From the NCBI RefSeq assembly GCF_029714285.1, contig NZ_CP121663.1:434001-498000 (forward strand): a DNA stretch of 64,000 nucleotides, read 5' to 3'. This document shows, piece by piece, positions 1 through 64,000 of this stretch. The notes beneath the pieces are model-generated. The model was given only the letters and a program-made list of their open reading frames with translations, was not told where the DNA came from and did no database searches. The DNA comes from Rhizobium sp. CB3090 (GTDB taxonomy: Bacteria > Pseudomonadota > Alphaproteobacteria > Rhizobiales > Rhizobiaceae). A program made the position numbers and the translations under genes. The stretch's first letter is position 1; each line of letters begins with the position of its first letter.

Positions 1-261
1 AGACCAGCTGTAATAGCCCCTACCGATTCCCGATTGGTTCGTCACAATAGCAGACGCATACCGGCTCTCCCGCACTGCGGAAACGGCCAACTTGCAACCT
101 TCAGTCAGGATGACACTCTGAGGATTTCCAATATAACCGGAATCCACAATCAATACGCCGTCTCGATCGAAAAATATGCAGGGCCTTTTGCTGATACCGG
201 ACGACCTGAATGATCGATAACAAAACCCGTTGTCTTCAATTGCCACAGAACGGAATGTCAC
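1..261 (-). CDS. gmhB: D-glycero-beta-D-manno-heptose-1,7-bisphosphate 7-phosphatase, partial (5' part)
   Basis: Only the first 87 codons lie in the window; the gene runs off the left edge. The translation holds the HAD-family nucleophile motif FFDRDGVL near residue 33 and, further on, VTNQSGIGRGYY, which is the characteristic GmhB/HisB-phosphatase segment. GmhB removes the 7-phosphate from heptose bisphosphate between the two HldE reactions in ADP-heptose synthesis. The likely start is GTG at 261-259, overlapping the hldE stop codon as GTGA, so translation is coupled to hldE. A roughly 25-residue N-terminal extension before the HAD motif is longer than in typical GmhB, so a later start is possible. 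Confidence 0.82.
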   Translation of the reverse strand, partial: MTFRSVAIEDNGFCYRSFRSSGISKRPCIFFDRDGVLIVDSGYIGNPQSVILTEGCKLAVSAVRESRYASAIVTNQSGIGRGYYSWS

Positions 262-1697
262 TGACGGAGACCACCACTTGCTCTCGCGGCGAGCGTTGTC
301 GTTGATTGCCCCTCGACAAGAGGGGCTAAGAGAACAGTCCCCCCGTTCGCCGTCACAACATCTGCGCCTACGATAAGCTTTCCGCGGTAGTCTTCACCTT
401 TTACCAACACGTCTGGCATCAACTGCTTGATCAAATCAAGTGGAGTGTCTTCACCAAATATCACAACCTCGCTAACACTACGCAGCGAAAGCAATACTCT
501 GCGACGTGCCATCTCGTTTTGCAAAGGGCGCGACGTCCCCTTTAGACGACGCACCGACGCGTCAGAGTTGATTGCAACAATAAGTTTATCACATTTCTGG
601 CGCGCAAACTCTAACAACGCGACGTGCCCCGGATGAACGAGATCAAAACAGCCGTTAGTAAAGCCAACTTTCAATCCCTTGCTGGCCCACGTTTCGCGTT
701 TTTTAATTAATCCGATGAGGGTTTGATTTTCGTCGGGAAATTGGACAGGTAAGAAAAACGTACTTTGGAGATCGTTTTGGCTGACGGTGGCAGTACCTAC
801 GCGAGATACTGCTATCCCAGCTGCGGCATTGGAAAGTCTGGCGGCTTGCGGTAGTGAAAACCCGGCAGCGATACCAACGGCAAGAGTGGCGACTACGGTA
901 TCGCCTGCTCCAGAAACATCAAAGACATCTATTGCTTGTGTCGGAATATGCAAATATTCATTATTGTCGAGCAAGGTCATACCGCGCTCCGACCGCGTGA
1001 GCAGGATTGCCGAGCCAGTGCGATCTGCCGCTGTCCGCATTGCCAGCTCTGCCTCGGCGTTTGTGAAACACCGCATTCCGGTGGCCGACGACAGTTCCTT
1101 TTGGTTCGGCGTGATAACGCTCGCGCCCTTATAAACTCGGAAATCAATGTTCTTTGGATCAACAATAATGGGCAAGCCACGCTCTTTGGCCATAGATATC
1201 AACTGTGATAGCAGCGCCGGCGAAAACAAGCCTTTTCCATAGTCGGAGATTACAACTATCGAATGGTCTGGCATTTCAGCCAAAATCGCATTCATTATCT
1301 CGCGTTCAATATCGACGGACACTTGGTCTGTTTTTTCGTTGTCCACCCTGGCAAGTTGATGAGTTCCGGCCATCAAGCGAGTCTTGCAGATGGTAGGCCT
1401 CTCCCTGTCGACAACTGCGCGGAACCGTACTCCCTGGGTTGCCAAAATAGAACCCAAATCACCAGCTTCTTTGTCATCTCCGACAACCGATATGATAGTT
1501 GCGCGGCTGCCTAGGCTAGCCACGTTGCATGCGACGTTGCCAGCTCCTCCGGCTCTATTAAAACTGGTTTTTTGATGCAGGACCGGAACAGGGGCTTCTG
1601 GCGAAATCCGCTCTACCGTTCCCAAGAAATAACGATCGAGTATTATGTCGCCTACAATTAAAATTTTGCGATCGTCAAAAAGAGACAAATCAAACAT
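258..1697 (-). CDS. hldE: Bifunctional heptose 7-phosphate kinase / heptose 1-phosphate adenylyltransferase
   Basis: The 479-residue protein has the usual HldE length and two-domain order. Residues 1 to about 315 form a PfkB/ribokinase-type kinase with the catalytic GAGDT at 263-267 and an N-terminal glycine-rich AGGAGNVA. Residues about 340-475 form a nucleotidyltransferase with TNGCFDLVHPGHV at 347-359, including the HxGH-type ATP site. The enzyme phosphorylates heptose 7-phosphate at C1 and, after GmhB acts, adenylylates heptose 1-phosphate in the cytoplasm. Its start overlaps the stop of the glycosyltransferase gene by 8 bases and its stop overlaps gmhB, so the three form one operon. Confidence 0.95.
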   Translation of the reverse strand: MFDLSLFDDRKILIVGDIILDRYFLGTVERISPEAPVPVLHQKTSFNRAGGAGNVACNVASLGSRATIISVVGDDKEAGDLGSILATQGVRFRAVVDRERPTICKTRLMAGTHQLARVDNEKTDQVSVDIEREIMNAILAEMPDHSIVVISDYGKGLFSPALLSQLISMAKERGLPIIVDPKNIDFRVYKGASVITPNQKELSSATGMRCFTNAEAELAMRTAADRTGSAILLTRSERGMTLLDNNEYLHIPTQAIDVFDVSGAGDTVVATLAVGIAAGFSLPQAARLSNAAAGIAVSRVGTATVSQNDLQSTFFLPVQFPDENQTLIGLIKKRETWASKGLKVGFTNGCFDLVHPGHVALLEFARQKCDKLIVAINSDASVRRLKGTSRPLQNEMARRRVLLSLRSVSEVVIFGEDTPLDLIKQLMPDVLVKGEDYRGKLIVGADVVTANGGTVLLAPLVEGQSTTTLAARASGGLRQ

Positions 1698-4125
1698 TGC
1701 GCTTTCTCATTATGGTACCGAGGCGAAATTTGCGTTTTACCGTCGGCGTGTTGAACTGCATCGACATTGTGGCGTCAACGTCTAAATCACCAAAAAAATT
1801 TAGCTTTAAGCGAACCTGGCCAGCTCTGTCACCGGGATCGATACGCACGTAAACGGGCCGGCTCACGTCCCCGCTGAACCACCAAGTTCTTGAAGAAGAA
1901 AACTCACCGACCTCATAGGCGATGCTGCGTTCCTCTGCGAACGCTTCTGACGCCTGCCGCCAGTATATGCGAAGAATTGTTTGCGGAGATGCGCTTGCAG
2001 TGATTGACGCACCAAATCGGTTCCCCCGAAGCACAAATGGCTTGAACTCTATCCTCGGGTCGATGGATTGAGAGCGACATATTATTTCATCGCTTTCGAA
2101 TAGAAGCGAGCAATCCGCCTGTTTCACAATCGCATCGGCGCCTGCGATCATCTTTAACGTTTGTGCGCTTCGCTCGGGCGGCGAGTTCCTCATCTGAAAC
2201 GAAGCCATTCGAGTATTTACATCAAGTAACTCAGAACGCATGCGCTTATTTTCAGCCTTCAATTGCGAAACCAAAGCATGTTCAGCGTGCTGCCCGTGGA
2301 GGGACGCCACCCTCTCAGTGAACTCATAAATTAGCTCGCTGACTTTGTGATTGGAAATTGCCGCCGAAAAGAGTCGCTTCGTCGGCGCTGGATGGAATTT
2401 TGTATATTCAATCAGCTTGGCCTGTTTTCGCTCGAGCAATCTCCTCAGACTTGACCAATCATACCTGCTATTATCTCGCATCCCCCGGATAGAAGCTTCA
2501 ATATCCTCTTGCGCTAAGTCGTAAGTGCATTGATCGTTCATCCGCATGCAGAAGGGAGCTCCCGGCTCAATCTGATCATGATAGCAGCCGATGCAATCCA
2601 AAGCGGCCACGATTGGCCAAACGGTGTTCTCATGTATTAAGCGAGTAAGCGGATTCACCGAACCAAAGAAGACAGCGCTCTTGACGCGCGTTATTTGCGC
2701 GACGTGGAAGGGAAATGAATCTATGCCGACGAAATATTTCGCGTTTGCAACTGTTGATATCAAGCTTGCGAGTTCAAGTTTGCCCTGCAAGTCAATAACT
2801 TGCCTGTTTTCCGAAACGAAGTAGTCGATCGGAACGCTCTCAGATTTTCCAACAATAACAATATCGCAGTCGAGCTCATGTAATAGAGACATTATTCGCT
2901 GCACTGTATGCAGGCTCGGACCGCGCCCGTGATGCCCACGTCTTACGAACTCCAAATGCACTACAGCATAGCTACGCCCTTGTAGAATCTCTGGCACGCC
3001 ATCCGCCAGTAAAGCTGCAATCTTCGACAATGTATCGGTATCGCAAAGCGGTATGCTGAGTGAGCCGGCCAGGAGTGGGTGTATGTTAATCGGAAGGGCA
3101 TAATTAGTGGTGCGTATAGAACGTACGCCGATAGGTTTGTATGGCTTTAAGCTGTCCTTCAGAAGATCAATGTCACGCATTGAAGTAATTCTTGCGTGAG
3201 CCGGGAGTACTAGCCGCGCGAGGTCAACATTACCAACATTGACGATAATGTTTTCGTGAACACTCGACGGTAAGCGCTCGTATTCTGCTCTAACATGCAA
3301 AAGAGCGCAGAGCATATCTCCGAGCCCATCACTATATAGATCGAATATCTCAAACTTCCCTATTACCCCGCTCTCCAGCGAAGCGCCCCATTTCGCAAAT
3401 AACCGTGCTCTGTTATGTTCCAAGATCGAAGACTTTTGATATGGTGGCAGAGAGTTGAATGATGTCGAACGAAAATGACGATGCGGAATGGGCATCCAAT
3501 CGATAGCGTAACCCATCTGCTGCGCCTTGAAAGAGAGGTCGGAATCCTCACCCATTGCCCAGGTGATTGATTCATCGAACATTCCGATCGCCTCGAAGAG
3601 GGCCCCTTTGGCCAAGAGAATCGATGCTTCAGCATAACGCAGAGAATGGGATCTATGGTCGTCCGGAAATGTTCCGTTTGCGAAGCTTGGATTAATGCTG
3701 GAAGGATTTGATATATCACCAAGTAGGGCCAAGTCCTCCCGAGAGCGCATGCGCATAATTGCGACCTTAATCCAATCTAGGCTTGGGAAATCCAAGTCAT
3801 CGTTGAGGATAAGCATGTAATCAGATCGGGAAGAAAGAAAATTCAGATTGTGGCCGCGACCAAACCCGCTGTTTTGACCTCCATCTAATATTTCGAAGGA
3901 GACGGGATAGTATATGGTATTGCACTCCCTTAAGTGTGCTTCCAGTTGATCTGTATTTAAGCTGGGGTTGTTCTTTCGAATTCGCACGCTGATCGCCAGA
4001 TCAAGATCAGCCGCTAGCGAAATAAGATGCTCTGGCAGGCTGTGAAGTAGGTTATTTATGCTCTCAGTGCCACTGAAAATGAGAATTGACACTAGAAGAG
4101 TTTCTTGGTTCTTGTGGTTTTTCAT
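1690..4125 (-). CDS. GT2-GT9 fusion glycosyltransferase (heptosyltransferase-like)
   Basis: This 811-residue protein reads as three parts. Residues 1-255 resemble a family 2 glycosyltransferase, with NDDLDF (108-113) as the metal/nucleotide-sugar acidic motif and GEDSD (192-196) as the catalytic-base region. Residues 258-600 resemble a GT9 heptosyltransferase: GLGD at 267-270, GIDSFPFHVA at 467-476 for nucleotide-sugar binding, and a cysteine cluster C511, C514, C526, C533 like the one in many heptosyltransferases. A short coiled coil follows near 630-660. The last 130 residues are a beta-rich segment of unknown role. Overlap with hldE, which supplies ADP-heptose, supports a heptose donor for the GT9 half; this is inference. 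Confidence 0.85.
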   Translation of the reverse strand: MKNHKNQETLLVSILIFSGTESINNLLHSLPEHLISLAADLDLAISVRIRKNNPSLNTDQLEAHLRECNTIYYPVSFEILDGGQNSGFGRGHNLNFLSSRSDYMLILNDDLDFPSLDWIKVAIMRMRSREDLALLGDISNPSSINPSFANGTFPDDHRSHSLRYAEASILLAKGALFEAIGMFDESITWAMGEDSDLSFKAQQMGYAIDWMPIPHRHFRSTSFNSLPPYQKSSILEHNRARLFAKWGASLESGVIGKFEIFDLYSDGLGDMLCALLHVRAEYERLPSSVHENIIVNVGNVDLARLVLPAHARITSMRDIDLLKDSLKPYKPIGVRSIRTTNYALPINIHPLLAGSLSIPLCDTDTLSKIAALLADGVPEILQGRSYAVVHLEFVRRGHHGRGPSLHTVQRIMSLLHELDCDIVIVGKSESVPIDYFVSENRQVIDLQGKLELASLISTVANAKYFVGIDSFPFHVAQITRVKSAVFFGSVNPLTRLIHENTVWPIVAALDCIGCYHDQIEPGAPFCMRMNDQCTYDLAQEDIEASIRGMRDNSRYDWSSLRRLLERKQAKLIEYTKFHPAPTKRLFSAAISNHKVSELIYEFTERVASLHGQHAEHALVSQLKAENKRMRSELLDVNTRMASFQMRNSPPERSAQTLKMIAGADAIVKQADCSLLFESDEIICRSQSIDPRIEFKPFVLRGNRFGASITASASPQTILRIYWRQASEAFAEERSIAYEVGEFSSSRTWWFSGDVSRPVYVRIDPGDRAGQVRLKLNFFGDLDVDATMSMQFNTPTVKRKFRLGTIMRKRNV

Positions 4126-4448
4126 GTTTCTTCCCGATTAGAATTCGTAGCTAAACTTCAGCGGCGAACATTGCCTAAAGGATTGACCAGCAAGTACCAC
4201 GATCCGGTGCATGCAACGCACGCCGGTGATATCTTTTCAGCAACCTTGTCGTTGAATATTCGCATCGTTAAATTCAAAATAGACATTGCTAAAATCTAAA
4301 ATGCAACATCCTATTGCACGCGAAAATCGCATTATTTCTATCGTTTTAAAACTACCTGGCGGAGAGTGGACATCTCCAATTACTCCACAGAAATAGGGTG
4401 ATCAAGCCACTTCGAAGGGAACTCAAGGAGAAAATAGGAACCGCGTTT
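4126..4448. other. AT-rich intergenic region
   Basis: This 323-base stretch separates two minus-strand genes and must hold the promoter of the glycosyltransferase-hldE-gmhB operon. On the minus strand there is a weak promoter-like pair, TTGCAT followed after about 19 bases by TATTTT, near 4270-4310. A plus-strand reading frame at 4105-4299 has no recognisable protein and is not called. Confidence 0.4.
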
Positions 4449-5168
4449 CTACGCGAGGTCCCATTGAGGCTTCGCAATCTTCTCAATTACGATTTCAAGC
4501 TCGTAGCATCCCATTGAATGCTGTTCCGGCCCGACGGTGTAGTCATAGTCCAAGTCATTGTCTTGTAGATGGCGCAACCGGTAGCTGTTGGGCTCGAGTG
4601 CCTCTTCAAACAACTGGAGCAGCTTGGCTGGCGTGAAAAAATGTGCGTGAAAAGGGTTAAAAGCAGACGGCAAAAATTTGCGCTTCTCGTAGAGGTACTG
4701 ATGCGCGGTGAAGCAAACTAGAAACCCGCCCACTTTCAACACTCTGAACCATTCTTGGATTGTAGAATGTGGATGCATCACCATTTCGAGCAGATGGCTT
4801 GATGAAACCGTATCGACACTCTCTCCTCCATATGAAAGCGAGTTTCGACTCATCCCCGGCAGCCCCCAATCAATGCGTACAGCATGCTTAACTATCGCCA
4901 AACCCAAGGGGTTATCCTCATTTGAATAATCGATATCCAGAACAGTCCCACCATTGAAATATTTTTCAAAAAAGCCGCTCGCGACTTTTTCATTGTAAGA
5001 CTTTGAAATCTCGCCACGCCCCGGATTCCAAAGCGCTGAAAATCTATCTGCGTTGTCGTACGCTTCCCTCGCGGCTTCCAACACTTTCTCACGATCAACC
5101 AATCTTCGATCGGAAATTAATTTCTGCAAACCGCTTGCTTCGACTTCCATCAATGATTCTCCGTTCAA
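4449..5168 (-). CDS. Class I SAM-dependent methyltransferase
   Basis: The 239-residue product has the Methyltransf_11-type fold order: a first strand GGTVLDID near residue 73, an acidic strand-4 region VDTVSSSHLLEMVMHP, and VLKVGGFLVCFTA for strand 5. The glycine-rich SAM loop after motif I is degenerate (DIDYSNEDN instead of GxGxG), so the binding site is atypical or activity may be reduced. Lying between the heptose operon and a divergent second methyltransferase, it probably methylates a sugar or polysaccharide precursor; the substrate is not visible from sequence. Its ATG is 172 bases from the divergent gene. Confidence 0.75.
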   Translation of the reverse strand: MNGESLMEVEASGLQKLISDRRLVDREKVLEAAREAYDNADRFSALWNPGRGEISKSYNEKVASGFFEKYFNGGTVLDIDYSNEDNPLGLAIVKHAVRIDWGLPGMSRNSLSYGGESVDTVSSSHLLEMVMHPHSTIQEWFRVLKVGGFLVCFTAHQYLYEKRKFLPSAFNPFHAHFFTPAKLLQLFEEALEPNSYRLRHLQDNDLDYDYTVGPEQHSMGCYELEIVIEKIAKPQWDLA

Positions 5169-5340
5169 AAAGATCGCTGTGGCGGAGCCACGCCAGAGCG
5201 CTTGCTACGGATAGATTAAGCCTAAAGTCGCACGAACGAGTCAAGCAGCGATAACAGGCACGAGATATCGGGCGGTTGCATTTCTGAAGCCTGCGGGCTA
5301 CGTATCCTCAACTCTCTTCTATATATTTTAGGCGCTGGCT

Positions 5341-6144
5341 ATGGATGATCAACGGATTACCTTTTGCTGCAATGTCTGCGGTTTTTCCAATGACTTGTCG
5401 ACAGCTGCCATTCATCGCGAGATGTTGAATTGCGTGGAGTGCGGTAGCTGCGCGCGTTTCCGCGGTGTCGTGAAGGCGGTGCAGCAATTCGTATTTAAGG
5501 ACGCCACTCGTCCCCTTAACATTCAACCGCCAATCCCAAACATACGCGGTATCGGTATGTCGGATTGGAGAGGCTACGCCGACGAGTTTTCTAGAATATG
5601 TGATTTCCAAAATACGTATTATCACATGGAGCCGTTCTTGGACGTGACTGATGCGATCAGTTCGACAAACTATACGGATTTAGACTTCGTGGTATGCTCA
5701 GAAGTATTGGAACACGTGCTTGGCCCCGTCACGAATTCGCTTCAGAATATTTTCGGCATGTTAAAATCCGGCGGGATTCTAGTGCTAACGGTACCATCTC
5801 TTGAAGGATACGAGACGATTGAACATTACCCGCACCTCCAGTCCTTTGAAATCGTACATACGGGGGGCTTATATTCGATCGTCAATAGACGACCGGACGG
5901 CGCTATAGAGCACTATGTCAATCCGGCATTCCACGGCGGACCGGGCACGGTGCTCGAAATGAGAATCTTTGGTGAAGGCGATCTTTTGTCAATGCTACGA
6001 CATGTTGGCTTTGACGAAATTCTTGACCTTCCTGCCAACGATCGTGAATGCGGCTATTTATGGGAGGGGAGTGTTGAGAGTCCTTTATGGAGAGGCAGGC
6101 GCTCCAAATCACATGTTTTGGTCTGTCGGAAGCCCTCTATCTAG
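5341..6144 (+). CDS. Zinc-ribbon class I methyltransferase
   Basis: The 267-residue product begins with a cysteine-rich N-terminus (CCNVCG near residue 9, CVECGSC near residue 31) that looks like a zinc ribbon. A class I methyltransferase domain follows, with SEVLEHV near residue 121 and LKSGGILVLTVPS for strand 5. Proteins of this layout are common in O-antigen and capsule clusters, where they methylate nucleotide sugars or glycan ends. It is divergent from the 4449-5168 methyltransferase and is the last intact gene before the insertion-sequence nest. Function beyond methyl transfer is inference. Confidence 0.75.
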   Translation: MDDQRITFCCNVCGFSNDLSTAAIHREMLNCVECGSCARFRGVVKAVQQFVFKDATRPLNIQPPIPNIRGIGMSDWRGYADEFSRICDFQNTYYHMEPFLDVTDAISSTNYTDLDFVVCSEVLEHVLGPVTNSLQNIFGMLKSGGILVLTVPSLEGYETIEHYPHLQSFEIVHTGGLYSIVNRRPDGAIEHYVNPAFHGGPGTVLEMRIFGEGDLLSMLRHVGFDEILDLPANDRECGYLWEGSVESPLWRGRRSKSHVLVCRKPSI

Positions 6145-6346
6145 TCGCCAGATTTTCTGCTACGAAAATTGCCACAAGTATCTCTGCTCTTCGCAACTTA
6201 ATTTAAGGCTTTCGTTCGCACGATTGAACGGCCAACGTCTTGATCGGCTGATGTAAACCGCCCCGTCTCCGGCACACTTGCACTGACCTGCCACGGGTAA
6301 TTTCCTCCAGATTGCATTAGAGTCCGGCCCATCAAAGGACGGACGA

Positions 6347-6631
6347 ATGAAGAAGCAGAGATTTACTGAAGAGCAGATTATTGCGGTGCTGAAGGAGCAG
6401 GAGGCTGGCGCGAAGGTGGCCGACCTCTGCCGCAAGCATGGGATTTCGGACGCGACATTTTACAATTGGAAAGCCAAATACGGCGGCATGGAGATTTCCG
6501 AGGCGAAGCGCCTGAAGGCTCTCGAAGAAGAGAACGCCAAGCTGAAGAAGTTGCTCGCCGAGCAGATGCTGGATGCTGCTGCACTCCGCGAGCTTCTTGC
6601 AAAAAATGGTAGGGCCCGCCGCCAAGCGTGA
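6347..6631 (+). CDS. IS3-family transposase OrfA
   Basis: A 94-residue helix-turn-helix protein (HTH_8 type) opening with MKKQRFTEEQIIAVLKE, with the second helix region CRKHGISDATFYNWK and a leucine-zipper tail with repeated leucines (ALEEENAKLKKLLAEQ). It binds the element ends. A ribosome site AAGGA lies before the ATG. At its end the A6 run at 6601-6606 brings it to orfB; orfB lies +1 relative to orfA rather than in the -1 frame usual for IS3, so either orfB restarts at the ATG or the A-run has lost or gained bases. Confidence 0.85.
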   Translation: MKKQRFTEEQIIAVLKEQEAGAKVADLCRKHGISDATFYNWKAKYGGMEISEAKRLKALEEENAKLKKLLAEQMLDAAALRELLAKNGRARRQA

Positions 6632-7534
6632 AGCCGTCGCGCATCTGAAGGCCGTCATGGGCCTCTCGGAGCGGCGGGCCTGCCAGATCATATCGGCTGA
6701 CCGGAAGATGGTGCGGTATCGGTCACGCCGTCCGTCAGAGGCCGAACTGCGGACAAGACTGCGCGACCTCGCCAACGAGCGGCGGCGTTTCGGCTACCGG
6801 CGACTGTTTGTCCTGCTCAGGCGGGAGGGAGAGCCGTCCGGTGTCAACCGCGTCTACCGGCTATACCGAGAGGAAGGCCTGTCGGTTCGCAAGAGGAAGG
6901 CCAGGCGGCGTGCCGTCGGAACGCGTGCGCCGATACTCGTCGAAGCCAAGGCCAATGCCCGTTGGTCGCTGGATTTCGTGCACGATCAGTTCGCCTGCGG
7001 AAGAAGATTTCGTGTGCTCAACATTGTTGATGACGTGACGCGCGAATGCCTGGCGGCGATCCCGGACACCTCGATCTCCGGCCGTCGTGTTGCTCGCGAA
7101 TTGACGGCGCTCCTCGAGCGGCGAGGCAAACCCGGCATGATTGTCTCCGACCACGGCACGGAATTCACGTCGAACGCGATCCTCGCTTGGTCAAAGGAGC
7201 ACAAGGTCGAGTGGCACCACATCGCACCGGGAAAGCCCATGCAGACGGCTATATTGAATCCTTCAACGGACGGATGCGCGACGAGCTGCTGAACGAAAGC
7301 CTGTTCTTCGGTCTCGATCATGCCCGCAACGCCATCGCCGAATGGGCGCACGATTATAATCATTCCCGGCCGCACTCATCGCTCGGATATCAGACCCCGG
7401 CCAGCTATGCCGGAACCATTGCCGCAACCGGCTTCAACGCTGCGCAAGATGAAGGCTACGCGTTTCCGCCGGTTGCTCCCACCGCGCCAAGTGGCGTATC
7501 GAAAACCGCCGGGGCTCTAATCGCCGTTGGATGA
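6606..7534 (+). pseudogene. IS3-family transposase OrfB, frameshifted
   Basis: The rve-type DDE integrase reads from MVGPAAKREAV through the first two catalytic aspartates (LDFVHD, VSDHGTEF). It then loses frame near base 7245: GGAAAGCCCATGCAGACGGC appears to lack one A compared with the family sequence PMQNGYIESFNGR. The third catalytic residue (the E in IESFNGRMRDE) continues in the next frame to 7534. The protein therefore ends early at 7292 without its catalytic glutamate. A sequencing error is the alternative explanation. Confidence 0.8.
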
Positions 7535-7659
7535 AAGTTCAGTGGCATGTATGGACGCGTGGCAAGGGGCAAGTTGGTGTTTCTGACGGATTGGTCGGGT
7601 GCAGGCATGTATTCGGCCTTTGAATGCGGCGTGTTCATGCCGCTGGCCCTGATGTAGTC

Positions 7660-8960
7660 CGCGGATCGGATCCCAGACAGGTCAACGCGCTTTCAAGCGG
7701 CACCCACTGATCGGGTTTGTCCGATCCCGGCTCGACCGTTCGCCATCACGCCATCAGCACCTCACCAGTTTCTGCATCCTCTGTGAGCATTCAAACGGCG
7801 GCGGTCGCCTCAAAGCGCCTGCCCGTCGTCATCAACGCCCAGACGATCCGCGCCATCTTGTTTGCCAAAGCAACAGCGACGACGTTGTACGGCTTCTTCG
7901 CCAGAAGCTCGGCAGCCCAACGCGTCGGCGCCGTTTTGCCGTTCCGGCTGAAGCGGAGGACCGCGTGCGCCCCGACGACGAGAAGCCGGCGGAGATAAGG
8001 GTCGCCTTGTTTGCTGATCCTTCCGAGGCGGTCCTTGCCACCCGATGAGTTTTGCCGCGGCACCAGGCCTATCCATGCCGCCAGTTGTCGGCCGGATTTG
8101 AAGAGCGACGCGTCGGTCACCGTTGCGGCAATTGCGCTGGCAGTGATCGGGCCAATTCCAGGGATCGCCTCAAGGCGGCGGCTCAGTTCGTTCGAGCGAT
8201 GCCAAGCATGAATTTGGCGATCCAACTCGCTGACCTTCTCGTGCACCTCCCGCAACTGCCCGATCAGTGGAAGAAGCGCGGACCGCGCAAGCGGCGGGAT
8301 CAGATCGTGATCATCGTCGTCGACCAACGCCATCAGCATTCCGACGCCGGCAAGGCCCTGTCGCGTTACGATGCCGAACTCCGCCAAGTGGCCGCGAAAG
8401 GCGTTCACCAGCATTGTCCGCTGCCGGATCAAAAGCTCGCGGACCCGATGCAGCATCAGCACGCCCTGTTGCTCCTCGCTCTTCACTGGAACAAAGCGCA
8501 TCGTCGGCCGCGTCACCGCCTCGCAAATCGCCTCAGCATCCGTGGCGTCATTCTTCTGCCGCTTCACGTATGGCTTGACGTAAGATGCCGGCATCAGCCG
8601 AACCTCGTGACCCAGCGCCATAAGAACCCGAGCCCAGTGGTGTCCAGTCGCGCATGCCTCGATTCCGATCAGGCATGGCGGCAATGCTTTGAAGAATCCA
8701 ACGACATCGTCGCGGCGCAGCTTGCGGCGGCACACGATCGCGCCAGCACCATTGATCCCGTGAACCTGAAATACATGCTTGGCGATATCCAGACCAATTA
8801 TGGTAATCTTCTCCATGGACGGCTCTCCCTTATGTGACTTTCGACAGCCACACTTTGGCACATTGCGATGCCGGGAGCGGAGGCCGTCCACCACATCAGG
8901 TCAGTTCAAATCACCCATTGCTTAATTCTCCTGCTTCCAAACAAGAGAATCAAAACTCCA
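7660..8960 (-). mobile_element. IS110-family element (limits approximate)
   Basis: The coordinates enclose the IS110 transposase gene plus flanking non-coding DNA on both sides; the real ends were not determined because this family lacks conventional inverted repeats. The downstream flank contains two short hairpins (CGCTT/AAGCG at 7688-7699 and GATCGG/CCGATC at 7709-7726). One flank should encode the structured guide (bridge) RNA that IS110 recombinases use, according to recent work on the family. Confidence 0.45.
7791..8816 (-). CDS. IS110-family transposase
   Basis: The 341-residue protein has the DEDD RuvC-like N-terminal domain (first Asp in GLDIAKHVFQVHG at residue 10, a Glu in GIEACATGHHW, and Asp residues in KNDATDAEAI). 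Its C-terminal transposase_20 domain has a helix-hairpin-helix segment LEAIPGIGPITASAIA, then WIGLVPRQNSSGGKDRLG with the expected serine. The ATG at 8816 was preferred over an upstream in-frame start because GGGAGAG precedes it and homologues begin MEKITIIGLD. The frame is intact, so it may be active. Confidence 0.9.
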   Translation of the reverse strand: MEKITIIGLDIAKHVFQVHGINGAGAIVCRRKLRRDDVVGFFKALPPCLIGIEACATGHHWARVLMALGHEVRLMPASYVKPYVKRQKNDATDAEAICEAVTRPTMRFVPVKSEEQQGVLMLHRVRELLIRQRTMLVNAFRGHLAEFGIVTRQGLAGVGMLMALVDDDDHDLIPPLARSALLPLIGQLREVHEKVSELDRQIHAWHRSNELSRRLEAIPGIGPITASAIAATVTDASLFKSGRQLAAWIGLVPRQNSSGGKDRLGRISKQGDPYLRRLLVVGAHAVLRFSRNGKTAPTRWAAELLAKKPYNVVAVALANKMARIVWALMTTGRRFEATAAV

Positions 8961-9097
8961 TCCCATAGGCAATTCTAAATGTGTGAATGCCATAGCCCGA
9001 ATGGTTGGAGGCTAAAACGCAATTCGCCGTCGTCTTCGGCGAAAGGTTCCTCAACTGATGACGAACCGGCCTCACGCACAGAATTCCTGACAGTCCG

Positions 9098-9783
9098 TCT
9101 TCAGCTTACGCAGGGCGTTGCCCGCGCACTTGAACTGCTTCGCATAGGCATAGCGCTGGTGCTGGATCAGGGCGAACTTGCCGATCCGCGTATAGGCCTG
9201 GCGCAATTCCAGGCCGGTCTTTTTTCCAGGCGCACCAGCCATTCCAGCGCCGGTGGATGAGCCTGGCGCCGGTCGGGAACATCACATCCTTTGGCTGCAC
9301 CGTGGTGTCCACGATCACCGCCGTGTATCGGCGGGCTTCATCGCTCCGGTCTTGACCGCAACCGACAGGCTTTCCTGAAGCAGGGCTTTGATCCGCTTCT
9401 CGCCCATGCGCTGCCGCCAGCAAGGCGACTAATTGCGTTTGCGCAGAAGTCATCGACGAACGGTCAAAGGGTAACCGGTGCTGGAAGAACTCGTCACCGC
9501 AGAAATACAGGCAATACGGACTGTCGAGGTAGCGAGTGCAAACGGCCTCATCCGACAGGTTGAACGTATGCTTGAGGATCGCAAGCCCCGCCATCAGCCG
9601 CGTCGGCAACGGCGGCATGCCGCCGCCATCCCGATAAACCTCACCAAAACGCTCTTCCGGGAACTGCCAGTCGATCGTCTGCGCCAGCCGCCCCATCTCG
9701 TGCGTCATATCGATCATCTGGTCCAGGTGGGACCGGAAAAGGTCCTGTTCTCCGGTCTCGCGCCGTTTGCTGGGCTTGGACAT
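9098..9783 (-). pseudogene. IS5-family transposase remnant
   Basis: The N-terminal half is clear: MSKPSKRRE start, DLFRSHLDQMIDM, and LDSPYCLYFCGDEFFQHRLPFDRSSM, the usual IS5-group lead-in. About 25 extra bases interrupt the frame after DRSSMT near 9430-9455. The frame returns at VIVDTTVQPKDVMFPT, which holds the first catalytic Asp, and is lost again after RLIHR. The sequence stops resembling a transposase at about 9098, so the second half of the catalytic domain is missing. It cannot encode a working enzyme. Confidence 0.85.
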
Positions 9784-9968
9784 GATGGGCTCCGGTTTGC
9801 CACACAGAAGCAGCCGTGAATCAGACTTCGCTCGGAGCGTAACCGAAATCTGATATCGCAAGGAAACAGAGACAAAACACGGCGTTTCTGGCAAAAGATA
9901 CGACTTCAAACCGTCAAAATTCGTCGAAATATCAATCTTCCGAGTTCTTCACGGCTAACGAATGAGCC

Positions 9969-9992
9969 CTAATACTACAGTTGCGTTTGATT
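9969..9992 (+). repeat. Left terminal inverted repeat of the IS701 element
   Basis: This 24-base repeat begins CTAATACTACAG and ends GTTTGATT, and it matches the complement of 11382-11405 without a mismatch. Confidence 0.9.
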
Positions 9993-10150
9993 CCTGGCTC
10001 TGTAGTGAGCGAGGGTTGCGGACGCTTGATGCATGCGTCGCCAGAGCGACCATGCCAAGATCAGGCGAACTCTGATTGGGGGCGGCAGTAAGAGCCGTTT
10101 GATCATATAGCGGATCTCTGCGACGCTAGGCAGGAGCGCCAGGGTGTTGG

Positions 10151-11338
10151 TCAGGCGGCGATTGGCGGGTTTGGACTCGTTTCGTTCGGTTTGCCAGCAG
10201 CGGTACGGCGTAGGTCGGCGCCGAGCTTGGCGAGGAATGCAGCGGCCGCCATGACGAGCGTCATGTGCCGGTTCCAGGCATGCCAGGATCGCGCCTCGCA
10301 ATGATCCAGGCCGAGGTCGTCCTTCGCACGCTGGAAGCATTCTTCTACCGTCCAACGCAGCCCGGCAGCGCCAGCCAACTCGCTCAGTTCCGTACCGGCA
10401 GGCGCAAAGACAAAATAATAGGCGCGCGCATCGGGTTCGCGTCGGCTGCGGCGGATCAGAAGCCAGCGCTCCCATTGTGCATCAGGACGAGAGCTGAGAG
10501 GAATACGGGCCCAATCATAAAGCCGAAGGCCTTTGGCGCCTTCGCCTGCTGGATGACTTGACCAGGCCTCCGCCTCTAATTCCGCGGCCATCGTCTCCGG
10601 ATCAGTTTGCTCGAAGCATTGCTCGCGCACGAAGCGCAGGCAATGGTTGGAGCGAACTGCTAGAACATAAGGCTGGCCACGGCTTTCCAGCATCCGGCGT
10701 AGCTTCGAATCCGAACCATAGAGCGCATCGGCCAATACCCAGGCACAAGGCACGCCGGCATCCAGCGCATCGGCTATGAGCTTGGCAGCGATGGTCGGTT
10801 TGGTCGCGAAGGTCTGGGACTGGGGGACGTGAGCCGAAGTACGGCGCGCTTCATCTTCAGCCCACCCCTTCGGCAGATAAAGCTGCCGATCGATCAGGGT
10901 CTGACCGTAGCGGCTTGCATAGGCAAGGAAAACACCGACCTGACAGTTCTCAATCCGGCCGGCCGTGCCGGAATATTGTCGCGCGACACCCACCGAATGA
11001 ACGCCTTTCTTCAGGAAGCCGGTCTCATCGACCACAAGAACGCCGTCCGCGTCACCTAGAGACTCCATTGCATAAGCGCGCACCGCATCGCGCAATGCGT
11101 CAGCATCCCAATGGCTGCACCCCAGCAGCGACTGCATCCGATAAGGGCGATCCAGTCCTGCCTGTTCAGCCATCAACCAGCCGGTCTTGCGCTCTGCTCC
11201 CGACAATAACCCATCCAGAAAGGCACCACACGATACGCGCAATTCGCGGCGACCAAACACCGGACCCAACCGCACCTTCAAGGCATCGAGCTCACGCTGC
11301 CACGCCAGCATGGACCCGGACCAACCCGCTACCGACAT
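10151..11338 (-). CDS. IS701-family transposase
   Basis: The 395-residue DDE transposase (DDE superfamily endonuclease) shows VVDETGFLKKGVHSVGVARQ with the first Asp, VLADALYGSDSKLR with the second, and WTVEECFQRAKDDLGLDHCE with the catalytic Glu. The ATG at 11338 (MSVAGWSG) was chosen over one 12 codons upstream because GGGAGG sits seven bases before it. The frame is complete and both element ends are intact, so this is the most likely recently active element of the cluster. Confidence 0.92.
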   Translation of the reverse strand: MSVAGWSGSMLAWQRELDALKVRLGPVFGRRELRVSCGAFLDGLLSGAERKTGWLMAEQAGLDRPYRMQSLLGCSHWDADALRDAVRAYAMESLGDADGVLVVDETGFLKKGVHSVGVARQYSGTAGRIENCQVGVFLAYASRYGQTLIDRQLYLPKGWAEDEARRTSAHVPQSQTFATKPTIAAKLIADALDAGVPCAWVLADALYGSDSKLRRMLESRGQPYVLAVRSNHCLRFVREQCFEQTDPETMAAELEAEAWSSHPAGEGAKGLRLYDWARIPLSSRPDAQWERWLLIRRSRREPDARAYYFVFAPAGTELSELAGAAGLRWTVEECFQRAKDDLGLDHCEARSWHAWNRHMTLVMAAAAFLAKLGADLRRTAAGKPNETSPNPPIAA

Positions 11339-11381
11339 TCGATTCCCTCCCGTCAAATGCGGGAAATGAATCATGATTTCA

Positions 11382-11405
11382 AATCAAACGCAACTGTAGT
11401 ATTAG
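11382..11405 (-). repeat. Right terminal inverted repeat of the IS701 element
   Basis: This is the exact complement of 9969-9992 and ends in CTGTAGTATTAG. It lies 55 bases from the end of the export permease gene. Confidence 0.9.
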
Positions 11406-11459
11406 CTCAGCGCCATAGTCGTCGCCTACATTCGCATTACGCCTTTGTGACTAGTGATG

Positions 11460-12266
11460 CTATCCCTCAAACATCTTTCGACGGAACACCCTTTCAAGGA
11501 AAAGTCCTAAACACAGACTGCAAAGCCCGACTGCAACGAGATATTCCCTGCCTAGTAGCCTAGTATCATAGCCTTCAAAATAAGCGGATCGCATCCATTC
11601 CGTACATTGAAAAATCGGGTTCCACGACAGTGGTACTGAGAGTGTGTCCGGCAACGCAGAACCAAGGAACAGGGTTCCCGAGGATATGTAGACTGCAATC
11701 ATCAGTAGAGCGTAGATAGTGACAAAGAACTCGAAAAACATAACAAGGACACCAACGAGGCTGCCAATGCCGATAGCAAACAGCAGCGTTGCCAAGTAAG
11801 CGAGAACAGCCTGTTCCGGATCGTATGGAGCCGGATCGTCGCCAACAATATAAAGAATGACTATCATGATGGTCATCGTGATCACCGCCGCGATGATTTC
11901 TAGAAATGCGCGGGCCATCATTACGTCAATTACTTTTACTACGGGAAATGCGAACAAAGCGCGGTTCGCGATAAGCGAAAGTGACATAAATCGCGATACA
12001 TACATGAAGGCTAAAGTCGGAATGAGGCCGGTCGCGAAGAAGATGTTGATACTCTGGCCGACGGGCGCTTTGCGTCCGGTGAGGTGATATATTACCAAAA
12101 GGCCCGCCATATGCCCCAAAGGCCATATGGAGACGACAAGAAAGCCCAAACCGTGATTGAAAAAACGGGTACGCATGTCGCGAAGAACGACAGCACTCAT
12201 GACGTTTTTCTTAATGGTTAGTGCTTCCAATATCGGATGGCGGTAGCTTGAAGATGGGCGTGCCAT
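11460..12266 (-). CDS. ABC-2 type polysaccharide export permease (KpsM/RkpT-like)
   Basis: The 268-residue membrane protein has about six hydrophobic segments and the ABC-2 layout: an N-terminal cytoplasmic stretch with VVLRDMRTRFFNHGLGFL, a first helix pair near residues 40-90, and the conserved segment LSWNPIFQCTEWMRSAYFEGYD before the last helix. KpsM-type permeases export capsule or O-polysaccharide across the inner membrane with a KpsT ATPase. No ATPase gene lies next to it, and the IS701 end is 55 bases beyond its stop codon. A partner may have been displaced by IS insertion or may lie elsewhere. Confidence 0.85.
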   Translation of the reverse strand: MARPSSSYRHPILEALTIKKNVMSAVVLRDMRTRFFNHGLGFLVVSIWPLGHMAGLLVIYHLTGRKAPVGQSINIFFATGLIPTLAFMYVSRFMSLSLIANRALFAFPVVKVIDVMMARAFLEIIAAVITMTIMIVILYIVGDDPAPYDPEQAVLAYLATLLFAIGIGSLVGVLVMFFEFFVTIYALLMIAVYISSGTLFLGSALPDTLSVPLSWNPIFQCTEWMRSAYFEGYDTRLLGREYLVAVGLCSLCLGLFLERVFRRKMFEG

Positions 12267-12535
12267 GGATGAGAACGTTCTTTGCCAGAATATTCATGAG
12301 AAAGTGTGTTATCAAACCGATATAGAATTGCAACAGCTACGTGTTCTGGCATTCCATTTTAGTGCTTGAAGTTTCAAGGGCATGAGAGCCAGATAGCTTG
12401 TGTTGGCCATCGGTTTGCAATGCCAGCTAACGTCTGCAGTGGCCAACCGCATGCGTCGAGCAATGCGGCATTCTTGCGATTGTGTGATGCGCCACCTAAC
12501 CGGAACTATGTGGCGGCGATAATAGTTGTCATCAT

Positions 12536-14443
12536 CTAATCGGAGATTACGCAATTGACCAAACGCTTGACACTCTCCGCCAACGGCATCCCTTCACCTT
12601 CTATCGTAAAATCCGGCGATGTCGGCGCCTCATATGGACTATTAACACCCGTCATATTCGGCAATTTCCCATCGCGAGCCTTTCGGTAGAGACCTTTCGG
12701 GTCGCGCTCTTCGCAGATGCTGAGTGGCGTATCGACAAAAACTTCCAGGAAATTCTCGGCGCCGATCAATTCGCGCGCCATCTCTCTTTCTCGGCGGAAA
12801 GGTGAAATAAAAGCGGTCAGAACGATCAGGCCTGCGTCCATCATCAGCTTGGCAACTTCGGCGATTCGTCTGATATTCTCCACGCGATCCGCGTCGGTAA
12901 AGCCCAAGTCCTTGTTGAGACCCTGCCTGACATTGTCGCCATCCAGGATATATGTGCGCTTGCCTTGATTGTGCAGTTCCATTTCGAGGGCATTGGCCAG
13001 TGTTGATTTGCCCGAACCAGACAACCCCGTAAACCAAATCACTTTGCCCCGATGCCCATTCAACCGTTCGCGATCCTGGCGAGCGATCGATAGCATCTGG
13101 CGATGCACGTTCTGGGCACGTCGGAGGTTGTGGCGAATCATGCCGGCGGCCACGGTAGCGTTCGTAAACCGGTCTACGAGAATGAAGGCGCCCAGTGTTT
13201 TCGATGTCGAATAGTTATCGAAAACAAGCGGGCGGCTTATGGATACGTTGCAGACGGCAATGTCATTGAGTGCCAGGGTTCGACCGGCTGCATGGGCTAG
13301 TGTGTCGACATCGATGTGATATTTAATGCTGGTGATCGAGGCCGACGCCCATTGAGTTGACAGCTTGATATCGTAGTTGCGGCCGATCAGACCCGCGTCT
13401 GCATCCATCCAGATCACGGTCGCCTCGATGTGATCAGACATCTCCAGGGGTCTTTGCGCGTATGAAAGAATATCGCCGCGGGAAACGTCAATGTCTCGAT
13501 CTAGTCTGAATGTGACCGCCGTTCCTTCCGCCGCTTGCTGGGCGGTTCCGTCCATCGTCACGATCTCCGCTACACGCGCAACTTGACCTGAACCCGTCAC
13601 ACGGACCTCGTCCCCGACTTTCAACGTTCCCTCGACGATTGTCGCCGAGATGCCTCGGAAATCCGTATTTGGCCTATTTATCCACTGTACCGGAATAACA
13701 AGTCGGTCAGTGGGCGTGCGGGTTATCTCGACGGTCTCCAACAGGTCTATCAGGGTTGGTCCGAGATACCATGGGGTATGTGAGGTGCGCCTGACGATGT
13801 TGTCGCCGTGAAGAGCGCTGATCGGGATCTGCGTAATGCTCTCAAATCCAAATGTGGCAGTGAACGTCGAGATTTCGTCGCATATCTGATCGAATATTTG
13901 CTCGTCATATCCGACCGCATCCATCTTGTTTATGGCGGCGACCACGTGCCGAACGCCCAGCAGGGAGGCGAGATACGCATGCCGGCGCGTCTGTGTCAGA
14001 ACACCTTTGCGCGCGTCGACAAGCAGGACCGCGACGTCGGCGGTAGAGGCTGCTGTCGCCATGTTACGCGTGTATTGCTCATGACCAGGGCAATCGGCGA
14101 GGATGAACTTTCGCTTCGGCGTGGAAAAATAGCGGTAGGCTACGTCTATGGTGATGCCTTGTTCGCGTTCGGCGGATAGGCCATCGACCAGCAGAGCGAA
14201 GTCGATCTCACCGCCCTGAGTACCGTAGCGTTTCGATTCGACTTCCAATGCCGCCAATTGGTCGTCCAGCAAATGCTGCGATTCCCAAAGAAGGCGACCG
14301 ATGAGGGTACTCTTGCCGTCGTCTACGCTGCCGCATGTAATAAGGCGCAAAAGATCCCGAGACCGTTCCTGATGCTGAAAACGGGCAAATACCTCTTCAG
14401 AGGGTATGATATCTTGGTTACTGTTCTGCCCCAGGCCGCGCAT
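12536..14443 (-). CDS. cysN/C: Sulfate adenylyltransferase subunit 1 / adenylylsulfate kinase (CysN-CysC, NodQ type)
   Basis: The 635-residue fusion has a translation-factor-like GTPase first (P-loop GSVDDGKST at 38-46, [12 protein letters not shown] for G3, NKMD for G4) and an APS kinase domain from about residue 455 ([14 protein letters not shown], then [15 protein letters not shown]). With CysD it makes APS from sulfate and ATP, then PAPS, the sulfate donor. The start overlaps the cysD stop by one base (TGATG). No sulfite or APS reductase gene is nearby, so the role here is probably sulfation of a surface glycan rather than cysteine synthesis; this is inference. The same fusion is called NodQ in nodulation clusters, but no nod genes are seen here. 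Confidence 0.93.
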
Positions 14444-15333
14444 CAGAAATAACCTTCCAGCTTCTTTTTTTCCATGCTCGCCGATGAACCGGTGTCGATC
14501 AGCCGGCCCTGTCGCTCGGACACGTTCGCTTGGAGGAGTTCCGCGATTATTCCTTCAACGGTATCAGCATCGGATTCGATAGCTGCCGTTAGTGGATAGC
14601 AGCCCAATGTCCGAAAACGGACTTTGCTGCTGGTGATCTCCTCGCCAGGCAACAGCCTCATGCGATCGTCGTCAACGGCAAGAATCATACCGTCACGTAT
14701 AACGACAGGGCGCTCCTTGGCGAAATACAACGGCACAATGGGAATGCTCTCCTGGAAGATATATTGCCACACGTCCAACTCCGTCCAATTGGAGAGCGGA
14801 AAGACGCGTATGCTTTCACCGGGCGCTTTGCGGGTATTGTAGAGGTTCCAGAGTTCCGGCCGCTGATTTTTGGGATCCCAATGATGATTGCGCGTGCGAA
14901 AGGAAAATACTCGCTCCTTAGCCCGAGACTTCTCCTCATCGCGTCGGGCGCCTCCGAAAATCATATCAAAGCCATGGTGATCGAGTGCCTGCTTCAATCC
15001 CTCCGTTTTGGTGATGCTGGTGTGAAGCGCGGCGCCATGATCGAAGGGGTTTATGTCTTTTTCGATTGCCTCCGGATTGATGTGAACCAGCAAATCCATT
15101 CCGGTTTGGTGCGCAATGTGATCTCGAAACCGGTACATTTCCTGGAATTTCCATCTCGTATCCACATGCAATAGCGGCAATGGTGGCTTAGCCGGAAAGA
15201 ATGCCTTCCTGACAAGATGAAGCAAAACCGAGCTATCTTTGCCGATGGAATAGAGAAGGACTGGTCTATCTGCTTCCGCAACCGCTTCGCGAATGATTGT
15301 TATGCTTTCCGCCTCAAGCCGATCTATATGCAT
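14443..15333 (-). CDS. cysD: Sulfate adenylyltransferase subunit 2 (CysD, NodP type)
   Basis: The 296-residue protein carries the PP-loop motif [13 protein letters not shown] near residue 28 and the family segments [21 protein letters not shown] and [14 protein letters not shown]. It is the catalytic half of ATP sulfurylase, driven by GTP hydrolysis in CysN. The length is typical. It is translationally coupled to cysNC and leads a two-gene operon whose promoter should lie between 15334 and 15572. No nod box was recognised there. Confidence 0.95.
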
Positions 15334-15572
15334 GCTTATTATTGCCTTTGCGGAGTAGCCGCGACGCTAGAGCCATAGCCCGGTCTTTTGCCAAAGATAT
15401 TGAGCAAAAAATTCTTCCTGAAATCGGACGCGACTCCCGCCTGCGTCCTCGAACTTTGTGCAGGATTTCGACGAAGGATGCAACTTGCGCCGTTTGCAAT
15501 GGAGGCGTAGAGGGCGCGGCTGCGGCATCAAAGGATCGCTGGAAGATCTTGAGGGCCGCGAAGGTCGCGTAA

Positions 15573-15593
15573 GGGGGCGAGGTGCGCGCCCCC
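15573..15593 (-). terminator. GC-rich hairpin, probable terminator of the aminotransferase gene
   Basis: A 7-bp stem GGGGGCG/CGCCCCC with a 7-base loop lies 26 bases past the stop codon of the aminotransferase (minus strand). There is no clear T-run, so Rho-independent action is uncertain. Confidence 0.5.
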
Positions 15594-15618
15594 TCACAGT
15601 TCCTTTTTCCTAAAGCCT

Positions 15619-16953
15619 TCAGCTTGCGCGCCTCAGCGCGTCAGACAGCGTGGAGACAATAGTGTCGATCTCCGCTTTGCTGATAATCAGCGGTGGCGAA
15701 AGCGCTATGATATCCCCGGTGACGCGGATCAGCAGACCCCTGTTGAAGCAGTCCACGAACACCTCGTAGGCGCGCGCTCCGGGAGCATCTTTGCGAGGAG
15801 CAAGCTCGACGGCGCCGACCAATCCAAGATTTCGGATGTCGACGATATGCGGAAGACCCTTGAGCGAGTGGAGGGCTTCCTGCCAGTATTCGGCCAGATC
15901 GGCCGCCCGCGTCAGCAGTCCTTCTTCCTGGTAGATCTCCAGCGTGGCGAGGCCGGCGGCGCAGGCGACGGGATGGCCGGAATAGGTGTAGCCGTGGAAA
16001 AGTTCGATAGCGTTTTCCGGTCCGACCATCAGCCCATCATAGACTTTGCGGCTGGCGAAGACGGCACCCATCGGGATCGTGCCGTTGGTGATGCCCTTGG
16101 CGGTGGTGACGAGATCGGGCACGACCCCAAAATAATCGGCGGCAAAGGGCGTTCCCAGGCGTCCGAAGCCGGTGATGACCTCATCGAAGATCAGCAAAAT
16201 TCCATATTTGTCCGCCGTCGCGCGCAGCTTTGCCAGATATCCTTCGGGAGGCAGGACCACACCTGCCGATCCGGACATCGGTTCGACGATCACGGCTGCT
16301 ATGGTTTCGGCGCCATGAAGCGCGACGAGCCGTTCCAGATCATCGGCAAGCTCGATGCCATGCTGCGGAAGCCCTTTCGAAAAAGCATTGCGCTCGATAT
16401 CGAGCGTGTGACGCATATGATCAGCCGGAATCTGCGGGAAGACGCGCCGATTGTTAACGAGGCCGCCGACCGAGATGCCGCCGAAGCCGACGCCATGGTA
16501 GCCCTTTTCGCGTCCGATGATCCGCGTACGGGTGCCCTGGCCGATGGCGCGCTGGTAGGCGATGGCGATTTTCAGAGCTGTGTCGACCGATTCGGAGCCG
16601 GAACCGGTGAAGAACACGCGGTCGAGTTTGGCTTCACTGCCGCCAGGTGCGTTCGCAGCAAGCTTCGCTGCGAAGTCGAATGCGATGGGGTGGCCCATCT
16701 GGAAGGCCGGCGCGTAGTCCAAGGTGGCGAGCTGTTGCTCGACGGCTTGTGAGATCTTCTTGCGGCCGTGGCCGGCGTTCACGCACCAGAGGCCGGCGGT
16801 GCCGTCGAGGACTCGATTCCCATCGACATCAGTGTAGTACATGCCATCCGCGGAGGCCAACAGGCGCGGTGCTGCCTTGAACTGCCGGTTCGCTGTAAAC
16901 GGCATCCAGAAATTATCGAGAACGGGGGTGTTCGGCTTGCTGACCTGGTCCAT
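15619..16953 (-). CDS. Omega-amino acid:pyruvate aminotransferase (class III, PLP-dependent)
   Basis: The 444-residue protein is a full-length class III aminotransferase close to beta-alanine:pyruvate transaminases. Features are FWMPFTANRQFK at the N-terminus, GSGSESVDTALKIA (PLP phosphate site), REKGYHGVGFGGISVGG, IFDEVITGFGRLG with the cofactor Asp, and TTAKGITNGTIPMG with the Schiff-base lysine near residue 287. It moves an omega-amino group (beta-alanine, taurine-like or polyamine-derived amines) to pyruvate. The divergent cupin/XRE regulator next to it is of the type that controls polyamine and beta-alanine breakdown. GGAGG precedes the ATG. Confidence 0.88.
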   Translation of the reverse strand: MDQVSKPNTPVLDNFWMPFTANRQFKAAPRLLASADGMYYTDVDGNRVLDGTAGLWCVNAGHGRKKISQAVEQQLATLDYAPAFQMGHPIAFDFAAKLAANAPGGSEAKLDRVFFTGSGSESVDTALKIAIAYQRAIGQGTRTRIIGREKGYHGVGFGGISVGGLVNNRRVFPQIPADHMRHTLDIERNAFSKGLPQHGIELADDLERLVALHGAETIAAVIVEPMSGSAGVVLPPEGYLAKLRATADKYGILLIFDEVITGFGRLGTPFAADYFGVVPDLVTTAKGITNGTIPMGAVFASRKVYDGLMVGPENAIELFHGYTYSGHPVACAAGLATLEIYQEEGLLTRAADLAEYWQEALHSLKGLPHIVDIRNLGLVGAVELAPRKDAPGARAYEVFVDCFNRGLLIRVTGDIIALSPPLIISKAEIDTIVSTLSDALRRAS

Positions 16954-17102
16954 GATTGCCTCCTCCTTGGGGATGATGACAATCAGATCGGCGATTTCTG
17001 TTCTTCAAACAAGTCCTTTTCTTTATGCCGATAACCTATTGAAATTTATAAGAGCGGTAGATAGTGTTTTATTTATTCTGAACAACACGAACGCACCACA
17101 TC

Positions 17103-17651
17103 ATGTCCGTCGATATCGGCAACCGTCTCCGTCATCTGCGTATTGCGCACAATCTTTCGCAGCGCGAGCTTGCCAAGCGTACCGGCGTGCCGAATTCGAC
17201 GATCTCTCTTATCGAATCGAACGCCTCGAACCCGTCGGTGGGCGCCTTGAAGCGGATCCTGGACGGTATCCCGATTGGCCTTGCGGAATTTTTCGCGTTC
17301 GAGCCCGAGCGGCCAAAGAAGGCGTTTTATGCCGCGGAAGAGCTGGTCGAGATCGGTAAAGGGGCCATCTCGTACAGGCAGGTTGGAGAGAACCTGTTCG
17401 GGCGCAGTCTGCAGATCCTCAAGGAGCATTACCAGCCCGGCGCCGATACCGGAAAGGTCCCTCTTGTCCACGATGGAGAGGAAGGTGGGATCGTGCTATC
17501 GGGAAGGCTCGAGGTTACGGTCGATGACGAGCGGCGAATCCTGGGACCAGGCGATGCCTATTACTTCGAAAGCCGGCGCCCACATCGGTTCCGATGCGTC
17601 GGGCCGGTCCCCTGCGAGGTCATCAGCGCCTGCACGCCGCCGACGTTCTAG
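17103..17651 (+). CDS. XRE-cupin transcriptional regulator (PuuR-like)
   Basis: The 182-residue protein has an HTH_3 domain at residues 6-62 (LSQRELAKRTGVPNSTISLIE is the helix-turn-helix) and a C-terminal cupin_2 domain at about 105-175 (DGEEGGIVLSGRLEV, GPGDAYYF, RPHRF). This is the PuuR layout, which senses a small amine through the cupin. It is divergent from the aminotransferase with 149 bases between, so it probably regulates that gene and itself. The ligand cannot be read from sequence. Confidence 0.85.
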   Translation: MSVDIGNRLRHLRIAHNLSQRELAKRTGVPNSTISLIESNASNPSVGALKRILDGIPIGLAEFFAFEPERPKKAFYAAEELVEIGKGAISYRQVGENLFGRSLQILKEHYQPGADTGKVPLVHDGEEGGIVLSGRLEVTVDDERRILGPGDAYYFESRRPHRFRCVGPVPCEVISACTPPTF

Positions 17652-17714
17652 GTGTGTAGTCCCTGAGTGTGATGGTGCATCATTGATCCTGAATCGTCAG
17701 GAAGAGGATGCATT

Positions 17715-18020
17715 ATGGGAAGTATTCTTCACGGCAGCGCCCGCACGGCGCAGCGGTTCCGCCCCGTCCTGATGACCGCGATGGCGTCTATCCTTGGCGT
17801 CATACCGCTCGTCATCGCGACCGGTGCCGGGGCAGGGAGTCGCCGAGCGATCGGCATGACCGTATTCGGCGGGCTCCTCATCGGCACGGTCGTCGGACTT
17901 TTGATGATCCCCGTTCTTTACGTTCTGGTTCAGACGATGCGGGAAGGCATCAAGCGCCGGGTGTTCGGGGTGAAGGTCAAGGTGATTGCGAAAGATGAAA
18001 GCGAAGGCGTGCACCCTTGA
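17715..18020 (+). pseudogene. RND efflux pump C-terminal remnant
   Basis: The 101-residue frame matches only the last two transmembrane helices of an AcrB/MexB-type HAE1 pump (RFRPVLMTAMASILGVIPL, then AIGMTVFGGLLIGTVVG and MIPVLYVLVQ). A full pump has over 1,000 residues, and no other part or partner membrane-fusion gene is nearby. It is a leftover of a deleted operon and is probably not functional. Confidence 0.85.
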
Positions 18021-18246
18021 GGGGTGAATGTCCTTCAGACATTTGCTCCATAATGCCGGAATTTTCTGAAGCCTCTCTCGCGCAAACAGAGCGAGTGAAA
18101 TACAACTCCTTATCGCTTAACGCAGTCCGTATTCCGTCCCTTCGGACTAATCACCGTAGGGTACTTTACCGCGCGTCGGCTTTATAATGTAATAAACATC
18201 AAGAACATTTTTTGTCTTCCAAGTACAAAGCGCGGAGGGATCGAAA

Positions 18247-18672
18247 GTGCGTCGGGTAGCGACTTTGCTTCTTCTTACTGGTTTCGCGTACGACACTGCC
18301 TACGCTTTTCAGGAGTGCAATGGACACCCGCATCTTCGTGTGATGTGGGAGAAGCAAATCATTGAAGTCGACGGCACCTTCTTCCAGATGAAAAAGGAGA
18401 AAATCTCCAAGAAGACGGCGCGTCTCGTCGGGCACGACATGGTCTTTGTTCACAATGGTCCCGGTAGCGACACTCTCATTCGGAACGGCGTTTCCACCTC
18501 CTATAGCTGCGCCACCGGCGAAGGTAATGTCGGCCTAAAAAATGCGAATGTGCAGGCATATCAAGGCAACGCATTGATAGAGGACAACTCCGCACCGGCG
18601 GATGCAACCATCTCAGGCACTCGGTCCAGCCCTGCTTCAGGCAGAGGACACGGTGGTGGCAAACACAAGTAG
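18247..18672 (+). CDS. Small secreted or periplasmic protein of unknown function
   Basis: The 141-residue product starts at a GTG preceded by GGAGGG. It has a signal-peptide-like N-terminus (RRVATLLLLTGFAYDTAYA, cleavage likely near residue 20). The mature part has two cysteines (ECNG near 24 and SCATG near 80) that could form a disulfide, and a low-complexity Gly/His/Ser/Lys tail (GRGHGGGKHK). I do not recognise the family. It stands alone between the RND remnant and a toxin-antitoxin pair. Confidence 0.6.
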   Translation: MRRVATLLLLTGFAYDTAYAFQECNGHPHLRVMWEKQIIEVDGTFFQMKKEKISKKTARLVGHDMVFVHNGPGSDTLIRNGVSTSYSCATGEGNVGLKNANVQAYQGNALIEDNSAPADATISGTRSSPASGRGHGGGKHK

Positions 18673-18788
18673 GTGGCTAAAAGTAGCGCGCGCGTCAGCG
18701 CGTATCTCTAGTCCTGAGCTCATCTCGCGCTCATCGCGCTGGTTCGCACTACCCGAAAATTTGGCGATTGGAAACTTCCGTCACCGGT

Positions 18789-19085
18789 TCAGCTCTCAAA
18801 CAGTATGGCCGCATAGTCCATCGCACCGTGCAGCACATGGACGATAACCACCCGCTCCCCATCCACGCGATAGAAAATTAGATAGTTTCCGTACACGCGA
18901 CGCCGGATTCGATGTCGTTCATGCCGAGGCACCAAGGGAAAGCTGAGAGGCGAATCCGCCAGAGCAAAGCACTTGCTGCGCAACTCTTGAACGAAGGACA
19001 GCGCGGGGCGCGGATTGTCTTGAGCAATGAAGTCCGCGATCTGGAACAGATCGCTTTCCGCCTCGGTCGAGAACTCGACCATCAT
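18789..19085 (-). CDS. parE: ParE/RelE-superfamily toxin
   Basis: The 98-residue protein fits the ParE toxin fold: an N-terminal helix pair (AESDLFQIADFIAQDNPRPA), the central HRIRRRVYGNYLIFYRVDGERVVIVHVLHG and a short tail. ParE toxins poison DNA gyrase. Its start overlaps the antitoxin stop (ATGA), the classical arrangement with the antitoxin first. Assignment to ParE rather than RelE rests on the YLIFYRV and VLHG segments and the ParD-like partner. Confidence 0.85.
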   Translation of the reverse strand: MMVEFSTEAESDLFQIADFIAQDNPRPALSFVQELRSKCFALADSPLSFPLVPRHERHRIRRRVYGNYLIFYRVDGERVVIVHVLHGAMDYAAILFES

Positions 19086-19348
19086 ACCGATTTTTCAGCC
19101 TTTTCAGCCAGTGCTCGATACTTGGCTTCTAATCGGTCAAACACTTCCTGGGCGGGTGTTGTGCGACCAGCGTCGGCGTCGGCTAGCCCCCTCGTAATCG
19201 AAGCATCAAGCGCGGCAAGGCGCGTCTCGCGATCCTGAATAAGCCGCACGCCCTCACGCAGAACCTCGCTCTTGGATCCGTAACGGCCCGTATCAACGAG
19301 GTTTTGAACATAGCTTTCAAGCTGCTTCCCAAGGTCAGCACTTATCAT
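19082..19348 (-). CDS. parD: ParD-like antitoxin (ribbon-helix-helix)
   Basis: The 88-residue antitoxin begins MISADLGKQLESYVQNLVDTG and continues YGSKSEVLREGVRLIQDRE, the ribbon-helix-helix signature of ParD/CopG proteins. A long C-terminal helix then contacts the toxin. The ATG at 19348 was chosen over an upstream one because GGAG precedes it and the fold begins there. It should bind its own promoter, in 19349-19499. Confidence 0.87.
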   Translation of the reverse strand: MISADLGKQLESYVQNLVDTGRYGSKSEVLREGVRLIQDRETRLAALDASITRGLADADAGRTTPAQEVFDRLEAKYRALAEKAEKSV

Positions 19349-19499
19349 GCGAAGTTCTCCGTCGTTCCCTTTGCCCCCAAAATAGTGCATTTATCAACTA
19401 TTATCAATTCCACCTGTTAACCTTAGCTTTCTTGAATCGCGCAGTGATGCATCCGACACGACTTCCACCAACGCGGGCTTGCCCAAGACCAGGCGGACT

Positions 19500-21512
19500 T
19501 CAATTTTTATTCGCAGGCAGCGACGTTTTATTCGGTGTCGTGTTGCGCTTCGGCAGGGAGCGCCGATTGTCCACAAGGCGCAAAAGCAAGTTCCGTTTTC
19601 TATCGCCTTGAACAAGATCAATATCGCTGACAAGCTTTGCGCCGCCCTCGCGCCGCTCCAGTGTGATCTTGCGGCTATGGAAGACTTCCAGCTCAGCGCG
19701 ATGTGCGACGCTTATGATGGTGACCTTCGGCAATTCCCGGATCACCATCTCCATCATCTTGTCCTGACTTTTCTCATCAAGTGCCGACGTTGCTTCGTCG
19801 AGCACGATGATATCGGGATTGTGGAGCAGGAGACGCGCAAAGGCGAGCCGCTGCTTTTCGCCACCCGACAATGTCTGGTCCCATGGGGCGTCTTCTTCGA
19901 TCTTGCCGTTCAGATAATCGAGTCCCACCTTATCGAGGGCCGCCTTGATCTCATCCAGCGTCCAGCTATCGGCGGCACTGGGATAGGCGACCGATCGGCG
20001 AAGCGTCCCGGAAGGGATGTAAGGCCGTTGCGGCAACATGAACAGTCGCCTGTCGGCGTGGAAATTGACGCTGCCGTCACCCCAGGGCCAAAGACCTGCG
20101 ATGGCCCGGACCAGCGTGCTCTTTCCGGTGCCGGACTCTCCGGCTACGAGCACCCGCTCGCCCGGTTGGATCACGACCTGGGTTTCCTTGACCACAGCGG
20201 TGCCGTCGTCAAGCGACACGGAGAGATCGTTTAGGCTGACCATCGCATCGCCCTCGGTCTCACCGTGCTTGATGCGTCCCAGGGCGTTGCTCGTTTCCGC
20301 GCGCTCCAGTCCGTCGAGCGACATCATCAGCGAAGCAATGCGCCGTGCGCAGGCGTTCCAATCGGCAAGACGAGGGTAATTGTCGACCAGCCATCCGAAT
20401 GCACTCTGAACGATGGCGAAAGCAGAGGCGGCCTGCATGACCTGTCCAAGCGTCATGCTGCCTTCGAGAAATTTGGGAGCGCAAAGCAAAATCGGCACAA
20501 CTGGCGCAAACAGGCTCGATCCCTGCGACACAAGCGTTGTGCGCATGTGCTGGTGTGCAAGGAGCGCCCATTGCCTGAGCACATTGGCGAATGTCTTGTC
20601 GAGATCGTTACGCTCCTCCTCTTCACCCCCGAGCAATGCGATACTCTCGCCGTTTTCCCGCACATGCGTCAGCGTGTAGCGAAATTCGGCTTCCGCCTGA
20701 TTTTTAACCTCGGAGACGTGGACGAAATGACGGCCGATGACCGCCATCGAGCTGGACGTGATCGCGGCATAAAGGACGGCAGTGATGACAAGGAAGCCGG
20801 GAACGACGACTGTCCAACCTGCGGCCGTCAGAGTGAGGGCTCCGCCGATCGTCCAGAGCACCAAGATGAAAGTCGAGGCCGACAGAAATGCGGAAACGAC
20901 GCCGGCGATGAAATCGACCGGTGATTCCGTGGCAATCCGTAGATCCTCCGAGATGCGCGCTTCGGGGTTCTTGTGGTCGCCGCCGATGAGGTTCAACTGA
21001 TAGTAACGACCGTTTGCGAGCCAGCGCGCGATAACCCTGGCGGTGAGCCAAGAACGCCAACGCCGCTGGATCATCATGCGGATGTAGACTTGGATCGTGA
21101 CAAGGGTGACACTTCCGAGCACGAGGGGCAGGAATATGGCGCTCAGAAAATAGACGGTGTGGGCATTGCGTTGTTCTATGGCGTCGAAAATTGCACGATT
21201 CCAGATATTGATCCCATACTGGAAACCGACATTGGTGCCGATGAGGATCAATAGCCCGATCGAGCACGGCCAGGCGAACCAGTCGCCGCTGCGGCCCCAA
21301 TAACCGCGCGCGCTGATCCAGAAGCGCCTGAGCAAATACCTCCTGCGCGCCAGCTCGGCCTCCTCAGGCGTCAGCTTTGGATCGGGTTCGATGACATTTG
21401 GCGGCGACGCGACCTCGACAGTCGATGCCTTCTCTTGGCGCGACTTCCCGGCACCGTCCCGTTCGGTGCCGTCGACCGATTTCGGGTTGGATTTAGCGTC
21501 GATCATAAGCAC
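19500..21512 (-). CDS. BclA/YddA-type ABC transporter (SbmA/BacA-like membrane domain fused to ATPase)
   Basis: The 670-residue protein joins an ABC_membrane_2 (SbmA/BacA-like) domain at about 50-400 (NVGFQYGINIWNRAIFDAIEQRN; YYQLNLIGGDHKNPEARISEDLR) to an ATPase domain at about 430-640. The ATPase has Walker A GESGTGKST, signature TLSGGEKQRLAFARLL, and Walker B IIVLDEATSALDE. Proteins of this build in rhizobia (BclA in Bradyrhizobium) import antimicrobial and nodule NCR peptides. The first 50 residues are charged and low in complexity, so a later start is possible. It is a single-gene unit. Confidence 0.87.
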   Translation of the reverse strand: MLMIDAKSNPKSVDGTERDGAGKSRQEKASTVEVASPPNVIEPDPKLTPEEAELARRRYLLRRFWISARGYWGRSGDWFAWPCSIGLLILIGTNVGFQYGINIWNRAIFDAIEQRNAHTVYFLSAIFLPLVLGSVTLVTIQVYIRMMIQRRWRSWLTARVIARWLANGRYYQLNLIGGDHKNPEARISEDLRIATESPVDFIAGVVSAFLSASTFILVLWTIGGALTLTAAGWTVVVPGFLVITAVLYAAITSSSMAVIGRHFVHVSEVKNQAEAEFRYTLTHVRENGESIALLGGEEEERNDLDKTFANVLRQWALLAHQHMRTTLVSQGSSLFAPVVPILLCAPKFLEGSMTLGQVMQAASAFAIVQSAFGWLVDNYPRLADWNACARRIASLMMSLDGLERAETSNALGRIKHGETEGDAMVSLNDLSVSLDDGTAVVKETQVVIQPGERVLVAGESGTGKSTLVRAIAGLWPWGDGSVNFHADRRLFMLPQRPYIPSGTLRRSVAYPSAADSWTLDEIKAALDKVGLDYLNGKIEEDAPWDQTLSGGEKQRLAFARLLLHNPDIIVLDEATSALDEKSQDKMMEMVIRELPKVTIISVAHRAELEVFHSRKITLERREGGAKLVSDIDLVQGDRKRNLLLRLVDNRRSLPKRNTTPNKTSLPANKN

Positions 21513-21611
21513 GAGAACGGCTTAAAAATAGAAAGGTTTCATGATGCCGGTCTCGAACATGGCACTGGAGGGCTCGTCGAGAAAATGAGGCCGCCGCCGC
21601 TGGAGCTCACA

Positions 21612-21628
21612 AGACCTCTACGAGGTCT
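21612..21628 (-). terminator. Hairpin after the ferredoxin reductase gene
   Basis: A perfect 7-bp stem AGACCTC/GAGGTCT with a 3-base loop lies 27 bases past the reductase stop codon. It has no T-run, so termination is only possible. Confidence 0.4.
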
Positions 21629-21654
21629 CGATCAACCCGAACAACAGCAGCCTG

Positions 21655-22896
21655 TTACGCAGCTCTTGGCAGCAGAGATTTGAGGTTCGTGTCAGCGGCC
21701 AGCGCCTCGATTGGCGGCGTGATCCGCTTTGCGATCAGCATCTCGCTCAACTTGATGTCCTTGGCAATCCTGTTGCCGGGACCGATGCCGCTTGCTGCTA
21801 CCAGCCTCCGAGTGTCATCGAGATGAAAGAGAATAAACACACCGTCGCTCAAGTCTCTTCGAACCACCATGCGTCCTTCGTCGACGAGGCCGGCGATCTG
21901 CAGGGTATAATCGAACTGATCGGACCAGAAATAGGGAACGGCGTCGTAGCTGCGGGCAGCGCCCGCCAAATTCGCCGCTGCAAGGATACCTTGATCCTGC
22001 GCGTTGCGCCACGCTTCCAGGCGGAGCCGGCGTCCGCCGTATAGCGAATGCGGGAAAGAGCAGCAGTCGCCGGCGGCGTAGATATCAGCCACCGAAGTTT
22101 CGAGGCGTTCATTGACGGCAATGCCGTTGTCGAGGGCGATACCAGCTTGCTTGGCGAGTTCCGTGCGTGGTTGTGCGCCTATGCCAACCACGAGCACGTC
22201 CGCTACAACCTCGGTTCCGTCCGAGAGCGAGATGCTGACACATTGTTCGTTGGCATCGATGTCGCCCACCGCCACGCCGCATTTCACCGCGACGTCATTG
22301 CGCTGGTGCAGGGCGGTGATCGCGGCGGCAATGGGTTCGGGCACACCGCGTTTGAGTATCCGCTCCTGGCTTTCGATCACCGTGACCCTTGCGCCACGGC
22401 TGCGTGCCGATGCGGCGACCTCCAGGCCGATGAACCCGCCACCGAGCACGGCCACATGCATATCACCGCTGATCCAGGGGCGAAGCGCAAGCGCATCGTC
22501 GATCGTCCTGAGATAGAGTATCCGCCGGGTCGCCGGAATGTTCGGCAGGCGCCTGGGTATAGCCCCCGTCGTCAGCAGCAATTTGTGATAGGGCAACGTT
22601 CGGCCGTCCGACAAGGTTACCTGTTTGCCAGCGGCGTCGATGGTGCTCACCGACGCGCCGCCGATATGCTGGATCGCCCGTTCGCTCAGCACGATCTCGC
22701 TGAGAACGGCGGGTGCCTGCGGCGTTGTGGCGGCAAGCAGCACCTGCTTGGAAAGAGGTGGCCGCTCGTAGGGGAGGTAAATCTCATCGCCGATGAGGGT
22801 AATGGGATGGGCGTAGCCGTTTTCCCTCAGGCTCAAAGCCGCGCGTGCGCCGCATTCGCCTGCGCCGACGATGACGATGCCCGCGTCGTCGCTCAT
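21655..22896 (-). CDS. FAD-dependent ferredoxin reductase (MocF-like)
   Basis: The 413-residue protein has an N-terminal FAD Rossmann motif IVIVGAGECGARAA, a second NAD(H)-binding motif HVAVLGGGFIGLEVAA near residue 150, and the FAD-binding segment VADIYAAGDCCSFP. It belongs to the rubredoxin/ferredoxin reductase group serving Rieske ferredoxins. Its ATG at 22896 overlaps the Rieske ferredoxin stop by four bases, so the pair is coupled: it takes electrons from NAD(P)H to the ferredoxin, which feeds the hydroxylase at 24587. In rhizopine catabolism the same set is MocD, MocE and MocF. Confidence 0.88.
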   Translation of the reverse strand: MSDDAGIVIVGAGECGARAALSLRENGYAHPITLIGDEIYLPYERPPLSKQVLLAATTPQAPAVLSEIVLSERAIQHIGGASVSTIDAAGKQVTLSDGRTLPYHKLLLTTGAIPRRLPNIPATRRILYLRTIDDALALRPWISGDMHVAVLGGGFIGLEVAASARSRGARVTVIESQERILKRGVPEPIAAAITALHQRNDVAVKCGVAVGDIDANEQCVSISLSDGTEVVADVLVVGIGAQPRTELAKQAGIALDNGIAVNERLETSVADIYAAGDCCSFPHSLYGGRRLRLEAWRNAQDQGILAAANLAGAARSYDAVPYFWSDQFDYTLQIAGLVDEGRMVVRRDLSDGVFILFHLDDTRRLVAASGIGPGNRIAKDIKLSEMLIAKRITPPIEALAADTNLKSLLPRAA

Positions 22897-23210
22897 GCTC
22901 CGATTCCGATCATGATGCGATCGCCATCCAGCTTGACCGGATAGGTTCTCAGATTGACGCATACCGGCGCACCGCGAGCCTCGCCCGTCTTGTAGCTGAA
23001 GCGTCCGTTGTGCTTTGGACATTCGATGATGTCGTCCATGACAAGTCCGTCGGCCAGGTGGATCTTCTCATGGGTGCAAAGCCCATCGGTCGCGAAATAT
23101 TCGTCATCCGGGCTTCGGTAGATCGCGAAAGTTCGTCCGGCGTGATCAAACCGGACGACGTCCTCCTGATCGATATCGTTGGCGGCACACGCCTCGATCC
23201 ATGTCGTCAT
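22893..23210 (-). CDS. MocE-like Rieske [2Fe-2S] ferredoxin
   Basis: The 105-residue protein has the Rieske cluster ligands CTH near residue 45 and CPKH 16 residues later, with the spacing expected of a soluble Rieske ferredoxin. The ATG at 23210 is preceded by GAGGAGG. It should shuttle electrons from the adjacent reductase to an oxygenase. Rhizopine catabolism uses the same family (MocE). It is divergent from the LacI regulator, with 213 bases between. Confidence 0.88.
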   Translation of the reverse strand: MTTWIEACAANDIDQEDVVRFDHAGRTFAIYRSPDDEYFATDGLCTHEKIHLADGLVMDDIIECPKHNGRFSYKTGEARGAPVCVNLRTYPVKLDGDRIMIGIGA

Positions 23211-23396
23211 TTCTTGCCTCCTCGCTATTGCCCGCCCACGGTTTGCCGCCGTGCGCAAAGGTGTCGCCTTACTGGAGGTGCATCGCGCCGGATTCCGCGC
23301 CCAACGGGCGTTGAGCCTTGATCGCGCTCAGCTTTTCCTCCCTGAACACCATCCACCATGCGCGAAATAGCGCTTCACATTCCACTGCGATTATGA

Positions 23397-23411
23397 TCAT
23401 TTTTCATCAAA
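23397..23411. promoter_or_regulatory. Candidate operator of the moc-like locus (site 1)
   Basis: On the minus strand this reads TTTGATGAAAAATGATCA, with the TGAT/ATCA ends inverted. It matches sites at 25691 and 26839 in TTTGATGAAAA plus a TCA five bases later. It lies just before the LacI gene's ribosome site, where a bound repressor would block its own expression, and it is also in the region serving the divergent ferredoxin-reductase pair. Confidence 0.55.
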
Positions 23412-23423
23412 GGGAGGAACGGA

Positions 23424-24461
23424 ATGAAGAAAGCCCGTTTGATCGACATCGCGGCCGCCGCAGGCGTCGGCATCGCAACTGTCGAGCGCGTTCTCAATGA
23501 GCGAGGAGGCGTCAAGCCGCACACTGCGGAAAAAGTCGTGCTGGCGGCAAAGCGGTTGGGGTACAAGGGAGTGATCCCAAATCTCTATCGCGGAACGATC
23601 CGCATCGAGGTGATCCTGGTCAGACCGGAGTCGCCGTTCTTCAGCAGGCTCAATCGCGCGTTTGAACGGATTGCGGCCTCGCTCGACAGTTCCATCACCG
23701 TGCACAGAACCTTCGTCGAGGAGAATGATCCCGAGAAATTTGCCGCACACATATCCAACAGCGCTATTCGCCGCCACGCCCTGATTGTTGTTGCCCTCGA
23801 CCATCCGAAAATCAGGGAGAGCCTGGACCAGGCTCGAAAAGCCGGTATCGAAGTCGTCCAGATCGTGTCCTATACGGAGGGCAGGGACGATGTGTTCGTG
23901 GGTATCGACAATTATGCCGCCGGACGAACCGCAGGCTTTTATATGTCACGAATGCTTCGACCTACCGCCGGAAGCATCGTTGCCATCTGTCATAGCTGGG
24001 CCTATCAAATTCATAAGGAACGCATTCGCGGCTTTTCCGATTATCTCGCTGCCCACGGCAACCCAGCGCATCGGTTTTCGGAGGTCGTATTCGGCTTCGA
24101 TGACGATGTGAAATCCGCAGAAACGCTCACCCAGACGCTACGCCGCGGTACAGATGTTGTCGGCATCTATACGGCAGGTGGTGCCAATCTCGGGGTTGGA
24201 TCGGTTCTTCAGCGCTACCGGCAGCAGGAGAAGAGGGAATTCCTTTGGATCGCGCATGAACTCAACGACGAAACGCGCCGCTTTATCGTTTCAGGGCTGA
24301 TGACGCTTGTACTGGATCAAGCTCCGGAAACTCAGGCGAGGCGTGCACTGGACACCGTCCTTTCGAGAATGGGTGTCATCGACGTGCCCGTCAGCCGGGA
24401 TCCGGTCCCATTCCTGACCTATACAGCGGAAAATATCGGACATTTTTCGCCGCCAACCTGA
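23424..24461 (+). CDS. LacI-family transcriptional regulator of the moc-like locus
   Basis: The 345-residue protein has a LacI-type helix-turn-helix at residues 6-50 (IDIAAAAGVGIATVERVLNER, with the hinge region AAKRLGYKG) and a periplasmic-binding-like sensor domain (FVGIDNYAAGRTAGFYMSRML; ETQARRALDTVL). It sits between the ferredoxin/reductase pair and the convergent hydroxylase, and a sugar-binding protein gene follows. The ligand may therefore be an inositol-like or other sugar-like compound. GGGAGG precedes the ATG. Confidence 0.9.
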   Translation: MKKARLIDIAAAAGVGIATVERVLNERGGVKPHTAEKVVLAAKRLGYKGVIPNLYRGTIRIEVILVRPESPFFSRLNRAFERIAASLDSSITVHRTFVEENDPEKFAAHISNSAIRRHALIVVALDHPKIRESLDQARKAGIEVVQIVSYTEGRDDVFVGIDNYAAGRTAGFYMSRMLRPTAGSIVAICHSWAYQIHKERIRGFSDYLAAHGNPAHRFSEVVFGFDDDVKSAETLTQTLRRGTDVVGIYTAGGANLGVGSVLQRYRQQEKREFLWIAHELNDETRRFIVSGLMTLVLDQAPETQARRALDTVLSRMGVIDVPVSRDPVPFLTYTAENIGHFSPPT

Positions 24462-24471
24462 AGGACAAAGT

Positions 24472-24501
24472 GGAGCCTGCGAAGGAGGGCTCGCAGGCTC
24501 C
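24472..24501. terminator. Bidirectional terminator hairpin between convergent genes
   Basis: A perfect 11-bp stem GGAGCCTGCGA/TCGCAGGCTCC with an 8-base loop lies between the end of the LacI gene (24461, plus) and the end of the hydroxylase gene (24587, minus), a position suited to ending both transcripts. There is no long T-run. Confidence 0.6.
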
Positions 24502-24586
24502 GGCATTTCCCGCTTTCAACAGGCCGCTGAGGCGGGGGGAGATAGTTGCACGACCGGGACGATTCCAGACGCGCTTGGGCCTTGGA

Positions 24587-25621
24587 TCAGCCAGCGGCTC
24601 CAGAACTGCGCGCCCGCTTTTCGGCATATTTCTTTGCCCGCTCCATAAACCGTTTGTTCATGCGGTCTTCGGCCTCTTTCGAGCCGTCGTGGAAAGTGCC
24701 GAACCATTTGTCGAGCGGGATGACGCCGTCGGCGTAATTGCACTCGAAAAACTTGTGATGCAGGTAATGGTCGTAGGCATGGGTATCGATGCCGGTATCA
24801 TCTGCGATCACGATCTTGTCGAAGCCTGCATGACCAGGGGCAGGCGCAAGGGCCGCATGGGTCAGATGGAAGAGGGCATGGATCGGACTGGAGGGTACGA
24901 TCCAGTGAATGAGCACGCCCGAGAAATACAACAGATGCTCGACGGGGTGCATCGCCAGACCGGACCAAGGGCCGGGATTGACGTTGTTATGATGCAGCTT
25001 GTGAACGGTATGATAGAGCGGCGGCCAGTGAATGAGGCGATGGACCAGATAGAAGTGCAGGTCGCGGAAGGCCGGGACCAAAAGCATCACCACAGCGCAG
25101 TAGACCGGATGTTCGGCAAAATCGACATAGGGAATGACGCCGTTCGCGAAAGCCCATAGGGTCAGCACTTCGAAGGCCGTCCAAAGCGGTACCCCGCTGG
25201 CGAATGTCCAGATCACATTGTCGATGGTCTGATTGCCGAAGAGAAATGCGGAATTGCCCTTTGAAGGCCACTTGCCGTTATATTTGAAACTCGTGCCCTG
25301 CTTCTTCTGCATGTAAAGCCGCAGATGAAACGCACCGAAGAACAGGAAGACGAGGATGGCATTGCGCGCCAGAAGATAGCCGATCCAGCCCGGTTCAAGG
25401 GTCTTCATCGTCTCCATCGAGGGTGTTGCATAGAACCACAGCAATGTTGCGACGACTGCGTAGACAACATTCCAAGGCATGAGGTAGCCAGGATATCCAA
25501 AAAACCATTTCAGGAAGGCGACCGGTTGCGCCGGCCAGATGAAGACCGGGGGATATTTGAGGAGTTTGTTGGGCTTCCAGTCTCCTCGTTTGTCGCGCGT
25601 GCCGTAGAGCGTGTCGTCCAT
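24587..25621 (-). CDS. Membrane di-iron hydroxylase, sterol desaturase/FA hydroxylase family (MocD-like)
   Basis: The 344-residue protein has several hydrophobic segments and the histidine-box set of the FA_hydroxylase superfamily: HFYLVHRLIH, HTVHKLHHNN and HYLHHKFF, which bind two irons. HPVEHLLYFSG adds another conserved histidine pair. It should hydroxylate or O-demethylate a substrate with electrons from the Rieske ferredoxin. In rhizopine (3-O-methyl-scyllo-inosamine) catabolism MocD is the oxygenase of a MocDEF set. The substrate here is not proven. The C-terminal 40 residues are rich in charged residues. Confidence 0.82.
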   Translation of the reverse strand: MDDTLYGTRDKRGDWKPNKLLKYPPVFIWPAQPVAFLKWFFGYPGYLMPWNVVYAVVATLLWFYATPSMETMKTLEPGWIGYLLARNAILVFLFFGAFHLRLYMQKKQGTSFKYNGKWPSKGNSAFLFGNQTIDNVIWTFASGVPLWTAFEVLTLWAFANGVIPYVDFAEHPVYCAVVMLLVPAFRDLHFYLVHRLIHWPPLYHTVHKLHHNNVNPGPWSGLAMHPVEHLLYFSGVLIHWIVPSSPIHALFHLTHAALAPAPGHAGFDKIVIADDTGIDTHAYDHYLHHKFFECNYADGVIPLDKWFGTFHDGSKEAEDRMNKRFMERAKKYAEKRARSSGAAG

Positions 25622-25690
25622 GTGTTGTGTCCCAGATAACGGAATTTATGCGATCAGTCTCACCGACGTCGGCGCGAAACGACAGCACAG

Positions 25691-25710
25691 TTTTGATGAA
25701 AATTACTCAT
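25691..25710. promoter_or_regulatory. Candidate operator of the moc-like locus (site 2)
   Basis: The sequence TTTTGATGAAAATTACTCAT lies 70 bases before the hydroxylase start codon. It shares TTTGATGAAAA and TCA at fixed spacing with sites at 23397 and 26839. Confidence 0.55.
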
Positions 25711-25754
25711 GGCCAACGGTGAGGCGTTCGCCGCACCATTTGGCAGGGTGGGAA

Positions 25755-25773
25755 GGGAGGCCGCCGGCCTCCC
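25755..25773 (-). terminator. Hairpin after the sugar-binding protein gene
   Basis: The stem GGGAGGCC/GGCCTCCC with a 3-base loop lies about 58 bases past the stop codon of the binding protein on the minus strand. There is no T-run. Confidence 0.5.
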
Positions 25774-25830
25774 AATGTGTCAAACCACGATGGCCTGTAT
25801 TGCTGGTGACAGGAGATTGCGGGATTCGGC

Positions 25831-26760
25831 TCAGTTGAGGTGCTCGAACTGGCTCATGTTCTCGTTCGTCACCAGCTTGAAGGGAATCCAGACTTCCTTG
25901 TCGATCTGGTCGCCCTTGATCGCCTTTAGCGCGGTGTCGACGGCGCCTCGACCCTGTGCCTTGGCATCCTGGAACACGGTGACCTTGAGATCGCCCGCTT
26001 TCATTGCCTGAAGCGCGTCGGGCGTGGCATCGATGCCTGCAACGAGCGTCTTGTCGGTCGAGGCGCCGCCACTCTTGAGCGCGGCGATTGCGCCAAGCGC
26101 CATCTCGTCATTGTTGGCGATCACGGCATCGAATTTCAGGCCGCTGGTCAACCAGTTCGAAACAAGGTCGGCGCCGTCGACGCGACTCCAGTTGCCGACC
26201 TGCTCGCGAAGGACCTTGATGCCGCTGCACTCACCGGACTTCAGGACGTCATGAACGTCAGCAGTCCTCTGCCGTGCCGCCTGGCTGGTGAGGTCTCCGA
26301 CCATGATGACGATGTCGCCCTTTCCGCCCAGCATGCGACAGACCTCCTTAGTCTGCAGCGTTCCGGATTCGGTTTCGTTCGATCCCACGAAGGCCTGCTT
26401 CTTACCGAGGCTCGAGAGATCGGTGGGTTGGATATTGACATAGATCAGCGGAATGCCCGCCTCTTCGGCGATTTTGCTCATCGCCGGCGTGCCGTCCGAA
26501 TCCACCGGATCGACGATAATGGCCGATACGCCGCCGGCTGCGAAGTTTCGGACCTGGTCCAACTGCTTGTTGACGTCATTGGCGGCATCTTCCACCTGCA
26601 GATCGATGCCTTTGGTTTTGGCATAATCCTGCATGCCGTTGGCAATCAGGGTTTGGAAATTGGTCGTCAGGTAGCCCATCGAAACGCCGATCCGGTCGGC
26701 GGCATAGGCTTGCGACGACAGCACGAGCACCAGCGCAGTTGCGCCAAGAAATTTCAGCAT
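25831..26760 (-). CDS. Sugar ABC transporter substrate-binding protein (RbsB/MocB-like)
   Basis: The 309-residue protein starts with a signal peptide (MLKFLGATALVLVLSSQAYA) and continues as a type I periplasmic binding protein of the ribose/inositol group (GVSMGYLTTNFQTLIANGMQ; DPVDSDGTPAMSKIAEEAGIPLIYVN; VIANNDEMALGAIAALK; VAGIDATPDALQAM). GGAGGAG precedes the ATG at 26760. No permease or ATPase gene is adjacent, so it must borrow a transporter. MocB, the rhizopine-binding protein, is of the same family; the resemblance is family level. Confidence 0.9.
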   Translation of the reverse strand: MLKFLGATALVLVLSSQAYAADRIGVSMGYLTTNFQTLIANGMQDYAKTKGIDLQVEDAANDVNKQLDQVRNFAAGGVSAIIVDPVDSDGTPAMSKIAEEAGIPLIYVNIQPTDLSSLGKKQAFVGSNETESGTLQTKEVCRMLGGKGDIVIMVGDLTSQAARQRTADVHDVLKSGECSGIKVLREQVGNWSRVDGADLVSNWLTSGLKFDAVIANNDEMALGAIAALKSGGASTDKTLVAGIDATPDALQAMKAGDLKVTVFQDAKAQGRGAVDTALKAIKGDQIDKEVWIPFKLVTNENMSQFEHLN

Positions 26761-26838
26761 GTTCTCCTCCCAGGAAACAACGACCCAATCGGTCGCCCGA
26801 AAAGAGTTAGCGATAGCCCTGGTTAGCGTCCGAGAGTA

Positions 26839-26856
26839 TTTTGATGAAAAAACCTC
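26839..26856. promoter_or_regulatory. Candidate operator of the moc-like locus (site 3)
   Basis: The sequence TTTTGATGAAAAAACCTCA lies in the 228-base divergent region between the sugar-binding protein (minus) and the TIM-barrel isomerase (plus). It aligns with sites at 23397 and 25691, so one regulator could control both genes here. Confidence 0.55.
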
Positions 26857-26988
26857 AGGCCGTCGGCTCGCCGCGTGCAAACACATCCGCTTTGCAATGA
26901 AATGCTGCCATGATCAAAACCCATCACCGGGCCATCTGGCAAAGAGGTGGGATTCGTGATCCGTGCAGCCCAATGATGGGGAGGCAAT

Positions 26989-27834
26989 ATGCAGAACATG
27001 CTCATATTTCAGTCGCTCTGGGCCATGGAGCGACGCAGCGCGAAATATCCGGAGCTCACCCTCGAAGAGAACTTGGAAAAGATCGCGGCGGCCGGCTTCG
27101 ACGGCATCAGCACCCATTGGACCGATCGCGATGTCGTGCGTCGGGTTGCGGGCCTACTCAAGCACCATGATTTGCAGGCGGAAGGACAATGCTTTCCCAA
27201 GACCATCGACGATCTGAAACCGGTGCTTGAGATTGCAGCCGAATGCAATGTGCATCACATCTGCCTGCAGCCCGATGTGCGATTGCGACGCCTGGAGGAT
27301 TGCCTTCCTTTGCTCGAGGGCTGGCAACGGCTGGGCGAGGAGGCGGGCATCGATGTCCTCATCGAGACGCACCGCGACCGTATGACGACCGATCTGTTCT
27401 TCACGCTCGATCTGCTGGATCGCCTTCCCGATTTGCGGCTGCTGGGCGATGTCTCGCATTTCCTCGTCGGTCGCGAATTCGCTTGGCCAATATCCGACGA
27501 AAATCATGCGCTCATCCACCGGATACTCGACAGTTCCTGGGCTTTTCATGGCCGCGTGGCTTCGCGCGAGCAGGTCCAGATCGAAATTTCCTTCCCGCAT
27601 CACCGGCCCTGGGTCGATCTCTTCCTCGGCTGGTGGGAATACGGCTTCAGAAGCTGGCGCAAGCGCTCCGGCAGCGACGATGTCCTCGCTTTCACCTGCG
27701 AATTGGGGCCGAAGCCCTATGCGATCACGGGAAGAGACGGGGAAGATAGCACCGACCGGTGGGAGGAATCCTTGCTTCTCATGCGGGAGGCGCGCGCCGT
27801 ATGGGCAAGAACTGCCGGGTGGCAAATCAACTGA
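26989..27834 (+). CDS. Sugar phosphate isomerase/epimerase family TIM-barrel protein
   Basis: The 281-residue product has the AP_endonuc_2-like TIM-barrel pattern: AAAGFDGISTHWTDRD near residue 34, VLIETHRDRMTTD near 125 with the metal Glu, RLLGDVSHF with Asp and His ligands, and FTCELGPKPYA with the last Glu. Such proteins epimerise or dehydrate inosose or keto-sugars (IolE, MocC). It is divergent from the sugar-binding protein and shares its operator region, so it is probably a catabolic enzyme of the same locus. Its exact reaction is unknown. Confidence 0.82.
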   Translation: MQNMLIFQSLWAMERRSAKYPELTLEENLEKIAAAGFDGISTHWTDRDVVRRVAGLLKHHDLQAEGQCFPKTIDDLKPVLEIAAECNVHHICLQPDVRLRRLEDCLPLLEGWQRLGEEAGIDVLIETHRDRMTTDLFFTLDLLDRLPDLRLLGDVSHFLVGREFAWPISDENHALIHRILDSSWAFHGRVASREQVQIEISFPHHRPWVDLFLGWWEYGFRSWRKRSGSDDVLAFTCELGPKPYAITGRDGEDSTDRWEESLLLMREARAVWARTAGWQIN

Positions 27835-28070
27835 AATAATAGGCAGATTATCTTGGACACACGCGCCACCGCCGTTTGTCTGCGGAAAAAAATCGTGACC
27901 GCTCAGCTTGCTGACAGAGGGCCTGGGAAGTCCCCTACTGCACGGCCTTATCTTCTTTTATCATTTATTGCCTAAGCGCGTTAGTTTAGCCGCCTATCGA
28001 ATTCTCATCCTATGCACGAATTCTTAACGCGAAGCAGCTATGAGCTTAGCAGCTTCAGCGAGAACGTTGC

Positions 28071-29012
28071 ATGAGTGAAACATCTAAAGCGCGATCTTTT
28101 TTAATTGGCCTTGCCGTGGTTTGTTGCGCGTCGGCATTGATCTTGGTGCGTATAGTCGGCGTCAAGGTCGATCCAGCGGGCTTCATGGAGCTGGGAGGTT
28201 TCTCCGTAGCCCTTTTGATATTCTTCAGCCTTCTTTGCCATTGGCGGGAAATGCCGTCGCTTCGATCCGCGGCCGAAACCACGGGATTTGGCTTGGCTTT
28301 GACGGGGCCTCTCGTGATGTTGACATACGTTGCTGCGACTGCAAGCCAGCCGCTGCAGGATCGGTATCTCATACGAATGGACCGGTCTCTTGGGATTGAT
28401 TGCCACGAGTTGATAACGGCTATCGACGCGCACGCCATGCTCGCTCAGACGCTTACGTTCGCCTATCAAACATTCGGATTTCAGCTTCTATTAGTACCGA
28501 CAGTATTGAGCATGTTGGGGCGAGATGCACGTGCCTATCAGATGATAGGAGCCTATGGGCTCATTTGTATCTTCGCCAGCATTATCTCAATCTGGTATCC
28601 AGCTCTCGGTACTTACAGGGCATTCTCAGTCGATATTCACCAATTTAAGAATATCAACGGCTCACTGGGCATAGAGTTTGCGAAACAACTTGTGGCTGTG
28701 CGAGACGATCCGAATTTCATTCTCCGCCTCGAGAGTGCAAGCGGCATCATTTCATTTCCATCTGTCCATGCTGCGGTTGCGGTCCTATGCGCTTGGGCGG
28801 CATGGGAAATCAAATGGGTTCGATGGCCCTTCGTGCTACTGAATGTCTTGATGATCTGCTCTGCTGTCACCGAAGGCGCTCATTATATTGTCGATCTCAT
28901 TTCCGGGATTGGCGTAGCAGGGCTTACGATTTCGCTCGTTCTCTATATCACGCGCTCGCATTCGAGCGGCGACCTACGGGTTCCGGCGAGTAGCGGGGTC
29001 CTCGCTGAGTGA
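28071..29012 (+). CDS. PAP2-superfamily membrane phosphatase
   Basis: The 313-residue protein has six or so hydrophobic helices and the PAP2 phosphatase motifs in its C-terminal half: FPSVHAAVAVLCAWA (SxH) and GAHYIVDLISGIG (HxxxD). It most resembles the PAP2_3 (inositolphosphotransferase-like) subgroup. It should dephosphorylate a lipid or polyprenyl phosphate facing the periplasm. Its GC content is lower than that of the neighbouring genes and it has no operon partner, so it may be a late arrival. Confidence 0.78.
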   Translation: MSETSKARSFLIGLAVVCCASALILVRIVGVKVDPAGFMELGGFSVALLIFFSLLCHWREMPSLRSAAETTGFGLALTGPLVMLTYVAATASQPLQDRYLIRMDRSLGIDCHELITAIDAHAMLAQTLTFAYQTFGFQLLLVPTVLSMLGRDARAYQMIGAYGLICIFASIISIWYPALGTYRAFSVDIHQFKNINGSLGIEFAKQLVAVRDDPNFILRLESASGIISFPSVHAAVAVLCAWAAWEIKWVRWPFVLLNVLMICSAVTEGAHYIVDLISGIGVAGLTISLVLYITRSHSSGDLRVPASSGVLAE

Positions 29013-29077
29013 TTGTCTGGATGCTGCGGTCCAAGCTGTACTAGCATTAAGATTTTAGTACAAGCCGACCATTTCAA

Positions 29078-29968
29078 TCAAAGCGCTCCGCGCCTGTTGA
29101 GTGAAATCGCGTAAACGCTCGTGGTGGCCGTGATGAAAAGCTTGTGTTTGCCGCGTCCGCCGAAGCAAAGATTGGATACGGTCTCGGGAACCAATAGTTT
29201 ACCCATCAGATGTCCATCTGGGGCAATGCAATGGACGCCGTCGCCGGCCGAGGACCAGAGATTGCCGTCACTGTCGATCCGCATCCCGTCGGCGCAACCG
29301 GGCGAGATTGCATGAAAGACATTGCCACCGGTCAAACGCCAGTTTTCCCCGACGTCAAAGACGCGGATATGGCGCGGATCGTCGCTGTGCATGCGGCCGG
29401 TGTCAGCAACATAAAGCTTCTTTTCGTCCGGGCTGAATGCCAGCCCGTTCGGACAATTGAAATCGGTGAGCACGGCTGCAATCGAACCTGAAGGATCGAC
29501 GCGATAGACGTTGCAGGGCAGTTCCTGCTCGCTTTTGTATCCTTCGTAATCCGTGGCGATGCCGTAGTGCGGGTCGGTGAACCAGATGGCGCCATCGGAT
29601 GCCACGATGACGTCGTTCGGCGAATTCAACCGCTTGCTCTCATAGCGGTCGGCAATCACCGTGATCGAACCGTCAAATTCCGTGCGGGTCACGCTCCGGC
29701 TGCCGTGTTCGCAACTTACGAGACGGCCTTGCCGGTCACGGGTATGGCCATTGGCGAAGTTCGACGGTTCGCGAAAGACGCTGGTACCGACGCCCGGTAT
29801 CCAGCGCATGATGCGATTGTTGGGGATGTCGGAAAAGAGAAGGCAATTGAGGTCGCCGAACCAGACGGGGCCCTCAACCCAATCGAAGCCATTGGCAATC
29901 GGTTTGACGGGTGCGTTGCCAAGGACGAACTTACCGAAAGCGGGATCCATGATCTCGAAGAACGACAT
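29078..29968 (-). CDS. SMP-30/gluconolactonase family protein
   Basis: The 296-residue protein is a six-bladed beta-propeller lactonase. EGPVWFGDLNCLLFSDIPNNRI carries the metal Glu, RLNSPNDVIVASDGAIWFTDPHYG carries the Asn, and FSPDEKKLYVADTG carries the Asp ligand. It opens aldonolactones. It is the last gene of the minus-strand operon behind the 2-hydroxyacid dehydrogenase and idonate dehydrogenase genes, which fits conversion of a lactone to idonate or gluconate. Confidence 0.88.
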   Translation of the reverse strand: MSFFEIMDPAFGKFVLGNAPVKPIANGFDWVEGPVWFGDLNCLLFSDIPNNRIMRWIPGVGTSVFREPSNFANGHTRDRQGRLVSCEHGSRSVTRTEFDGSITVIADRYESKRLNSPNDVIVASDGAIWFTDPHYGIATDYEGYKSEQELPCNVYRVDPSGSIAAVLTDFNCPNGLAFSPDEKKLYVADTGRMHSDDPRHIRVFDVGENWRLTGGNVFHAISPGCADGMRIDSDGNLWSSAGDGVHCIAPDGHLMGKLLVPETVSNLCFGGRGKHKLFITATTSVYAISLNRRGAL

Positions 29969-30022
29969 CTCTTATTTTACCTTTCATCATGCCTCAGTAC
30001 GGCGTCGCTCCTTAAGCCGGCC

Positions 30023-31054
30023 TCAGGAGAAGACGATTTGCGCCTTCATAGCCCGGCTGCGGTCAGAGGCAATCTCGAAAGCACCGATCGCGTCGGCAAG
30101 CGGCACGGAATGAGTAATCAGGGGCCTGACGTCGATCAAACGCTTGCGCATCAGCTCGACGCCCACGGCAAATTCCTCATGGAAGCGGAACGAGCCGCGC
30201 AGATCCAGTTCCTTGGCCGTGATAGTTTGCATCGGCAACGTCATGTCGCCTCCAAGGCCCAACTGCACGATGATCCCGCGAGGTCTGAGCGCCGCAATCC
30301 CACCGGCAAGCGCAGCGGCAGCTCCCGAGCATTCATAAAGGATGTCGAAGGTGCCCTTGTCGGCCGAATAGGCGGCAAGCGCTTCCGGTTCTTCCTTGGT
30401 GTTGATCACCCTGTCCGCGCCGGCCTGTTTCGCAACCGAGAGCGTGAAATCCGATAGATCGGTCGCGACGATTTCCGCAGCACCGGCACGGCGGGCGGCC
30501 AGGATGGACAGGACGCCGATCGGTCCGCAGCCGGTGACGAGAACGCGTTTGCCGAGCATTTCGCCGGCGCGCTTCGTCGCGTGCAAGGTGACGGCCAGCG
30601 GTTCGGCCATCGCAGCTTCACCGGTCGTCAGGCCGTCGGCGGGGACACATTGAATGGCATCGGCGACCAGCGTTTCGCGGAACGCGCCTTGAATATGCGG
30701 AAAAGGCATGGCGCTGCCATAAAAGCGCATATTCAGGCATTGATTATGCAGGCCTTGCTGGCAATAGCGGCAGGTCCGGCAGGGGCGCGACGGCGAGACG
30801 GCAACGAGCTGGCCGACTTCGAGACCCTGAACGCCAGCGCCGAGGGCCGTGATCGTTGCACTAACCTCGTGGCCCAGGATCATCGGCTGCTTCAGGCGCA
30901 CGGTGCCGAAGCCGCCATGGTTGTAGTAATGTAGATCGCTGCCGCAAATCCCGCCGGTGGCGAGCCGCAGCTTGACTTCACCTGCACCCGGCTCCTCGTC
31001 CGGATACTCCTCGATCCGCACATCCTTGGCGGCGTGAGCGACGATGGCCTTCAT
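30023..31054 (-). CDS. idnD: L-idonate 5-dehydrogenase (zinc alcohol dehydrogenase family)
   Basis: The 343-residue enzyme has the catalytic zinc site GGICGSDLHYYNHG and GHEVSATI, the structural zinc cysteines CRTCRYCQQGLHNQC, and the NAD site VTGCGPIGVLSI near residue 174. IdnD oxidises L-idonate to 5-keto-D-gluconate. The downstream partner reaction, by IdnO, is encoded across the divergent promoter. GAGGAG precedes the ATG at 31054, which is 10 bases from the end of the 2-hydroxyacid dehydrogenase gene. Activity on other polyols such as sorbitol cannot be ruled out. Confidence 0.88.
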   Translation of the reverse strand: MKAIVAHAAKDVRIEEYPDEEPGAGEVKLRLATGGICGSDLHYYNHGGFGTVRLKQPMILGHEVSATITALGAGVQGLEVGQLVAVSPSRPCRTCRYCQQGLHNQCLNMRFYGSAMPFPHIQGAFRETLVADAIQCVPADGLTTGEAAMAEPLAVTLHATKRAGEMLGKRVLVTGCGPIGVLSILAARRAGAAEIVATDLSDFTLSVAKQAGADRVINTKEEPEALAAYSADKGTFDILYECSGAAAALAGGIAALRPRGIIVQLGLGGDMTLPMQTITAKELDLRGSFRFHEEFAVGVELMRKRLIDVRPLITHSVPLADAIGAFEIASDRSRAMKAQIVFS

Positions 31055-31064
31055 GTCTTTCTCC

Positions 31065-32012
31065 TCAAAGAACCGGGGTGAGCAGCGGCTGGCCGGCAAA
31101 ATGGGCGGCAAGATTGTCGCGGACAAGCTGGCCCATGGTCTTGCGCGTCTCGATCGTGCCCGAGGCGTGGTGTGGCTGCAGAAGCACATTGTCCAGCGCC
31201 AGAAAACGCGGATTGAGCTTCGGCTCGCCTTCGAAGACGTCGAGTGCCGCCGATCCGAGCTTGCCTGCTTCGAGCGCGTCGAGCAACGCTTCCTCATCGA
31301 TATTGGAAGCGCGCGATATGTTGATCAGCATGCCTTCCGGACCAAGCGCCTCGATGACATCGCGCCCGACGATATGGCGGGTCGCGGCCGAGGCGGCCAG
31401 CGTTACGAATAGAAAATCGGATTGCTCCGCAAGTTTGACCGGATCGCTCACGAATTCCATGTCGTTTGCGTAAGGTTTCGCCTCGACATCGGAATAGGCG
31501 ATCTTCATGTCGAAGCCTTTCAGCCGTTTGGCGACCTCGAAGCCGATCCGGCCAAGGCCGAGAACGCCGGCTCGCCGTCCCCAGACACGCCGCTTCAACG
31601 GATAAAGACCCTTGCTGACCCAGCTTCCGTCCCGCACCCATGTCTCGGCGCCGAGCATGCCACGCGATTGGCAGAGCATCATAGCGACACCTAGATCGGC
31701 AACATCGTTGGTCAACACGTCGGGCGTGTTCGTCACGCGAATGCCTCGTTCCCGGCAGGCGTTAAGATCGACTGCGTCGAAGCCCACACCGTAGACAGAG
31801 ATCAGTTCAAGGTTTGGACAGGCCTCGATCATGGCCTTGTTTGCGCCGAGCTCGCCGCGCGTGGCAATTGCTCTTATGGATGGCCCGACTTCCGCCAGAA
31901 ACGCGAGTTTGTCTGCGGCCTCGAAATAACGGTGGGCGCGAAACGCCGCGTCGAGGGGTTCCTGGTCCCATTGCGGATAGGGACCTACCTGCAGGATTGC
32001 CGGCTTTTCCAT
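31065..32012 (-). CDS. D-2-hydroxyacid dehydrogenase (2-ketoaldonate/hydroxypyruvate reductase type)
   Basis: The 315-residue protein has the D-isomer dehydrogenase layout: VYGVGFDAVDLNACRERGI, Rossmann motif VLGLGRIGFEVAKRLKGF near residue 148, catalytic Arg in NISRASNIDE, Glu in FEGEPKLN and His in QPHHASGT. Family members include GhrB/TkrA-type reductases that interconvert 2-keto-L-gulonate and L-idonate or 2-ketogluconate and gluconate; that reaction would feed IdnD and IdnO here. It leads the minus-strand operon, 38 bases from the operator palindrome. Confidence 0.85.
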   Translation of the reverse strand: MEKPAILQVGPYPQWDQEPLDAAFRAHRYFEAADKLAFLAEVGPSIRAIATRGELGANKAMIEACPNLELISVYGVGFDAVDLNACRERGIRVTNTPDVLTNDVADLGVAMMLCQSRGMLGAETWVRDGSWVSKGLYPLKRRVWGRRAGVLGLGRIGFEVAKRLKGFDMKIAYSDVEAKPYANDMEFVSDPVKLAEQSDFLFVTLAASAATRHIVGRDVIEALGPEGMLINISRASNIDEEALLDALEAGKLGSAALDVFEGEPKLNPRFLALDNVLLQPHHASGTIETRKTMGQLVRDNLAAHFAGQPLLTPVL

Positions 32013-32049
32013 CTTTTCGATTCCTCCCTTGATACTGGCTTGACACTGG

Positions 32050-32065
32050 ATGTTATCGATAACAT
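32050..32065. promoter_or_regulatory. Perfect 16-bp LacI-type operator ATGTTATCGATAACAT
   Basis: This perfect palindrome lies between the divergent 2-hydroxyacid dehydrogenase and gluconate 5-dehydrogenase genes. An identical copy precedes the ABC transporter at 45949, and a close variant precedes the LacI regulator at 34702. TGTTATCGATAACA resembles gluconate-repressor type operators. Confidence 0.85.
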
Positions 32066-32107
32066 AAACAAGGCCACCGGCATTTGTCGAGATGAAAAAA
32101 GGAGAAA

Positions 32108-32869
32108 ATGGTGTCTCTTGGCCTCTTCGATCTAAAAGGACGGCGCGCGCTTGTGACGGGTTCGTCGCAAGGCATCGGTTTGGCTCTTGCCCAGGGATTG
32201 GCGGCTGCGGGCGCCGAACTGGTGCTCAACGGCCGCGACGTAGAAAAGCTCACGAAAGCCGCGGCTCTGTTTGACGGCAAAGCCCGGATCTTGCCCTTCG
32301 ACGCAACGGATCATGAGGCTGCTCGTCATGCCATCGATGATTTCGAAAGCAAAACCGGCGCCATCGACATATTGGTGAACAATGCGGGCATGCAGTACCG
32401 CACGCCCCTGGAAGATTTTCCCGCGGACGCATTCGAACGGCTTCTTCGAACCAATATATCGAGCGTTTTCAATGTCGGTCAGGCTGTTGCACGCCACATG
32501 ATCAAACGTGGCGCCGGCAAGATCATCAATATTGCCAGCGTCCAGACCGCGCTGGCGCGGCCCTCCATCGCACCCTATACCGCCACCAAGGGCGCAGTCG
32601 GCAATCTCACCAAGGGCATGGCGACGGATTGGGCGAAATACGGACTGCAATGTAACGCCATCGCGCCGGGCTACTTCGACACGCCATTGAATGCGGCGCT
32701 GGTCGCCGATGCCGATTTCTCGGCTTGGCTTGAAAAGCGCACGCCGGCCGGGCGCTGGGGTAATGTCGAGGAACTGGTCGGCGCCTGCATTTTCCTTGCC
32801 TCCGATGCATCCTCTTTTGTCAACGGACATGTGCTTTATGTTGACGGCGGCATCACAGCGTCACTCTAA
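32108..32869 (+). CDS. idnO: Gluconate 5-dehydrogenase (5-keto-D-gluconate reductase), SDR family
   Basis: The 253-residue short-chain dehydrogenase has the cofactor motif VTGSSQGIGLALA near residue 15, NNAG at 92-95, the catalytic Ser in IINIASVQTA and the Tyr/Lys pair in PYTATKGAVGNLTKG. The family signature AKYGLQCNAIAPGYFDTPLN fits IdnO/Ga5DH proteins. It reduces 5-ketogluconate to gluconate, which the next gene's kinase phosphorylates. It is the first gene of the plus-strand operon, 42 bases from the operator. Confidence 0.9.
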   Translation: MVSLGLFDLKGRRALVTGSSQGIGLALAQGLAAAGAELVLNGRDVEKLTKAAALFDGKARILPFDATDHEAARHAIDDFESKTGAIDILVNNAGMQYRTPLEDFPADAFERLLRTNISSVFNVGQAVARHMIKRGAGKIINIASVQTALARPSIAPYTATKGAVGNLTKGMATDWAKYGLQCNAIAPGYFDTPLNAALVADADFSAWLEKRTPAGRWGNVEELVGACIFLASDASSFVNGHVLYVDGGITASL

Positions 32870-32870
32870 A

Positions 32871-33380
32871 ATGATGCGGCCGCAACGGTTCGTTATCATG
32901 GGCGTTTCCGGCTGCGGCAAATCATCTGTCGGCGCAGCGCTCGCCTATCAGTTGTCGGGCATATATATCGATGGCGACGACCTTCATCCCGCGGCGAACG
33001 TCGCCAAGATGAGTGCGGGTGTGCCGCTCACCGACGCGGACCGGTGGCCGTGGCTGAACAGCGTCGGGGAGCGTCTTACCCAAGCCGAGGGAACGGCGCT
33101 GATCGGGTGTTCGGCGCTGAAGCAGATCTATCGCGACAGGATTCGCGCAGCCGTCGATGGGCCCGTGCGTTTCATCCATCTTGCTGGGAAAAAGGAAGTG
33201 ATTGCTGCTCGCCTGCAGGCGCGGCAGGGACATTTCATGCCGGCGGCTTTGCTCGAGAGCCAGTTTGCTGCACTTGAGCCGCCTGGGCCGGGGGAGCACG
33301 CAATCACCGTCGATATCGATCAACCGTTTGATGCGGTCATAGCGGCTGTTATCGCCGCGCTGGAGGAGGAAGACCTATGA
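32871..33380 (+). CDS. gntK: Gluconokinase
   Basis: The 169-residue kinase has Walker A IMGVSGCGKSSVG near residue 9, the gluconate-site segment IYIDGDDLHPAANVAKMSAGVPLTDADRWPW, and CSALKQIYRDRIR. These are hallmarks of thermoresistant gluconokinases, with normal length for them. It makes 6-phosphogluconate for the Entner-Doudoroff or pentose phosphate route. The start ATG is one base past the idnO stop, and the stop overlaps the next gene (ATGA), so the operon is tightly coupled. Confidence 0.95.
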   Translation: MMRPQRFVIMGVSGCGKSSVGAALAYQLSGIYIDGDDLHPAANVAKMSAGVPLTDADRWPWLNSVGERLTQAEGTALIGCSALKQIYRDRIRAAVDGPVRFIHLAGKKEVIAARLQARQGHFMPAALLESQFAALEPPGPGEHAITVDIDQPFDAVIAAVIAALEEEDL

Positions 33381-34264
33381 GCAGCAAAGTTGCGCTGATC
33401 GGCGCGGGCGCGATGGGCGGAGCCATCGGCGCGCGCCTTGTGGAGACCGGAAATCACCTGACGGTCTTCGATCTCGACAGCGAAAAAGTGGGCGCGCTGA
33501 CGGCCAAGGGAGCCAGTGCTGCGGCAAGCGCCGCCTTGGCCGCTTCCGTATCGGACTATGTCATTCTCAGCCTGAACTCGCCGCGGATCGTGCGTGCTGC
33601 GGTCTTCGGCCCTGGCGGCGTCGCGGAGGGCGCCAAGCCCGGAACGCTGATTATCGACATGTCCTCTATAGATCCCGATGCAACCAAGGAGCTAGCGGCG
33701 GACGCTCAGGAGAAAGGCCTGCGCTGGGTGGATAGCCCGCTTTCGGGCGGTGCGCCGAAGGCCCTGATCGGCCAATTGACGCTGATGGCCGGCGGCCGCG
33801 ATGAGGACGTCAAGGATGCGCATGAGGTGCTTCGACACGTCGCCTCGAACTACACCCATATGGGCCCGCCCGGTGCCGGCCAGACGACGAAACTGATCAA
33901 CCAGGTGCTCTGCGCGCTAAACTTTCTCGCTGTCGCGGAAGCGACCCAACTGGCGCTCGACGCCGGCGTCGATGCCGCCAAGATCCCGCAGGCACTGAAA
34001 GGCGGACGAGCCGACAGCGCCATCCTCCAGGAATACATGCCGCGTTACGTCGCCAAGGACTACCGCCGGACGGGCCGCATCGACAACATGGTCAAGGATC
34101 TTAACGGTGCGCAAGATCTCGCCCGACGCACCAACACAGCCATGCCGCTGACGGCCGTCTGCGCGGAAATACACCGCATGCTGACGGCAGCCGGTCTCGG
34201 CGGCGAGGACCAGGCGGCGTTGATGGAATTTTTCAAAGGGCCGAACAAGGAGATCGCCGAATGA
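33377..34264 (+). CDS. 3-hydroxyisobutyrate dehydrogenase family oxidoreductase
   Basis: The 295-residue beta-hydroxyacid dehydrogenase has the NAD motif GAGAMGGAIGARL at residues 9-21, the substrate loop DSPLSGGAPKALIGQLTLM, and the catalytic lysine in GAGQTTKLINQVL near residue 175. The family acts on hydroxyisobutyrate, tartronate semialdehyde, threonate or 6-phosphogluconate. Inside a gluconate operon it may act on a C4-C6 sugar acid; the substrate is not visible. It overlaps genes on both sides by four bases. Confidence 0.87.
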   Translation: MSSKVALIGAGAMGGAIGARLVETGNHLTVFDLDSEKVGALTAKGASAAASAALAASVSDYVILSLNSPRIVRAAVFGPGGVAEGAKPGTLIIDMSSIDPDATKELAADAQEKGLRWVDSPLSGGAPKALIGQLTLMAGGRDEDVKDAHEVLRHVASNYTHMGPPGAGQTTKLINQVLCALNFLAVAEATQLALDAGVDAAKIPQALKGGRADSAILQEYMPRYVAKDYRRTGRIDNMVKDLNGAQDLARRTNTAMPLTAVCAEIHRMLTAAGLGGEDQAALMEFFKGPNKEIAE

Positions 34265-34593
34265 TTACTCGATACGCACTATTCGAAGGCAAGGTTAAGG
34301 ATGGCGAGGCCGACGCATTTCGCGACGCCGTCATTGAGACCATTCTGCCGAAATGGAAGCAATTTCCCGGTGCTCTGGATGTGCGCGTGTCCTTTGCAGA
34401 AGCCCGAGACGAAGGCGCACCGGAATATCCGATGATTCTGGCCGTCAACTATCCCGACATGGCTGCAGTCGAAGCAGCACTTGCAAGCCCGGTTCGCGCC
34501 GAAGCCCGCGCGGCGACAGAGGCAGTGCTGTCCCGGTTCTTTGAAGGACGCATTCATCACCACGTCACGGTCGCCCACGAATTCGTGCTTTAA
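34261..34593 (+). CDS. Small dimeric alpha/beta-barrel (ABM/EthD-like) protein
   Basis: The 110-residue protein has the ferredoxin-like dimeric barrel pattern, starting MITRYALFEGKVKDGEADAF, with the conserved segment PGALDVRVSFAEARDEGAPEYPMILA and the histidine-rich GRIHHHVTVAHEF near its end. Members act as monooxygenases, mutarotases or isomerases on small molecules. It is the fourth and last gene of the gluconate operon, before a strong terminator. Its role is unknown; a sugar mutarotase-like function is possible. Confidence 0.75.
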   Translation: MITRYALFEGKVKDGEADAFRDAVIETILPKWKQFPGALDVRVSFAEARDEGAPEYPMILAVNYPDMAAVEAALASPVRAEARAATEAVLSRFFEGRIHHHVTVAHEFVL

Positions 34594-34618
34594 ACTCATT
34601 CTGCCCTGCCAATGCTGG

Positions 34619-34644
34619 TGCGGAGCCGGAAGGCTCCGCATTTT
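34619..34644 (+). terminator. Rho-independent terminator of the gluconate operon
   Basis: A perfect 9-bp stem TGCGGAGCC/GGCTCCGCA with a GGAA loop is followed directly by TTTTCATTT. It lies 26 bases past the last gene of the plus-strand operon. Confidence 0.85.
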
Positions 34645-34701
34645 CATTTCAGGATGGCGAAGGGTGCCTCTTGCTATTTAAAGTAAAGGCATATTACTCT
34701 C

Positions 34702-34717
34702 ATGGTAACGATAACAT
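34702..34717. promoter_or_regulatory. LacI-type operator variant ATGGTAACGATAACAT
   Basis: The site matches the 16-bp palindrome at 32050 at all but two positions, both in the left half. It ends ten bases before the regulator's ATG, so it probably mediates autoregulation. Confidence 0.75.
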
Positions 34718-34726
34718 AGGCCATCA

Positions 34727-35737
34727 ATGAGTAACACTCGCAAACCGCCGACCATGGCAGACGTAGCCCGCGTCACCGGGGTCTCCCCGATGACGGTATC
34801 GCGCGCATTCAAGGCCGATAGCCTGATCAGCAAGGAGAGACGAGAGGCCATCCTCCGGGCTGCCGAGGATCTCGGTTATGTTTTCGATAGCACGGCCTCC
34901 AACCTGCGTTCGCAGAAGTCCGGTTTCGTCGCGGTGACGATTCCTTCGATCAACAACGCCAATTTCGCCGACACCGTCGGCGGGCTTTCGGATACGCTCG
35001 CCGCGCGCGACATGCAGATCCTGTTGGGGTACACCAACTACAACATGCAGGAGGAGGAGCGGCTCATCGAGCAGCTCTTGCGCCGCAAGCCGCAGGCCAT
35101 TGTCGTGACCGGCGGCAGGCATACGGAACGCGGCCGACGTCTGTTGGAGACGGTCAATATCCCGGTGATCGAGACTTGGGATATTCCCGCCGAGCCGATC
35201 GACCATTACGTCGGATTTTCCAATGCCAACGCAGTTCGCGACATGGTGGATCACTTCGTCCGCGCCGGCTATCGTCGCATCGCCTTCATCGGTGGCGATG
35301 TCGGGCGCGACACGCGCGGCAGCGAGCGGCGGATTGGCTTTGCCGCCGCAATGCAAGTGCACGGGCTCGATGCATCGCGCCTGATCGCCGCCGGACTGCC
35401 GCCCATTTCGATGCGGGAAGGGGCGAACGCGATGGCAAAGCTGATCGAGATCTATCCGGATACCGAAGCCGTCGTCTGTGTATCGGACCTTGCGGCTTAT
35501 GGCGCGCTGACCGAATGTCGTCGCTTGGGCGTTCCCGTGCCGGAGCGTTTTGCGATCGGCGGCTTCGGCAATTACGAGATCGGCGAAGTCTGCGTGCCCA
35601 CATTGACCACGATCAATGCCTTCGCACGCGAAATCGGTGAAAAGACCGCACGATTGATCCTCGATATCCTCGATGGCAAGCAGGGTGTCAATGTCAGGAT
35701 CTCGCCCGAACTGATTGTGCGCGACAGCAGCCGATAG
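34727..35737 (+). CDS. gntR: LacI-family repressor of gluconate/idonate genes (GntR type)
   Basis: The 336-residue protein has the LacI helix-turn-helix TMADVARVTGVSPMTVSRAFK at residues 9-29 and a sensor domain with PSINNANFADTVGGLSDTLAARDMQILLG, which is typical of gluconate-utilisation GntR/IdnR repressors. It sits right after the gluconate operon, and three matching operators (32050, 34702, 45949) lie in this window. The symbol refers to the LacI-type GntR, not the GntR/FadR superfamily. Confidence 0.88.
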   Translation: MSNTRKPPTMADVARVTGVSPMTVSRAFKADSLISKERREAILRAAEDLGYVFDSTASNLRSQKSGFVAVTIPSINNANFADTVGGLSDTLAARDMQILLGYTNYNMQEEERLIEQLLRRKPQAIVVTGGRHTERGRRLLETVNIPVIETWDIPAEPIDHYVGFSNANAVRDMVDHFVRAGYRRIAFIGGDVGRDTRGSERRIGFAAAMQVHGLDASRLIAAGLPPISMREGANAMAKLIEIYPDTEAVVCVSDLAAYGALTECRRLGVPVPERFAIGGFGNYEIGEVCVPTLTTINAFAREIGEKTARLILDILDGKQGVNVRISPELIVRDSSR

Positions 35738-35770
35738 AGATTAGGTGATCTCGATCGGTCTGTGTTCATA

Positions 35771-36973
35771 TTACATGCTCGCGGCCCTCGGCATGGCCAA
35801 TGTCTTTTTGACGATAGAGCCGTTATCCGTTCGCTCAATTTCCATACCTTCAAGGTCGAGGTCGGCGACCACTGTCCAGAGATGATAGAGCGAGCTGGCT
35901 GGTATCGAGTTCGCGACCAGATTTCCAGAACTGTCGAAACAGTCTCTCCACATGCCGTATGGCGCATGACTTAGATATTCCGTCATAATTTGTGTCGCGA
36001 GTTCGCGCGCATTCTTTAAATTGACTGGATCGTTTTGCGCTGCATACTCGGTGATATAAGCTTTGAGCAATTCAGTTTGTGGCCACAGGCGCCTCGTATT
36101 TTTGGAAATGCGTCCGTCATCAAAAAACTCATCGAGAATAAACGGAATGGTCGCTTCACTGAGACAACGCTGAGATGCAGCGAGGAGATTCGAGCAAAGT
36201 TGCGTATGATCTTCTTTCGCCAGCTTTTCATATCGCCGAATTAACCAAACCCACTCTGCCATGTGGCCGGGCTCAATTCGATCTGAGCCATATTCCTTTG
36301 AGATTTCCCACGCAGGGCCAAAAAACTCGCGGAGCAGACCAAATTTCCGATCGTAAAACTGCGTCTGAAATAGTGCGAAAATGTCGTGGGCGCGAGCGAT
36401 ATAGCGGTAGGATCCATCCGTCTCCCACAGCGCAAGACAAGCTTCGAAAAAGTGCATATGAGGATTCTGTCGGCGCGGTAGATTACCGCTCGCGGTCTCT
36501 GCCCAACCACCAAAATCTGCTGCAAGCGTTTTGTCGATTGCAGACAGTGTCTCATCCGCAACCGATTTATAGAGGTTGTTTCCGGTCGCCTTGAAGAGCC
36601 ACGCAAGAGCGAGAAGAACACAGGACTGATCATAAAGATCTATCTCCGGATCCACCACGCGAGAGGCTTTTCGATCGAATGAGCGGACAAATCCGGACCG
36701 TTCGCCAGGCATCCAACAGGTACTTCTTAAGCTATCGAATGCAATTTGCGCTTTATCCAATGCCTCTCTGGGCGCAGCATTTTGGCAATAGGCATGGGCG
36801 AACACATAAATCTGGCGCGCAGAGGTCCGAGTTCGCACTACCGTGCTGCCCGTCCGAGATCCATCAAGGGCCAACGCTTCCACAAACTGGCAGGCGTCGT
36901 CATCGAAGGCCAATTTGAGCCAAGCTGGAAGTATAGTGTCGATCAGATGTGTCTTAAGAGCAAGCAACGGCAT
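35771..36973 (-). CDS. AGE-family sugar epimerase/isomerase
   Basis: The 400-residue protein is an (alpha/alpha)6-barrel enzyme of the N-acylglucosamine 2-epimerase / mannose-6-phosphate isomerase-like family: RTSARQIYVFAHAY, NPHMHFFEACLALWE, EPGHMAEWVWLI and RLWPQTELLKAY carry the conserved His, Glu and Arg residues of the active site. The start is uncertain: ATG at 36973 or GTG at 36994, neither with a strong ribosome site. Its GC content is visibly lower than that of its neighbours and it is convergent to the repressor gene, which suggests separate acquisition. Confidence 0.85.
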   Translation of the reverse strand: MPLLALKTHLIDTILPAWLKLAFDDDACQFVEALALDGSRTGSTVVRTRTSARQIYVFAHAYCQNAAPREALDKAQIAFDSLRSTCWMPGERSGFVRSFDRKASRVVDPEIDLYDQSCVLLALAWLFKATGNNLYKSVADETLSAIDKTLAADFGGWAETASGNLPRRQNPHMHFFEACLALWETDGSYRYIARAHDIFALFQTQFYDRKFGLLREFFGPAWEISKEYGSDRIEPGHMAEWVWLIRRYEKLAKEDHTQLCSNLLAASQRCLSEATIPFILDEFFDDGRISKNTRRLWPQTELLKAYITEYAAQNDPVNLKNARELATQIMTEYLSHAPYGMWRDCFDSSGNLVANSIPASSLYHLWTVVADLDLEGMEIERTDNGSIVKKTLAMPRAASM

Positions 36974-37404
36974 AATAAGTTCTTTGAAAGTCACTCGGAT
37001 CTGATCGGGTCTTTACGTTGCTGACTTAAAATGCCGCAATCGCTTGGAGACGGTGTGGGCTAAAGGGGAGCACCGGTTGGCTTCAAGAATTCATTTAGTA
37101 AGGTGCCCAATAAAAAATCACTGAACGGTGAGAACCCAAGTGCCTGTATCCGCTCGAATTGTCACAATCAAGGCGTGAAATTCAAATCGCACAGCTCCGA
37201 TAAAAGAGCATAAACACCGGTGAGTAGTTGTTTTCGAATGCGTTAAAGTGACCCTATAAAAAAGCCGATTGCGAGCCCTCGGTTGCCGCTGCGGTGGCAT
37301 GGAAAGCACGACGAATGCGCCCTATCTCTTTGATAGGGCTCGTGGCGGCTACAGAGACGACCACCGTCGCAATCGGGCAGCGCGAGCGGAAAGGGAAGGA
37401 ACAG
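36974..37404. other. Long divergent intergenic region before the bkd operon
   Basis: About 430 bases separate the epimerase gene from the acyl-CoA dehydrogenase gene. The only structure noted is a hairpin at 37319-37339 (GCCCTATC/GATAGGGC, 5-base loop), which would lie in the 5' leader of the bkd transcript. No protein-coding frame is supported. The promoters of both flanking genes must lie here. Confidence 0.5.
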
Positions 37405-39829
<2,425 letters not shown>

Positions 39830-39831
39830 GA

Positions 39832-40845
39832 ATGACCAGGATGACGATGATCGAGGCGGTGCGCAGCGCCATGGACGTCTCGATGGCGCGGGACGACAAT
39901 GTCGTCGTTTTTGGTGAGGATGTGGGTTATTTCGGTGGCGTCTTCCGATGCACGCAGGGGCTTCAGGCGAAATATGGCAAGACGCGCTGTTTCGACACGC
40001 CGATAAGCGAATCGGGCATCGTCGGCACGGCAATCGGCATGGCCGCCTATGGCCTGAGACCCTGTGTCGAAATCCAGTTCGCCGATTACATGTATCCGGC
40101 CTATGACCAGCTAACGCAGGAGGCGGCACGCATCCGCTACCGCTCCAACGGGGATTTTACCTGTCCGATCGTTGTGCGCATGCCGACAGGCGGCGGCATC
40201 TTTGGCGGCCAGACGCACAGCCAGAGCCCGGAGGCACTTTTCACCCATGTCTGCGGGCTGAAGGTGATCGTGCCATCCAATCCCTACGACGCCAAAGGCC
40301 TGCTGATCGCTGCGATCGAAGATCCGGATCCAGTGATGTTTCTGGAGCCGAAGCGGCTCTATAACGGCCCCTTCGACGGCCATCACGAGCGGCCGGTGAC
40401 GGCTTGGTCCAAACATGAGCTCGGAGAGGTGCCTGAGGGCCACTACACGATCCCGATCGGCAAGGCCGAGATTCGGCGGGCAGGCTCAGCGGTAACCGTC
40501 GTCGCCTATGGCACGATGGTGCATGTGGCGCTCGCCGCGGCCGAGGATGCCGGCATCGATGCCGAAGTGATCGATCTCAGGAGTTTGCTGCCGCTCGATC
40601 TGGACACGATCGTCAATTCGGTCCGGAAGACCGGACGCTGTGTTGTCGTGCATGAGGCAACGCTGACTTCGGGCTTTGGGGCCGAGGTCGTAGCGCTGGT
40701 TCAGGAAAATTGCTTTTACCATCTGGAGGCGCCAATCGTGCGCGTTGCCGGCTGGGACACGCCTTATCCGCACGCGCAGGAGTGGGATTACTTCCCAGGC
40801 CCTGCCCGTCTCGGACAGGCGCTTATCGAAATCATAGGGGCCTGA
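39832..40845 (+). CDS. bkdA2: Branched-chain 2-oxoacid dehydrogenase E1 beta subunit
   Basis: The 337-residue protein has a transketolase pyrimidine-binding domain (VVVFGEDVGYFGGVFRCTQGL with the cofactor Glu; GIVGTAIGMAAYGLRP) and a C-terminal transketolase domain (AEVIDLRSLLPLDLDTI; HEATLTSGFGAEV). It completes the E1 heterotetramer with BkdA1. Its gene lies between bkdA1 and bkdB with three-base gaps. Confidence 0.95.
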   Translation: MTRMTMIEAVRSAMDVSMARDDNVVVFGEDVGYFGGVFRCTQGLQAKYGKTRCFDTPISESGIVGTAIGMAAYGLRPCVEIQFADYMYPAYDQLTQEAARIRYRSNGDFTCPIVVRMPTGGGIFGGQTHSQSPEALFTHVCGLKVIVPSNPYDAKGLLIAAIEDPDPVMFLEPKRLYNGPFDGHHERPVTAWSKHELGEVPEGHYTIPIGKAEIRRAGSAVTVVAYGTMVHVALAAAEDAGIDAEVIDLRSLLPLDLDTIVNSVRKTGRCVVVHEATLTSGFGAEVVALVQENCFYHLEAPIVRVAGWDTPYPHAQEWDYFPGPARLGQALIEIIGA

Positions 40846-40848
40846 GCC

Positions 40849-42075
40849 ATGAGCGAATTTGTCATCGAGATGCCTGATGTAGGGGAGGGAGTTGCCGAGG
40901 CCGAGCTCGTGGAGTGGTTCGTGAAGGTAGGAGATCCTGTTCGCGAGGACATGGTGGTTGCCGCCGTCATGACAGACAAAGCCACCGTGGAAATCCCATC
41001 TCCCGTCAACGGTATTGTCACCTGGCTTGCCGGTGAGGTCGGAGAGCGTATCGCGGTCAACGCCGCGCTGGTGCGTATCGATACAGCCGGAGATACCGGC
41101 GGAGCTCGGTCCGAGGAGGGCCTAGAGACAACTATCGAAGTGACGAAGGCGGAGCTTCCAAAGCCTGCTCCAACAGCGTCGCATTCAGTGACGCCGCAAA
41201 CCGAAAAGCCACTTGCCGCGCCGCCGGTGCGGCTCTTCGCCAAGGAAAGCGGTATCGACCTCGCACAAGTGCAAGGAACTGGACCAGCCGGCCGCATCCT
41301 GCGAGAGGACATCGAGCAATTCTTGAGCCACGAGGCCGCTCCCACAAGGCCAAGGGGCGGCTTTGCCAAGGTGGCTCCGAACGAAGAGATCAAACTGACC
41401 GGGCTGCGCCGCCGGATCGCCGAGAAAATGGCACTCTCCGCCTCGCGTATTCCTCACATTACCTATGTGGAAGAGGTGGACATGACCTCGCTCGAGGAAT
41501 TGCGCGCCACCATGAACGCCGACCGCAAGCCGGATCATCCGAAACTGACGGTTCTGCCTTTTCTGGTACAGGCGGTGGTGAAGGCCATTTCCGAGCAGCC
41601 CGATGTCAATGCTACCTTTGATGACGAAGCCGGCATCATCACGCGCTATGGCGCGGTCCATATGGGTATCGCAACGCAGACGCCGGCCGGTTTGACCGTG
41701 CCTGTCGTGCGGCATGCGGAAGCACGCAGCATCTGGGATTGCGCCGCTGAGATGAACCGGCTGGCGGAGGCGGCGCGATCCGGCACTGCGACGCGTGATG
41801 AGCTTTCCGGCTCGACCATTACCATCAGCTCGCTCGGGGCGCTCGGCGGCATCGTCTCCACGCCAATCATCAATCATCCGGAGGTGGCGATTATCGGCGT
41901 CAACAAGATCGCCATACGGCCGGTCTGGGACGGCACGCAGTTCGTACCGCGCAAGATGATGAATCTCTCGTCCAGCTTCGATCATCGCATCGTGGACGGT
42001 TGGGATGCGGCGACATTCGTGCAGCGCGTCCGCACGCTGCTCGAAACGCCGGCGCTCATTTTCATCGAAGGTTGA
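40849..42075 (+). CDS. bkdB: Branched-chain 2-oxoacid dehydrogenase E2 (dihydrolipoyl transacylase)
   Basis: The 408-residue protein has one lipoyl domain with the lipoyl lysine in MTDKATVEIPSP near residue 44, an alanine/proline-rich linker, a peripheral-subunit-binding domain (VRLFAKESGIDLAQVQGTGPAGRILREDI), and a CoA-acyltransferase domain ending in SSSFDHRIVDGWDAATFV with the catalytic His and Asp. It moves the acyl group to CoA. The E3 gene (lpd) that normally completes the set is not in the window; the next gene is convergent. Confidence 0.95.
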   Translation: MSEFVIEMPDVGEGVAEAELVEWFVKVGDPVREDMVVAAVMTDKATVEIPSPVNGIVTWLAGEVGERIAVNAALVRIDTAGDTGGARSEEGLETTIEVTKAELPKPAPTASHSVTPQTEKPLAAPPVRLFAKESGIDLAQVQGTGPAGRILREDIEQFLSHEAAPTRPRGGFAKVAPNEEIKLTGLRRRIAEKMALSASRIPHITYVEEVDMTSLEELRATMNADRKPDHPKLTVLPFLVQAVVKAISEQPDVNATFDDEAGIITRYGAVHMGIATQTPAGLTVPVVRHAEARSIWDCAAEMNRLAEAARSGTATRDELSGSTITISSLGALGGIVSTPIINHPEVAIIGVNKIAIRPVWDGTQFVPRKMMNLSSSFDHRIVDGWDAATFVQRVRTLLETPALIFIEG

Positions 42076-42154
42076 GATCATCAAAGCGTTCGAAACTCTT
42101 GTCGTATGCAGAGCCGTTTTTCCGCTGTTGACGCAGGAGGTTGTCAGCAGTCTG

Positions 42155-42176
42155 AGCGCGGCCCGAAGGCCGCGCT
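42155..42176. terminator. Bidirectional terminator hairpin
   Basis: A perfect 9-bp stem AGCGCGGCC/GGCCGCGCT with a CGAA tetraloop lies between the convergent ends of bkdB (42075) and the sugar-binding protein gene (42196). There is no T-run on either side. Confidence 0.65.
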
Positions 42177-42195
42177 GTTCTCGATCGAAAAGGGA

Positions 42196-43290
42196 TCATT
42201 TACCCCAGATCTTCTTGTATTGGTCCTTGTAGCCGTTATCAGGATCAAACGTGTTCTTCGGGCCGCCATCGGACTGGATATTGTCTGCCGTTACCACATG
42301 CAGCGGCGAGAGATAGCCGGACCATTTTTCGCCGGAAAACGCGCGATTGAGTTCGTCGACCAGTTGCCAACCCTGGAGGTTGAGGGGTTCGGCCACCGTG
42401 ACCTTCTGGAATTGACCGGCGCGGATGCGTTCATAGGCCGATTGCGAGCCGTCGCCGGCGGCGACATTGATCGGCGCATCGGTGCCGCTCTTGCCGGCGG
42501 AGGCGAGAGACGGGCCCATGAAGTCGAAATAGAGGTCATTGATCGCAAGCGAATGGGTCCAGCTATCACCGTATTTCTGCAGGAGCGAGGTGGTAAGCTG
42601 CGGCATGCGCTGCGATGTCTCGGCGATCGGGGTATCGACATATTCGAGCACCTTGCCGCCAAGCCGTTCGATTTCCTGCTTCATCTTGTCCGCCTTGGCG
42701 ATGGCGATCGCATAGGTAGAATCCGTGAAGATGATGACGCCGGGCTTGCCCTTGGCATCGACGAAGGCCCAGTCGGCCGCCGCTTTCGAGACTTCCATCG
42801 CATCGGTGCTGACATTGGCGAAGAGACCGTTCTTGTCATCGGGACCGATGACCGGTCCGGCATGCCATGCGACCAACGGGATCTTGGCGGCCTTTGCTTG
42901 TTCCAGGGCCGGGGCCTGCTCGACGGCATCGAAGCCATCGATGATGATGCCGGCAGGCTGCAGCGCTATGGCCTGACCGAAGGCAGCCGTGCGTCCGCCG
43001 ATAGAGCCCGCGCCGTCAAGAACCTTCACCTGCCAGCCGATCGCCTTTGCTGCTTCCTCGACACCGTTGCTGACGCCGAGAATGCCGCCATTCTTGAGGT
43101 CGCCAGCCAAGACGACGATGGTCTTGCCGGCCTGTGCCTTCGGGCCGGTGGTCGGGCCGTCCCATTTGGTGACCGGCGTTGCATATTTTTCAACGACGGC
43201 TTTCGCATCGGCCATCGGATCCGCATAGGCCTGGCCTGCACACAGCATCAACAGACCGGTAGTCGCTTGCAGGAAAAATCTGCGTTTCAT
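42196..43290 (-). CDS. Sugar ABC transporter substrate-binding protein
   Basis: The 364-residue protein begins with a signal peptide containing a twin arginine (MKRRFFLQATTGLLMLCAGQAYA) and folds as a type I periplasmic binding protein (GKTIVVLAGDLKNGGILGVSNGVEEAAKAIGW; PAGIIIDGFDAVEQAP; PLVAWHAGPVIG). It is the last gene of a three-gene transporter operon whose promoter carries the gluconate-type operator. A sugar acid such as idonate, gluconate or a ketogluconate is therefore the likely ligand; this is inference. Confidence 0.87.
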   Translation of the reverse strand: MKRRFFLQATTGLLMLCAGQAYADPMADAKAVVEKYATPVTKWDGPTTGPKAQAGKTIVVLAGDLKNGGILGVSNGVEEAAKAIGWQVKVLDGAGSIGGRTAAFGQAIALQPAGIIIDGFDAVEQAPALEQAKAAKIPLVAWHAGPVIGPDDKNGLFANVSTDAMEVSKAAADWAFVDAKGKPGVIIFTDSTYAIAIAKADKMKQEIERLGGKVLEYVDTPIAETSQRMPQLTTSLLQKYGDSWTHSLAINDLYFDFMGPSLASAGKSGTDAPINVAAGDGSQSAYERIRAGQFQKVTVAEPLNLQGWQLVDELNRAFSGEKWSGYLSPLHVVTADNIQSDGGPKNTFDPDNGYKDQYKKIWGK

Positions 43291-43331
43291 TTCATTCTCC
43301 TCCCTTTGAAAAAATTAAACCAAGATGATCT

Positions 43332-44402
43332 TCAGTTATCGATCGCCTTAGCCGATAGCTGCGGTTTTTGTGCTGGAGCCATTCGTCCGGCATGGCTCCG
43401 GCGACGCTGCGCGTAGCCGGCGATCCCGATGGCGACGAGCAGGGTCACGCCGTTGAAAAGTGGCTCCACATAGAACGAGCCTCCGAACTGCTGGATACCG
43501 GCAATACCGACGGCCAGAATGATGACGCCAATCATGGTGCCCCAGACATTGACGCGGCCGGGTTTGATGGTCGTGGAGCCAAGGAAAGCGCCGACGAGCG
43601 CCGGCAGAAGATATTCCAACCCGACGCTGGCCTGGCCGATGCGCAGCTTGGAAGCGAGCAATACGCCGGCGATGGCAGCGAGCGTGCCCGACGTTACGAA
43701 GGCGCCGATGACGAAGCGGCGGACCGGAATACCGTTCAAGGCGGCCGCCTTCGGATTGGCGCCGATGGCATAGATGTAACGGCCGATCGGCAGATATTCG
43801 AGTACGATCCACATGACGAAGGCGAGGCCGAGCACATAGATCCCGGTGATCGGAAGCCCGAAGACCATCGTCCCGTTAAGCGCATAAAAGCCCTGCGGGA
43901 GCATGCCGACCACCTGTCGTCCGCCGGTATGCCACAAAGCGATGGCATAGAGCACGGTGCCGGTTCCGAGCGTTGCGATGAAGCTGTCGATCTTGGCGAT
44001 TTCCACCAGCAACCCGTTCAGGAAGCCGGTCAGGGCGCCGAGCAGGATGACGATCAGCACGGCCACCGGCCAGGGCAGGCCGAACATTGTCTGCAAGCTG
44101 ATCGCCAGGACATGCCAGAGCACGATGCCGTAACCGATCGTCAGGTCGATGCGTCCTGCCGCCATCGGGATCATCGCAGCCAATGACAGAATGGCGATGA
44201 TCGTCTTGTCAGAGATGATCGAGCGCAGATTGAGCAGCGTCGGAAAGGTCTGCGGCAGCAGAATGGAAAACAGCAGGATCAGAAGGGCCGTAAGAATAAC
44301 GAGGCCGTAGACCGGCAGGAGGCGCTGGATTTTCTGGCCGAAGCTCATTCCCGCAAGCTCGGCGCTGGTGGGTTCGAGCGCATTGGATTCGATCGATTGC
44401 AT
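43332..44402 (-). CDS. Sugar ABC transporter permease (RbsC type)
   Basis: The 356-residue protein has about nine hydrophobic helices and the BPD_transp_2 pattern, including IDLTIGYGIVLWHVLAI, LNGLLVEIAKIDSFIATLGTGT and the coupling-helix region NPKAAALNGIPVRRFVIGAFVTSGTLAAIAG. It is the membrane channel for the ATPase upstream and the binding protein downstream in this operon. Confidence 0.9.
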   Translation of the reverse strand: MQSIESNALEPTSAELAGMSFGQKIQRLLPVYGLVILTALLILLFSILLPQTFPTLLNLRSIISDKTIIAILSLAAMIPMAAGRIDLTIGYGIVLWHVLAISLQTMFGLPWPVAVLIVILLGALTGFLNGLLVEIAKIDSFIATLGTGTVLYAIALWHTGGRQVVGMLPQGFYALNGTMVFGLPITGIYVLGLAFVMWIVLEYLPIGRYIYAIGANPKAAALNGIPVRRFVIGAFVTSGTLAAIAGVLLASKLRIGQASVGLEYLLPALVGAFLGSTTIKPGRVNVWGTMIGVIILAVGIAGIQQFGGSFYVEPLFNGVTLLVAIGIAGYAQRRRSHAGRMAPAQKPQLSAKAIDN

Positions 44403-44417
44403 GAGTTCCTCCCTGGA

Positions 44418-45914
44418 TCAGGCCGCTTCGGATGCGGATGCCGCGGCGATGACCGCCGGTGTTGTTAACTCGGCGCCGCTCAGTTCCCGGACGATTTGGC
44501 CGCGCGAGAACACCAGGGCGCGATGGCAGATATGAGCGATTTCTTCGAAGTCCGTGGAAACGACGAGCACAGCCAGCCCATCTTCAACGGCTTCTGCGAT
44601 CAGCTTGTAGATGTCCGCCTTGGCGCCGACATCCACGCCGGCTGTCGGGTCTTCGGCGATCAACAGCTTTCGGCCCGTCGCAAGCCACCGACCGACGACC
44701 ACCTTCTGTTGATTGCCGCCGGACAAGGCTTCGATCGCCAGGTTCTGATCGTTGGGTCTAAGGCCGACACGGCTGCCGAGCGAATAGGCCATGTCGGCCT
44801 CGCGCTGCGGCGGCAGGAAGGACATCATGCCCCGCCCGGATGCACCGGGATTGAGGAAGGTGTTTTCTCTCAGGCTAAGAGACATGGCGACAGACTCTTC
44901 CGTTCGATCCCTGGCAATCAAGCCAATACCCGAAGCCATGGCTGCGACCGGGCTGGAGAGATCGGGACTTGCGCCGTTCAGCAGGACCGTTCCGCTGGAG
45001 GTCTCGCAGCCGAAGAGGGCGCGCCCGATCAATTCCTGGCCTGCACCTCGCAATCCGACAAGACCGAGAAGCTCTCCTTGCCGAATGTCGAAGGACACCG
45101 GACCGGCGCCGCGGCAGGTAAGACTTTTGACCGAGACAATGGCAGGACCGGCGGTTCGTTCTGCCTTGACGAAAAGCTGGTCGGCCTTGCGTCCCACGAT
45201 CATTCGGATCAGCTCATCCGGCGACGTGTCGGAAACCGGTTTTTGCCCGACCAGTTGGCCGTCGCGCAGCACGGCGACCCGATCGGCGATCTTGAAAATT
45301 TCATCCAGCCGGTGCGAGACATAGATCATTGCAACACCGCGCTCCTTGAGCGGGCGGATGGCAGCAAACAGCTTTTCGACTTCATCGGCCGGCAAGCTCG
45401 CCGTCGGCTCGTCGAGAACTAAAACGTCCGCCTCGACGGCGAGAGCGCGAGCAATCGCCACCAGGGACTTTTCGGTTCGGGTCAGCTCCTGGATCCGCGT
45501 CGACGGATCGAAATCGCAGCCCACAAGCTTCAGGGCTTCCGCCGTGCGGCGTTCGGTTGCGCGCCAGTCGATCAGTCGGCCGCGCAACGAATAGCCTTGC
45601 GCGAGGCCGACATTTTCGCCGACTGTCATCCATTCGATCAGGCCTAGATCCTGATGGATGAAGGCGATCGGCTGGCGCTGGTTTGGTTTCGGCGGACGGT
45701 GATGGTACGGCTTGCCGCGAAACAGGATCTGTCCGCCATCCGGTCTGTAGATCCCCGCCAGCGTCTTGATGAGGGTCGACTTTCCAGCGCCGTTCTCACC
45801 GAGAAGTGCCAGGATTTCTCCGGGTTTCAGATCGAGTGAGACATTCGACAGGGCGCGTGTTCCACCAAATTCTTTGGTGATATCGCAAAATTCGAGCAGC
45901 TTTCCGTCGTCCAT
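44418..45914 (-). CDS. Sugar ABC transporter ATP-binding protein (RbsA type, two ABC domains)
   Basis: The 498-residue protein has two ABC domains. The first has Walker A GENGAGKSTLIKTL and Walker B VLVLDEPTASLP, with its signature changed to LTRTEKS. The second has a degenerate Walker A (GLRGAGQELIG), an intact signature LSGGNQQKVVVGRWL and AEDPTAGVDVGAK. This asymmetry is normal for RbsA/MglA/AraG. It leads the operon, with the operator palindrome 35 bases before its ATG. Confidence 0.92.
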   Translation of the reverse strand: MDDGKLLEFCDITKEFGGTRALSNVSLDLKPGEILALLGENGAGKSTLIKTLAGIYRPDGGQILFRGKPYHHRPPKPNQRQPIAFIHQDLGLIEWMTVGENVGLAQGYSLRGRLIDWRATERRTAEALKLVGCDFDPSTRIQELTRTEKSLVAIARALAVEADVLVLDEPTASLPADEVEKLFAAIRPLKERGVAMIYVSHRLDEIFKIADRVAVLRDGQLVGQKPVSDTSPDELIRMIVGRKADQLFVKAERTAGPAIVSVKSLTCRGAGPVSFDIRQGELLGLVGLRGAGQELIGRALFGCETSSGTVLLNGASPDLSSPVAAMASGIGLIARDRTEESVAMSLSLRENTFLNPGASGRGMMSFLPPQREADMAYSLGSRVGLRPNDQNLAIEALSGGNQQKVVVGRWLATGRKLLIAEDPTAGVDVGAKADIYKLIAEAVEDGLAVLVVSTDFEEIAHICHRALVFSRGQIVRELSGAELTTPAVIAAASASEAA

Positions 45915-45948
45915 CCTGCTCCTCCCAAAGTTCAGGTGAGAAGAGGCT

Positions 45949-45964
45949 ATGTTATCGATAACAT
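45949..45964. promoter_or_regulatory. Perfect 16-bp LacI-type operator ATGTTATCGATAACAT
   Basis: The site is identical to the one at 32050 and lies in the promoter of the RbsABC-type transporter operon. It places the transporter in the same regulon as the idonate/gluconate genes. Confidence 0.85.
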
Positions 45965-46388
45965 TCCGTCAAGAGGCTTCGCGTCGTAAGCGTGAACTCC
46001 CGGCTATGGATGGCTGGCGGAGGGAGCCTGCGCCTTATCGCGCAGGCCGGGGCAAGAAATGGTAAGTCGCTCCAGGACATGTCGCATTGAGGATGGCCAA
46101 GTGAAGCTCGGCTGAACGGAACGCAAATGTGGCAAGCGTTATTTAATACTTAAAATACATTTGCGAAGCCACATCGAAGCCGATTGTATTATTTTTTTCT
46201 ACCTTTCATTATTTGAGTATTCATGGCAGGAAAGGTAAGCGCCGCTTCAGCGGGGAGTTTTCTCAGCGTTTTCGGGAGTGTCAAGAAAACGGCATAAATT
46301 CAACTGGATAAGCACTGAAAATGGATTGCGTTGCGCGGTAAGTCGACCCGAGTTCCCGAAAATATATTGCTTATTGCAGGTAGTAATA
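45965..46388. other. Intergenic region between the transporter operon and IS630
   Basis: The left part has a hairpin at 46026-46047 (GCCTGCGC/GCGCAGGC, 6-base loop). The right part (46130-46260) is AT-rich with a T8 run and no supported gene. A 76-codon plus-strand frame at 46278-46508 crosses into the IS630 end and has no recognisable homology. Confidence 0.5.
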
Positions 46389-46467
46389 CCGAGGCTCAAT
46401 GATGTTGACTCAACGGATTCCGTTTTTGGTCAAATCATGATTCAACATGGCGGAAGGAGATTTCGCC

Positions 46468-47528
46468 ATGGGAACAGCACTGAAGATCCGCGAGGACTAT
46501 ACGGCTGATGAATTGCGTCGGCTGGCGAGGCAGAGCCGGGATGCAGATTGGTCCCGCCGGTTGCTTGCCTTGTCGGTCATTTACGAGGGCGGTTCGCGGA
46601 GCCAGGCGGCGTCGATTGGCGGGGTGGGTTTGCAGATCATCCGCGATTGGGTTGAGCGTTTCAATCTGCACGGTCCTGATGGTCTGAAGACAGGCAAGGC
46701 GACGGGGCGGGAGCCCTTGCTCGATGACAAGCAGCGCAAGGCGCTTGCCGAGGCGGTCGAGAAAGGTCCTGTTCCCTATCTCGATGGCGTCGTGCGCTGG
46801 AGGCTCGTTGATCTGGTGCAATGGCTTTGGCAGGAGCATCGTGTCTTGGTGAGCCGCCAGACGCTGGGGCGCGAGTTGAATGCCATGGGCTATCGCAAAC
46901 TCACCGCACGTCCCAAGCACCATGCACAAGACCCGCAAGCGATCGAGGAATTTAAAAAAACTTCCCCGCCGCAGTGGCGGAAATCGCTGCCGGAGCCGCT
47001 AAAGGAAAACGAATAGAAATCTGGTTCCAGGACGAAGCCCGCATCGGCCAGAAGAACAAGATCACCCGTCGCTGGGCCAAGCGCGGAACACGGCCCTCAG
47101 CGCCGCACGACCAGCGCACGAGATCGGCCTATATCTTCGGTGCGATTTGCCCGAAGCTCGGCAAGGCCGCCGCACTCGTCATGCCGTGGTGCGACACCTA
47201 TGCCATGAACCAGCATCTGATGGAAATCTCCCGCCATGTCGCCGAAGACGCCCACGCTATCCTCATCATGGATCAGGCGGGCTGGCACATGTCCAACAAT
47301 CTCACCGTGCCCGAAAACGTCACCATCTTGCCGCTGCCGCCAAAGTCGCCCGAACTCAACCCGGTTGAAAACCTCTGGCAGTTCATGCGCGAAAACTGGC
47401 TCTCCAACCGCGTCTTCAAATCTTACGAGGACATCGTCGATCACTGCTGCGATGCTTGGCACAAGCTCCAACGCCAGCCTTGGCGCGTCATGTCAATCGG
47501 CCACAGAAAATGGGCCGATGAGTTCTAA
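46468..47528 (+). CDS. IS630-family transposase, two frames joined by a -1 frameshift
   Basis: The first frame (46468-47016) holds the helix-turn-helix half (SRSQAASIGGVGLQIIRDWVERF). The second (from 46974 to 47528) holds the DDE half, with WFQDEARIGQKN, ILIMDQAGWHMS and PKSPELNPVENLW carrying the catalytic Asp, Asp and Glu. The frames differ by -1 and meet at TTTAAAAAAAC (A7 at 46954-46960), a classical slippery site, so a full protein would come from programmed slippage. GGAAGGAG precedes the ATG at 46468. A simple indel is the alternative. Confidence 0.87.
46951..46961 (+). promoter_or_regulatory. Slippery site for -1 frameshifting in the IS630 transposase
   Basis: TTTAAAAAAAC contains seven A bases at the point where the homology passes from the first to the second transposase frame. 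Confidence 0.65.
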
Positions 47529-47717
47529 TCATTGAGCGTTGGTATAATATGAATGTGAGCAGTAACGTACGCGTTTTGGATAGTGTTTCTGCCGGGGCAG
47601 TCGTGCAATGATTTGTTCAATATTGCATGGAGCGATAATAGCGATCCACGATCTGCTTTCATGCGGTTTGACCGACCCTTGAAAGCGCTCCCGGGGATCG
47701 GTCATTTGGGGGAGCCA

Positions 47718-48704
47718 ATGAGATACGCCACTCATTCCGTTTTCAAGATCGTGGACGCCGATGCCGACGAAATGACGGAACACTATGCAAGGACGTTGTC
47801 GCCTGCGAAAGTGGAGCCGCTTCAGCGAGGCTCGCTAATCTCGGTGGAAGACCGGCATTACGCCGTGGGGCGTTGCAGCGTCTGGAATGGAAAGTGCCAT
47901 TCCGGAATGAGGGTCACCCTCTCCAGCGGGCCAGACGCATACGCTCTTTACCTGCCGTCCTCAGGTGTAATGGCCATCGACACGGGCCGAAATCAGCTCG
48001 TGTCCGAGCCATCGATAGGCCTCTTGGGTGATATGTCGCGCTTCGATAGGCTGGTCCTTCATGAAGACCGCAGTCATATAGGCATTGCGTTCGAAAAGTC
48101 CGCAATGATCCGCCAATTAAGTGAACTGCTTGATGCGCCGGTCAACGGCAACATCGAGTTCGCCGACACGGTCGATTTGGCGAGTGTAAAAGGTTTGCGG
48201 ATAACATCACTCGGAAATCTCATTTGGAGTTGCCTCGACGTCGATGACGAGCATCAGTCCTCCTCAACGTTCGTCGAACGCCTGTTGCAGGCAATGATGA
48301 TCACGCTGCTGGAAACTGTCCCAAATAATTATTCCGCGCGGCTGGCAAAACCGGCGTCTCCTGCAATTCCAAAGCGTTTGAAGAGAGCCATCGAATACAT
48401 GCATGCCAATATTTCGTCTCCGATGACCATCACCGATATTGCCGAGGCCGCTGGTACGAGCGTGCGCGCACTGCAGGCCGCCTTTCAGCAGTTCAAAGGC
48501 ACAACGCCTCTGAATTATATACGGACAACGCGTTTGGAATGCGTGCGCAAAGAACTAACGGACCCGGCCAGCTCTTTATCGGTCGCTGAAGTCGCGCGGA
48601 GCTGGGGGTTCTCTCACATGGGACGTTTCGCAGCGCTTTATCAGCAATCCTTCGGTGAAATGCCATCAGACGCAGCGAAAATGCGTCGGGGCGACAATGA
48701 GTAA
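47718..48704 (+). CDS. AraC-family transcriptional regulator
   Basis: The 328-residue protein has an AraC_binding_2-like N-terminal domain (about 30-190) and a C-terminal double helix-turn-helix from about residue 225 (MTITDIAEAAGTSVRALQAAFQQFKGTTPLNYIRTTRL; SVAEVARSWGFSHMGRFAALYQQSFGEMPS). The ATG at 47718 follows GGGGGAG and begins a domain typical of the family; upstream in-frame ATGs lack a ribosome site. No target operon is adjacent, and the IS630 element lies just before it, so its own promoter region may be altered. Confidence 0.88.
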   Translation: MRYATHSVFKIVDADADEMTEHYARTLSPAKVEPLQRGSLISVEDRHYAVGRCSVWNGKCHSGMRVTLSSGPDAYALYLPSSGVMAIDTGRNQLVSEPSIGLLGDMSRFDRLVLHEDRSHIGIAFEKSAMIRQLSELLDAPVNGNIEFADTVDLASVKGLRITSLGNLIWSCLDVDDEHQSSSTFVERLLQAMMITLLETVPNNYSARLAKPASPAIPKRLKRAIEYMHANISSPMTITDIAEAAGTSVRALQAAFQQFKGTTPLNYIRTTRLECVRKELTDPASSLSVAEVARSWGFSHMGRFAALYQQSFGEMPSDAAKMRRGDNE

Positions 48705-48899
48705 ATCGCAGCGACGTTGCTGACAGTGCGGTTCGGACGAACGATGGGAGCCGTGGCTGCTAACAGATAGCTATTGATCGGCAGAATCTGATGCGAGGCG
48801 GAACGCATCCGCCGTTGGCTGTTGATTAATGAGGCGGGGCTGTTCGCATAACGCAAGCACTATCCCGAATGCGCAGGAAAGCGGAACGCAAGATCATGG

Positions 48900-49030
48900 C
48901 ATGGCGTAATCTCGTTGAAGTTTGAGCTGCGCCACGGCAGTCATTGTTTTGGGACTCGCGATCATGATGAGCGTAGGTCCCAGAGCAGCCCCCCGCCCAT
49001 CGGCTCCCCAGGTTCGATGGGCGGTCTTTT
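48900..49030 (+). ncRNA. Candidate small RNA ending in a Rho-independent terminator
   Basis: The segment shows a stem TGGGAC/GTCCCA (about 48950-48982) followed by CCGCCCATCG/CGATGGGCGG (48993-49002 and 49015-49024, 12-base C-rich loop) and TCTTTT. No upstream gene on the plus strand ends close to this terminator (the AraC gene stops 290 bases before), which favours an independent short transcript. The 5' end and promoter were not identified. Confidence 0.35.
48993..49030 (+). terminator. Rho-independent terminator
   Basis: A perfect 10-bp stem CCGCCCATCG/CGATGGGCGG is followed by TCTTTT on the plus strand. It may end the AraC transcript or a separate small RNA. Confidence 0.65.
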
Positions 49031-49207
49031 GACCACTCAGACTTTTCGATTGAGCAAGCCTTCGCTGAAATGAAGTCAACACCTTCAACGTTGTGGGCAG
49101 TGGAGCCGGAACTCAACAGGTCTGTGCCTGCGACCAGTCTTTTCCCACCAAGATTGCTGTGTCGTTAAGCGCGAGGCACTGTCTGCCAGAAAGAGAGAAC
49201 CGTGCGC

Positions 49208-49615
49208 ATGGAGCTGAATAAAAAAGATCCGAGCCCGATAGATGTCGAGGTTGGTAGGCGCATCCGAATGCGGCGTCGCATATTGGGCATGAGCCAGACG
49301 ACGCTCGCAGAAGGGCTGAATGTGACGTTTCAGCAAGTTCAGAAATATGAAAAAGGCAAAAACCGGGTAGGCGCCAGCCGGTTGCAAAACGTCGCGGATT
49401 GCCTCGACGTGCCGGTTTCGTTTTTCTTCGAAGGCGTCTCTGTGCCGGTAGAAAATACAGGCGAAGAGATTTTCAGCGGCGGAGGTGATTTAGCTGGATT
49501 TCTGGCCTCGGGAGAGGGGATCGAACTAAACCGCGCGTTTGCTAAGATCAAAGATCCGCGAACGCGGCTTAAGATCATAGGTCTGGTCAAATCGCTGGTC
49601 GGTTCTTATAGCTGA
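49208..49615 (+). CDS. XRE-family helix-turn-helix regulator (rhizobial short type)
   Basis: The 135-residue protein has an HTH_3 domain at about 14-70 (VGRRIRMRRRILGMSQTTLAE; VTFQQVQKYEKGKNRVGASRLQNVADCLDVPVSFFF) and a short C-terminal tail (AFAKIKDPRTRLKIIGLVKSL). Near-identical small regulators occur in many copies in rhizobial genomes. The ATG at 49208 is favoured over a GTG at 49202 by spacing from AGAGAG. Its targets are unknown. Confidence 0.85.
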   Translation: MELNKKDPSPIDVEVGRRIRMRRRILGMSQTTLAEGLNVTFQQVQKYEKGKNRVGASRLQNVADCLDVPVSFFFEGVSVPVENTGEEIFSGGGDLAGFLASGEGIELNRAFAKIKDPRTRLKIIGLVKSLVGSYS

Positions 49616-49698
49616 CTGCGATCGGTACCGTATCTCGGCAAGGCACCAGCAGGGTAGTATTCGAAGCCGGTCGAAGCTTTTGAACGGCGGAAATACGC

Positions 49699-50466
49699 TC
49701 AACCCTTGATCGCGTTGAGCATTTCCTCGCCGGTGATGATCCGTTCGACCTGGGCGATTGTCGTCTTTTTCGGATCTACGTCGTCTGCGACAACCCTTCC
49801 GCCGCGCATCACGATGATGCGATCGACCACCTGGAATACATGGTGGATATTGTGGGCGATGAAAATGCAGGAATGACCGGTGTCGCGCGCTTCGCGAACG
49901 AAACGCAGAACGCCTTGTGTTTCGGCGACGCCCAGATTGTTGGTAGGCTCATCCAAGATGATCAGATCACTATCAAACTGCATGGCGCGGGCGATTGCGA
50001 CGGCTTGGCGTTCGCCACCGGATAGGGCAGAGATGGCGGTCTCCGGCGGAATATCCTTCGTTATGCCGACCCGCTTCAACAAGTCTCGCGCCGACGCATT
50101 CATTGCCGACTGATCCAACCGGCCAAAAAAGCGGCTTCCCTTGATCGGCTCCCGCCCCAGAAAGAGATTTCGGGCGATCGACAACTGGGGAACAAGCGCG
50201 GAATCTTGAAAAATCGTTTCAATTCCATTCGCAATCGCTTGGGCCGTATTTTTAAGCTCGACTTTTTTCCCTTTGATGATGATCTCGCCGCTCGTCAGCG
50301 GCACGGCGCCGGACAACACTTTGATCAGGGTTGATTTTCCAGCGCCATTGTCGCCGAGCAGGCCCACCACCTCATGGGTCTTGACGGCAAGACTGACGTC
50401 GCGAAGCGCATGAATACGGCCATAGAATTTGTTGATTTTCTCCATGCGAACGAGGTCTTCGGCCAT
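49699..50466 (-). CDS. Sugar ABC transporter ATP-binding protein (FrcA-like, single domain)
   Basis: The 255-residue protein has one complete ABC domain: Walker A GDNGAGKSTLIKVL near 38, signature LSGGERQAVAIARAM, and Walker B LIILDEPTNNLG. A single-domain ATPase paired with an RbsC-type permease is the FrcBCA arrangement (fructose/mannose/ribose transport in Sinorhizobium). It is the last gene of the operon, four bases past the permease stop. Confidence 0.88.
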   Translation of the reverse strand: MAEDLVRMEKINKFYGRIHALRDVSLAVKTHEVVGLLGDNGAGKSTLIKVLSGAVPLTSGEIIIKGKKVELKNTAQAIANGIETIFQDSALVPQLSIARNLFLGREPIKGSRFFGRLDQSAMNASARDLLKRVGITKDIPPETAISALSGGERQAVAIARAMQFDSDLIILDEPTNNLGVAETQGVLRFVREARDTGHSCIFIAHNIHHVFQVVDRIIVMRGGRVVADDVDPKKTTIAQVERIITGEEMLNAIKG

Positions 50467-50469
50467 GGT

Positions 50470-51453
50470 CTACACTCCCGCGCTATGCCGGCGTTCAAGC
50501 CATGAATGAAGCGCCATCATGCCAAGGATGATCGCTCCAATGAAAATATTGTAGGCAAGCCCGGGTACCCCCACCATCACGATACCGTTTCGCATGATGC
50601 GCAGAATGAAGATGCCAAGCACCGTGCCGACAATGGTTCCCCGCCCGCCCGTCAGCACCGTTCCGCCAATGACGACCATCGCGATCACCTCGAGCTCATA
50701 ACCCGTTCCGCTGTTCGGATTTGCCGCCGAGGTACGGATCGAACTGATCACCCCTGCAAGCGACGACATGGCCGAAGACGCCATGAACAAGTAAACCTTG
50801 GTTCGGCTGACATTGACGCCGCGAGCACGCGCCGCGTTCGGATTGCCTCCGGAAGCCTGTATCCAATTGCCGAATTTCGTTTGAGTGAGGACAATGTGCG
50901 CGGCCAACGCCGCGACCGCAAACCACAGCACCGACATGTACATTCGGAAACTGCCGATGAAGAAGCTGCCGGCCAAAAGATTGGCAAACCAGTTGTTTCC
51001 GGCTGTCCAGGTGTGCTGGGGAAAGCCGTCGGTGATGTAAAGAGCAGTGCCTCGCACCACCAGGAGCATACCTAGCGTGACCAGAAAGGACGGGATGTTC
51101 AGCTTTGTAACGAACCACCCGTTTACGAACCCAATGAATAGGCTGAGTGCGAGTGTGACCAGGAAGGCGGCACCGAGCGGCATCAGATTGCCGTTGAACA
51201 CCGTCCACATCAACACGGCGGAGAAGCCGAACACCGATCCCACGGACAAATCGAATTCCCCCGCGGTCATCAGCAGGGTCATTGCCAACGCGATCAGCCC
51301 CAGTTCGACGGTAAACGAGAGAGTGTTGCTGATGTTTGGAAGTGAGAGAAAGTCCGAATTGAATGACCAGAAGATCACTAGCTCAAGGATCAGCAGCACG
51401 AGCGGACCGAATTCGGGTTTCGAAACGAAGCGTTGAACGAAGGAATGTTGCAT
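50470..51453 (-). CDS. Sugar ABC transporter permease (FrcC-like)
   Basis: The 327-residue membrane protein has eight to ten hydrophobic helices of the BPD_transp_2 family, with the segments AGEFDLSVGSVFGFSAV, KLNIPSFLVTLGMLLVVRG and NPNAARARGVNVSRTKVYLFMASSAMSSLAGVI. It forms the channel between the binding protein and the ATPase of the same operon. Confidence 0.9.
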   Translation of the reverse strand: MQHSFVQRFVSKPEFGPLVLLILELVIFWSFNSDFLSLPNISNTLSFTVELGLIALAMTLLMTAGEFDLSVGSVFGFSAVLMWTVFNGNLMPLGAAFLVTLALSLFIGFVNGWFVTKLNIPSFLVTLGMLLVVRGTALYITDGFPQHTWTAGNNWFANLLAGSFFIGSFRMYMSVLWFAVAALAAHIVLTQTKFGNWIQASGGNPNAARARGVNVSRTKVYLFMASSAMSSLAGVISSIRTSAANPNSGTGYELEVIAMVVIGGTVLTGGRGTIVGTVLGIFILRIMRNGIVMVGVPGLAYNIFIGAIILGMMALHSWLERRHSAGV

Positions 51454-51491
51454 GGTCGCTCACCGATTTGGGATGCACACCGATTGGGATG

Positions 51492-51515
51492 GCCACCCAG
51501 TTTGAACCGGGTGGC
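51492..51515 (-). promoter_or_regulatory. Intercistronic hairpin between binding-protein and permease genes
   Basis: A perfect 7-bp stem GCCACCC/GGGTGGC with a 10-base loop lies in the 87-base gap after the binding-protein gene. Such hairpins stabilise the 3' end of the binding-protein mRNA or partly terminate, giving more binding protein than permease. Confidence 0.5.
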
Positions 51516-51540
51516 GCAGCCATTACGACTTTCGACGACG

Positions 51541-52485
51541 TTATTTGCCCGAAAGAATTTTGTCGTAGATCTCGGCCTTGTCCTTTTCATAGAGAGCGCC
51601 GGTAATGATGTTAAAGCCGGGCGGGATCTTGCTGGCCGCCATGGCCGCCATTGATAGAGCCATGTAGCTGGTTGCTTGCGGGTCCTGCCATTGAGCGGCA
51701 TTTACGTAACCCGTCAGGACTTCCTGCGTGGTATCGGGCGAGTTACCCCAACCGACGACCGGAATTTCGCCGGGCTTTACGCCCACCTGATCAAACACCC
51801 GCTTGATGCTTCCGGTTACGAGGTCTCCGAGCCCGATGATCGCCTTGATCTTCGAGCGATTGGCGGTGAGATAGTCCGACATGCGCGTGATGATTTCCGC
51901 CTGGTCCAATGTGGAGTCGGTGATTTCCCAGGTGATGTTCAGCGGCTTGAAGACGCTGGATATGCCTTCTTCCTCCTGCACCCCGTAGGTCGCACCCGGA
52001 ACCTCGACTGGCATCCAGACGAAATCACCGGATTTCACCAGCTTCTTGTCGACCAGATATTGTGCCCAGTTGTGGCCGAAGGTCTTGTTATCACCTCCGA
52101 CATAGGCGTTGAAGCTTGCTTGCGGATCGGGCGTATTGAAGTTGATGATCGGGATTTTGGCCGCGTTGGCTTCCTTGACGACTTGGAGGAGGCTGCCCGG
52201 ATCCGGGCTGGTGGTCACGATCCCGGCAGCCCCAGCCGAAATTGCAGCCCGCACAGCTTCCTGTTGCGCAGGAACATCGCCGTTATGGAACGATGTGTTG
52301 ACCTTGTTGCCGGTGTCTTCCGCCCAGAGCTTGGCTCCGGCGAGGAAATAGGTCCACACAGGATCCGCCGGCGAGCCGTGTGAGATCCAATAATATGTTT
52401 TCCCCTGTGCGTAGGCGGTCGAAACGAAGCCCGCTGCTGCGGCAATGAAGATCGCCGTGAGTAGGGTAATAGCTTTCCTCAGCAT
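51541..52485 (-). CDS. Sugar ABC transporter substrate-binding protein (FrcB-like)
   Basis: The 314-residue protein has a signal peptide (AITLLTAIFIAAAAGFVSTAYA) and a type I periplasmic-binding fold (YYWISHGSPADPVWTYFLAGAKLWAEDTG; AAGIVTTSPDPGSLLQVVKEANAAKIPIINFNTPDP; AIIGLGDLVTGSI). The ATG at 52485 is preceded by GGGAGGAG. It leads the three-gene transporter operon; the ligand is probably a monosaccharide such as fructose, by family resemblance only. Confidence 0.88.
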   Translation of the reverse strand: MLRKAITLLTAIFIAAAAGFVSTAYAQGKTYYWISHGSPADPVWTYFLAGAKLWAEDTGNKVNTSFHNGDVPAQQEAVRAAISAGAAGIVTTSPDPGSLLQVVKEANAAKIPIINFNTPDPQASFNAYVGGDNKTFGHNWAQYLVDKKLVKSGDFVWMPVEVPGATYGVQEEEGISSVFKPLNITWEITDSTLDQAEIITRMSDYLTANRSKIKAIIGLGDLVTGSIKRVFDQVGVKPGEIPVVGWGNSPDTTQEVLTGYVNAAQWQDPQATSYMALSMAAMAASKIPPGFNIITGALYEKDKAEIYDKILSGK

Positions 52486-52831
52486 GTGAAAACTCCTCCC
52501 TTGGCCCGGTTGGTTGACCGGACGGTTTGATTCGCTGACCTCCCCAGCCAGCATCAAAATGCCTGGCATCCTGCGTCATTTTGACGTTCAGAAGCCAGCC
52601 GGAGGTAGAGGGAGTTGTCAAGTGAATCCGGTCTCGAATCTCAGCCGGTCGAGCAGAATATGAGCACGAAGGAGTGACCATATGCGTAACGACAACATCA
52701 TGACGGTGCTCGAAAAGTTCATGTCGAAACGCTGGCGTGGATGAAGATAGGAATTTCCCATGCCCTGGTCACCCCCCAATAAAAGTGCAGGGCATAAGGC
52801 CCGGCACAAGGCCGGGCCTGACAAAAGACGA
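52486..52831. other. Intergenic region upstream of the frc-like operon
   Basis: About 350 bases without a supported gene hold the promoter of the minus-strand transporter operon and the terminator of the next minus-strand gene. Small frames on either strand have no recognisable features. Confidence 0.5.
52797..52819 (-). terminator. Terminator hairpin of the small secreted protein gene
   Basis: A perfect 9-bp stem AGGCCCGGC/GCCGGGCCT with a 5-base loop lies 12 bases past the stop codon at 52832 (minus strand), followed on that strand by TTATG. Confidence 0.65.
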
Positions 52832-53077
52832 TTAGCGGCAGATTCGCTCTCTCGTCACGACCCTGTGGCCATGGTGCCATCCCTTTTCCACCCTGGTAAA
52901 GCAGTGGTGGCGATGATGGCGATAATACCAGTCGTCGCGGTCTTGGTAGTAATGGCGATGATGGTAATAGGGACCGCCGCCGTCCGTGGTAACGACGACC
53001 GAAGCGGCCTGGGATGGGAGACTTGTGGCTGCAAGGGAGGCGAGCGCGATTGCAGAAGCGATGAAGAACTTGTTCAT
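52832..53077 (-). CDS. Small secreted His/Tyr-rich protein
   Basis: The 81-residue product starts at an ATG preceded by GGAGG. It has a clear signal peptide (MNKFFIASAIALASLAATSL, cleavage likely after SQA). The mature part of about 55 residues is dominated by His, Tyr, Arg and Asp (GPYYHHRHYYQDRDDWYYRHHRHHC) and has two cysteines. Such composition suggests metal binding or an envelope role, but no function is known. It has its own terminator and is a single-gene unit. Confidence 0.72.
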   Translation of the reverse strand: MNKFFIASAIALASLAATSLPSQAASVVVTTDGGGPYYHHRHYYQDRDDWYYRHHRHHCFTRVEKGWHHGHRVVTRERICR

Positions 53078-53305
53078 GAGTTTCCTCCGGTTACTATGCG
53101 ACAACGTTGCTTAGCGACGTTGGTTCAAAGATAACTCCAAGGGAATGAACGATACCTGACGGTGACGTTAATCTGAGATTCATCCGAGGCAGTTCAATGC
53201 TTTAAGACGTGGCTGCATGATTGCGGACGGTGGCTTCACCGACCTCTTCAAAAGGACTTCTGACCGCTGCGGCGGGATAGGGGCTTCTGCAATCACTTGC
53301 TGTAG

Positions 53306-54127
53306 TCAGCCACCCTTGACGGCGCCGGCGGTCAAGCCGGCAACGATTTGCTTCTGGGCAAATATCGTCAGAATCAGCACCGGCAGCGTCACGATCAGCG
53401 CTGCGGCCGCAAGCGGCCCCCAGCTCACCTGCTCGAAAGACAGCATGTTATAGACGGCGACCGGCAGGGTACGCGTCTCGCGGCTTGCGAGCACGATGCC
53501 GAAGACGAAATTGTTCCACGAGAAGATGACCGAGAGGATGAAGGAGACGACAATCCCCGGCTTGGCGATCGGCAGGGCTACCAGCCGAAAGATCTGCCAC
53601 GGCGTCGCGCCGTCGATGCTGGCCGCTTCCTCGAGCTCCATCGGTGTCGTCTCGAAATAACCGATCATGATCCAGACGACGATCGGGACCGTGACCACCA
53701 GATGTATGATGATCTGCGGCCAAAGCGTTCCCAACAGGTTCAGCCATTGGAAGAGCAGAAACAGCGGAATGAGGAAGGAGAGGCCGGGCGTCATTCGCGC
53801 GATCATGATGACGATCGCCGACTTCTCCGCCTTCAGGCGTGCAATGCCGTAGCCAGCCGGAACGCCGATCAGCAGCGCGAGCAATGTTGCGGATCCGGTC
53901 ACCAGAATGGAGTTCCAGAAATAGAGGAAGAAGTTGTTTTCCTCGAAAACCTTGACGTAGTTCGACCAGGCAAAGCGCTCCGGAATGAAGATCGGCGGAT
54001 AGGCGCCGTTATCGATTTCGTATTTCAACGAAAGCGAGATCATCCACAGGAAGAATAGGATGACCGGCGAGACCATCACCAGCGCCACGAAGAGGAGACC
54101 GATCCGGTCGAGCGTCTTGCGTTTCAT
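53306..54127 (-). CDS. Carbohydrate ABC transporter permease (MalG type)
   Basis: The 273-residue protein has six hydrophobic helices and the BPD_transp_1 coupling segment YFETTPMELEEAASIDGATPWQIFRLVALPIAKPG (EAA motif). It pairs with the MalF-type permease encoded eight bases before it. The operon lacks an ATPase gene, as is common when a shared MsmK/UgpC-type ATPase serves several systems. Confidence 0.9.
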   Translation of the reverse strand: MKRKTLDRIGLLFVALVMVSPVILFFLWMISLSLKYEIDNGAYPPIFIPERFAWSNYVKVFEENNFFLYFWNSILVTGSATLLALLIGVPAGYGIARLKAEKSAIVIMIARMTPGLSFLIPLFLLFQWLNLLGTLWPQIIIHLVVTVPIVVWIMIGYFETTPMELEEAASIDGATPWQIFRLVALPIAKPGIVVSFILSVIFSWNNFVFGIVLASRETRTLPVAVYNMLSFEQVSWGPLAAAALIVTLPVLILTIFAQKQIVAGLTAGAVKGG

Positions 54128-54135
54128 CGAAGTGT

Positions 54136-55068
54136 CTACCTATCCGACCAGTTCGCGCGCTGTCTCGCCATCAGAAGGACGAAGGAGAGCACGACGATGA
54201 GGATGAAGAAGATGACCGCCATGGCCGAGCCGTAGCCCACGTCGTAATAGGAAAAGGCGGTGTTGTAGAGATAGATGTTGATCGTCTCGGAGGCGGTGCC
54301 CGGCCCGCCCTGCGTCATCGCATAGATGATGTCGAAGCTCTTGATCGCGTCGATGCTGCGAATGATGACAGCGATCATCAGGAAGGGCGCAATCATCGGC
54401 AGGGTAAGGTACCGGAACTTCTGCCATGCATTGGCGCCGTCGATCTCGGCGCTTTCGTAAGGCTCGCGCGGAACCGCGGCGAGGCCGCCGAGCACGATCA
54501 ACATGACCAGCGGTGTCCACTGCCAGGTCTCCACCAGGACCAGTGACGGGATGACGCTGAACTGATTGTAGATCCATTCCTGCGGACCGATGCCGACAAA
54601 GGACAAGAGGTAGTTGAGCACGCCGAGCTGCGGATGGAACATCATGGTCCAGACGAGCGCGATCGCAACCGGCGTCGCCATCATCGGCATGACGAAAATG
54701 CCGCGCAGAAAGCCGCGGAAAGGGAATTGCGCATCGAATATCAGAGCGGCAAGTGTGCCCAAAAAAACCGGCGCGATGACGGAGAGGCCCGTATAGAGCA
54801 CCGTATGCCACAGCGCCTCCCAGAAGCGGGCATCAGTTGCCAGGCGAACGTAGTTGGCAAAGCCCGTAAAGGTTTGGGATTGCCCGAGCGTCCAGCTATT
54901 GACGCTCATCCATAGGGTGAAGACCCACGGAAATACGATGACCGCGGCAATGACCACCAGGGCCGGGATGACGAAAGGCCAATAATTGGGAGCAAGCCGA
55001 GTTTTCGGCTTGCTCTTGTTCTTGGCAGCGGTCGCTGCGGTATCTTCGATGTGCACGGACGCCATCAC
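54136..55068 (-). CDS. Carbohydrate ABC transporter permease (MalF type)
   Basis: The 310-residue protein has six helices with the EAA-type coupling segment GGLAAVPREPYESAEIDGANAWQKFRYLTLPMIAP and a long N-terminal cytoplasmic part. It overlaps the binding-protein gene stop by four bases (ATGA), so the two are coupled. Confidence 0.9.
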   Translation of the reverse strand: MMASVHIEDTAATAAKNKSKPKTRLAPNYWPFVIPALVVIAAVIVFPWVFTLWMSVNSWTLGQSQTFTGFANYVRLATDARFWEALWHTVLYTGLSVIAPVFLGTLAALIFDAQFPFRGFLRGIFVMPMMATPVAIALVWTMMFHPQLGVLNYLLSFVGIGPQEWIYNQFSVIPSLVLVETWQWTPLVMLIVLGGLAAVPREPYESAEIDGANAWQKFRYLTLPMIAPFLMIAVIIRSIDAIKSFDIIYAMTQGGPGTASETINIYLYNTAFSYYDVGYGSAMAVIFFILIVVLSFVLLMARQRANWSDR

Positions 55069-56396
55069 CCCTCGCTTCGGGCCAGCACCGGCTCAAACTG
55101 CGCTGTTGCGTTCTTCAGCTCGCTTGCCGGATCCGCGCCGCCGATCATGTTGGTGAGTGCCACGCCGTAGATGTCGCGGAACTCGGTGACCGGGATGATG
55201 ACCGGCAGGCCGAGTGCGGAGACCTTGCCGGAGCCGACCACGGCGTCGAGCCAGGCCCCCGGCATCTTGACGCCTTCACGGACCTTTTGATCCTCGAGGA
55301 CGGACTGGCGGAACGGCACGCCGGCGCCAGCCTGCAACAGCCGCGCGCCCATGTCATGCGAGATCACCCATTGGCAGAAGAGATAGGCGGCTTCTTTCTT
55401 CTGGCTCGCCGCCGTCACGCCGATACCGTCGCCGAAGGTGGCGGCCGCTTGTGCAGAGGGCCCCTTGGGAATGACGCTATAGCCGACCTGGCCGACAACG
55501 CGGGATTTCTCCGGATTTTCGATCGGCGGCGCAAAGCCGACACCATCGAACCACATGCCGATCTTGCCCTGCAGGAATGCCGATTGCGACTCGGCCCAGT
55601 TGAAGCCGGAGACGCCGGGAGGTGCGGCCTTGGTCATCAGGCGCTGATAGAGCTTGGCAGCCTCGATCGCTTCCGGCGAGGTGGTGCGCAATTTGCCGTC
55701 CGGCGAAAGCGGCGTCATGCCGTAGCCGAGCATGAAGGCTGTCCAGACCGGCGTGTTGGCATTCTTCAGACCGCGGGCGACGAAACCGTAGGTGTTGGTC
55801 GATTTGTCCGTGAGTGCTTCCGCGGCATTGGCCATCTCGTCGAAGGTCTGCGGATAGGTGAGCCCCTTCTTTTCGAAAAGAGCCTTGTTCCAATAGACGA
55901 TCCAATAGTCGACCGAGAAGGGCAGGGACCGCAGGACTCCATTGGAATCCTTGGCGAACTTCAAGCCAGCCTCGGCAAAATCGCTTTCGACCAGCGATGG
56001 GTCCGTCAAGGATGGATCCTTCAGGAAGCCGCTGATGTCGGCGAGCCAGCCTCCCTTTTCGAACTGCCGCTTTTGGACGTGGTAGCTGAGATGCACAACG
56101 TCGAAGCTCGGCTTTCCGGAGCTGAGCTCAATCGTCGTCTTCTGGCGCTGCTGTTGTTCCGGCGTCGCCTCGGCATTCACCTTGATGCCGGTCAGCGCCT
56201 CGAACTCGCTGAGATATTTGAGAATGGTTTCGCTGCGCGGGCTCTTGACCAGATTGACTTCCAGCGTGGTTCCCGAAAACCGCTTCCATTCCACCGACGC
56301 CGATGCCGTGCGCACGCCGAGCATGCTTGCCGCGCCCAAGGCTGCTGTACCCGCCATGAAGCGGCGGCGTGTGGGATTGATGAATGACGATGACAT
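55065..56396 (-). CDS. Extracellular solute-binding protein, family 1, Tat-type signal
   Basis: The 443-residue protein begins with a twin-arginine signal (NPTRRRFMAGTAALGAASMLG) and continues as a SBP_bac_1 sugar-binding protein (SEFEALTGIKVNAEATPEQQQRQKTTIELSSGKPSFDVV; YWIVYWNKALFEKKGLTYPQTFDE). It delivers an oligosaccharide or sugar derivative to the two downstream permeases. Its neighbour upstream is the GntR regulator. Confidence 0.9.
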   Translation of the reverse strand: MSSSFINPTRRRFMAGTAALGAASMLGVRTASASVEWKRFSGTTLEVNLVKSPRSETILKYLSEFEALTGIKVNAEATPEQQQRQKTTIELSSGKPSFDVVHLSYHVQKRQFEKGGWLADISGFLKDPSLTDPSLVESDFAEAGLKFAKDSNGVLRSLPFSVDYWIVYWNKALFEKKGLTYPQTFDEMANAAEALTDKSTNTYGFVARGLKNANTPVWTAFMLGYGMTPLSPDGKLRTTSPEAIEAAKLYQRLMTKAAPPGVSGFNWAESQSAFLQGKIGMWFDGVGFAPPIENPEKSRVVGQVGYSVIPKGPSAQAAATFGDGIGVTAASQKKEAAYLFCQWVISHDMGARLLQAGAGVPFRQSVLEDQKVREGVKMPGAWLDAVVGSGKVSALGLPVIIPVTEFRDIYGVALTNMIGGADPASELKNATAQFEPVLARSEG

Positions 56397-56446
56397 GCTG
56401 TTCCTCCTCCTTTGGCCGAAATCTCCTCATTTGCGGCCTGTTTCAT

Positions 56447-57106
56447 CTAAATTTTCAATGCACGATCTCTTGCTCCGTTGATATGCGAAACGAGAGCGGC
56501 GACGGCATCCTCAGCGGATCGTCTTTCGATCGCTTCAAGCACTCGCAGGTGCTCGTTCATCACTGGACCGACGTGACCGTTGATCCGGAAGCGGTCCTGG
56601 CTGATCAGCCGCATCTTGATCGAATTGACGCGATAAGCGTTCGAGATAATCGTGTTGCCGAGCGCGTCGATGAAGGCATCGTGCATGCCCCAGTCCACCG
56701 ATTGCGCATGGACCTCAAGCTCCTGCGAACTATCGCCTGCCTGGATGGCGGCGGCGATATCGCGATGCTGTTTCAAGAGCTTAGCGATCGTTTCGTCCGA
56801 GGCCGTATGGGTGAAGAGTGCAACCGCTTCCTTTTCCAGAAAGATGCGTAGCTGAAACGCCTCGCGGATCAGATTGAGATCGATATGGGCAATCTGGAGA
56901 CCGCGCTGCGGCACGGTCTTGATCAGGCCTTCGGCTTCGAGCCGCGGGATCAGTTCACGGATGGCGCCAAGCGGCAGGCCTGTGAGTTCCACAAGCCTGC
57001 GCTGCGAGACGAATTCGCCTGGCCGCACATCGCGCGCAAGCAGATGGTGGGTAAAGCTCGCATAGGCTTTTTCCCGCAAGGTCGGCTGCTCGTTCACACC
57101 GTCCAT
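56447..57106 (-). CDS. GntR-family transcriptional regulator (FadR/FCD subgroup)
   Basis: The 219-residue protein has a winged helix at residues 8-75 (LLARDVRPGEFVSQRRLVELTGLPLGAIRELIPRLEAEGLI) and an FCD ligand-binding helical domain (NLIREAFQLRIFLEKEAVALF; DWGMHDAFIDALGN; MNEHLRVLEAIERRSAEDAVAALVSHI). The ATG at 57106 follows GGAGAGG. It sits inside the operon with the aldolase and the transporter, and a palindrome upstream of the operon at 58047 is its likely operator. Confidence 0.9.
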   Translation of the reverse strand: MDGVNEQPTLREKAYASFTHHLLARDVRPGEFVSQRRLVELTGLPLGAIRELIPRLEAEGLIKTVPQRGLQIAHIDLNLIREAFQLRIFLEKEAVALFTHTASDETIAKLLKQHRDIAAAIQAGDSSQELEVHAQSVDWGMHDAFIDALGNTIISNAYRVNSIKMRLISQDRFRINGHVGPVMNEHLRVLEAIERRSAEDAVAALVSHINGARDRALKI

Positions 57107-57125
57107 CCGTACCTCTCCGGTTCGC

Positions 57126-58010
57126 TTAAGCCGCCTTGGATATGAAAAGCGCATTGAATGCGTCGGCAAGGTGCTTCTGTCCTTCGTCGGATATTGAAAC
57201 GAGCGGCGGGCGAACCGCAAGCCAGATTTCATCTCCGGAGACGTGTGCCACCATGACTTTGACGGCCGCAGTCACCGGGAATTTCAGCAGTTCGGGCACA
57301 AAATCCACGACGCGCGGATCATCCTTTCCTTCTTCGGCCATCAGCCGGACCTCATGGGGCACGAAATTTGCCATGCCGGAAATCGCTCCCTGGCCGCCCA
57401 ACCGGACGCCCTTGGCGAGATGGCGTTCATCGCCGATCAGGATGACGAGATCGCCATGCGCCTTCAACAGCGCCTCCGTATATGGCCAATCGCCGGAGGA
57501 GTCCTTGACGCCGGTGACAATGCCGGGAAAGGCGGCGCGCAGCCTGCCGATCAGCGCTACGGAGAGCGGCACCATGGTAACGGATGGAAGGTTGTAGACG
57601 ATAATGTCACGCGCTTTGTCGGCCAACCGCGCGAATACGGCCGAGAACCAGGCAAACAATCCTTCGTCGCTGATATTCTTGAAATAGAAAGGTGGTGCAA
57701 GGAGGATATTGCGTACGCCTCTTGTCAGCGCAGATCCCGCTTGTGCGGCAGCATCTTCGACCGAATTCGCCATCACACCGACGATGATCTGGTTTGGCAT
57801 TATCCCTGCTTCCAGGAAGGCGTTGAGCACCTGTTCGCGCTCCTGCGTTCCAATGGAGGAGCCCTCGCCAGTGGTGCCGAAAAGCGTGACGCTCGAGCAT
57901 CCCGATGCAAGGCTCAGTTCGGCTTGTTTGATCATTGGGCCAATCGCGATATCGCCATTGGTATCGAAGGGCGTCGTGAGCGCGACTGACAAGCCGAATT
58001 TGCGAGACAA
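57126..58010 (-). CDS. Dihydrodipicolinate synthase-family aldolase/lyase
   Basis: The 294-residue TIM-barrel protein has the family landmarks FGTTGEGSSIG near residue 43 (GTTGE), YNLPSVT with the catalytic Tyr near 138, and GVKDSSGDW with the Schiff-base lysine near 166. In a sugar-transport operon under a GntR regulator it is more likely a 2-keto-3-deoxy sugar acid aldolase or an N-acetylneuraminate-lyase-like enzyme than a lysine biosynthesis enzyme. It is the first gene of the operon. Confidence 0.87.
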   Translation of the reverse strand: MSRKFGLSVALTTPFDTNGDIAIGPMIKQAELSLASGCSSVTLFGTTGEGSSIGTQEREQVLNAFLEAGIMPNQIIVGVMANSVEDAAAQAGSALTRGVRNILLAPPFYFKNISDEGLFAWFSAVFARLADKARDIIVYNLPSVTMVPLSVALIGRLRAAFPGIVTGVKDSSGDWPYTEALLKAHGDLVILIGDERHLAKGVRLGGQGAISGMANFVPHEVRLMAEEGKDDPRVVDFVPELLKFPVTAAVKVMVAHVSGDEIWLAVRPPLVSISDEGQKHLADAFNALFISKAA

Positions 58011-58046
58011 ATTTCATTCCTCCAGATGAGTAGTCAGCTTATACAG

Positions 58047-58060
58047 GCTAACATGTTAGC
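58047..58060. promoter_or_regulatory. Palindromic candidate operator GCTAACATGTTAGC
   Basis: A perfect 14-bp palindrome lies 37 bases before the aldolase ATG, with TACAG on the left and TGTA on the right as further inverted bases. Its position at the head of an operon encoding a GntR-family regulator makes it that protein's probable binding site. Confidence 0.6.
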
Positions 58061-58130
58061 TGTACAGCCAGAATCGTACACCTGGTATTGGCTCCGTCCG
58101 ATCGGAGAGATTGCTACACCGGCACATCGC

Positions 58131-59105
58131 CTATAGGTCGTTTCCAGAGGATGAGACGGCTTCGTCTTCGAGGATGAGACTGGCTGCGCCGATCAGGCCT
58201 GCATGACGTCCGAGCTGTGCCGGGACGATCGGTACGTCGCGATAGGCTGGCATGGCGCGCTCGCGAACCGTCGCCACAATGGTATCATGTAAAAGATAGA
58301 AACCGTGCGATATGCCGCCGCCCATCACCAAAATGTCCGGGGAGTAGAGGTGGAGCAGATTGGTGAAGCCGATCCCCAGCCAGCGAGCCTCCGCACTTAG
58401 CAGTTCCAGCGCCAGGACGTCGCCATTGCGCGCGGCGTCGACAACGTGGCGTCCAGTCACTTCGCCATCGGCGGATAGCTTGCGTAGCATCGAGCCGTCA
58501 GATTGGCGGGTCCGCGCCGTTGCCCGTCTGCCGAGGGCCGTTCCGGAGGCTACGGCTTCGAAACAACCGATCGCTCCGCAAAAGCATCGCTCGCCTTCGC
58601 TCGTGATCGTCATATGACCGATTTCCGCAGCCAGACCGCGTCTGCCGTGCAAGGTTCGCCCGTCGACGATCACGCCGCCGCCGATGCCAGTCGAGACGGT
58701 GACGAAGACCATCGATCGCGCGCCGCGGCCAGCGCCGTATCGCCATTCGCCAAGTGCTGCTGCGTTTGCGTCGTTTTCGAGCCGCACCGGCAGTTGGAAA
58801 CGGCTGGAAAGAATGTCGGCAAGCGGAACCTCGTACCAGCCCGCCAGGGTCGGCGGGGCGATCACGATGCCGGCTTCCGGATCGAGCGGGCCGGGGGCGC
58901 CGATCCCGATCCCGACAGGAATGAGATCGGGCATTTCCGCAAGCGCCGCGGCTGCCAGCAATTCGATCTGCTGTATCACCGCAGCCGGTCCTCCCGCCGC
59001 ATGGGTCGGCACGGCGGAGAATGACAGGAGGCTCCCCTCACTATCCACCAGCGCAGCGCGGAGTTCCGTTCCACCGAGATCAAATGCGAGGGCAACCTTT
59101 TTCAC
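58131..59105 (-). CDS. ROK-family sugar kinase
   Basis: The 324-residue protein has the ROK phosphate motif FDLGGTELRAALVD at the N-terminus, the segment GIGIGAPGPLDPEAG, the sugar-site GLAAEIGHMTI, and the zinc motif CFCGAIGCFE. The start is a GTG at 59105 overlapping the previous stop (GTGA). It phosphorylates a hexose or amino sugar. It is the last gene of the long minus-strand catabolic operon. Confidence 0.88.
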   Translation of the reverse strand: MKKVALAFDLGGTELRAALVDSEGSLLSFSAVPTHAAGGPAAVIQQIELLAAAALAEMPDLIPVGIGIGAPGPLDPEAGIVIAPPTLAGWYEVPLADILSSRFQLPVRLENDANAAALGEWRYGAGRGARSMVFVTVSTGIGGGVIVDGRTLHGRRGLAAEIGHMTITSEGERCFCGAIGCFEAVASGTALGRRATARTRQSDGSMLRKLSADGEVTGRHVVDAARNGDVLALELLSAEARWLGIGFTNLLHLYSPDILVMGGGISHGFYLLHDTIVATVRERAMPAYRDVPIVPAQLGRHAGLIGAASLILEDEAVSSSGNDL

Positions 59106-59827
59106 GAAACGCGGCTCTCCAACCCATGCAGCCAAGCCATCCGCTCGCCCAGATTTTGGTCGCCGAAGGCCAGGGATCCGAGAACGACCGTCTGTGCTCC
59201 CGCAGCGCGTAGGAGCGGCACGGTCTGTTCGCGAATGCCGCCATCGGCCGCCAAGATCACCTGATCCTCCCGGCCGGACTGTTTCAGCAACGCGCGTGCT
59301 TCGATCAGGCGGTCGCAGGCCTTCTCGGAAAGGCTTTGTCCTTTGACGCCGATCGATGTGCCAAGCAGTGTTACGAAGGCGACATGGTCGATGAACGGCC
59401 GGATCGCTGAAACGGAGGTTTCCAACCGCAGGACGACGCCGGCTTCGGCCCCGAACTTCTTTGCCAGGGCAATGGCCTGTAAGCCCGCTTCACCGTTTTC
59501 GGCGTGAACGCTGATAAGATCGGCCCCCGCTTCGATGAACTGGCGCGTTTGCTCCTCGACGATTTCGGCTTCGACCATCAGGTGAACATGGATCGGCCTT
59601 GCGGTTGCTTTTGCGATGCGCGCGACGAAATCCGGAAAGAACAGGAATCCCGGTGTAAAGCGTGCATCGGCGACATCGATGTGGTGCAGGTCGGCATAGG
59701 GTTCGATGCGCTTAAGATCGGCCTCCATATTGGCAAGGTCGGCAGACCACAGTGAAAATTCGCCCAGCAGCCGGTTGCGGGGGAGCGCTGCAATGGCCGC
59801 CGGGCCGGAGAGTATCTTGAGTGTCAT
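59102..59827 (-). CDS. Ribulose-phosphate 3-epimerase family protein
   Basis: The 241-residue TIM barrel has the pattern FSLWSADLANMEADLKRIEPYADLHHIDVADARFTPGF, then HVHLMVE and ILAADGGIREQTVPLLRAAGAQTVVLGS. The metal His/Asp residues of ribulose- and allulose-phosphate 3-epimerases are present. Divergence from the housekeeping enzyme (AGADLISVHAENGEA, longer N-terminus) suggests action on an allulose- or other ketose phosphate. It is coupled by ATGA to the hydrolase before it and by GTGA to the ROK kinase after it. Confidence 0.82.
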   Translation of the reverse strand: MTLKILSGPAAIAALPRNRLLGEFSLWSADLANMEADLKRIEPYADLHHIDVADARFTPGFLFFPDFVARIAKATARPIHVHLMVEAEIVEEQTRQFIEAGADLISVHAENGEAGLQAIALAKKFGAEAGVVLRLETSVSAIRPFIDHVAFVTLLGTSIGVKGQSLSEKACDRLIEARALLKQSGREDQVILAADGGIREQTVPLLRAAGAQTVVLGSLAFGDQNLGERMAWLHGLESRVS

Positions 59828-60651
59828 GATGGGAAAAGGCTCCGGATGGTCTTCGATTTGAGAAAGGTAGCGATGGCGTCTTGAACTTCGGCAAAATGCC
59901 GCGCCTTGTCGGCCGCCTTTGGGGCGACTTCGACAAAGCGGGCATCGGTAATGGTATCGGCTAGGGTCCGTGCGCAGGCGAGGGGATGAATCGCATCCCG
60001 TTCGTTGCCGATGATGAGGGTCGGGACAGTGAGGGCAGCGGCTTGCGCCTGTGTCACTCCCGTTCCATCAGCCGCGATGTCGGCCAGCACGGATGCGAAA
60101 GCGACCGCTTTCGGCCGGTCGAAATAGCCGAGCAGGGAGGCAAAATTATCGGGCGCGTTCGCGCGTATGCGCATGCCGATCTCGGAACCCGCGAAGCGCT
60201 CCTTGGCCTCCCCGATCGAATCCGAACGGAGCAAGGCCGCAACGGTGCGAACTGGCTCCAGATTGGCCGGCGCGGCGGTAAAGGTCCAGGCGGGCCGGAC
60301 AAGAATGAGGGCAGCGACGCGGTCGGGGTAGTGGTGAGCGAGATACAGGGCAATTGCCGCGCCCATGGAAATGCCGCCTGCGACAAAGCGATCAAAGCCT
60401 CGATCGGTCGCCGCGGCCAGCACATCCTCGGCAAACATCCGAAATGAAAAAGGCTTGATGTCGCCGAGCGCGGAAGCCCCGTGTCCGCGGCACTCGACCG
60501 TGATGCGTCGCGCCTTTCCCATTGGAAAGGTTTGCGCAACCTGCGCCTCATCGCCGCCCAAGCCGTGCTGGAAAAGCACCGGCAGTCCTTGCCCACTGTC
60601 GAAAACGGCGAGGGTGGCATCGTCACGCATGAAAGCCGTGCTTTCGTCCAT
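59824..60651 (-). CDS. Alpha/beta hydrolase
   Basis: The 275-residue protein has an alpha/beta-hydrolase fold with FQHGLGGDEAQVAQTF (oxyanion loop), ECRGHGASALGD, nucleophile elbow GGISMGAAIALY and a C-terminal histidine in KARHFAEVQDAI. It resembles enol-lactonases and esterases. Inside a sugar catabolic operon it may open a lactone made by the Gfo/Idh oxidoreductase; this is inference. The ATG at 60651 overlaps the previous stop as TGATG and is preceded by AAGGA. Confidence 0.82.
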   Translation of the reverse strand: MDESTAFMRDDATLAVFDSGQGLPVLFQHGLGGDEAQVAQTFPMGKARRITVECRGHGASALGDIKPFSFRMFAEDVLAAATDRGFDRFVAGGISMGAAIALYLAHHYPDRVAALILVRPAWTFTAAPANLEPVRTVAALLRSDSIGEAKERFAGSEIGMRIRANAPDNFASLLGYFDRPKAVAFASVLADIAADGTGVTQAQAAALTVPTLIIGNERDAIHPLACARTLADTITDARFVEVAPKAADKARHFAEVQDAIATFLKSKTIRSLFPS

Positions 60652-61469
60652 CACACCAATTCCTTGAGAAAGGCGGCGACGCCCGGTGCTTCAGCTACTG
60701 AAAGTCCATGGGTGACGAGCGGACCATCGAAGCCGGTAGCTTTCAGTCGTGCGACAAAATCGGGAAAATCGACGATGCCCCGGCCGGCCGTCGCAAAACG
60801 TCCATCGGCATAACGATCCTTGGCATGTGCCATGACGATGTGCCCGGCCGCGGTCTCGACCGCGCGTTCGACAATTGAGCGCGCTTCGGGTGGCGTGGCG
60901 CTTTCGAAAAGATTGGCCGGGTCAAGCACGATCCGCAGCCTTTTCGATCCCATTTCTGTAATCAGCCGCTGGGCATCCGCCGCCGATCTCACGATATTCG
61001 CCTGTTCGGGCTCGATGCCGAGATCAAGGCCATGATCTTCGGCCAGCACCAGTGCTTTCGACATCTCCGCCGCCATATCGGCCCAGGCCGAAGGGTCGGC
61101 GTTGTCCGGATGATGCGCCCATTGATCGCTGGGATGGCGGGTGCCGGTGCAAAGTGTGACGAGTGGAACAGAAAGTGCCGCCGCTGTTTTGATGATGACG
61201 GCGAGCTGGCGAAGGCCTGTTTGCCGGATCGACACGTCAGGGTGCGCCATGTTGTAGGTTCCGGACAAGGCGGCAAGTGAGACGCCCGTTGCCTGCGCCG
61301 CTGCGCGGATCGCCGCCACGGCGGCTTCGGGCACTGCGTCCGGCATCGAGGGCAGGCCGCAGCAGGCAAGATTGAATTGCGTGCCGGCATAGCCGCTGTC
61401 GCGCACTGCCGAGAGGACGTTCAGGGGATCAGTCCCGGGAAAGGTCTTGGCGAAGATCCCGATCTGCAT
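60651..61469 (-). CDS. Sugar phosphate isomerase/epimerase family TIM-barrel protein (first paralog)
   Basis: The 272-residue protein has the AP_endonuc_2-like pattern: QIGIFAKTFPGTDPLNVLSAVRDSGYAGTQFNLAC, HGLDLGIEPEQANIV with a metal Glu, RIVLDPANLF with Asp, and HIVMAHAKDRY with His residues. It could isomerise or epimerise a keto-sugar. It overlaps the neighbouring genes at both ends by one base (TGATG), so its expression is locked to theirs. Confidence 0.85.
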   Translation of the reverse strand: MQIGIFAKTFPGTDPLNVLSAVRDSGYAGTQFNLACCGLPSMPDAVPEAAVAAIRAAAQATGVSLAALSGTYNMAHPDVSIRQTGLRQLAVIIKTAAALSVPLVTLCTGTRHPSDQWAHHPDNADPSAWADMAAEMSKALVLAEDHGLDLGIEPEQANIVRSAADAQRLITEMGSKRLRIVLDPANLFESATPPEARSIVERAVETAAGHIVMAHAKDRYADGRFATAGRGIVDFPDFVARLKATGFDGPLVTHGLSVAEAPGVAAFLKELV

Positions 61470-62545
61470 CAGACGACCCCCGTCACCGACGCGAGTTCGA
61501 GGCGCTCGCCGGTCTCCACCGACCGCGCGATCGCCACCATCGCGCGGATGGAGGCGATACCGTCCTCGACATCGGCGCCGCGCATGGGTGCGCCGTTCAG
61601 CACGGTATCGGCGAGGCCTTCGAGCTGCCGGCGGAAAAAATGCCCATCCGCACCGAGCGGCTTTCTGCTCGTCGCGTCCTTCTCATGAAAGATCTCGACT
61701 TCGCTGGCGCGGAAGTACCAGGGATTGAAGGTCTTTGCGAGAACGGAGCCGTTTTCGCCGTAGAGCTGGAAGCCTTCGTGCCAATCCATGCGGACGGCGA
61801 CCGTCAGGTCGAGATGGCCGAGTGCGCCATTGGCGAATTCGGTTTCCACGAACCAGCAATAGGCGCCGGCACGCTCGAGAAGACGGGCGCGCACGGCGAC
61901 GATATCGCCGCAGAAGAAGCGGGCGGTGTCGACCAGATGTGAACCATGCGCCAGCATGAAATATTGCCTGAGATCGGCTTTCGGATTGCCGGCCGGCTTG
62001 CGCGCAAGTTTGCTGGTAACCGGTAGCGGCTGCACCGCGTCGGTGTTGGTGTAGCGGTGGGTGGAATCGCAATACCACGCCTTCAGCGCGAAGATCTGGC
62101 CGATATCATTGTGAACGAAGTTGCGCGCCGCCTGAAGCGCGGGATCGAAACGCTTCATGTGCCCAACCTGCAGGATCTTGCCTGAGCGCTTCACGGCGTC
62201 GGCAAGCTGCTGGCCTTCCTCGACCGAAACGCCAATCGGCTTTTCGCACAATACATGCTTGCCGGCCTCGAGTGCCTTGATGGACATCGGCACGTGATAG
62301 GTGTCTGACGTGGCGACGATAACCGCTTCCAGATCGGGGTCGGCCAGCATAGCGTCGTAGTCGCTGAAGATTTTCTGCGGCTCATAGGTCGCACCCATAC
62401 GTGCAAGGAGATCGGGTGCGGCGTCGCAGATAGCGTAGAGATCGGCATTCCTGGCCTTCACGCAGGATTCCAGATGCGCAAACTGCGCAATCGGGCCGCA
62501 GCCGAGGACCCCAACGCGAAGACGACGATTTTCCTTCTCGATCAT
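61469..62545 (-). CDS. Gfo/Idh/MocA-family oxidoreductase
   Basis: The 358-residue NAD(P)-dependent dehydrogenase has the Rossmann motif RVGVLGCGPIAQFAHLESC and the family signature HVLCEKPIGVSVEEGQQLADAV with the catalytic lysine near residue 97, followed by the C-terminal alpha/beta domain (YFMLAHGSHLVDTARFF with the conserved His). It oxidises a sugar or cyclitol hydroxyl, often to a 3-keto sugar or a lactone. The two TIM-barrel isomerases flanking it in the operon would then process the keto product. Confidence 0.88.
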   Translation of the reverse strand: MIEKENRRLRVGVLGCGPIAQFAHLESCVKARNADLYAICDAAPDLLARMGATYEPQKIFSDYDAMLADPDLEAVIVATSDTYHVPMSIKALEAGKHVLCEKPIGVSVEEGQQLADAVKRSGKILQVGHMKRFDPALQAARNFVHNDIGQIFALKAWYCDSTHRYTNTDAVQPLPVTSKLARKPAGNPKADLRQYFMLAHGSHLVDTARFFCGDIVAVRARLLERAGAYCWFVETEFANGALGHLDLTVAVRMDWHEGFQLYGENGSVLAKTFNPWYFRASEVEIFHEKDATSRKPLGADGHFFRRQLEGLADTVLNGAPMRGADVEDGIASIRAMVAIARSVETGERLELASVTGVV

Positions 62546-62555
62546 TATCTTTTCC

Positions 62556-63374
62556 TTAGGCGCCGTATCTGTGCATCGTTTCGCGGTTGGCCTTTATGGC
62601 TGCGGCTGGATCAGCCGCGGCCGTCTCGGATTCCTCTTCCAGCACCAGCCATCCGTTGAAGAGCGGTGCCTGGGAAACGAGATCGATCACCGCCAGCGTA
62701 TCGAGAACGCCTTTGCCGAGCATCGCCCATCGGCCGTGTGCGTCGACGTCTTTCAGGTGCAGATAGCGAATGCGATCCCGGTAGGTGCGTATCGTGTCGA
62801 GGATATCGTCATGTCCACGCAGGATATGGCCGGTATCGGGAACCCAGCCGACCAGTGCGGGATCGAGCAGCGCGAAGATCCGATCGTAATCGGCTCGATT
62901 GAACAGCAAGGTGTTGTGATGTGAACTCGGATGGACGGCGACCTCGACGCCGGATGCTTTGCCGAGCGCGGCGGCGCGATTGTAGTACTCGGCAGCGATG
63001 GCAAACTTGTCGTCGCGCACGCCTTCCGAGACGAGGGTCGCCGAGCCGATAGAGACGAGCGCAGCCGGAAATTGTGCGGCATAATCGATCCAGCGTTGCG
63101 CCGTGGCCAAGTCCTTTTCCATCGCGTCGGCAACCGTGAAACCGCTTTTGGAGCCGAAGGCGAAGGAGACGAGCTGCAACCCCTTATCGCCTAGAGCCTT
63201 CGCGAACTCGCCGGGCTTTGTGCCGTAATGGCCGATCATCGTGTCGGTAATTTCGATGCCCGAATAACCGCCGGCTGATATCGCCGAGAGCAGGTCGTCC
63301 GGGGTTCCGGCCCACGCGTCGCCAAGCATTTCCCACGTGAATGTCTGGCAGCCGATCTTCAGATCCCTGGTCAT
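62556..63374 (-). CDS. Sugar phosphate isomerase/epimerase family TIM-barrel protein (second paralog)
   Basis: The 272-residue protein differs strongly from the first paralog: KIGCQTFTWEMLGDAWAGTPDDLLSAISAGGYSGIEITDTM, VEVAVHPSSHHNTLLFNRADYDRIFALLDPALVGWVPDTGHILRG with metal His/Asp residues, and RYLHLKDVDAHGRW. The HLKD segment and DTGH motif resemble inosose dehydratase-type (IolE) and 3-keto-sugar isomerases. It lies four bases past the ABC permease gene. Confidence 0.86.
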   Translation of the reverse strand: MTRDLKIGCQTFTWEMLGDAWAGTPDDLLSAISAGGYSGIEITDTMIGHYGTKPGEFAKALGDKGLQLVSFAFGSKSGFTVADAMEKDLATAQRWIDYAAQFPAALVSIGSATLVSEGVRDDKFAIAAEYYNRAAALGKASGVEVAVHPSSHHNTLLFNRADYDRIFALLDPALVGWVPDTGHILRGHDDILDTIRTYRDRIRYLHLKDVDAHGRWAMLGKGVLDTLAVIDLVSQAPLFNGWLVLEEESETAAADPAAAIKANRETMHRYGA

Positions 63375-63378
63375 GTCG

Positions 63379-64000
63379 TCATTCCTTGATTCCGCCCTGC
63401 GTCAGGCCTTCGATAATGTGTCGTTGGAAGAAGAGGACCAAAACAATCAGCGGCACGGTGACGACCGCTGACGCGGCGGCAATGTCTCCCCAGGGCACGT
63501 AGTATTGGTTGGTGAAATTGGCGATGCCCACCGGAATGGTCTGGCTGTCGATGTCGGAAGTGAAGGCGAGCGCGAACAGAAACTCGTTCCAGGCGGTGAT
63601 GAACGCAAGCAGGCCAGTGGTCACGAGGCTTGGAAGGGACATCGGCAGGATGATATACCAAAGCAGGCCGATCACGCCCACGCCATCCATGCGCGCCGCT
63701 TCGTCGATCTCCCGCGGCAGCGTTTCGAAATAGCCGAACAGAACCCAGGTCACGAGCGGTAGCCCAAGCGCCAGATAGGTGATGATCAGGGCTCGGTAGG
63801 TGTCGAGAAGTCCGAGCTCGGATGCGATCAGATAAAGCGGCCCGACGAGCGCGATCTGCGGAAACATCGAGACCGACAGGATGACCATGAGGATTCCAAA
63901 TCGCCCCTTTACATCGAGACGGGACAGCGCAAAGGCGGCAAGCGAACCGACGATCAGGCAGAGAGCCGTGGTCGCGAGCGATACGATAAGCGAGTTCAAG
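63379..64000 (-). CDS. Carbohydrate ABC transporter permease (MalG type), partial
   Basis: The visible C-terminal 206 residues contain four to five hydrophobic helices and the EAA-type coupling segment YFETLPREIDEAARMDGVGVIGLLWYIILPMSLPS. The frame is open to the window edge and begins inside a typical LNSLIVSLATTALCLIVGSL helix, so the start lies to the right. It is the first visible gene of the seven-gene catabolic operon; the rest of its transporter should be beyond the edge. Confidence 0.88.
   Translation of the reverse strand, partial: LNSLIVSLATTALCLIVGSLAAFALSRLDVKGRFGILMVILSVSMFPQIALVGPLYLIASELGLLDTYRALIITYLALGLPLVTWVLFGYFETLPREIDEAARMDGVGVIGLLWYIILPMSLPSLVTTGLLAFITAWNEFLFALAFTSDIDSQTIPVGIANFTNQYYVPWGDIAAASAVVTVPLIVLVLFFQRHIIEGLTQGGIKE

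Follow-up and report, generated by a model that had tools for sequence, protein, structure and literature searches.

A GntR/IdnR-like LacI regulator and a shared palindrome probably link a CUT2-type ABC transporter to sugar-acid catabolism in Rhizobium

In a 64,000-nucleotide stretch of DNA (hereafter, the window) from a nitrogen-fixing Rhizobium, a GntR/IdnR-like repressor of the LacI family, encoded at 34727..35737 (+), probably controls both the import of C6 sugar acids and their catabolism through three operators; we put the probability of this reading at about 0.82. The transporter in question, at 42196..45914 (−), most likely imports sugar acids, since the operator marks the catabolic genes and the transporter alike. 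This assignment is made at the level of the class, namely gluconate, idonate, and 5-keto- or 2-ketoaldonates. Both parts of the original prediction, a single LacI regulon and a sugar-acid substrate for the transporter, are supported by the conservation of the sites, the gene neighborhood, and the phyletic co-occurrence of regulator and operator.

Results and Discussion

The operator palindrome in the window and in the genome

The original prediction placed exact copies of the palindrome ATGTTATCGATAACAT at 32050 and 45949 and a two-mismatch variant at 34702, just 5′ of the LacI gene. All three were found at these places, and the gene coordinates given with them proved correct on re-check. Operator 1 (32050..32065, exact) stands where the hdh-idnD and idnO-gntK operons diverge, Operator 2 (34702..34717, two mismatches) ends 9 bases 5′ of the start codon of the regulator, and Operator 3 (45949..45964, exact) is located 5′ of the transporter operon. 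The scan of the window also detected a three-mismatch copy at 34878 within the LacI coding sequence, which is probably a chance occurrence. Altogether, four copies with up to three mismatches are seen in the window, against 0.13 expected.

In the whole genome (6,487,703 bases), the palindrome occurs twice exactly and once with two mismatches, and all three copies are inside the window. There are 26 three-mismatch places, one of them within the window. Of the 25 outside, 22 fall within predicted ORFs and three between ORFs according to a crude longest-ORF model. None of these 25 places provided a candidate for a further regulon member, and no sugar-acid gene was found by eye among the neighbors of the three intergenic ones.

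Conservation of the operator and promoter geometry in related loci

Of 386 loci with a gene for the binding protein of the transporter, the best 80 (hereafter, loci) were compared for the palindrome. It is present 5′ of the transporter ATPase gene in all 80 loci (56 exact copies, 19 with one mismatch, 2 with two, and 3 with three), although these and the following counts are not independent because the best loci were taken and many of them are close relatives. It also precedes idnO in every one of the 64 loci that could be read there (56 exact, and 4, 3, and 1 with one, two, and three mismatches); in the other 16 the gene is missing or cut (13) or upstream sequence is absent (3). Among the 72 loci with a LacI gene (8 are without one), 61 have the palindrome with zero to three mismatches within 220 bases 5′ of that gene, two have a four-mismatch site, and nine have none at up to five mismatches. 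The exact palindrome occurs 113 times in the 1.586 Mb of related loci, and every copy is 5′ of the transporter or of idnO/hdh, whereas none of 200 palindromes made by permuting its bases occurs in the same 1.586 Mb. In the alignment of the transporter promoters (76 of 80 rows, the remaining four having short flanks), the operator columns are 85–100% conserved, compared with 28–73% for the flanks.

The position of the operator relative to the promoter should be noted. A −35-like CTTGAC at 32039..32044 (+) faces idnO, 5 bases before Operator 1, and another at 45968..45973 (−) faces the transporter, 3 bases before Operator 3. In the 15 bp preceding the site, CTTGAC is found in 44 of 64 loci and TTGAC in 55 of 64 on the idnO side, and in 70 and 78 of 80 loci, respectively, on the transporter side; neither set has a case on the opposite side (0/64 and 0/80). 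TTGAC 5′ of the site is rare on the hdh side (17/62 loci) and before LacI (1/60), so that this −35/operator geometry is established for idnO and the transporter only.

The regulator and its co-occurrence with the operator

The product of the gene at 34727 consists of a LacI-type helix-turn-helix (HTH; Pfam LacI, 44.9 bits) and an effector domain (Peripla_BP_3, 107.4 bits), both above the cut-offs. Its HTH segment MTVSR is common to GntR and IdnR of Escherichia coli. The curated family with the top score is that of Pseudomonas GntR (P. aeruginosa and P. plecoglossicida; NF052440), yet the score of 277.6 bits is below the cut-off of 400, as are those for NF047913 (200.9 against 500) and NF011563 (144.6 against 433). 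Since every curated cut-off among the NCBIfam matches listed is missed, the protein is classed as working like GntR/IdnR and not as GntR or IdnR proper.

In 60 genomes of the same genus, with up to 36 LacI candidates scored per genome, the operator and a LacI orthologue (at least 49% identity) are found together in 39 genomes, the operator alone in one, and the LacI orthologue alone in none; the 49% cut-off drops the weaker best LacI matches (38–40%) of three genomes (G035, G036, and G038). In the sole operator-only genome (G052), the 17 kb retrieved are devoid of idn genes. At the locus, an orthologue of the transporter is missing from three of the 39 genomes with the regulator (G028, G048, and G058); G048 carries an orphan operator and, elsewhere, a 50% match to the binding protein.

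Catabolic genes around the operators

On the reverse strand, Operator 1 is followed by hdh (31065..32012), encoding a D-2-hydroxyacid dehydrogenase (Pfam 2-Hacid_dh_C; NCBIfam GhrB, 152.8 bits against a cut-off of 492) that is a candidate 2-ketoaldonate reductase, and by idnD (30023..31060), whose product is L-idonate 5-dehydrogenase-like (best NCBIfam match, 359.7 bits against a cut-off of 469, with no listed cut-off reached); the idnD orthologue of R. leguminosarum 248 is annotated as L-idonate 5-dehydrogenase. A gene for an SMP-30/gluconolactonase-like (SGL) lactonase (29078..29968, −; Pfam SGL, 166.9 bits) has no palindrome upstream at up to three mismatches in the window. In the related loci, 44 of the 56 SGL genes (24 loci are without one) have a palindrome with one to three mismatches within 220 bases upstream, and nine of these sites are that of the transporter.

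On the forward strand, idnO (32108..32869) encodes a short-chain dehydrogenase/reductase (SDR) resembling 5-ketogluconate reductase. Among the best 25 of 231 NCBIfam families, it exceeds the cut-off for NF005711 (487.9 bits, cut-off 413) but not that for gluconate 5-dehydrogenase NF005983 (298.2 bits, cut-off 408). It is followed by a gluconokinase gene, gntK/idnK (32868..33380, +; TIGR01313, 201.8 bits, above the cut-off of 113.75), by a gene for a 3-hydroxyisobutyrate/tartronate-semialdehyde reductase-like protein (33377..34264, +; Pfam NAD_binding_2 and NAD_binding_11) that reaches no NCBIfam cut-off among the matches listed, and by a gene for a conserved 110-aa protein (34261..34593, +). 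The latter is present in 68 of the 80 loci and has no match in Pfam; its model is dimeric alpha/beta-barrel-like (pLDDT 95.8), with EthD and 4-methylmuconolactone methylisomerase as the nearest folds.

IdnD, IdnO, or GntK is encoded within 10 kb of the binding protein in 71 of the 80 loci, in several gene orders. Of the nine other loci, four are cut by contig ends and five are full length. In R. leguminosarum 248, genes for gluconokinase and an NAD-binding reductase are followed directly by the transporter in the same direction.

The ABC transporter

The three adjacent genes on the reverse strand encode a double ATPase (44418..45914; Pfam ABC_tran in two stretches), a permease (43332..44402; BPD_transp_2), and a substrate-binding protein (42196..43290; Peripla_BP_4, 84.6 bits), which is the architecture of CUT2 importers such as RbsABC, AraFGH, and XylFGH. 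The transporter differs from these three in its predicted acidic ligand, and none of its proteins reaches the cut-off of a curated CUT2 subfamily among the NCBIfam matches listed: the ATPase scores 394 bits with the RbsA model (cut-off 745; best 25 of 189 families), the permease 111.4 bits with the ribose permease model (cut-off 398), and the binding protein matches no NCBIfam model up to an E-value of 0.001.

The structure of the binding protein (AlphaFold model, pLDDT 86.0) gives no substrate, since the solved relatives among the matches listed are 14–22% identical and bind various neutral sugars. In a weak phmmer alignment with the structure 2ioy (E 1.9e-05), the stretches PFF, DR, and AQQP are replaced by GGI, HA, and AEPL, and the Asn residue of AQN and the Asp-Gly of GFDG are kept; we take these five stretches to hold ribose contacts in RbsB. 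Among 120 listed homologues of the binding protein, 24 have the JGI name "ribose transport system substrate-binding protein", and the NCBI name is mostly "substrate-binding domain-containing protein".

A relative in Phaeobacter (65%) has L-rhamnonate dehydratase genes nearby, and one in Leisingera (54%) is found beside other genes; hence the ligand is not transferable family-wide. For the narrower family of binding proteins with about 74–100% identity, found in Rhizobium, Sinorhizobium, Mesorhizobium, Agrobacterium vitis, Martelella, and Aureimonas and often named "ribose transport", the chances are about even that it represents a dedicated high-affinity ABC importer of C6 aldonates/ketoaldonates (L-idonate, 5-ketogluconate, and D-gluconate), and that the 110-aa protein isomerizes a lactone or keto acid of the same pathway. 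If true, substrates for which E. coli and Pseudomonas use single permeases would here enter by way of a binding protein.

Proposed mechanism and alternative explanations

We propose that the repressor would bind the palindrome as a dimer at three places: the gap between the divergent hdh-idnD and idnO operons, the stretch just before its own gene, and the promoter of the importer. At idnO and the importer, where the site lies just 3′ of the −35-like CTTGAC, bound repressor would exclude RNA polymerase, and the weaker site before its own start codon would allow mild autoregulation. Release of the repressor by a sugar acid or the phosphate of one would make uptake and catabolism rise together. 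The importer would then take up a C6 aldonate or ketoaldonate, the hydroxyacid dehydrogenase, IdnD, and IdnO would interconvert 2-ketoaldonate, L-idonate, 5-ketogluconate, and D-gluconate, and GntK would give 6-phosphogluconate.

AT-rich 16-base palindromes may recur, but chance is an extremely improbable source of the repeat and was rejected, given the excess over expectation in the window, the absence from the rest of the genome of any copy with two mismatches or fewer, and the recurrence at this promoter of the transporter in each of the 80 loci. The transporter could also be an importer of ribose or another neutral sugar that has the operator in common by coincidence. The RbsABC-like architecture and fold, the ribose-binding proteins among the closest solved folds listed, and the JGI name on 24 of 120 listed homologues favor such an importer; however, the solved relatives listed are so distant (14–22%), the ATPase and permease so far under the NCBIfam ribose cut-offs listed, with the binding protein matching none, and sugar-acid enzymes so regularly neighbors (71/80 loci) that we consider it unlikely. 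The altered contact stretches in the weak 2ioy alignment may point the same way.

Two further alternatives concern the regulator. Ten of the 80 loci have a second LacI gene (product about 30% identical) preceded directly by a palindrome with one mismatch, and therefore more than one paralogue may read the sequence. That another paralogue is the main reader, or that two cross-talk, is nevertheless improbable, because the operator tracks the orthologue of the 34727 regulator in 39 of the 40 genus genomes with the site, the gene of this regulator itself bears the operator, and the second LacI is beside the transporter in only about 10 of 80 operator-bearing loci. Activation of the transporter by the regulator, alone or combined with repression, is likewise doubtful. 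The annotation of E. coli IdnR is that of a dual regulator, and deletion of GntR in P. plecoglossicida lowered the expression of several other genes, according to the available text of PMC12195362; at the transporter promoter, the operator is just 3′ of TTGAC in 78 of the 80 loci, which suits polymerase exclusion.

Comparison with known systems

The closest parallels are the GntR/IdnR regulons of E. coli (gntRKU, idnDOTR, and idnK), where, as here, a LacI-family regulator is found and idnD, idnO, gluconokinase, and transporter genes occur together. The sites upstream of E. coli gntK, CTGTTATCGGTAACAT and ATGTTACGGGTAACTG, have the same half-site GTTA..TAAC. CTGTTATCGGTAACAT is two mismatches from the palindrome, and the best idn promoter sites are four mismatches from it; unlike the E. 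coli gnt sites, the operator here has TCGA at its center. The E. coli transporter is a single permease (IdnT or GntU, of the GntP family), in contrast to the three-gene ABC importer, and the hydroxyacid dehydrogenase, lactonase, 3-hydroxyisobutyrate dehydrogenase-like protein, and 110-aa protein are extra here.

In Pseudomonas, the available text of PMC12195362 and PMC5902321 describes GntR as autoregulated and controlling gluconate uptake, and in P. plecoglossicida also gluconokinase; its operator, AG-N2-AGCGCT-N-TCT or AC-N-AAG-N-TAGCGCT, is unlike the palindrome, and the transporter is GntP instead of an ABC importer. Ravcheev et al. 2014 (PMC4052901) reconstructed LacI-family regulons by comparative genomics, the same approach with the same kind of result as here. 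The available part of that paper includes seven orthologous groups of gluconate/idonate regulators and autoregulation at a frequency of 72%, and describes no gluconate/idonate regulon from rhizobia in which the transporter is an ABC importer.

Our literature search, with subscription papers mostly outside its scope, gave no report of the transporter among the matches listed, and the phrase "gluconate ABC transporter" was not found in the literature searched. Gluconate utilization in S. meliloti is the subject of Steele et al. 2009, as cited in the available text of PMC5902321, and idonate is described in that of PMC6827314 as an intermediate when grapevine breaks down vitamin C. Near roots, the ability to take up gluconate and idonate may be of importance to plant-associated bacteria. 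The regulon biology itself is of an ordinary, known type. The useful part is the substrate class: a transporter family that is present in many rhizobia and often annotated as ribose-specific gains a testable one, together with a likely regulator, operator, and pathway.

The bkd block between regulator and transporter

A GlcNAc-2-epimerase-like gene and a bkd operon (about 35745..42155; acyl-CoA dehydrogenase, E1a, E1b, and E2 by Pfam) sit between the regulator and the transporter. The operon was rejected as a regulon member, as it contains no palindrome at up to three mismatches and is missing at this place in the R. tropici-group loci. The separation of 13 kb by the bkd operon, part of the original prediction, is present here, but the distance is secondary and no feature of the system: in the R. 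tropici-group loci, the LacI end runs to the transporter end without the block, and the transporter adjoins the regulator. By this outgroup comparison the block is read as an insertion, and an inserted operon can thus hide a regulon whose genes stand together in relatives.

BkdA1 is encoded within 10 kb of the binding protein in 2 of the 80 loci; in Shinella sp. HZN7, a bkd E1-alpha gene lies about 9 kb from the transporter, at a different place. A terminator-like inverted repeat (42156..42175) marks the end of the transporter operon. Among six compared loci without the block, L068, L087, and L088 have different sequences in its place, and the other three (L067, L079, and L083) have a near-identical hairpin between LacI and the binding protein.

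Operator copies and genes of the locus

The 16-base palindrome ATGTTATCGATAACAT is found exactly at 32050 and 45949 and with two mismatches at 34702. The original prediction of these copies is borne out by scans of the window and of the whole genome (6,487,703 bases), where the three are the sole places with two mismatches or fewer. A three-mismatch copy lies at 34878 within the LacI gene, and four matches with up to three mismatches are seen in the window against 0.13 expected. Genome-wide there are 26 three-mismatch places; 22 of the 25 outside the window lie inside predicted ORFs, and no sugar-acid genes were recognized by eye beside the remaining three.

To the left of the 32050 site, on the minus strand, are the genes for a D-2-hydroxyacid dehydrogenase (hdh), an L-idonate-5-dehydrogenase-like protein (idnD) and a gluconolactonase-like protein. 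To its right are those for a 5-ketogluconate-reductase-like SDR (idnO), a GntK/IdnK gluconokinase, a 3-hydroxyisobutyrate-dehydrogenase-like protein, a 110-aa protein and the LacI-family regulator (34727..35737). The transporter (42196-45914) consists of a double ATPase, a permease (Pfam BPD_transp_2) and a binding protein (Peripla_BP_4) that is 100% identical (rounded) to its counterpart in Rhizobium leucaenae USDA 9039. Ten proteins were scanned against NCBIfam, and among the matches listed curated cut-offs are passed by just two of them, the gluconokinase and the SDR; the nearest listed models of the regulator are Pseudomonas GntR and E. coli IdnR, and it falls below both cut-offs.

Conservation of the site among relatives

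When named genomes were searched with the binding protein, 386 relatives were obtained, of which the 80 best loci, at 74-100% identity, were taken further. In these best 80 of 386, the palindrome is located 5' of the ATPase gene in every case: 56 copies are exact, while 19, 2 and 3 have one, two and three mismatches, respectively. It also lies 5' of idnO in all 64 readable loci (56, 4, 3 and 1, in the same order), this region being unreadable in the other 16. LacI is present in 72 loci; within 220 bases upstream of it, the best copy has 0-3 mismatches in 61 and four in two, and nine lack any copy within five mismatches. The lactonase is preceded by a copy with 1-3 mismatches in 44 of 56 loci, where some copies are the transporter's own site; that of the window has no palindrome upstream within three mismatches.

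The exact palindrome occurs 113 times in 1.586 Mb of related loci, every copy upstream of the transporter or idnO/hdh, whereas each of 200 permuted palindromes occurs 0 times in the same DNA. The site columns are 85-100% conserved, against 28-73% for flanking columns (76 of 80 rows used). At the transporter site, 78 of 80 loci carry TTGAC no more than 15 bases to the 5' side, with CTTGAC in 70; at the idnO site, the figures are 55 of 64 for TTGAC and 44 for CTTGAC. The motif never stands on the opposite side of either site in these loci. Facing hdh it is found in just 17 of 62 loci, and before the LacI site in 1 of 60.

Likely binder of the palindrome

The recognition-helix segment MTVSR is retained in the displayed orthologues of the regulator (44-98% identity), except in the misaligned row L111, and is also present in E. 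coli GntR and IdnR; CTGTTATCGGTAACAT is found upstream of E. coli gntK. In 60 genomes of the same genus, a LacI match is found in 42, the site with at most one mismatch in 40 and the binding protein (E up to 1e-60) in 38. LacI (at least 49% identity) and the site occur together in 39 genomes, the site alone in one, LacI alone in none and neither in 20; in the genome with the lone site, the 17 kb retrieved contain no idn genes. The binding protein and the site are both present in 37, the protein alone (55% identical) in one and the site alone in three. These counts are not independent, since the genomes are related. In one genome (G048; L174 10126-10141), an exact operator lies just after LacI with no transporter there, and a 50% match of the binding protein is located elsewhere; this looks like a natural deletion of the transporter. 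The retained MTVSR, the E. coli gntK site and the co-occurrence point to the 34727 protein as the likely binder.

A second LacI gene, about 30% identical, adjoins each of ten one-mismatch palindromes located elsewhere in related loci. These loci are L116 (gene at 11205-12260), L090, L091, L093, L095, L096, L097, L099, L103 and L105; the product of the second gene is possibly a paralogue reading the same operator, leaving room for cross-talk at the palindrome. In L116 and L173, the second LacI stands by an amino-acid-type ABC operon, as judged by eye.

Gene order and the 13-kb gap

In 71 of 80 loci, a gene for IdnD, IdnO or GntK lies no more than 10 kb from that of the binding protein; contig ends truncate four of the remaining nine loci, and the other five are full length. 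In the R. tropici group, LacI and the transporter converge. The transporter immediately follows the gluconokinase and reductase genes in R. leguminosarum 248 and in many loci of Mesorhizobium, and Martelella and Aureimonas have still other orders. In R. tropici-group loci lacking the bkd block, the alignment jumps from the end of LacI (~35733-35744) to ~42155-42196. Of the 80 loci, those of R. leucaenae and R. calliandrae are the two with bkd genes up to 10 kb away from the binding protein. The separation is therefore best read as an insertion in loci of the R. leucaenae/R. calliandrae type. A hairpin resembling 42156-42175 is present between LacI and the binding protein in three of six compared loci without the block. 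A transposase in two overlapping frames (HTH_33 and DDE_3; 46447-47528), which we take to be IS630-like, lies just upstream of the transporter promoter region.

Likely ligand of the transporter and proposed mode of regulation

The model of the binding protein has the standard sugar-binding fold (pLDDT 86.0). Identity to the solved structures among the matches listed is only 14-22%, and since their ligands include ribose, glucose/galactose and arabinose, among others, the fold does not tell which ligand is bound. Ribose is suggested by the JGI name 'ribose transport' on 24 of 120 homologues among the matches listed; against it, the stretches aligned with what we take to be the RbsB ribose contacts are changed in a weak alignment with 2ioy. 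Judging from the operator, the regulator and the neighbors, a sugar acid is the most likely substrate. This assignment needs caution because more distant relatives have other neighborhoods: the 65% relative in Phaeobacter is near an L-rhamnonate dehydratase cluster lying downstream, its ATPase gene being preceded by inverted repeats of GntR-like type (ACGTTACCCGTAACAT; L178 6174-6349), and the 54% relative in Leisingera has different neighbor genes.

The shared operator of the idonate/gluconate genes and the transporter is thus confirmed at the level of sequence; the single LacI regulon proposed for them is strengthened by site conservation, co-occurrence and neighborhood, and is of a known kind. 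Most likely, the GntR/IdnR-like repressor would sit just downstream of the −35 element at the idnO and transporter promoters and would leave the DNA upon binding a sugar acid or 6-phosphogluconate. Such release is described for P. aeruginosa GntR in a review (PMC5902321). The regulon gives a concrete, testable substrate class to a transporter family often named after another sugar.

The 110-aa protein (34261-34593), encoded in 68 of 80 loci, matches no Pfam family. Its model (pLDDT 95.8) resembles the dimeric alpha/beta barrels of EthD and 4-methylmuconolactone methylisomerase, and HHH at 99-101 is invariant in 24 aligned sequences; it may perhaps be a lactone or keto-acid isomerase. The stretch 23424-26886, left of the operator locus, holds another Peripla_BP_4 binding-protein gene and a gene that looks LacI-like by eye.
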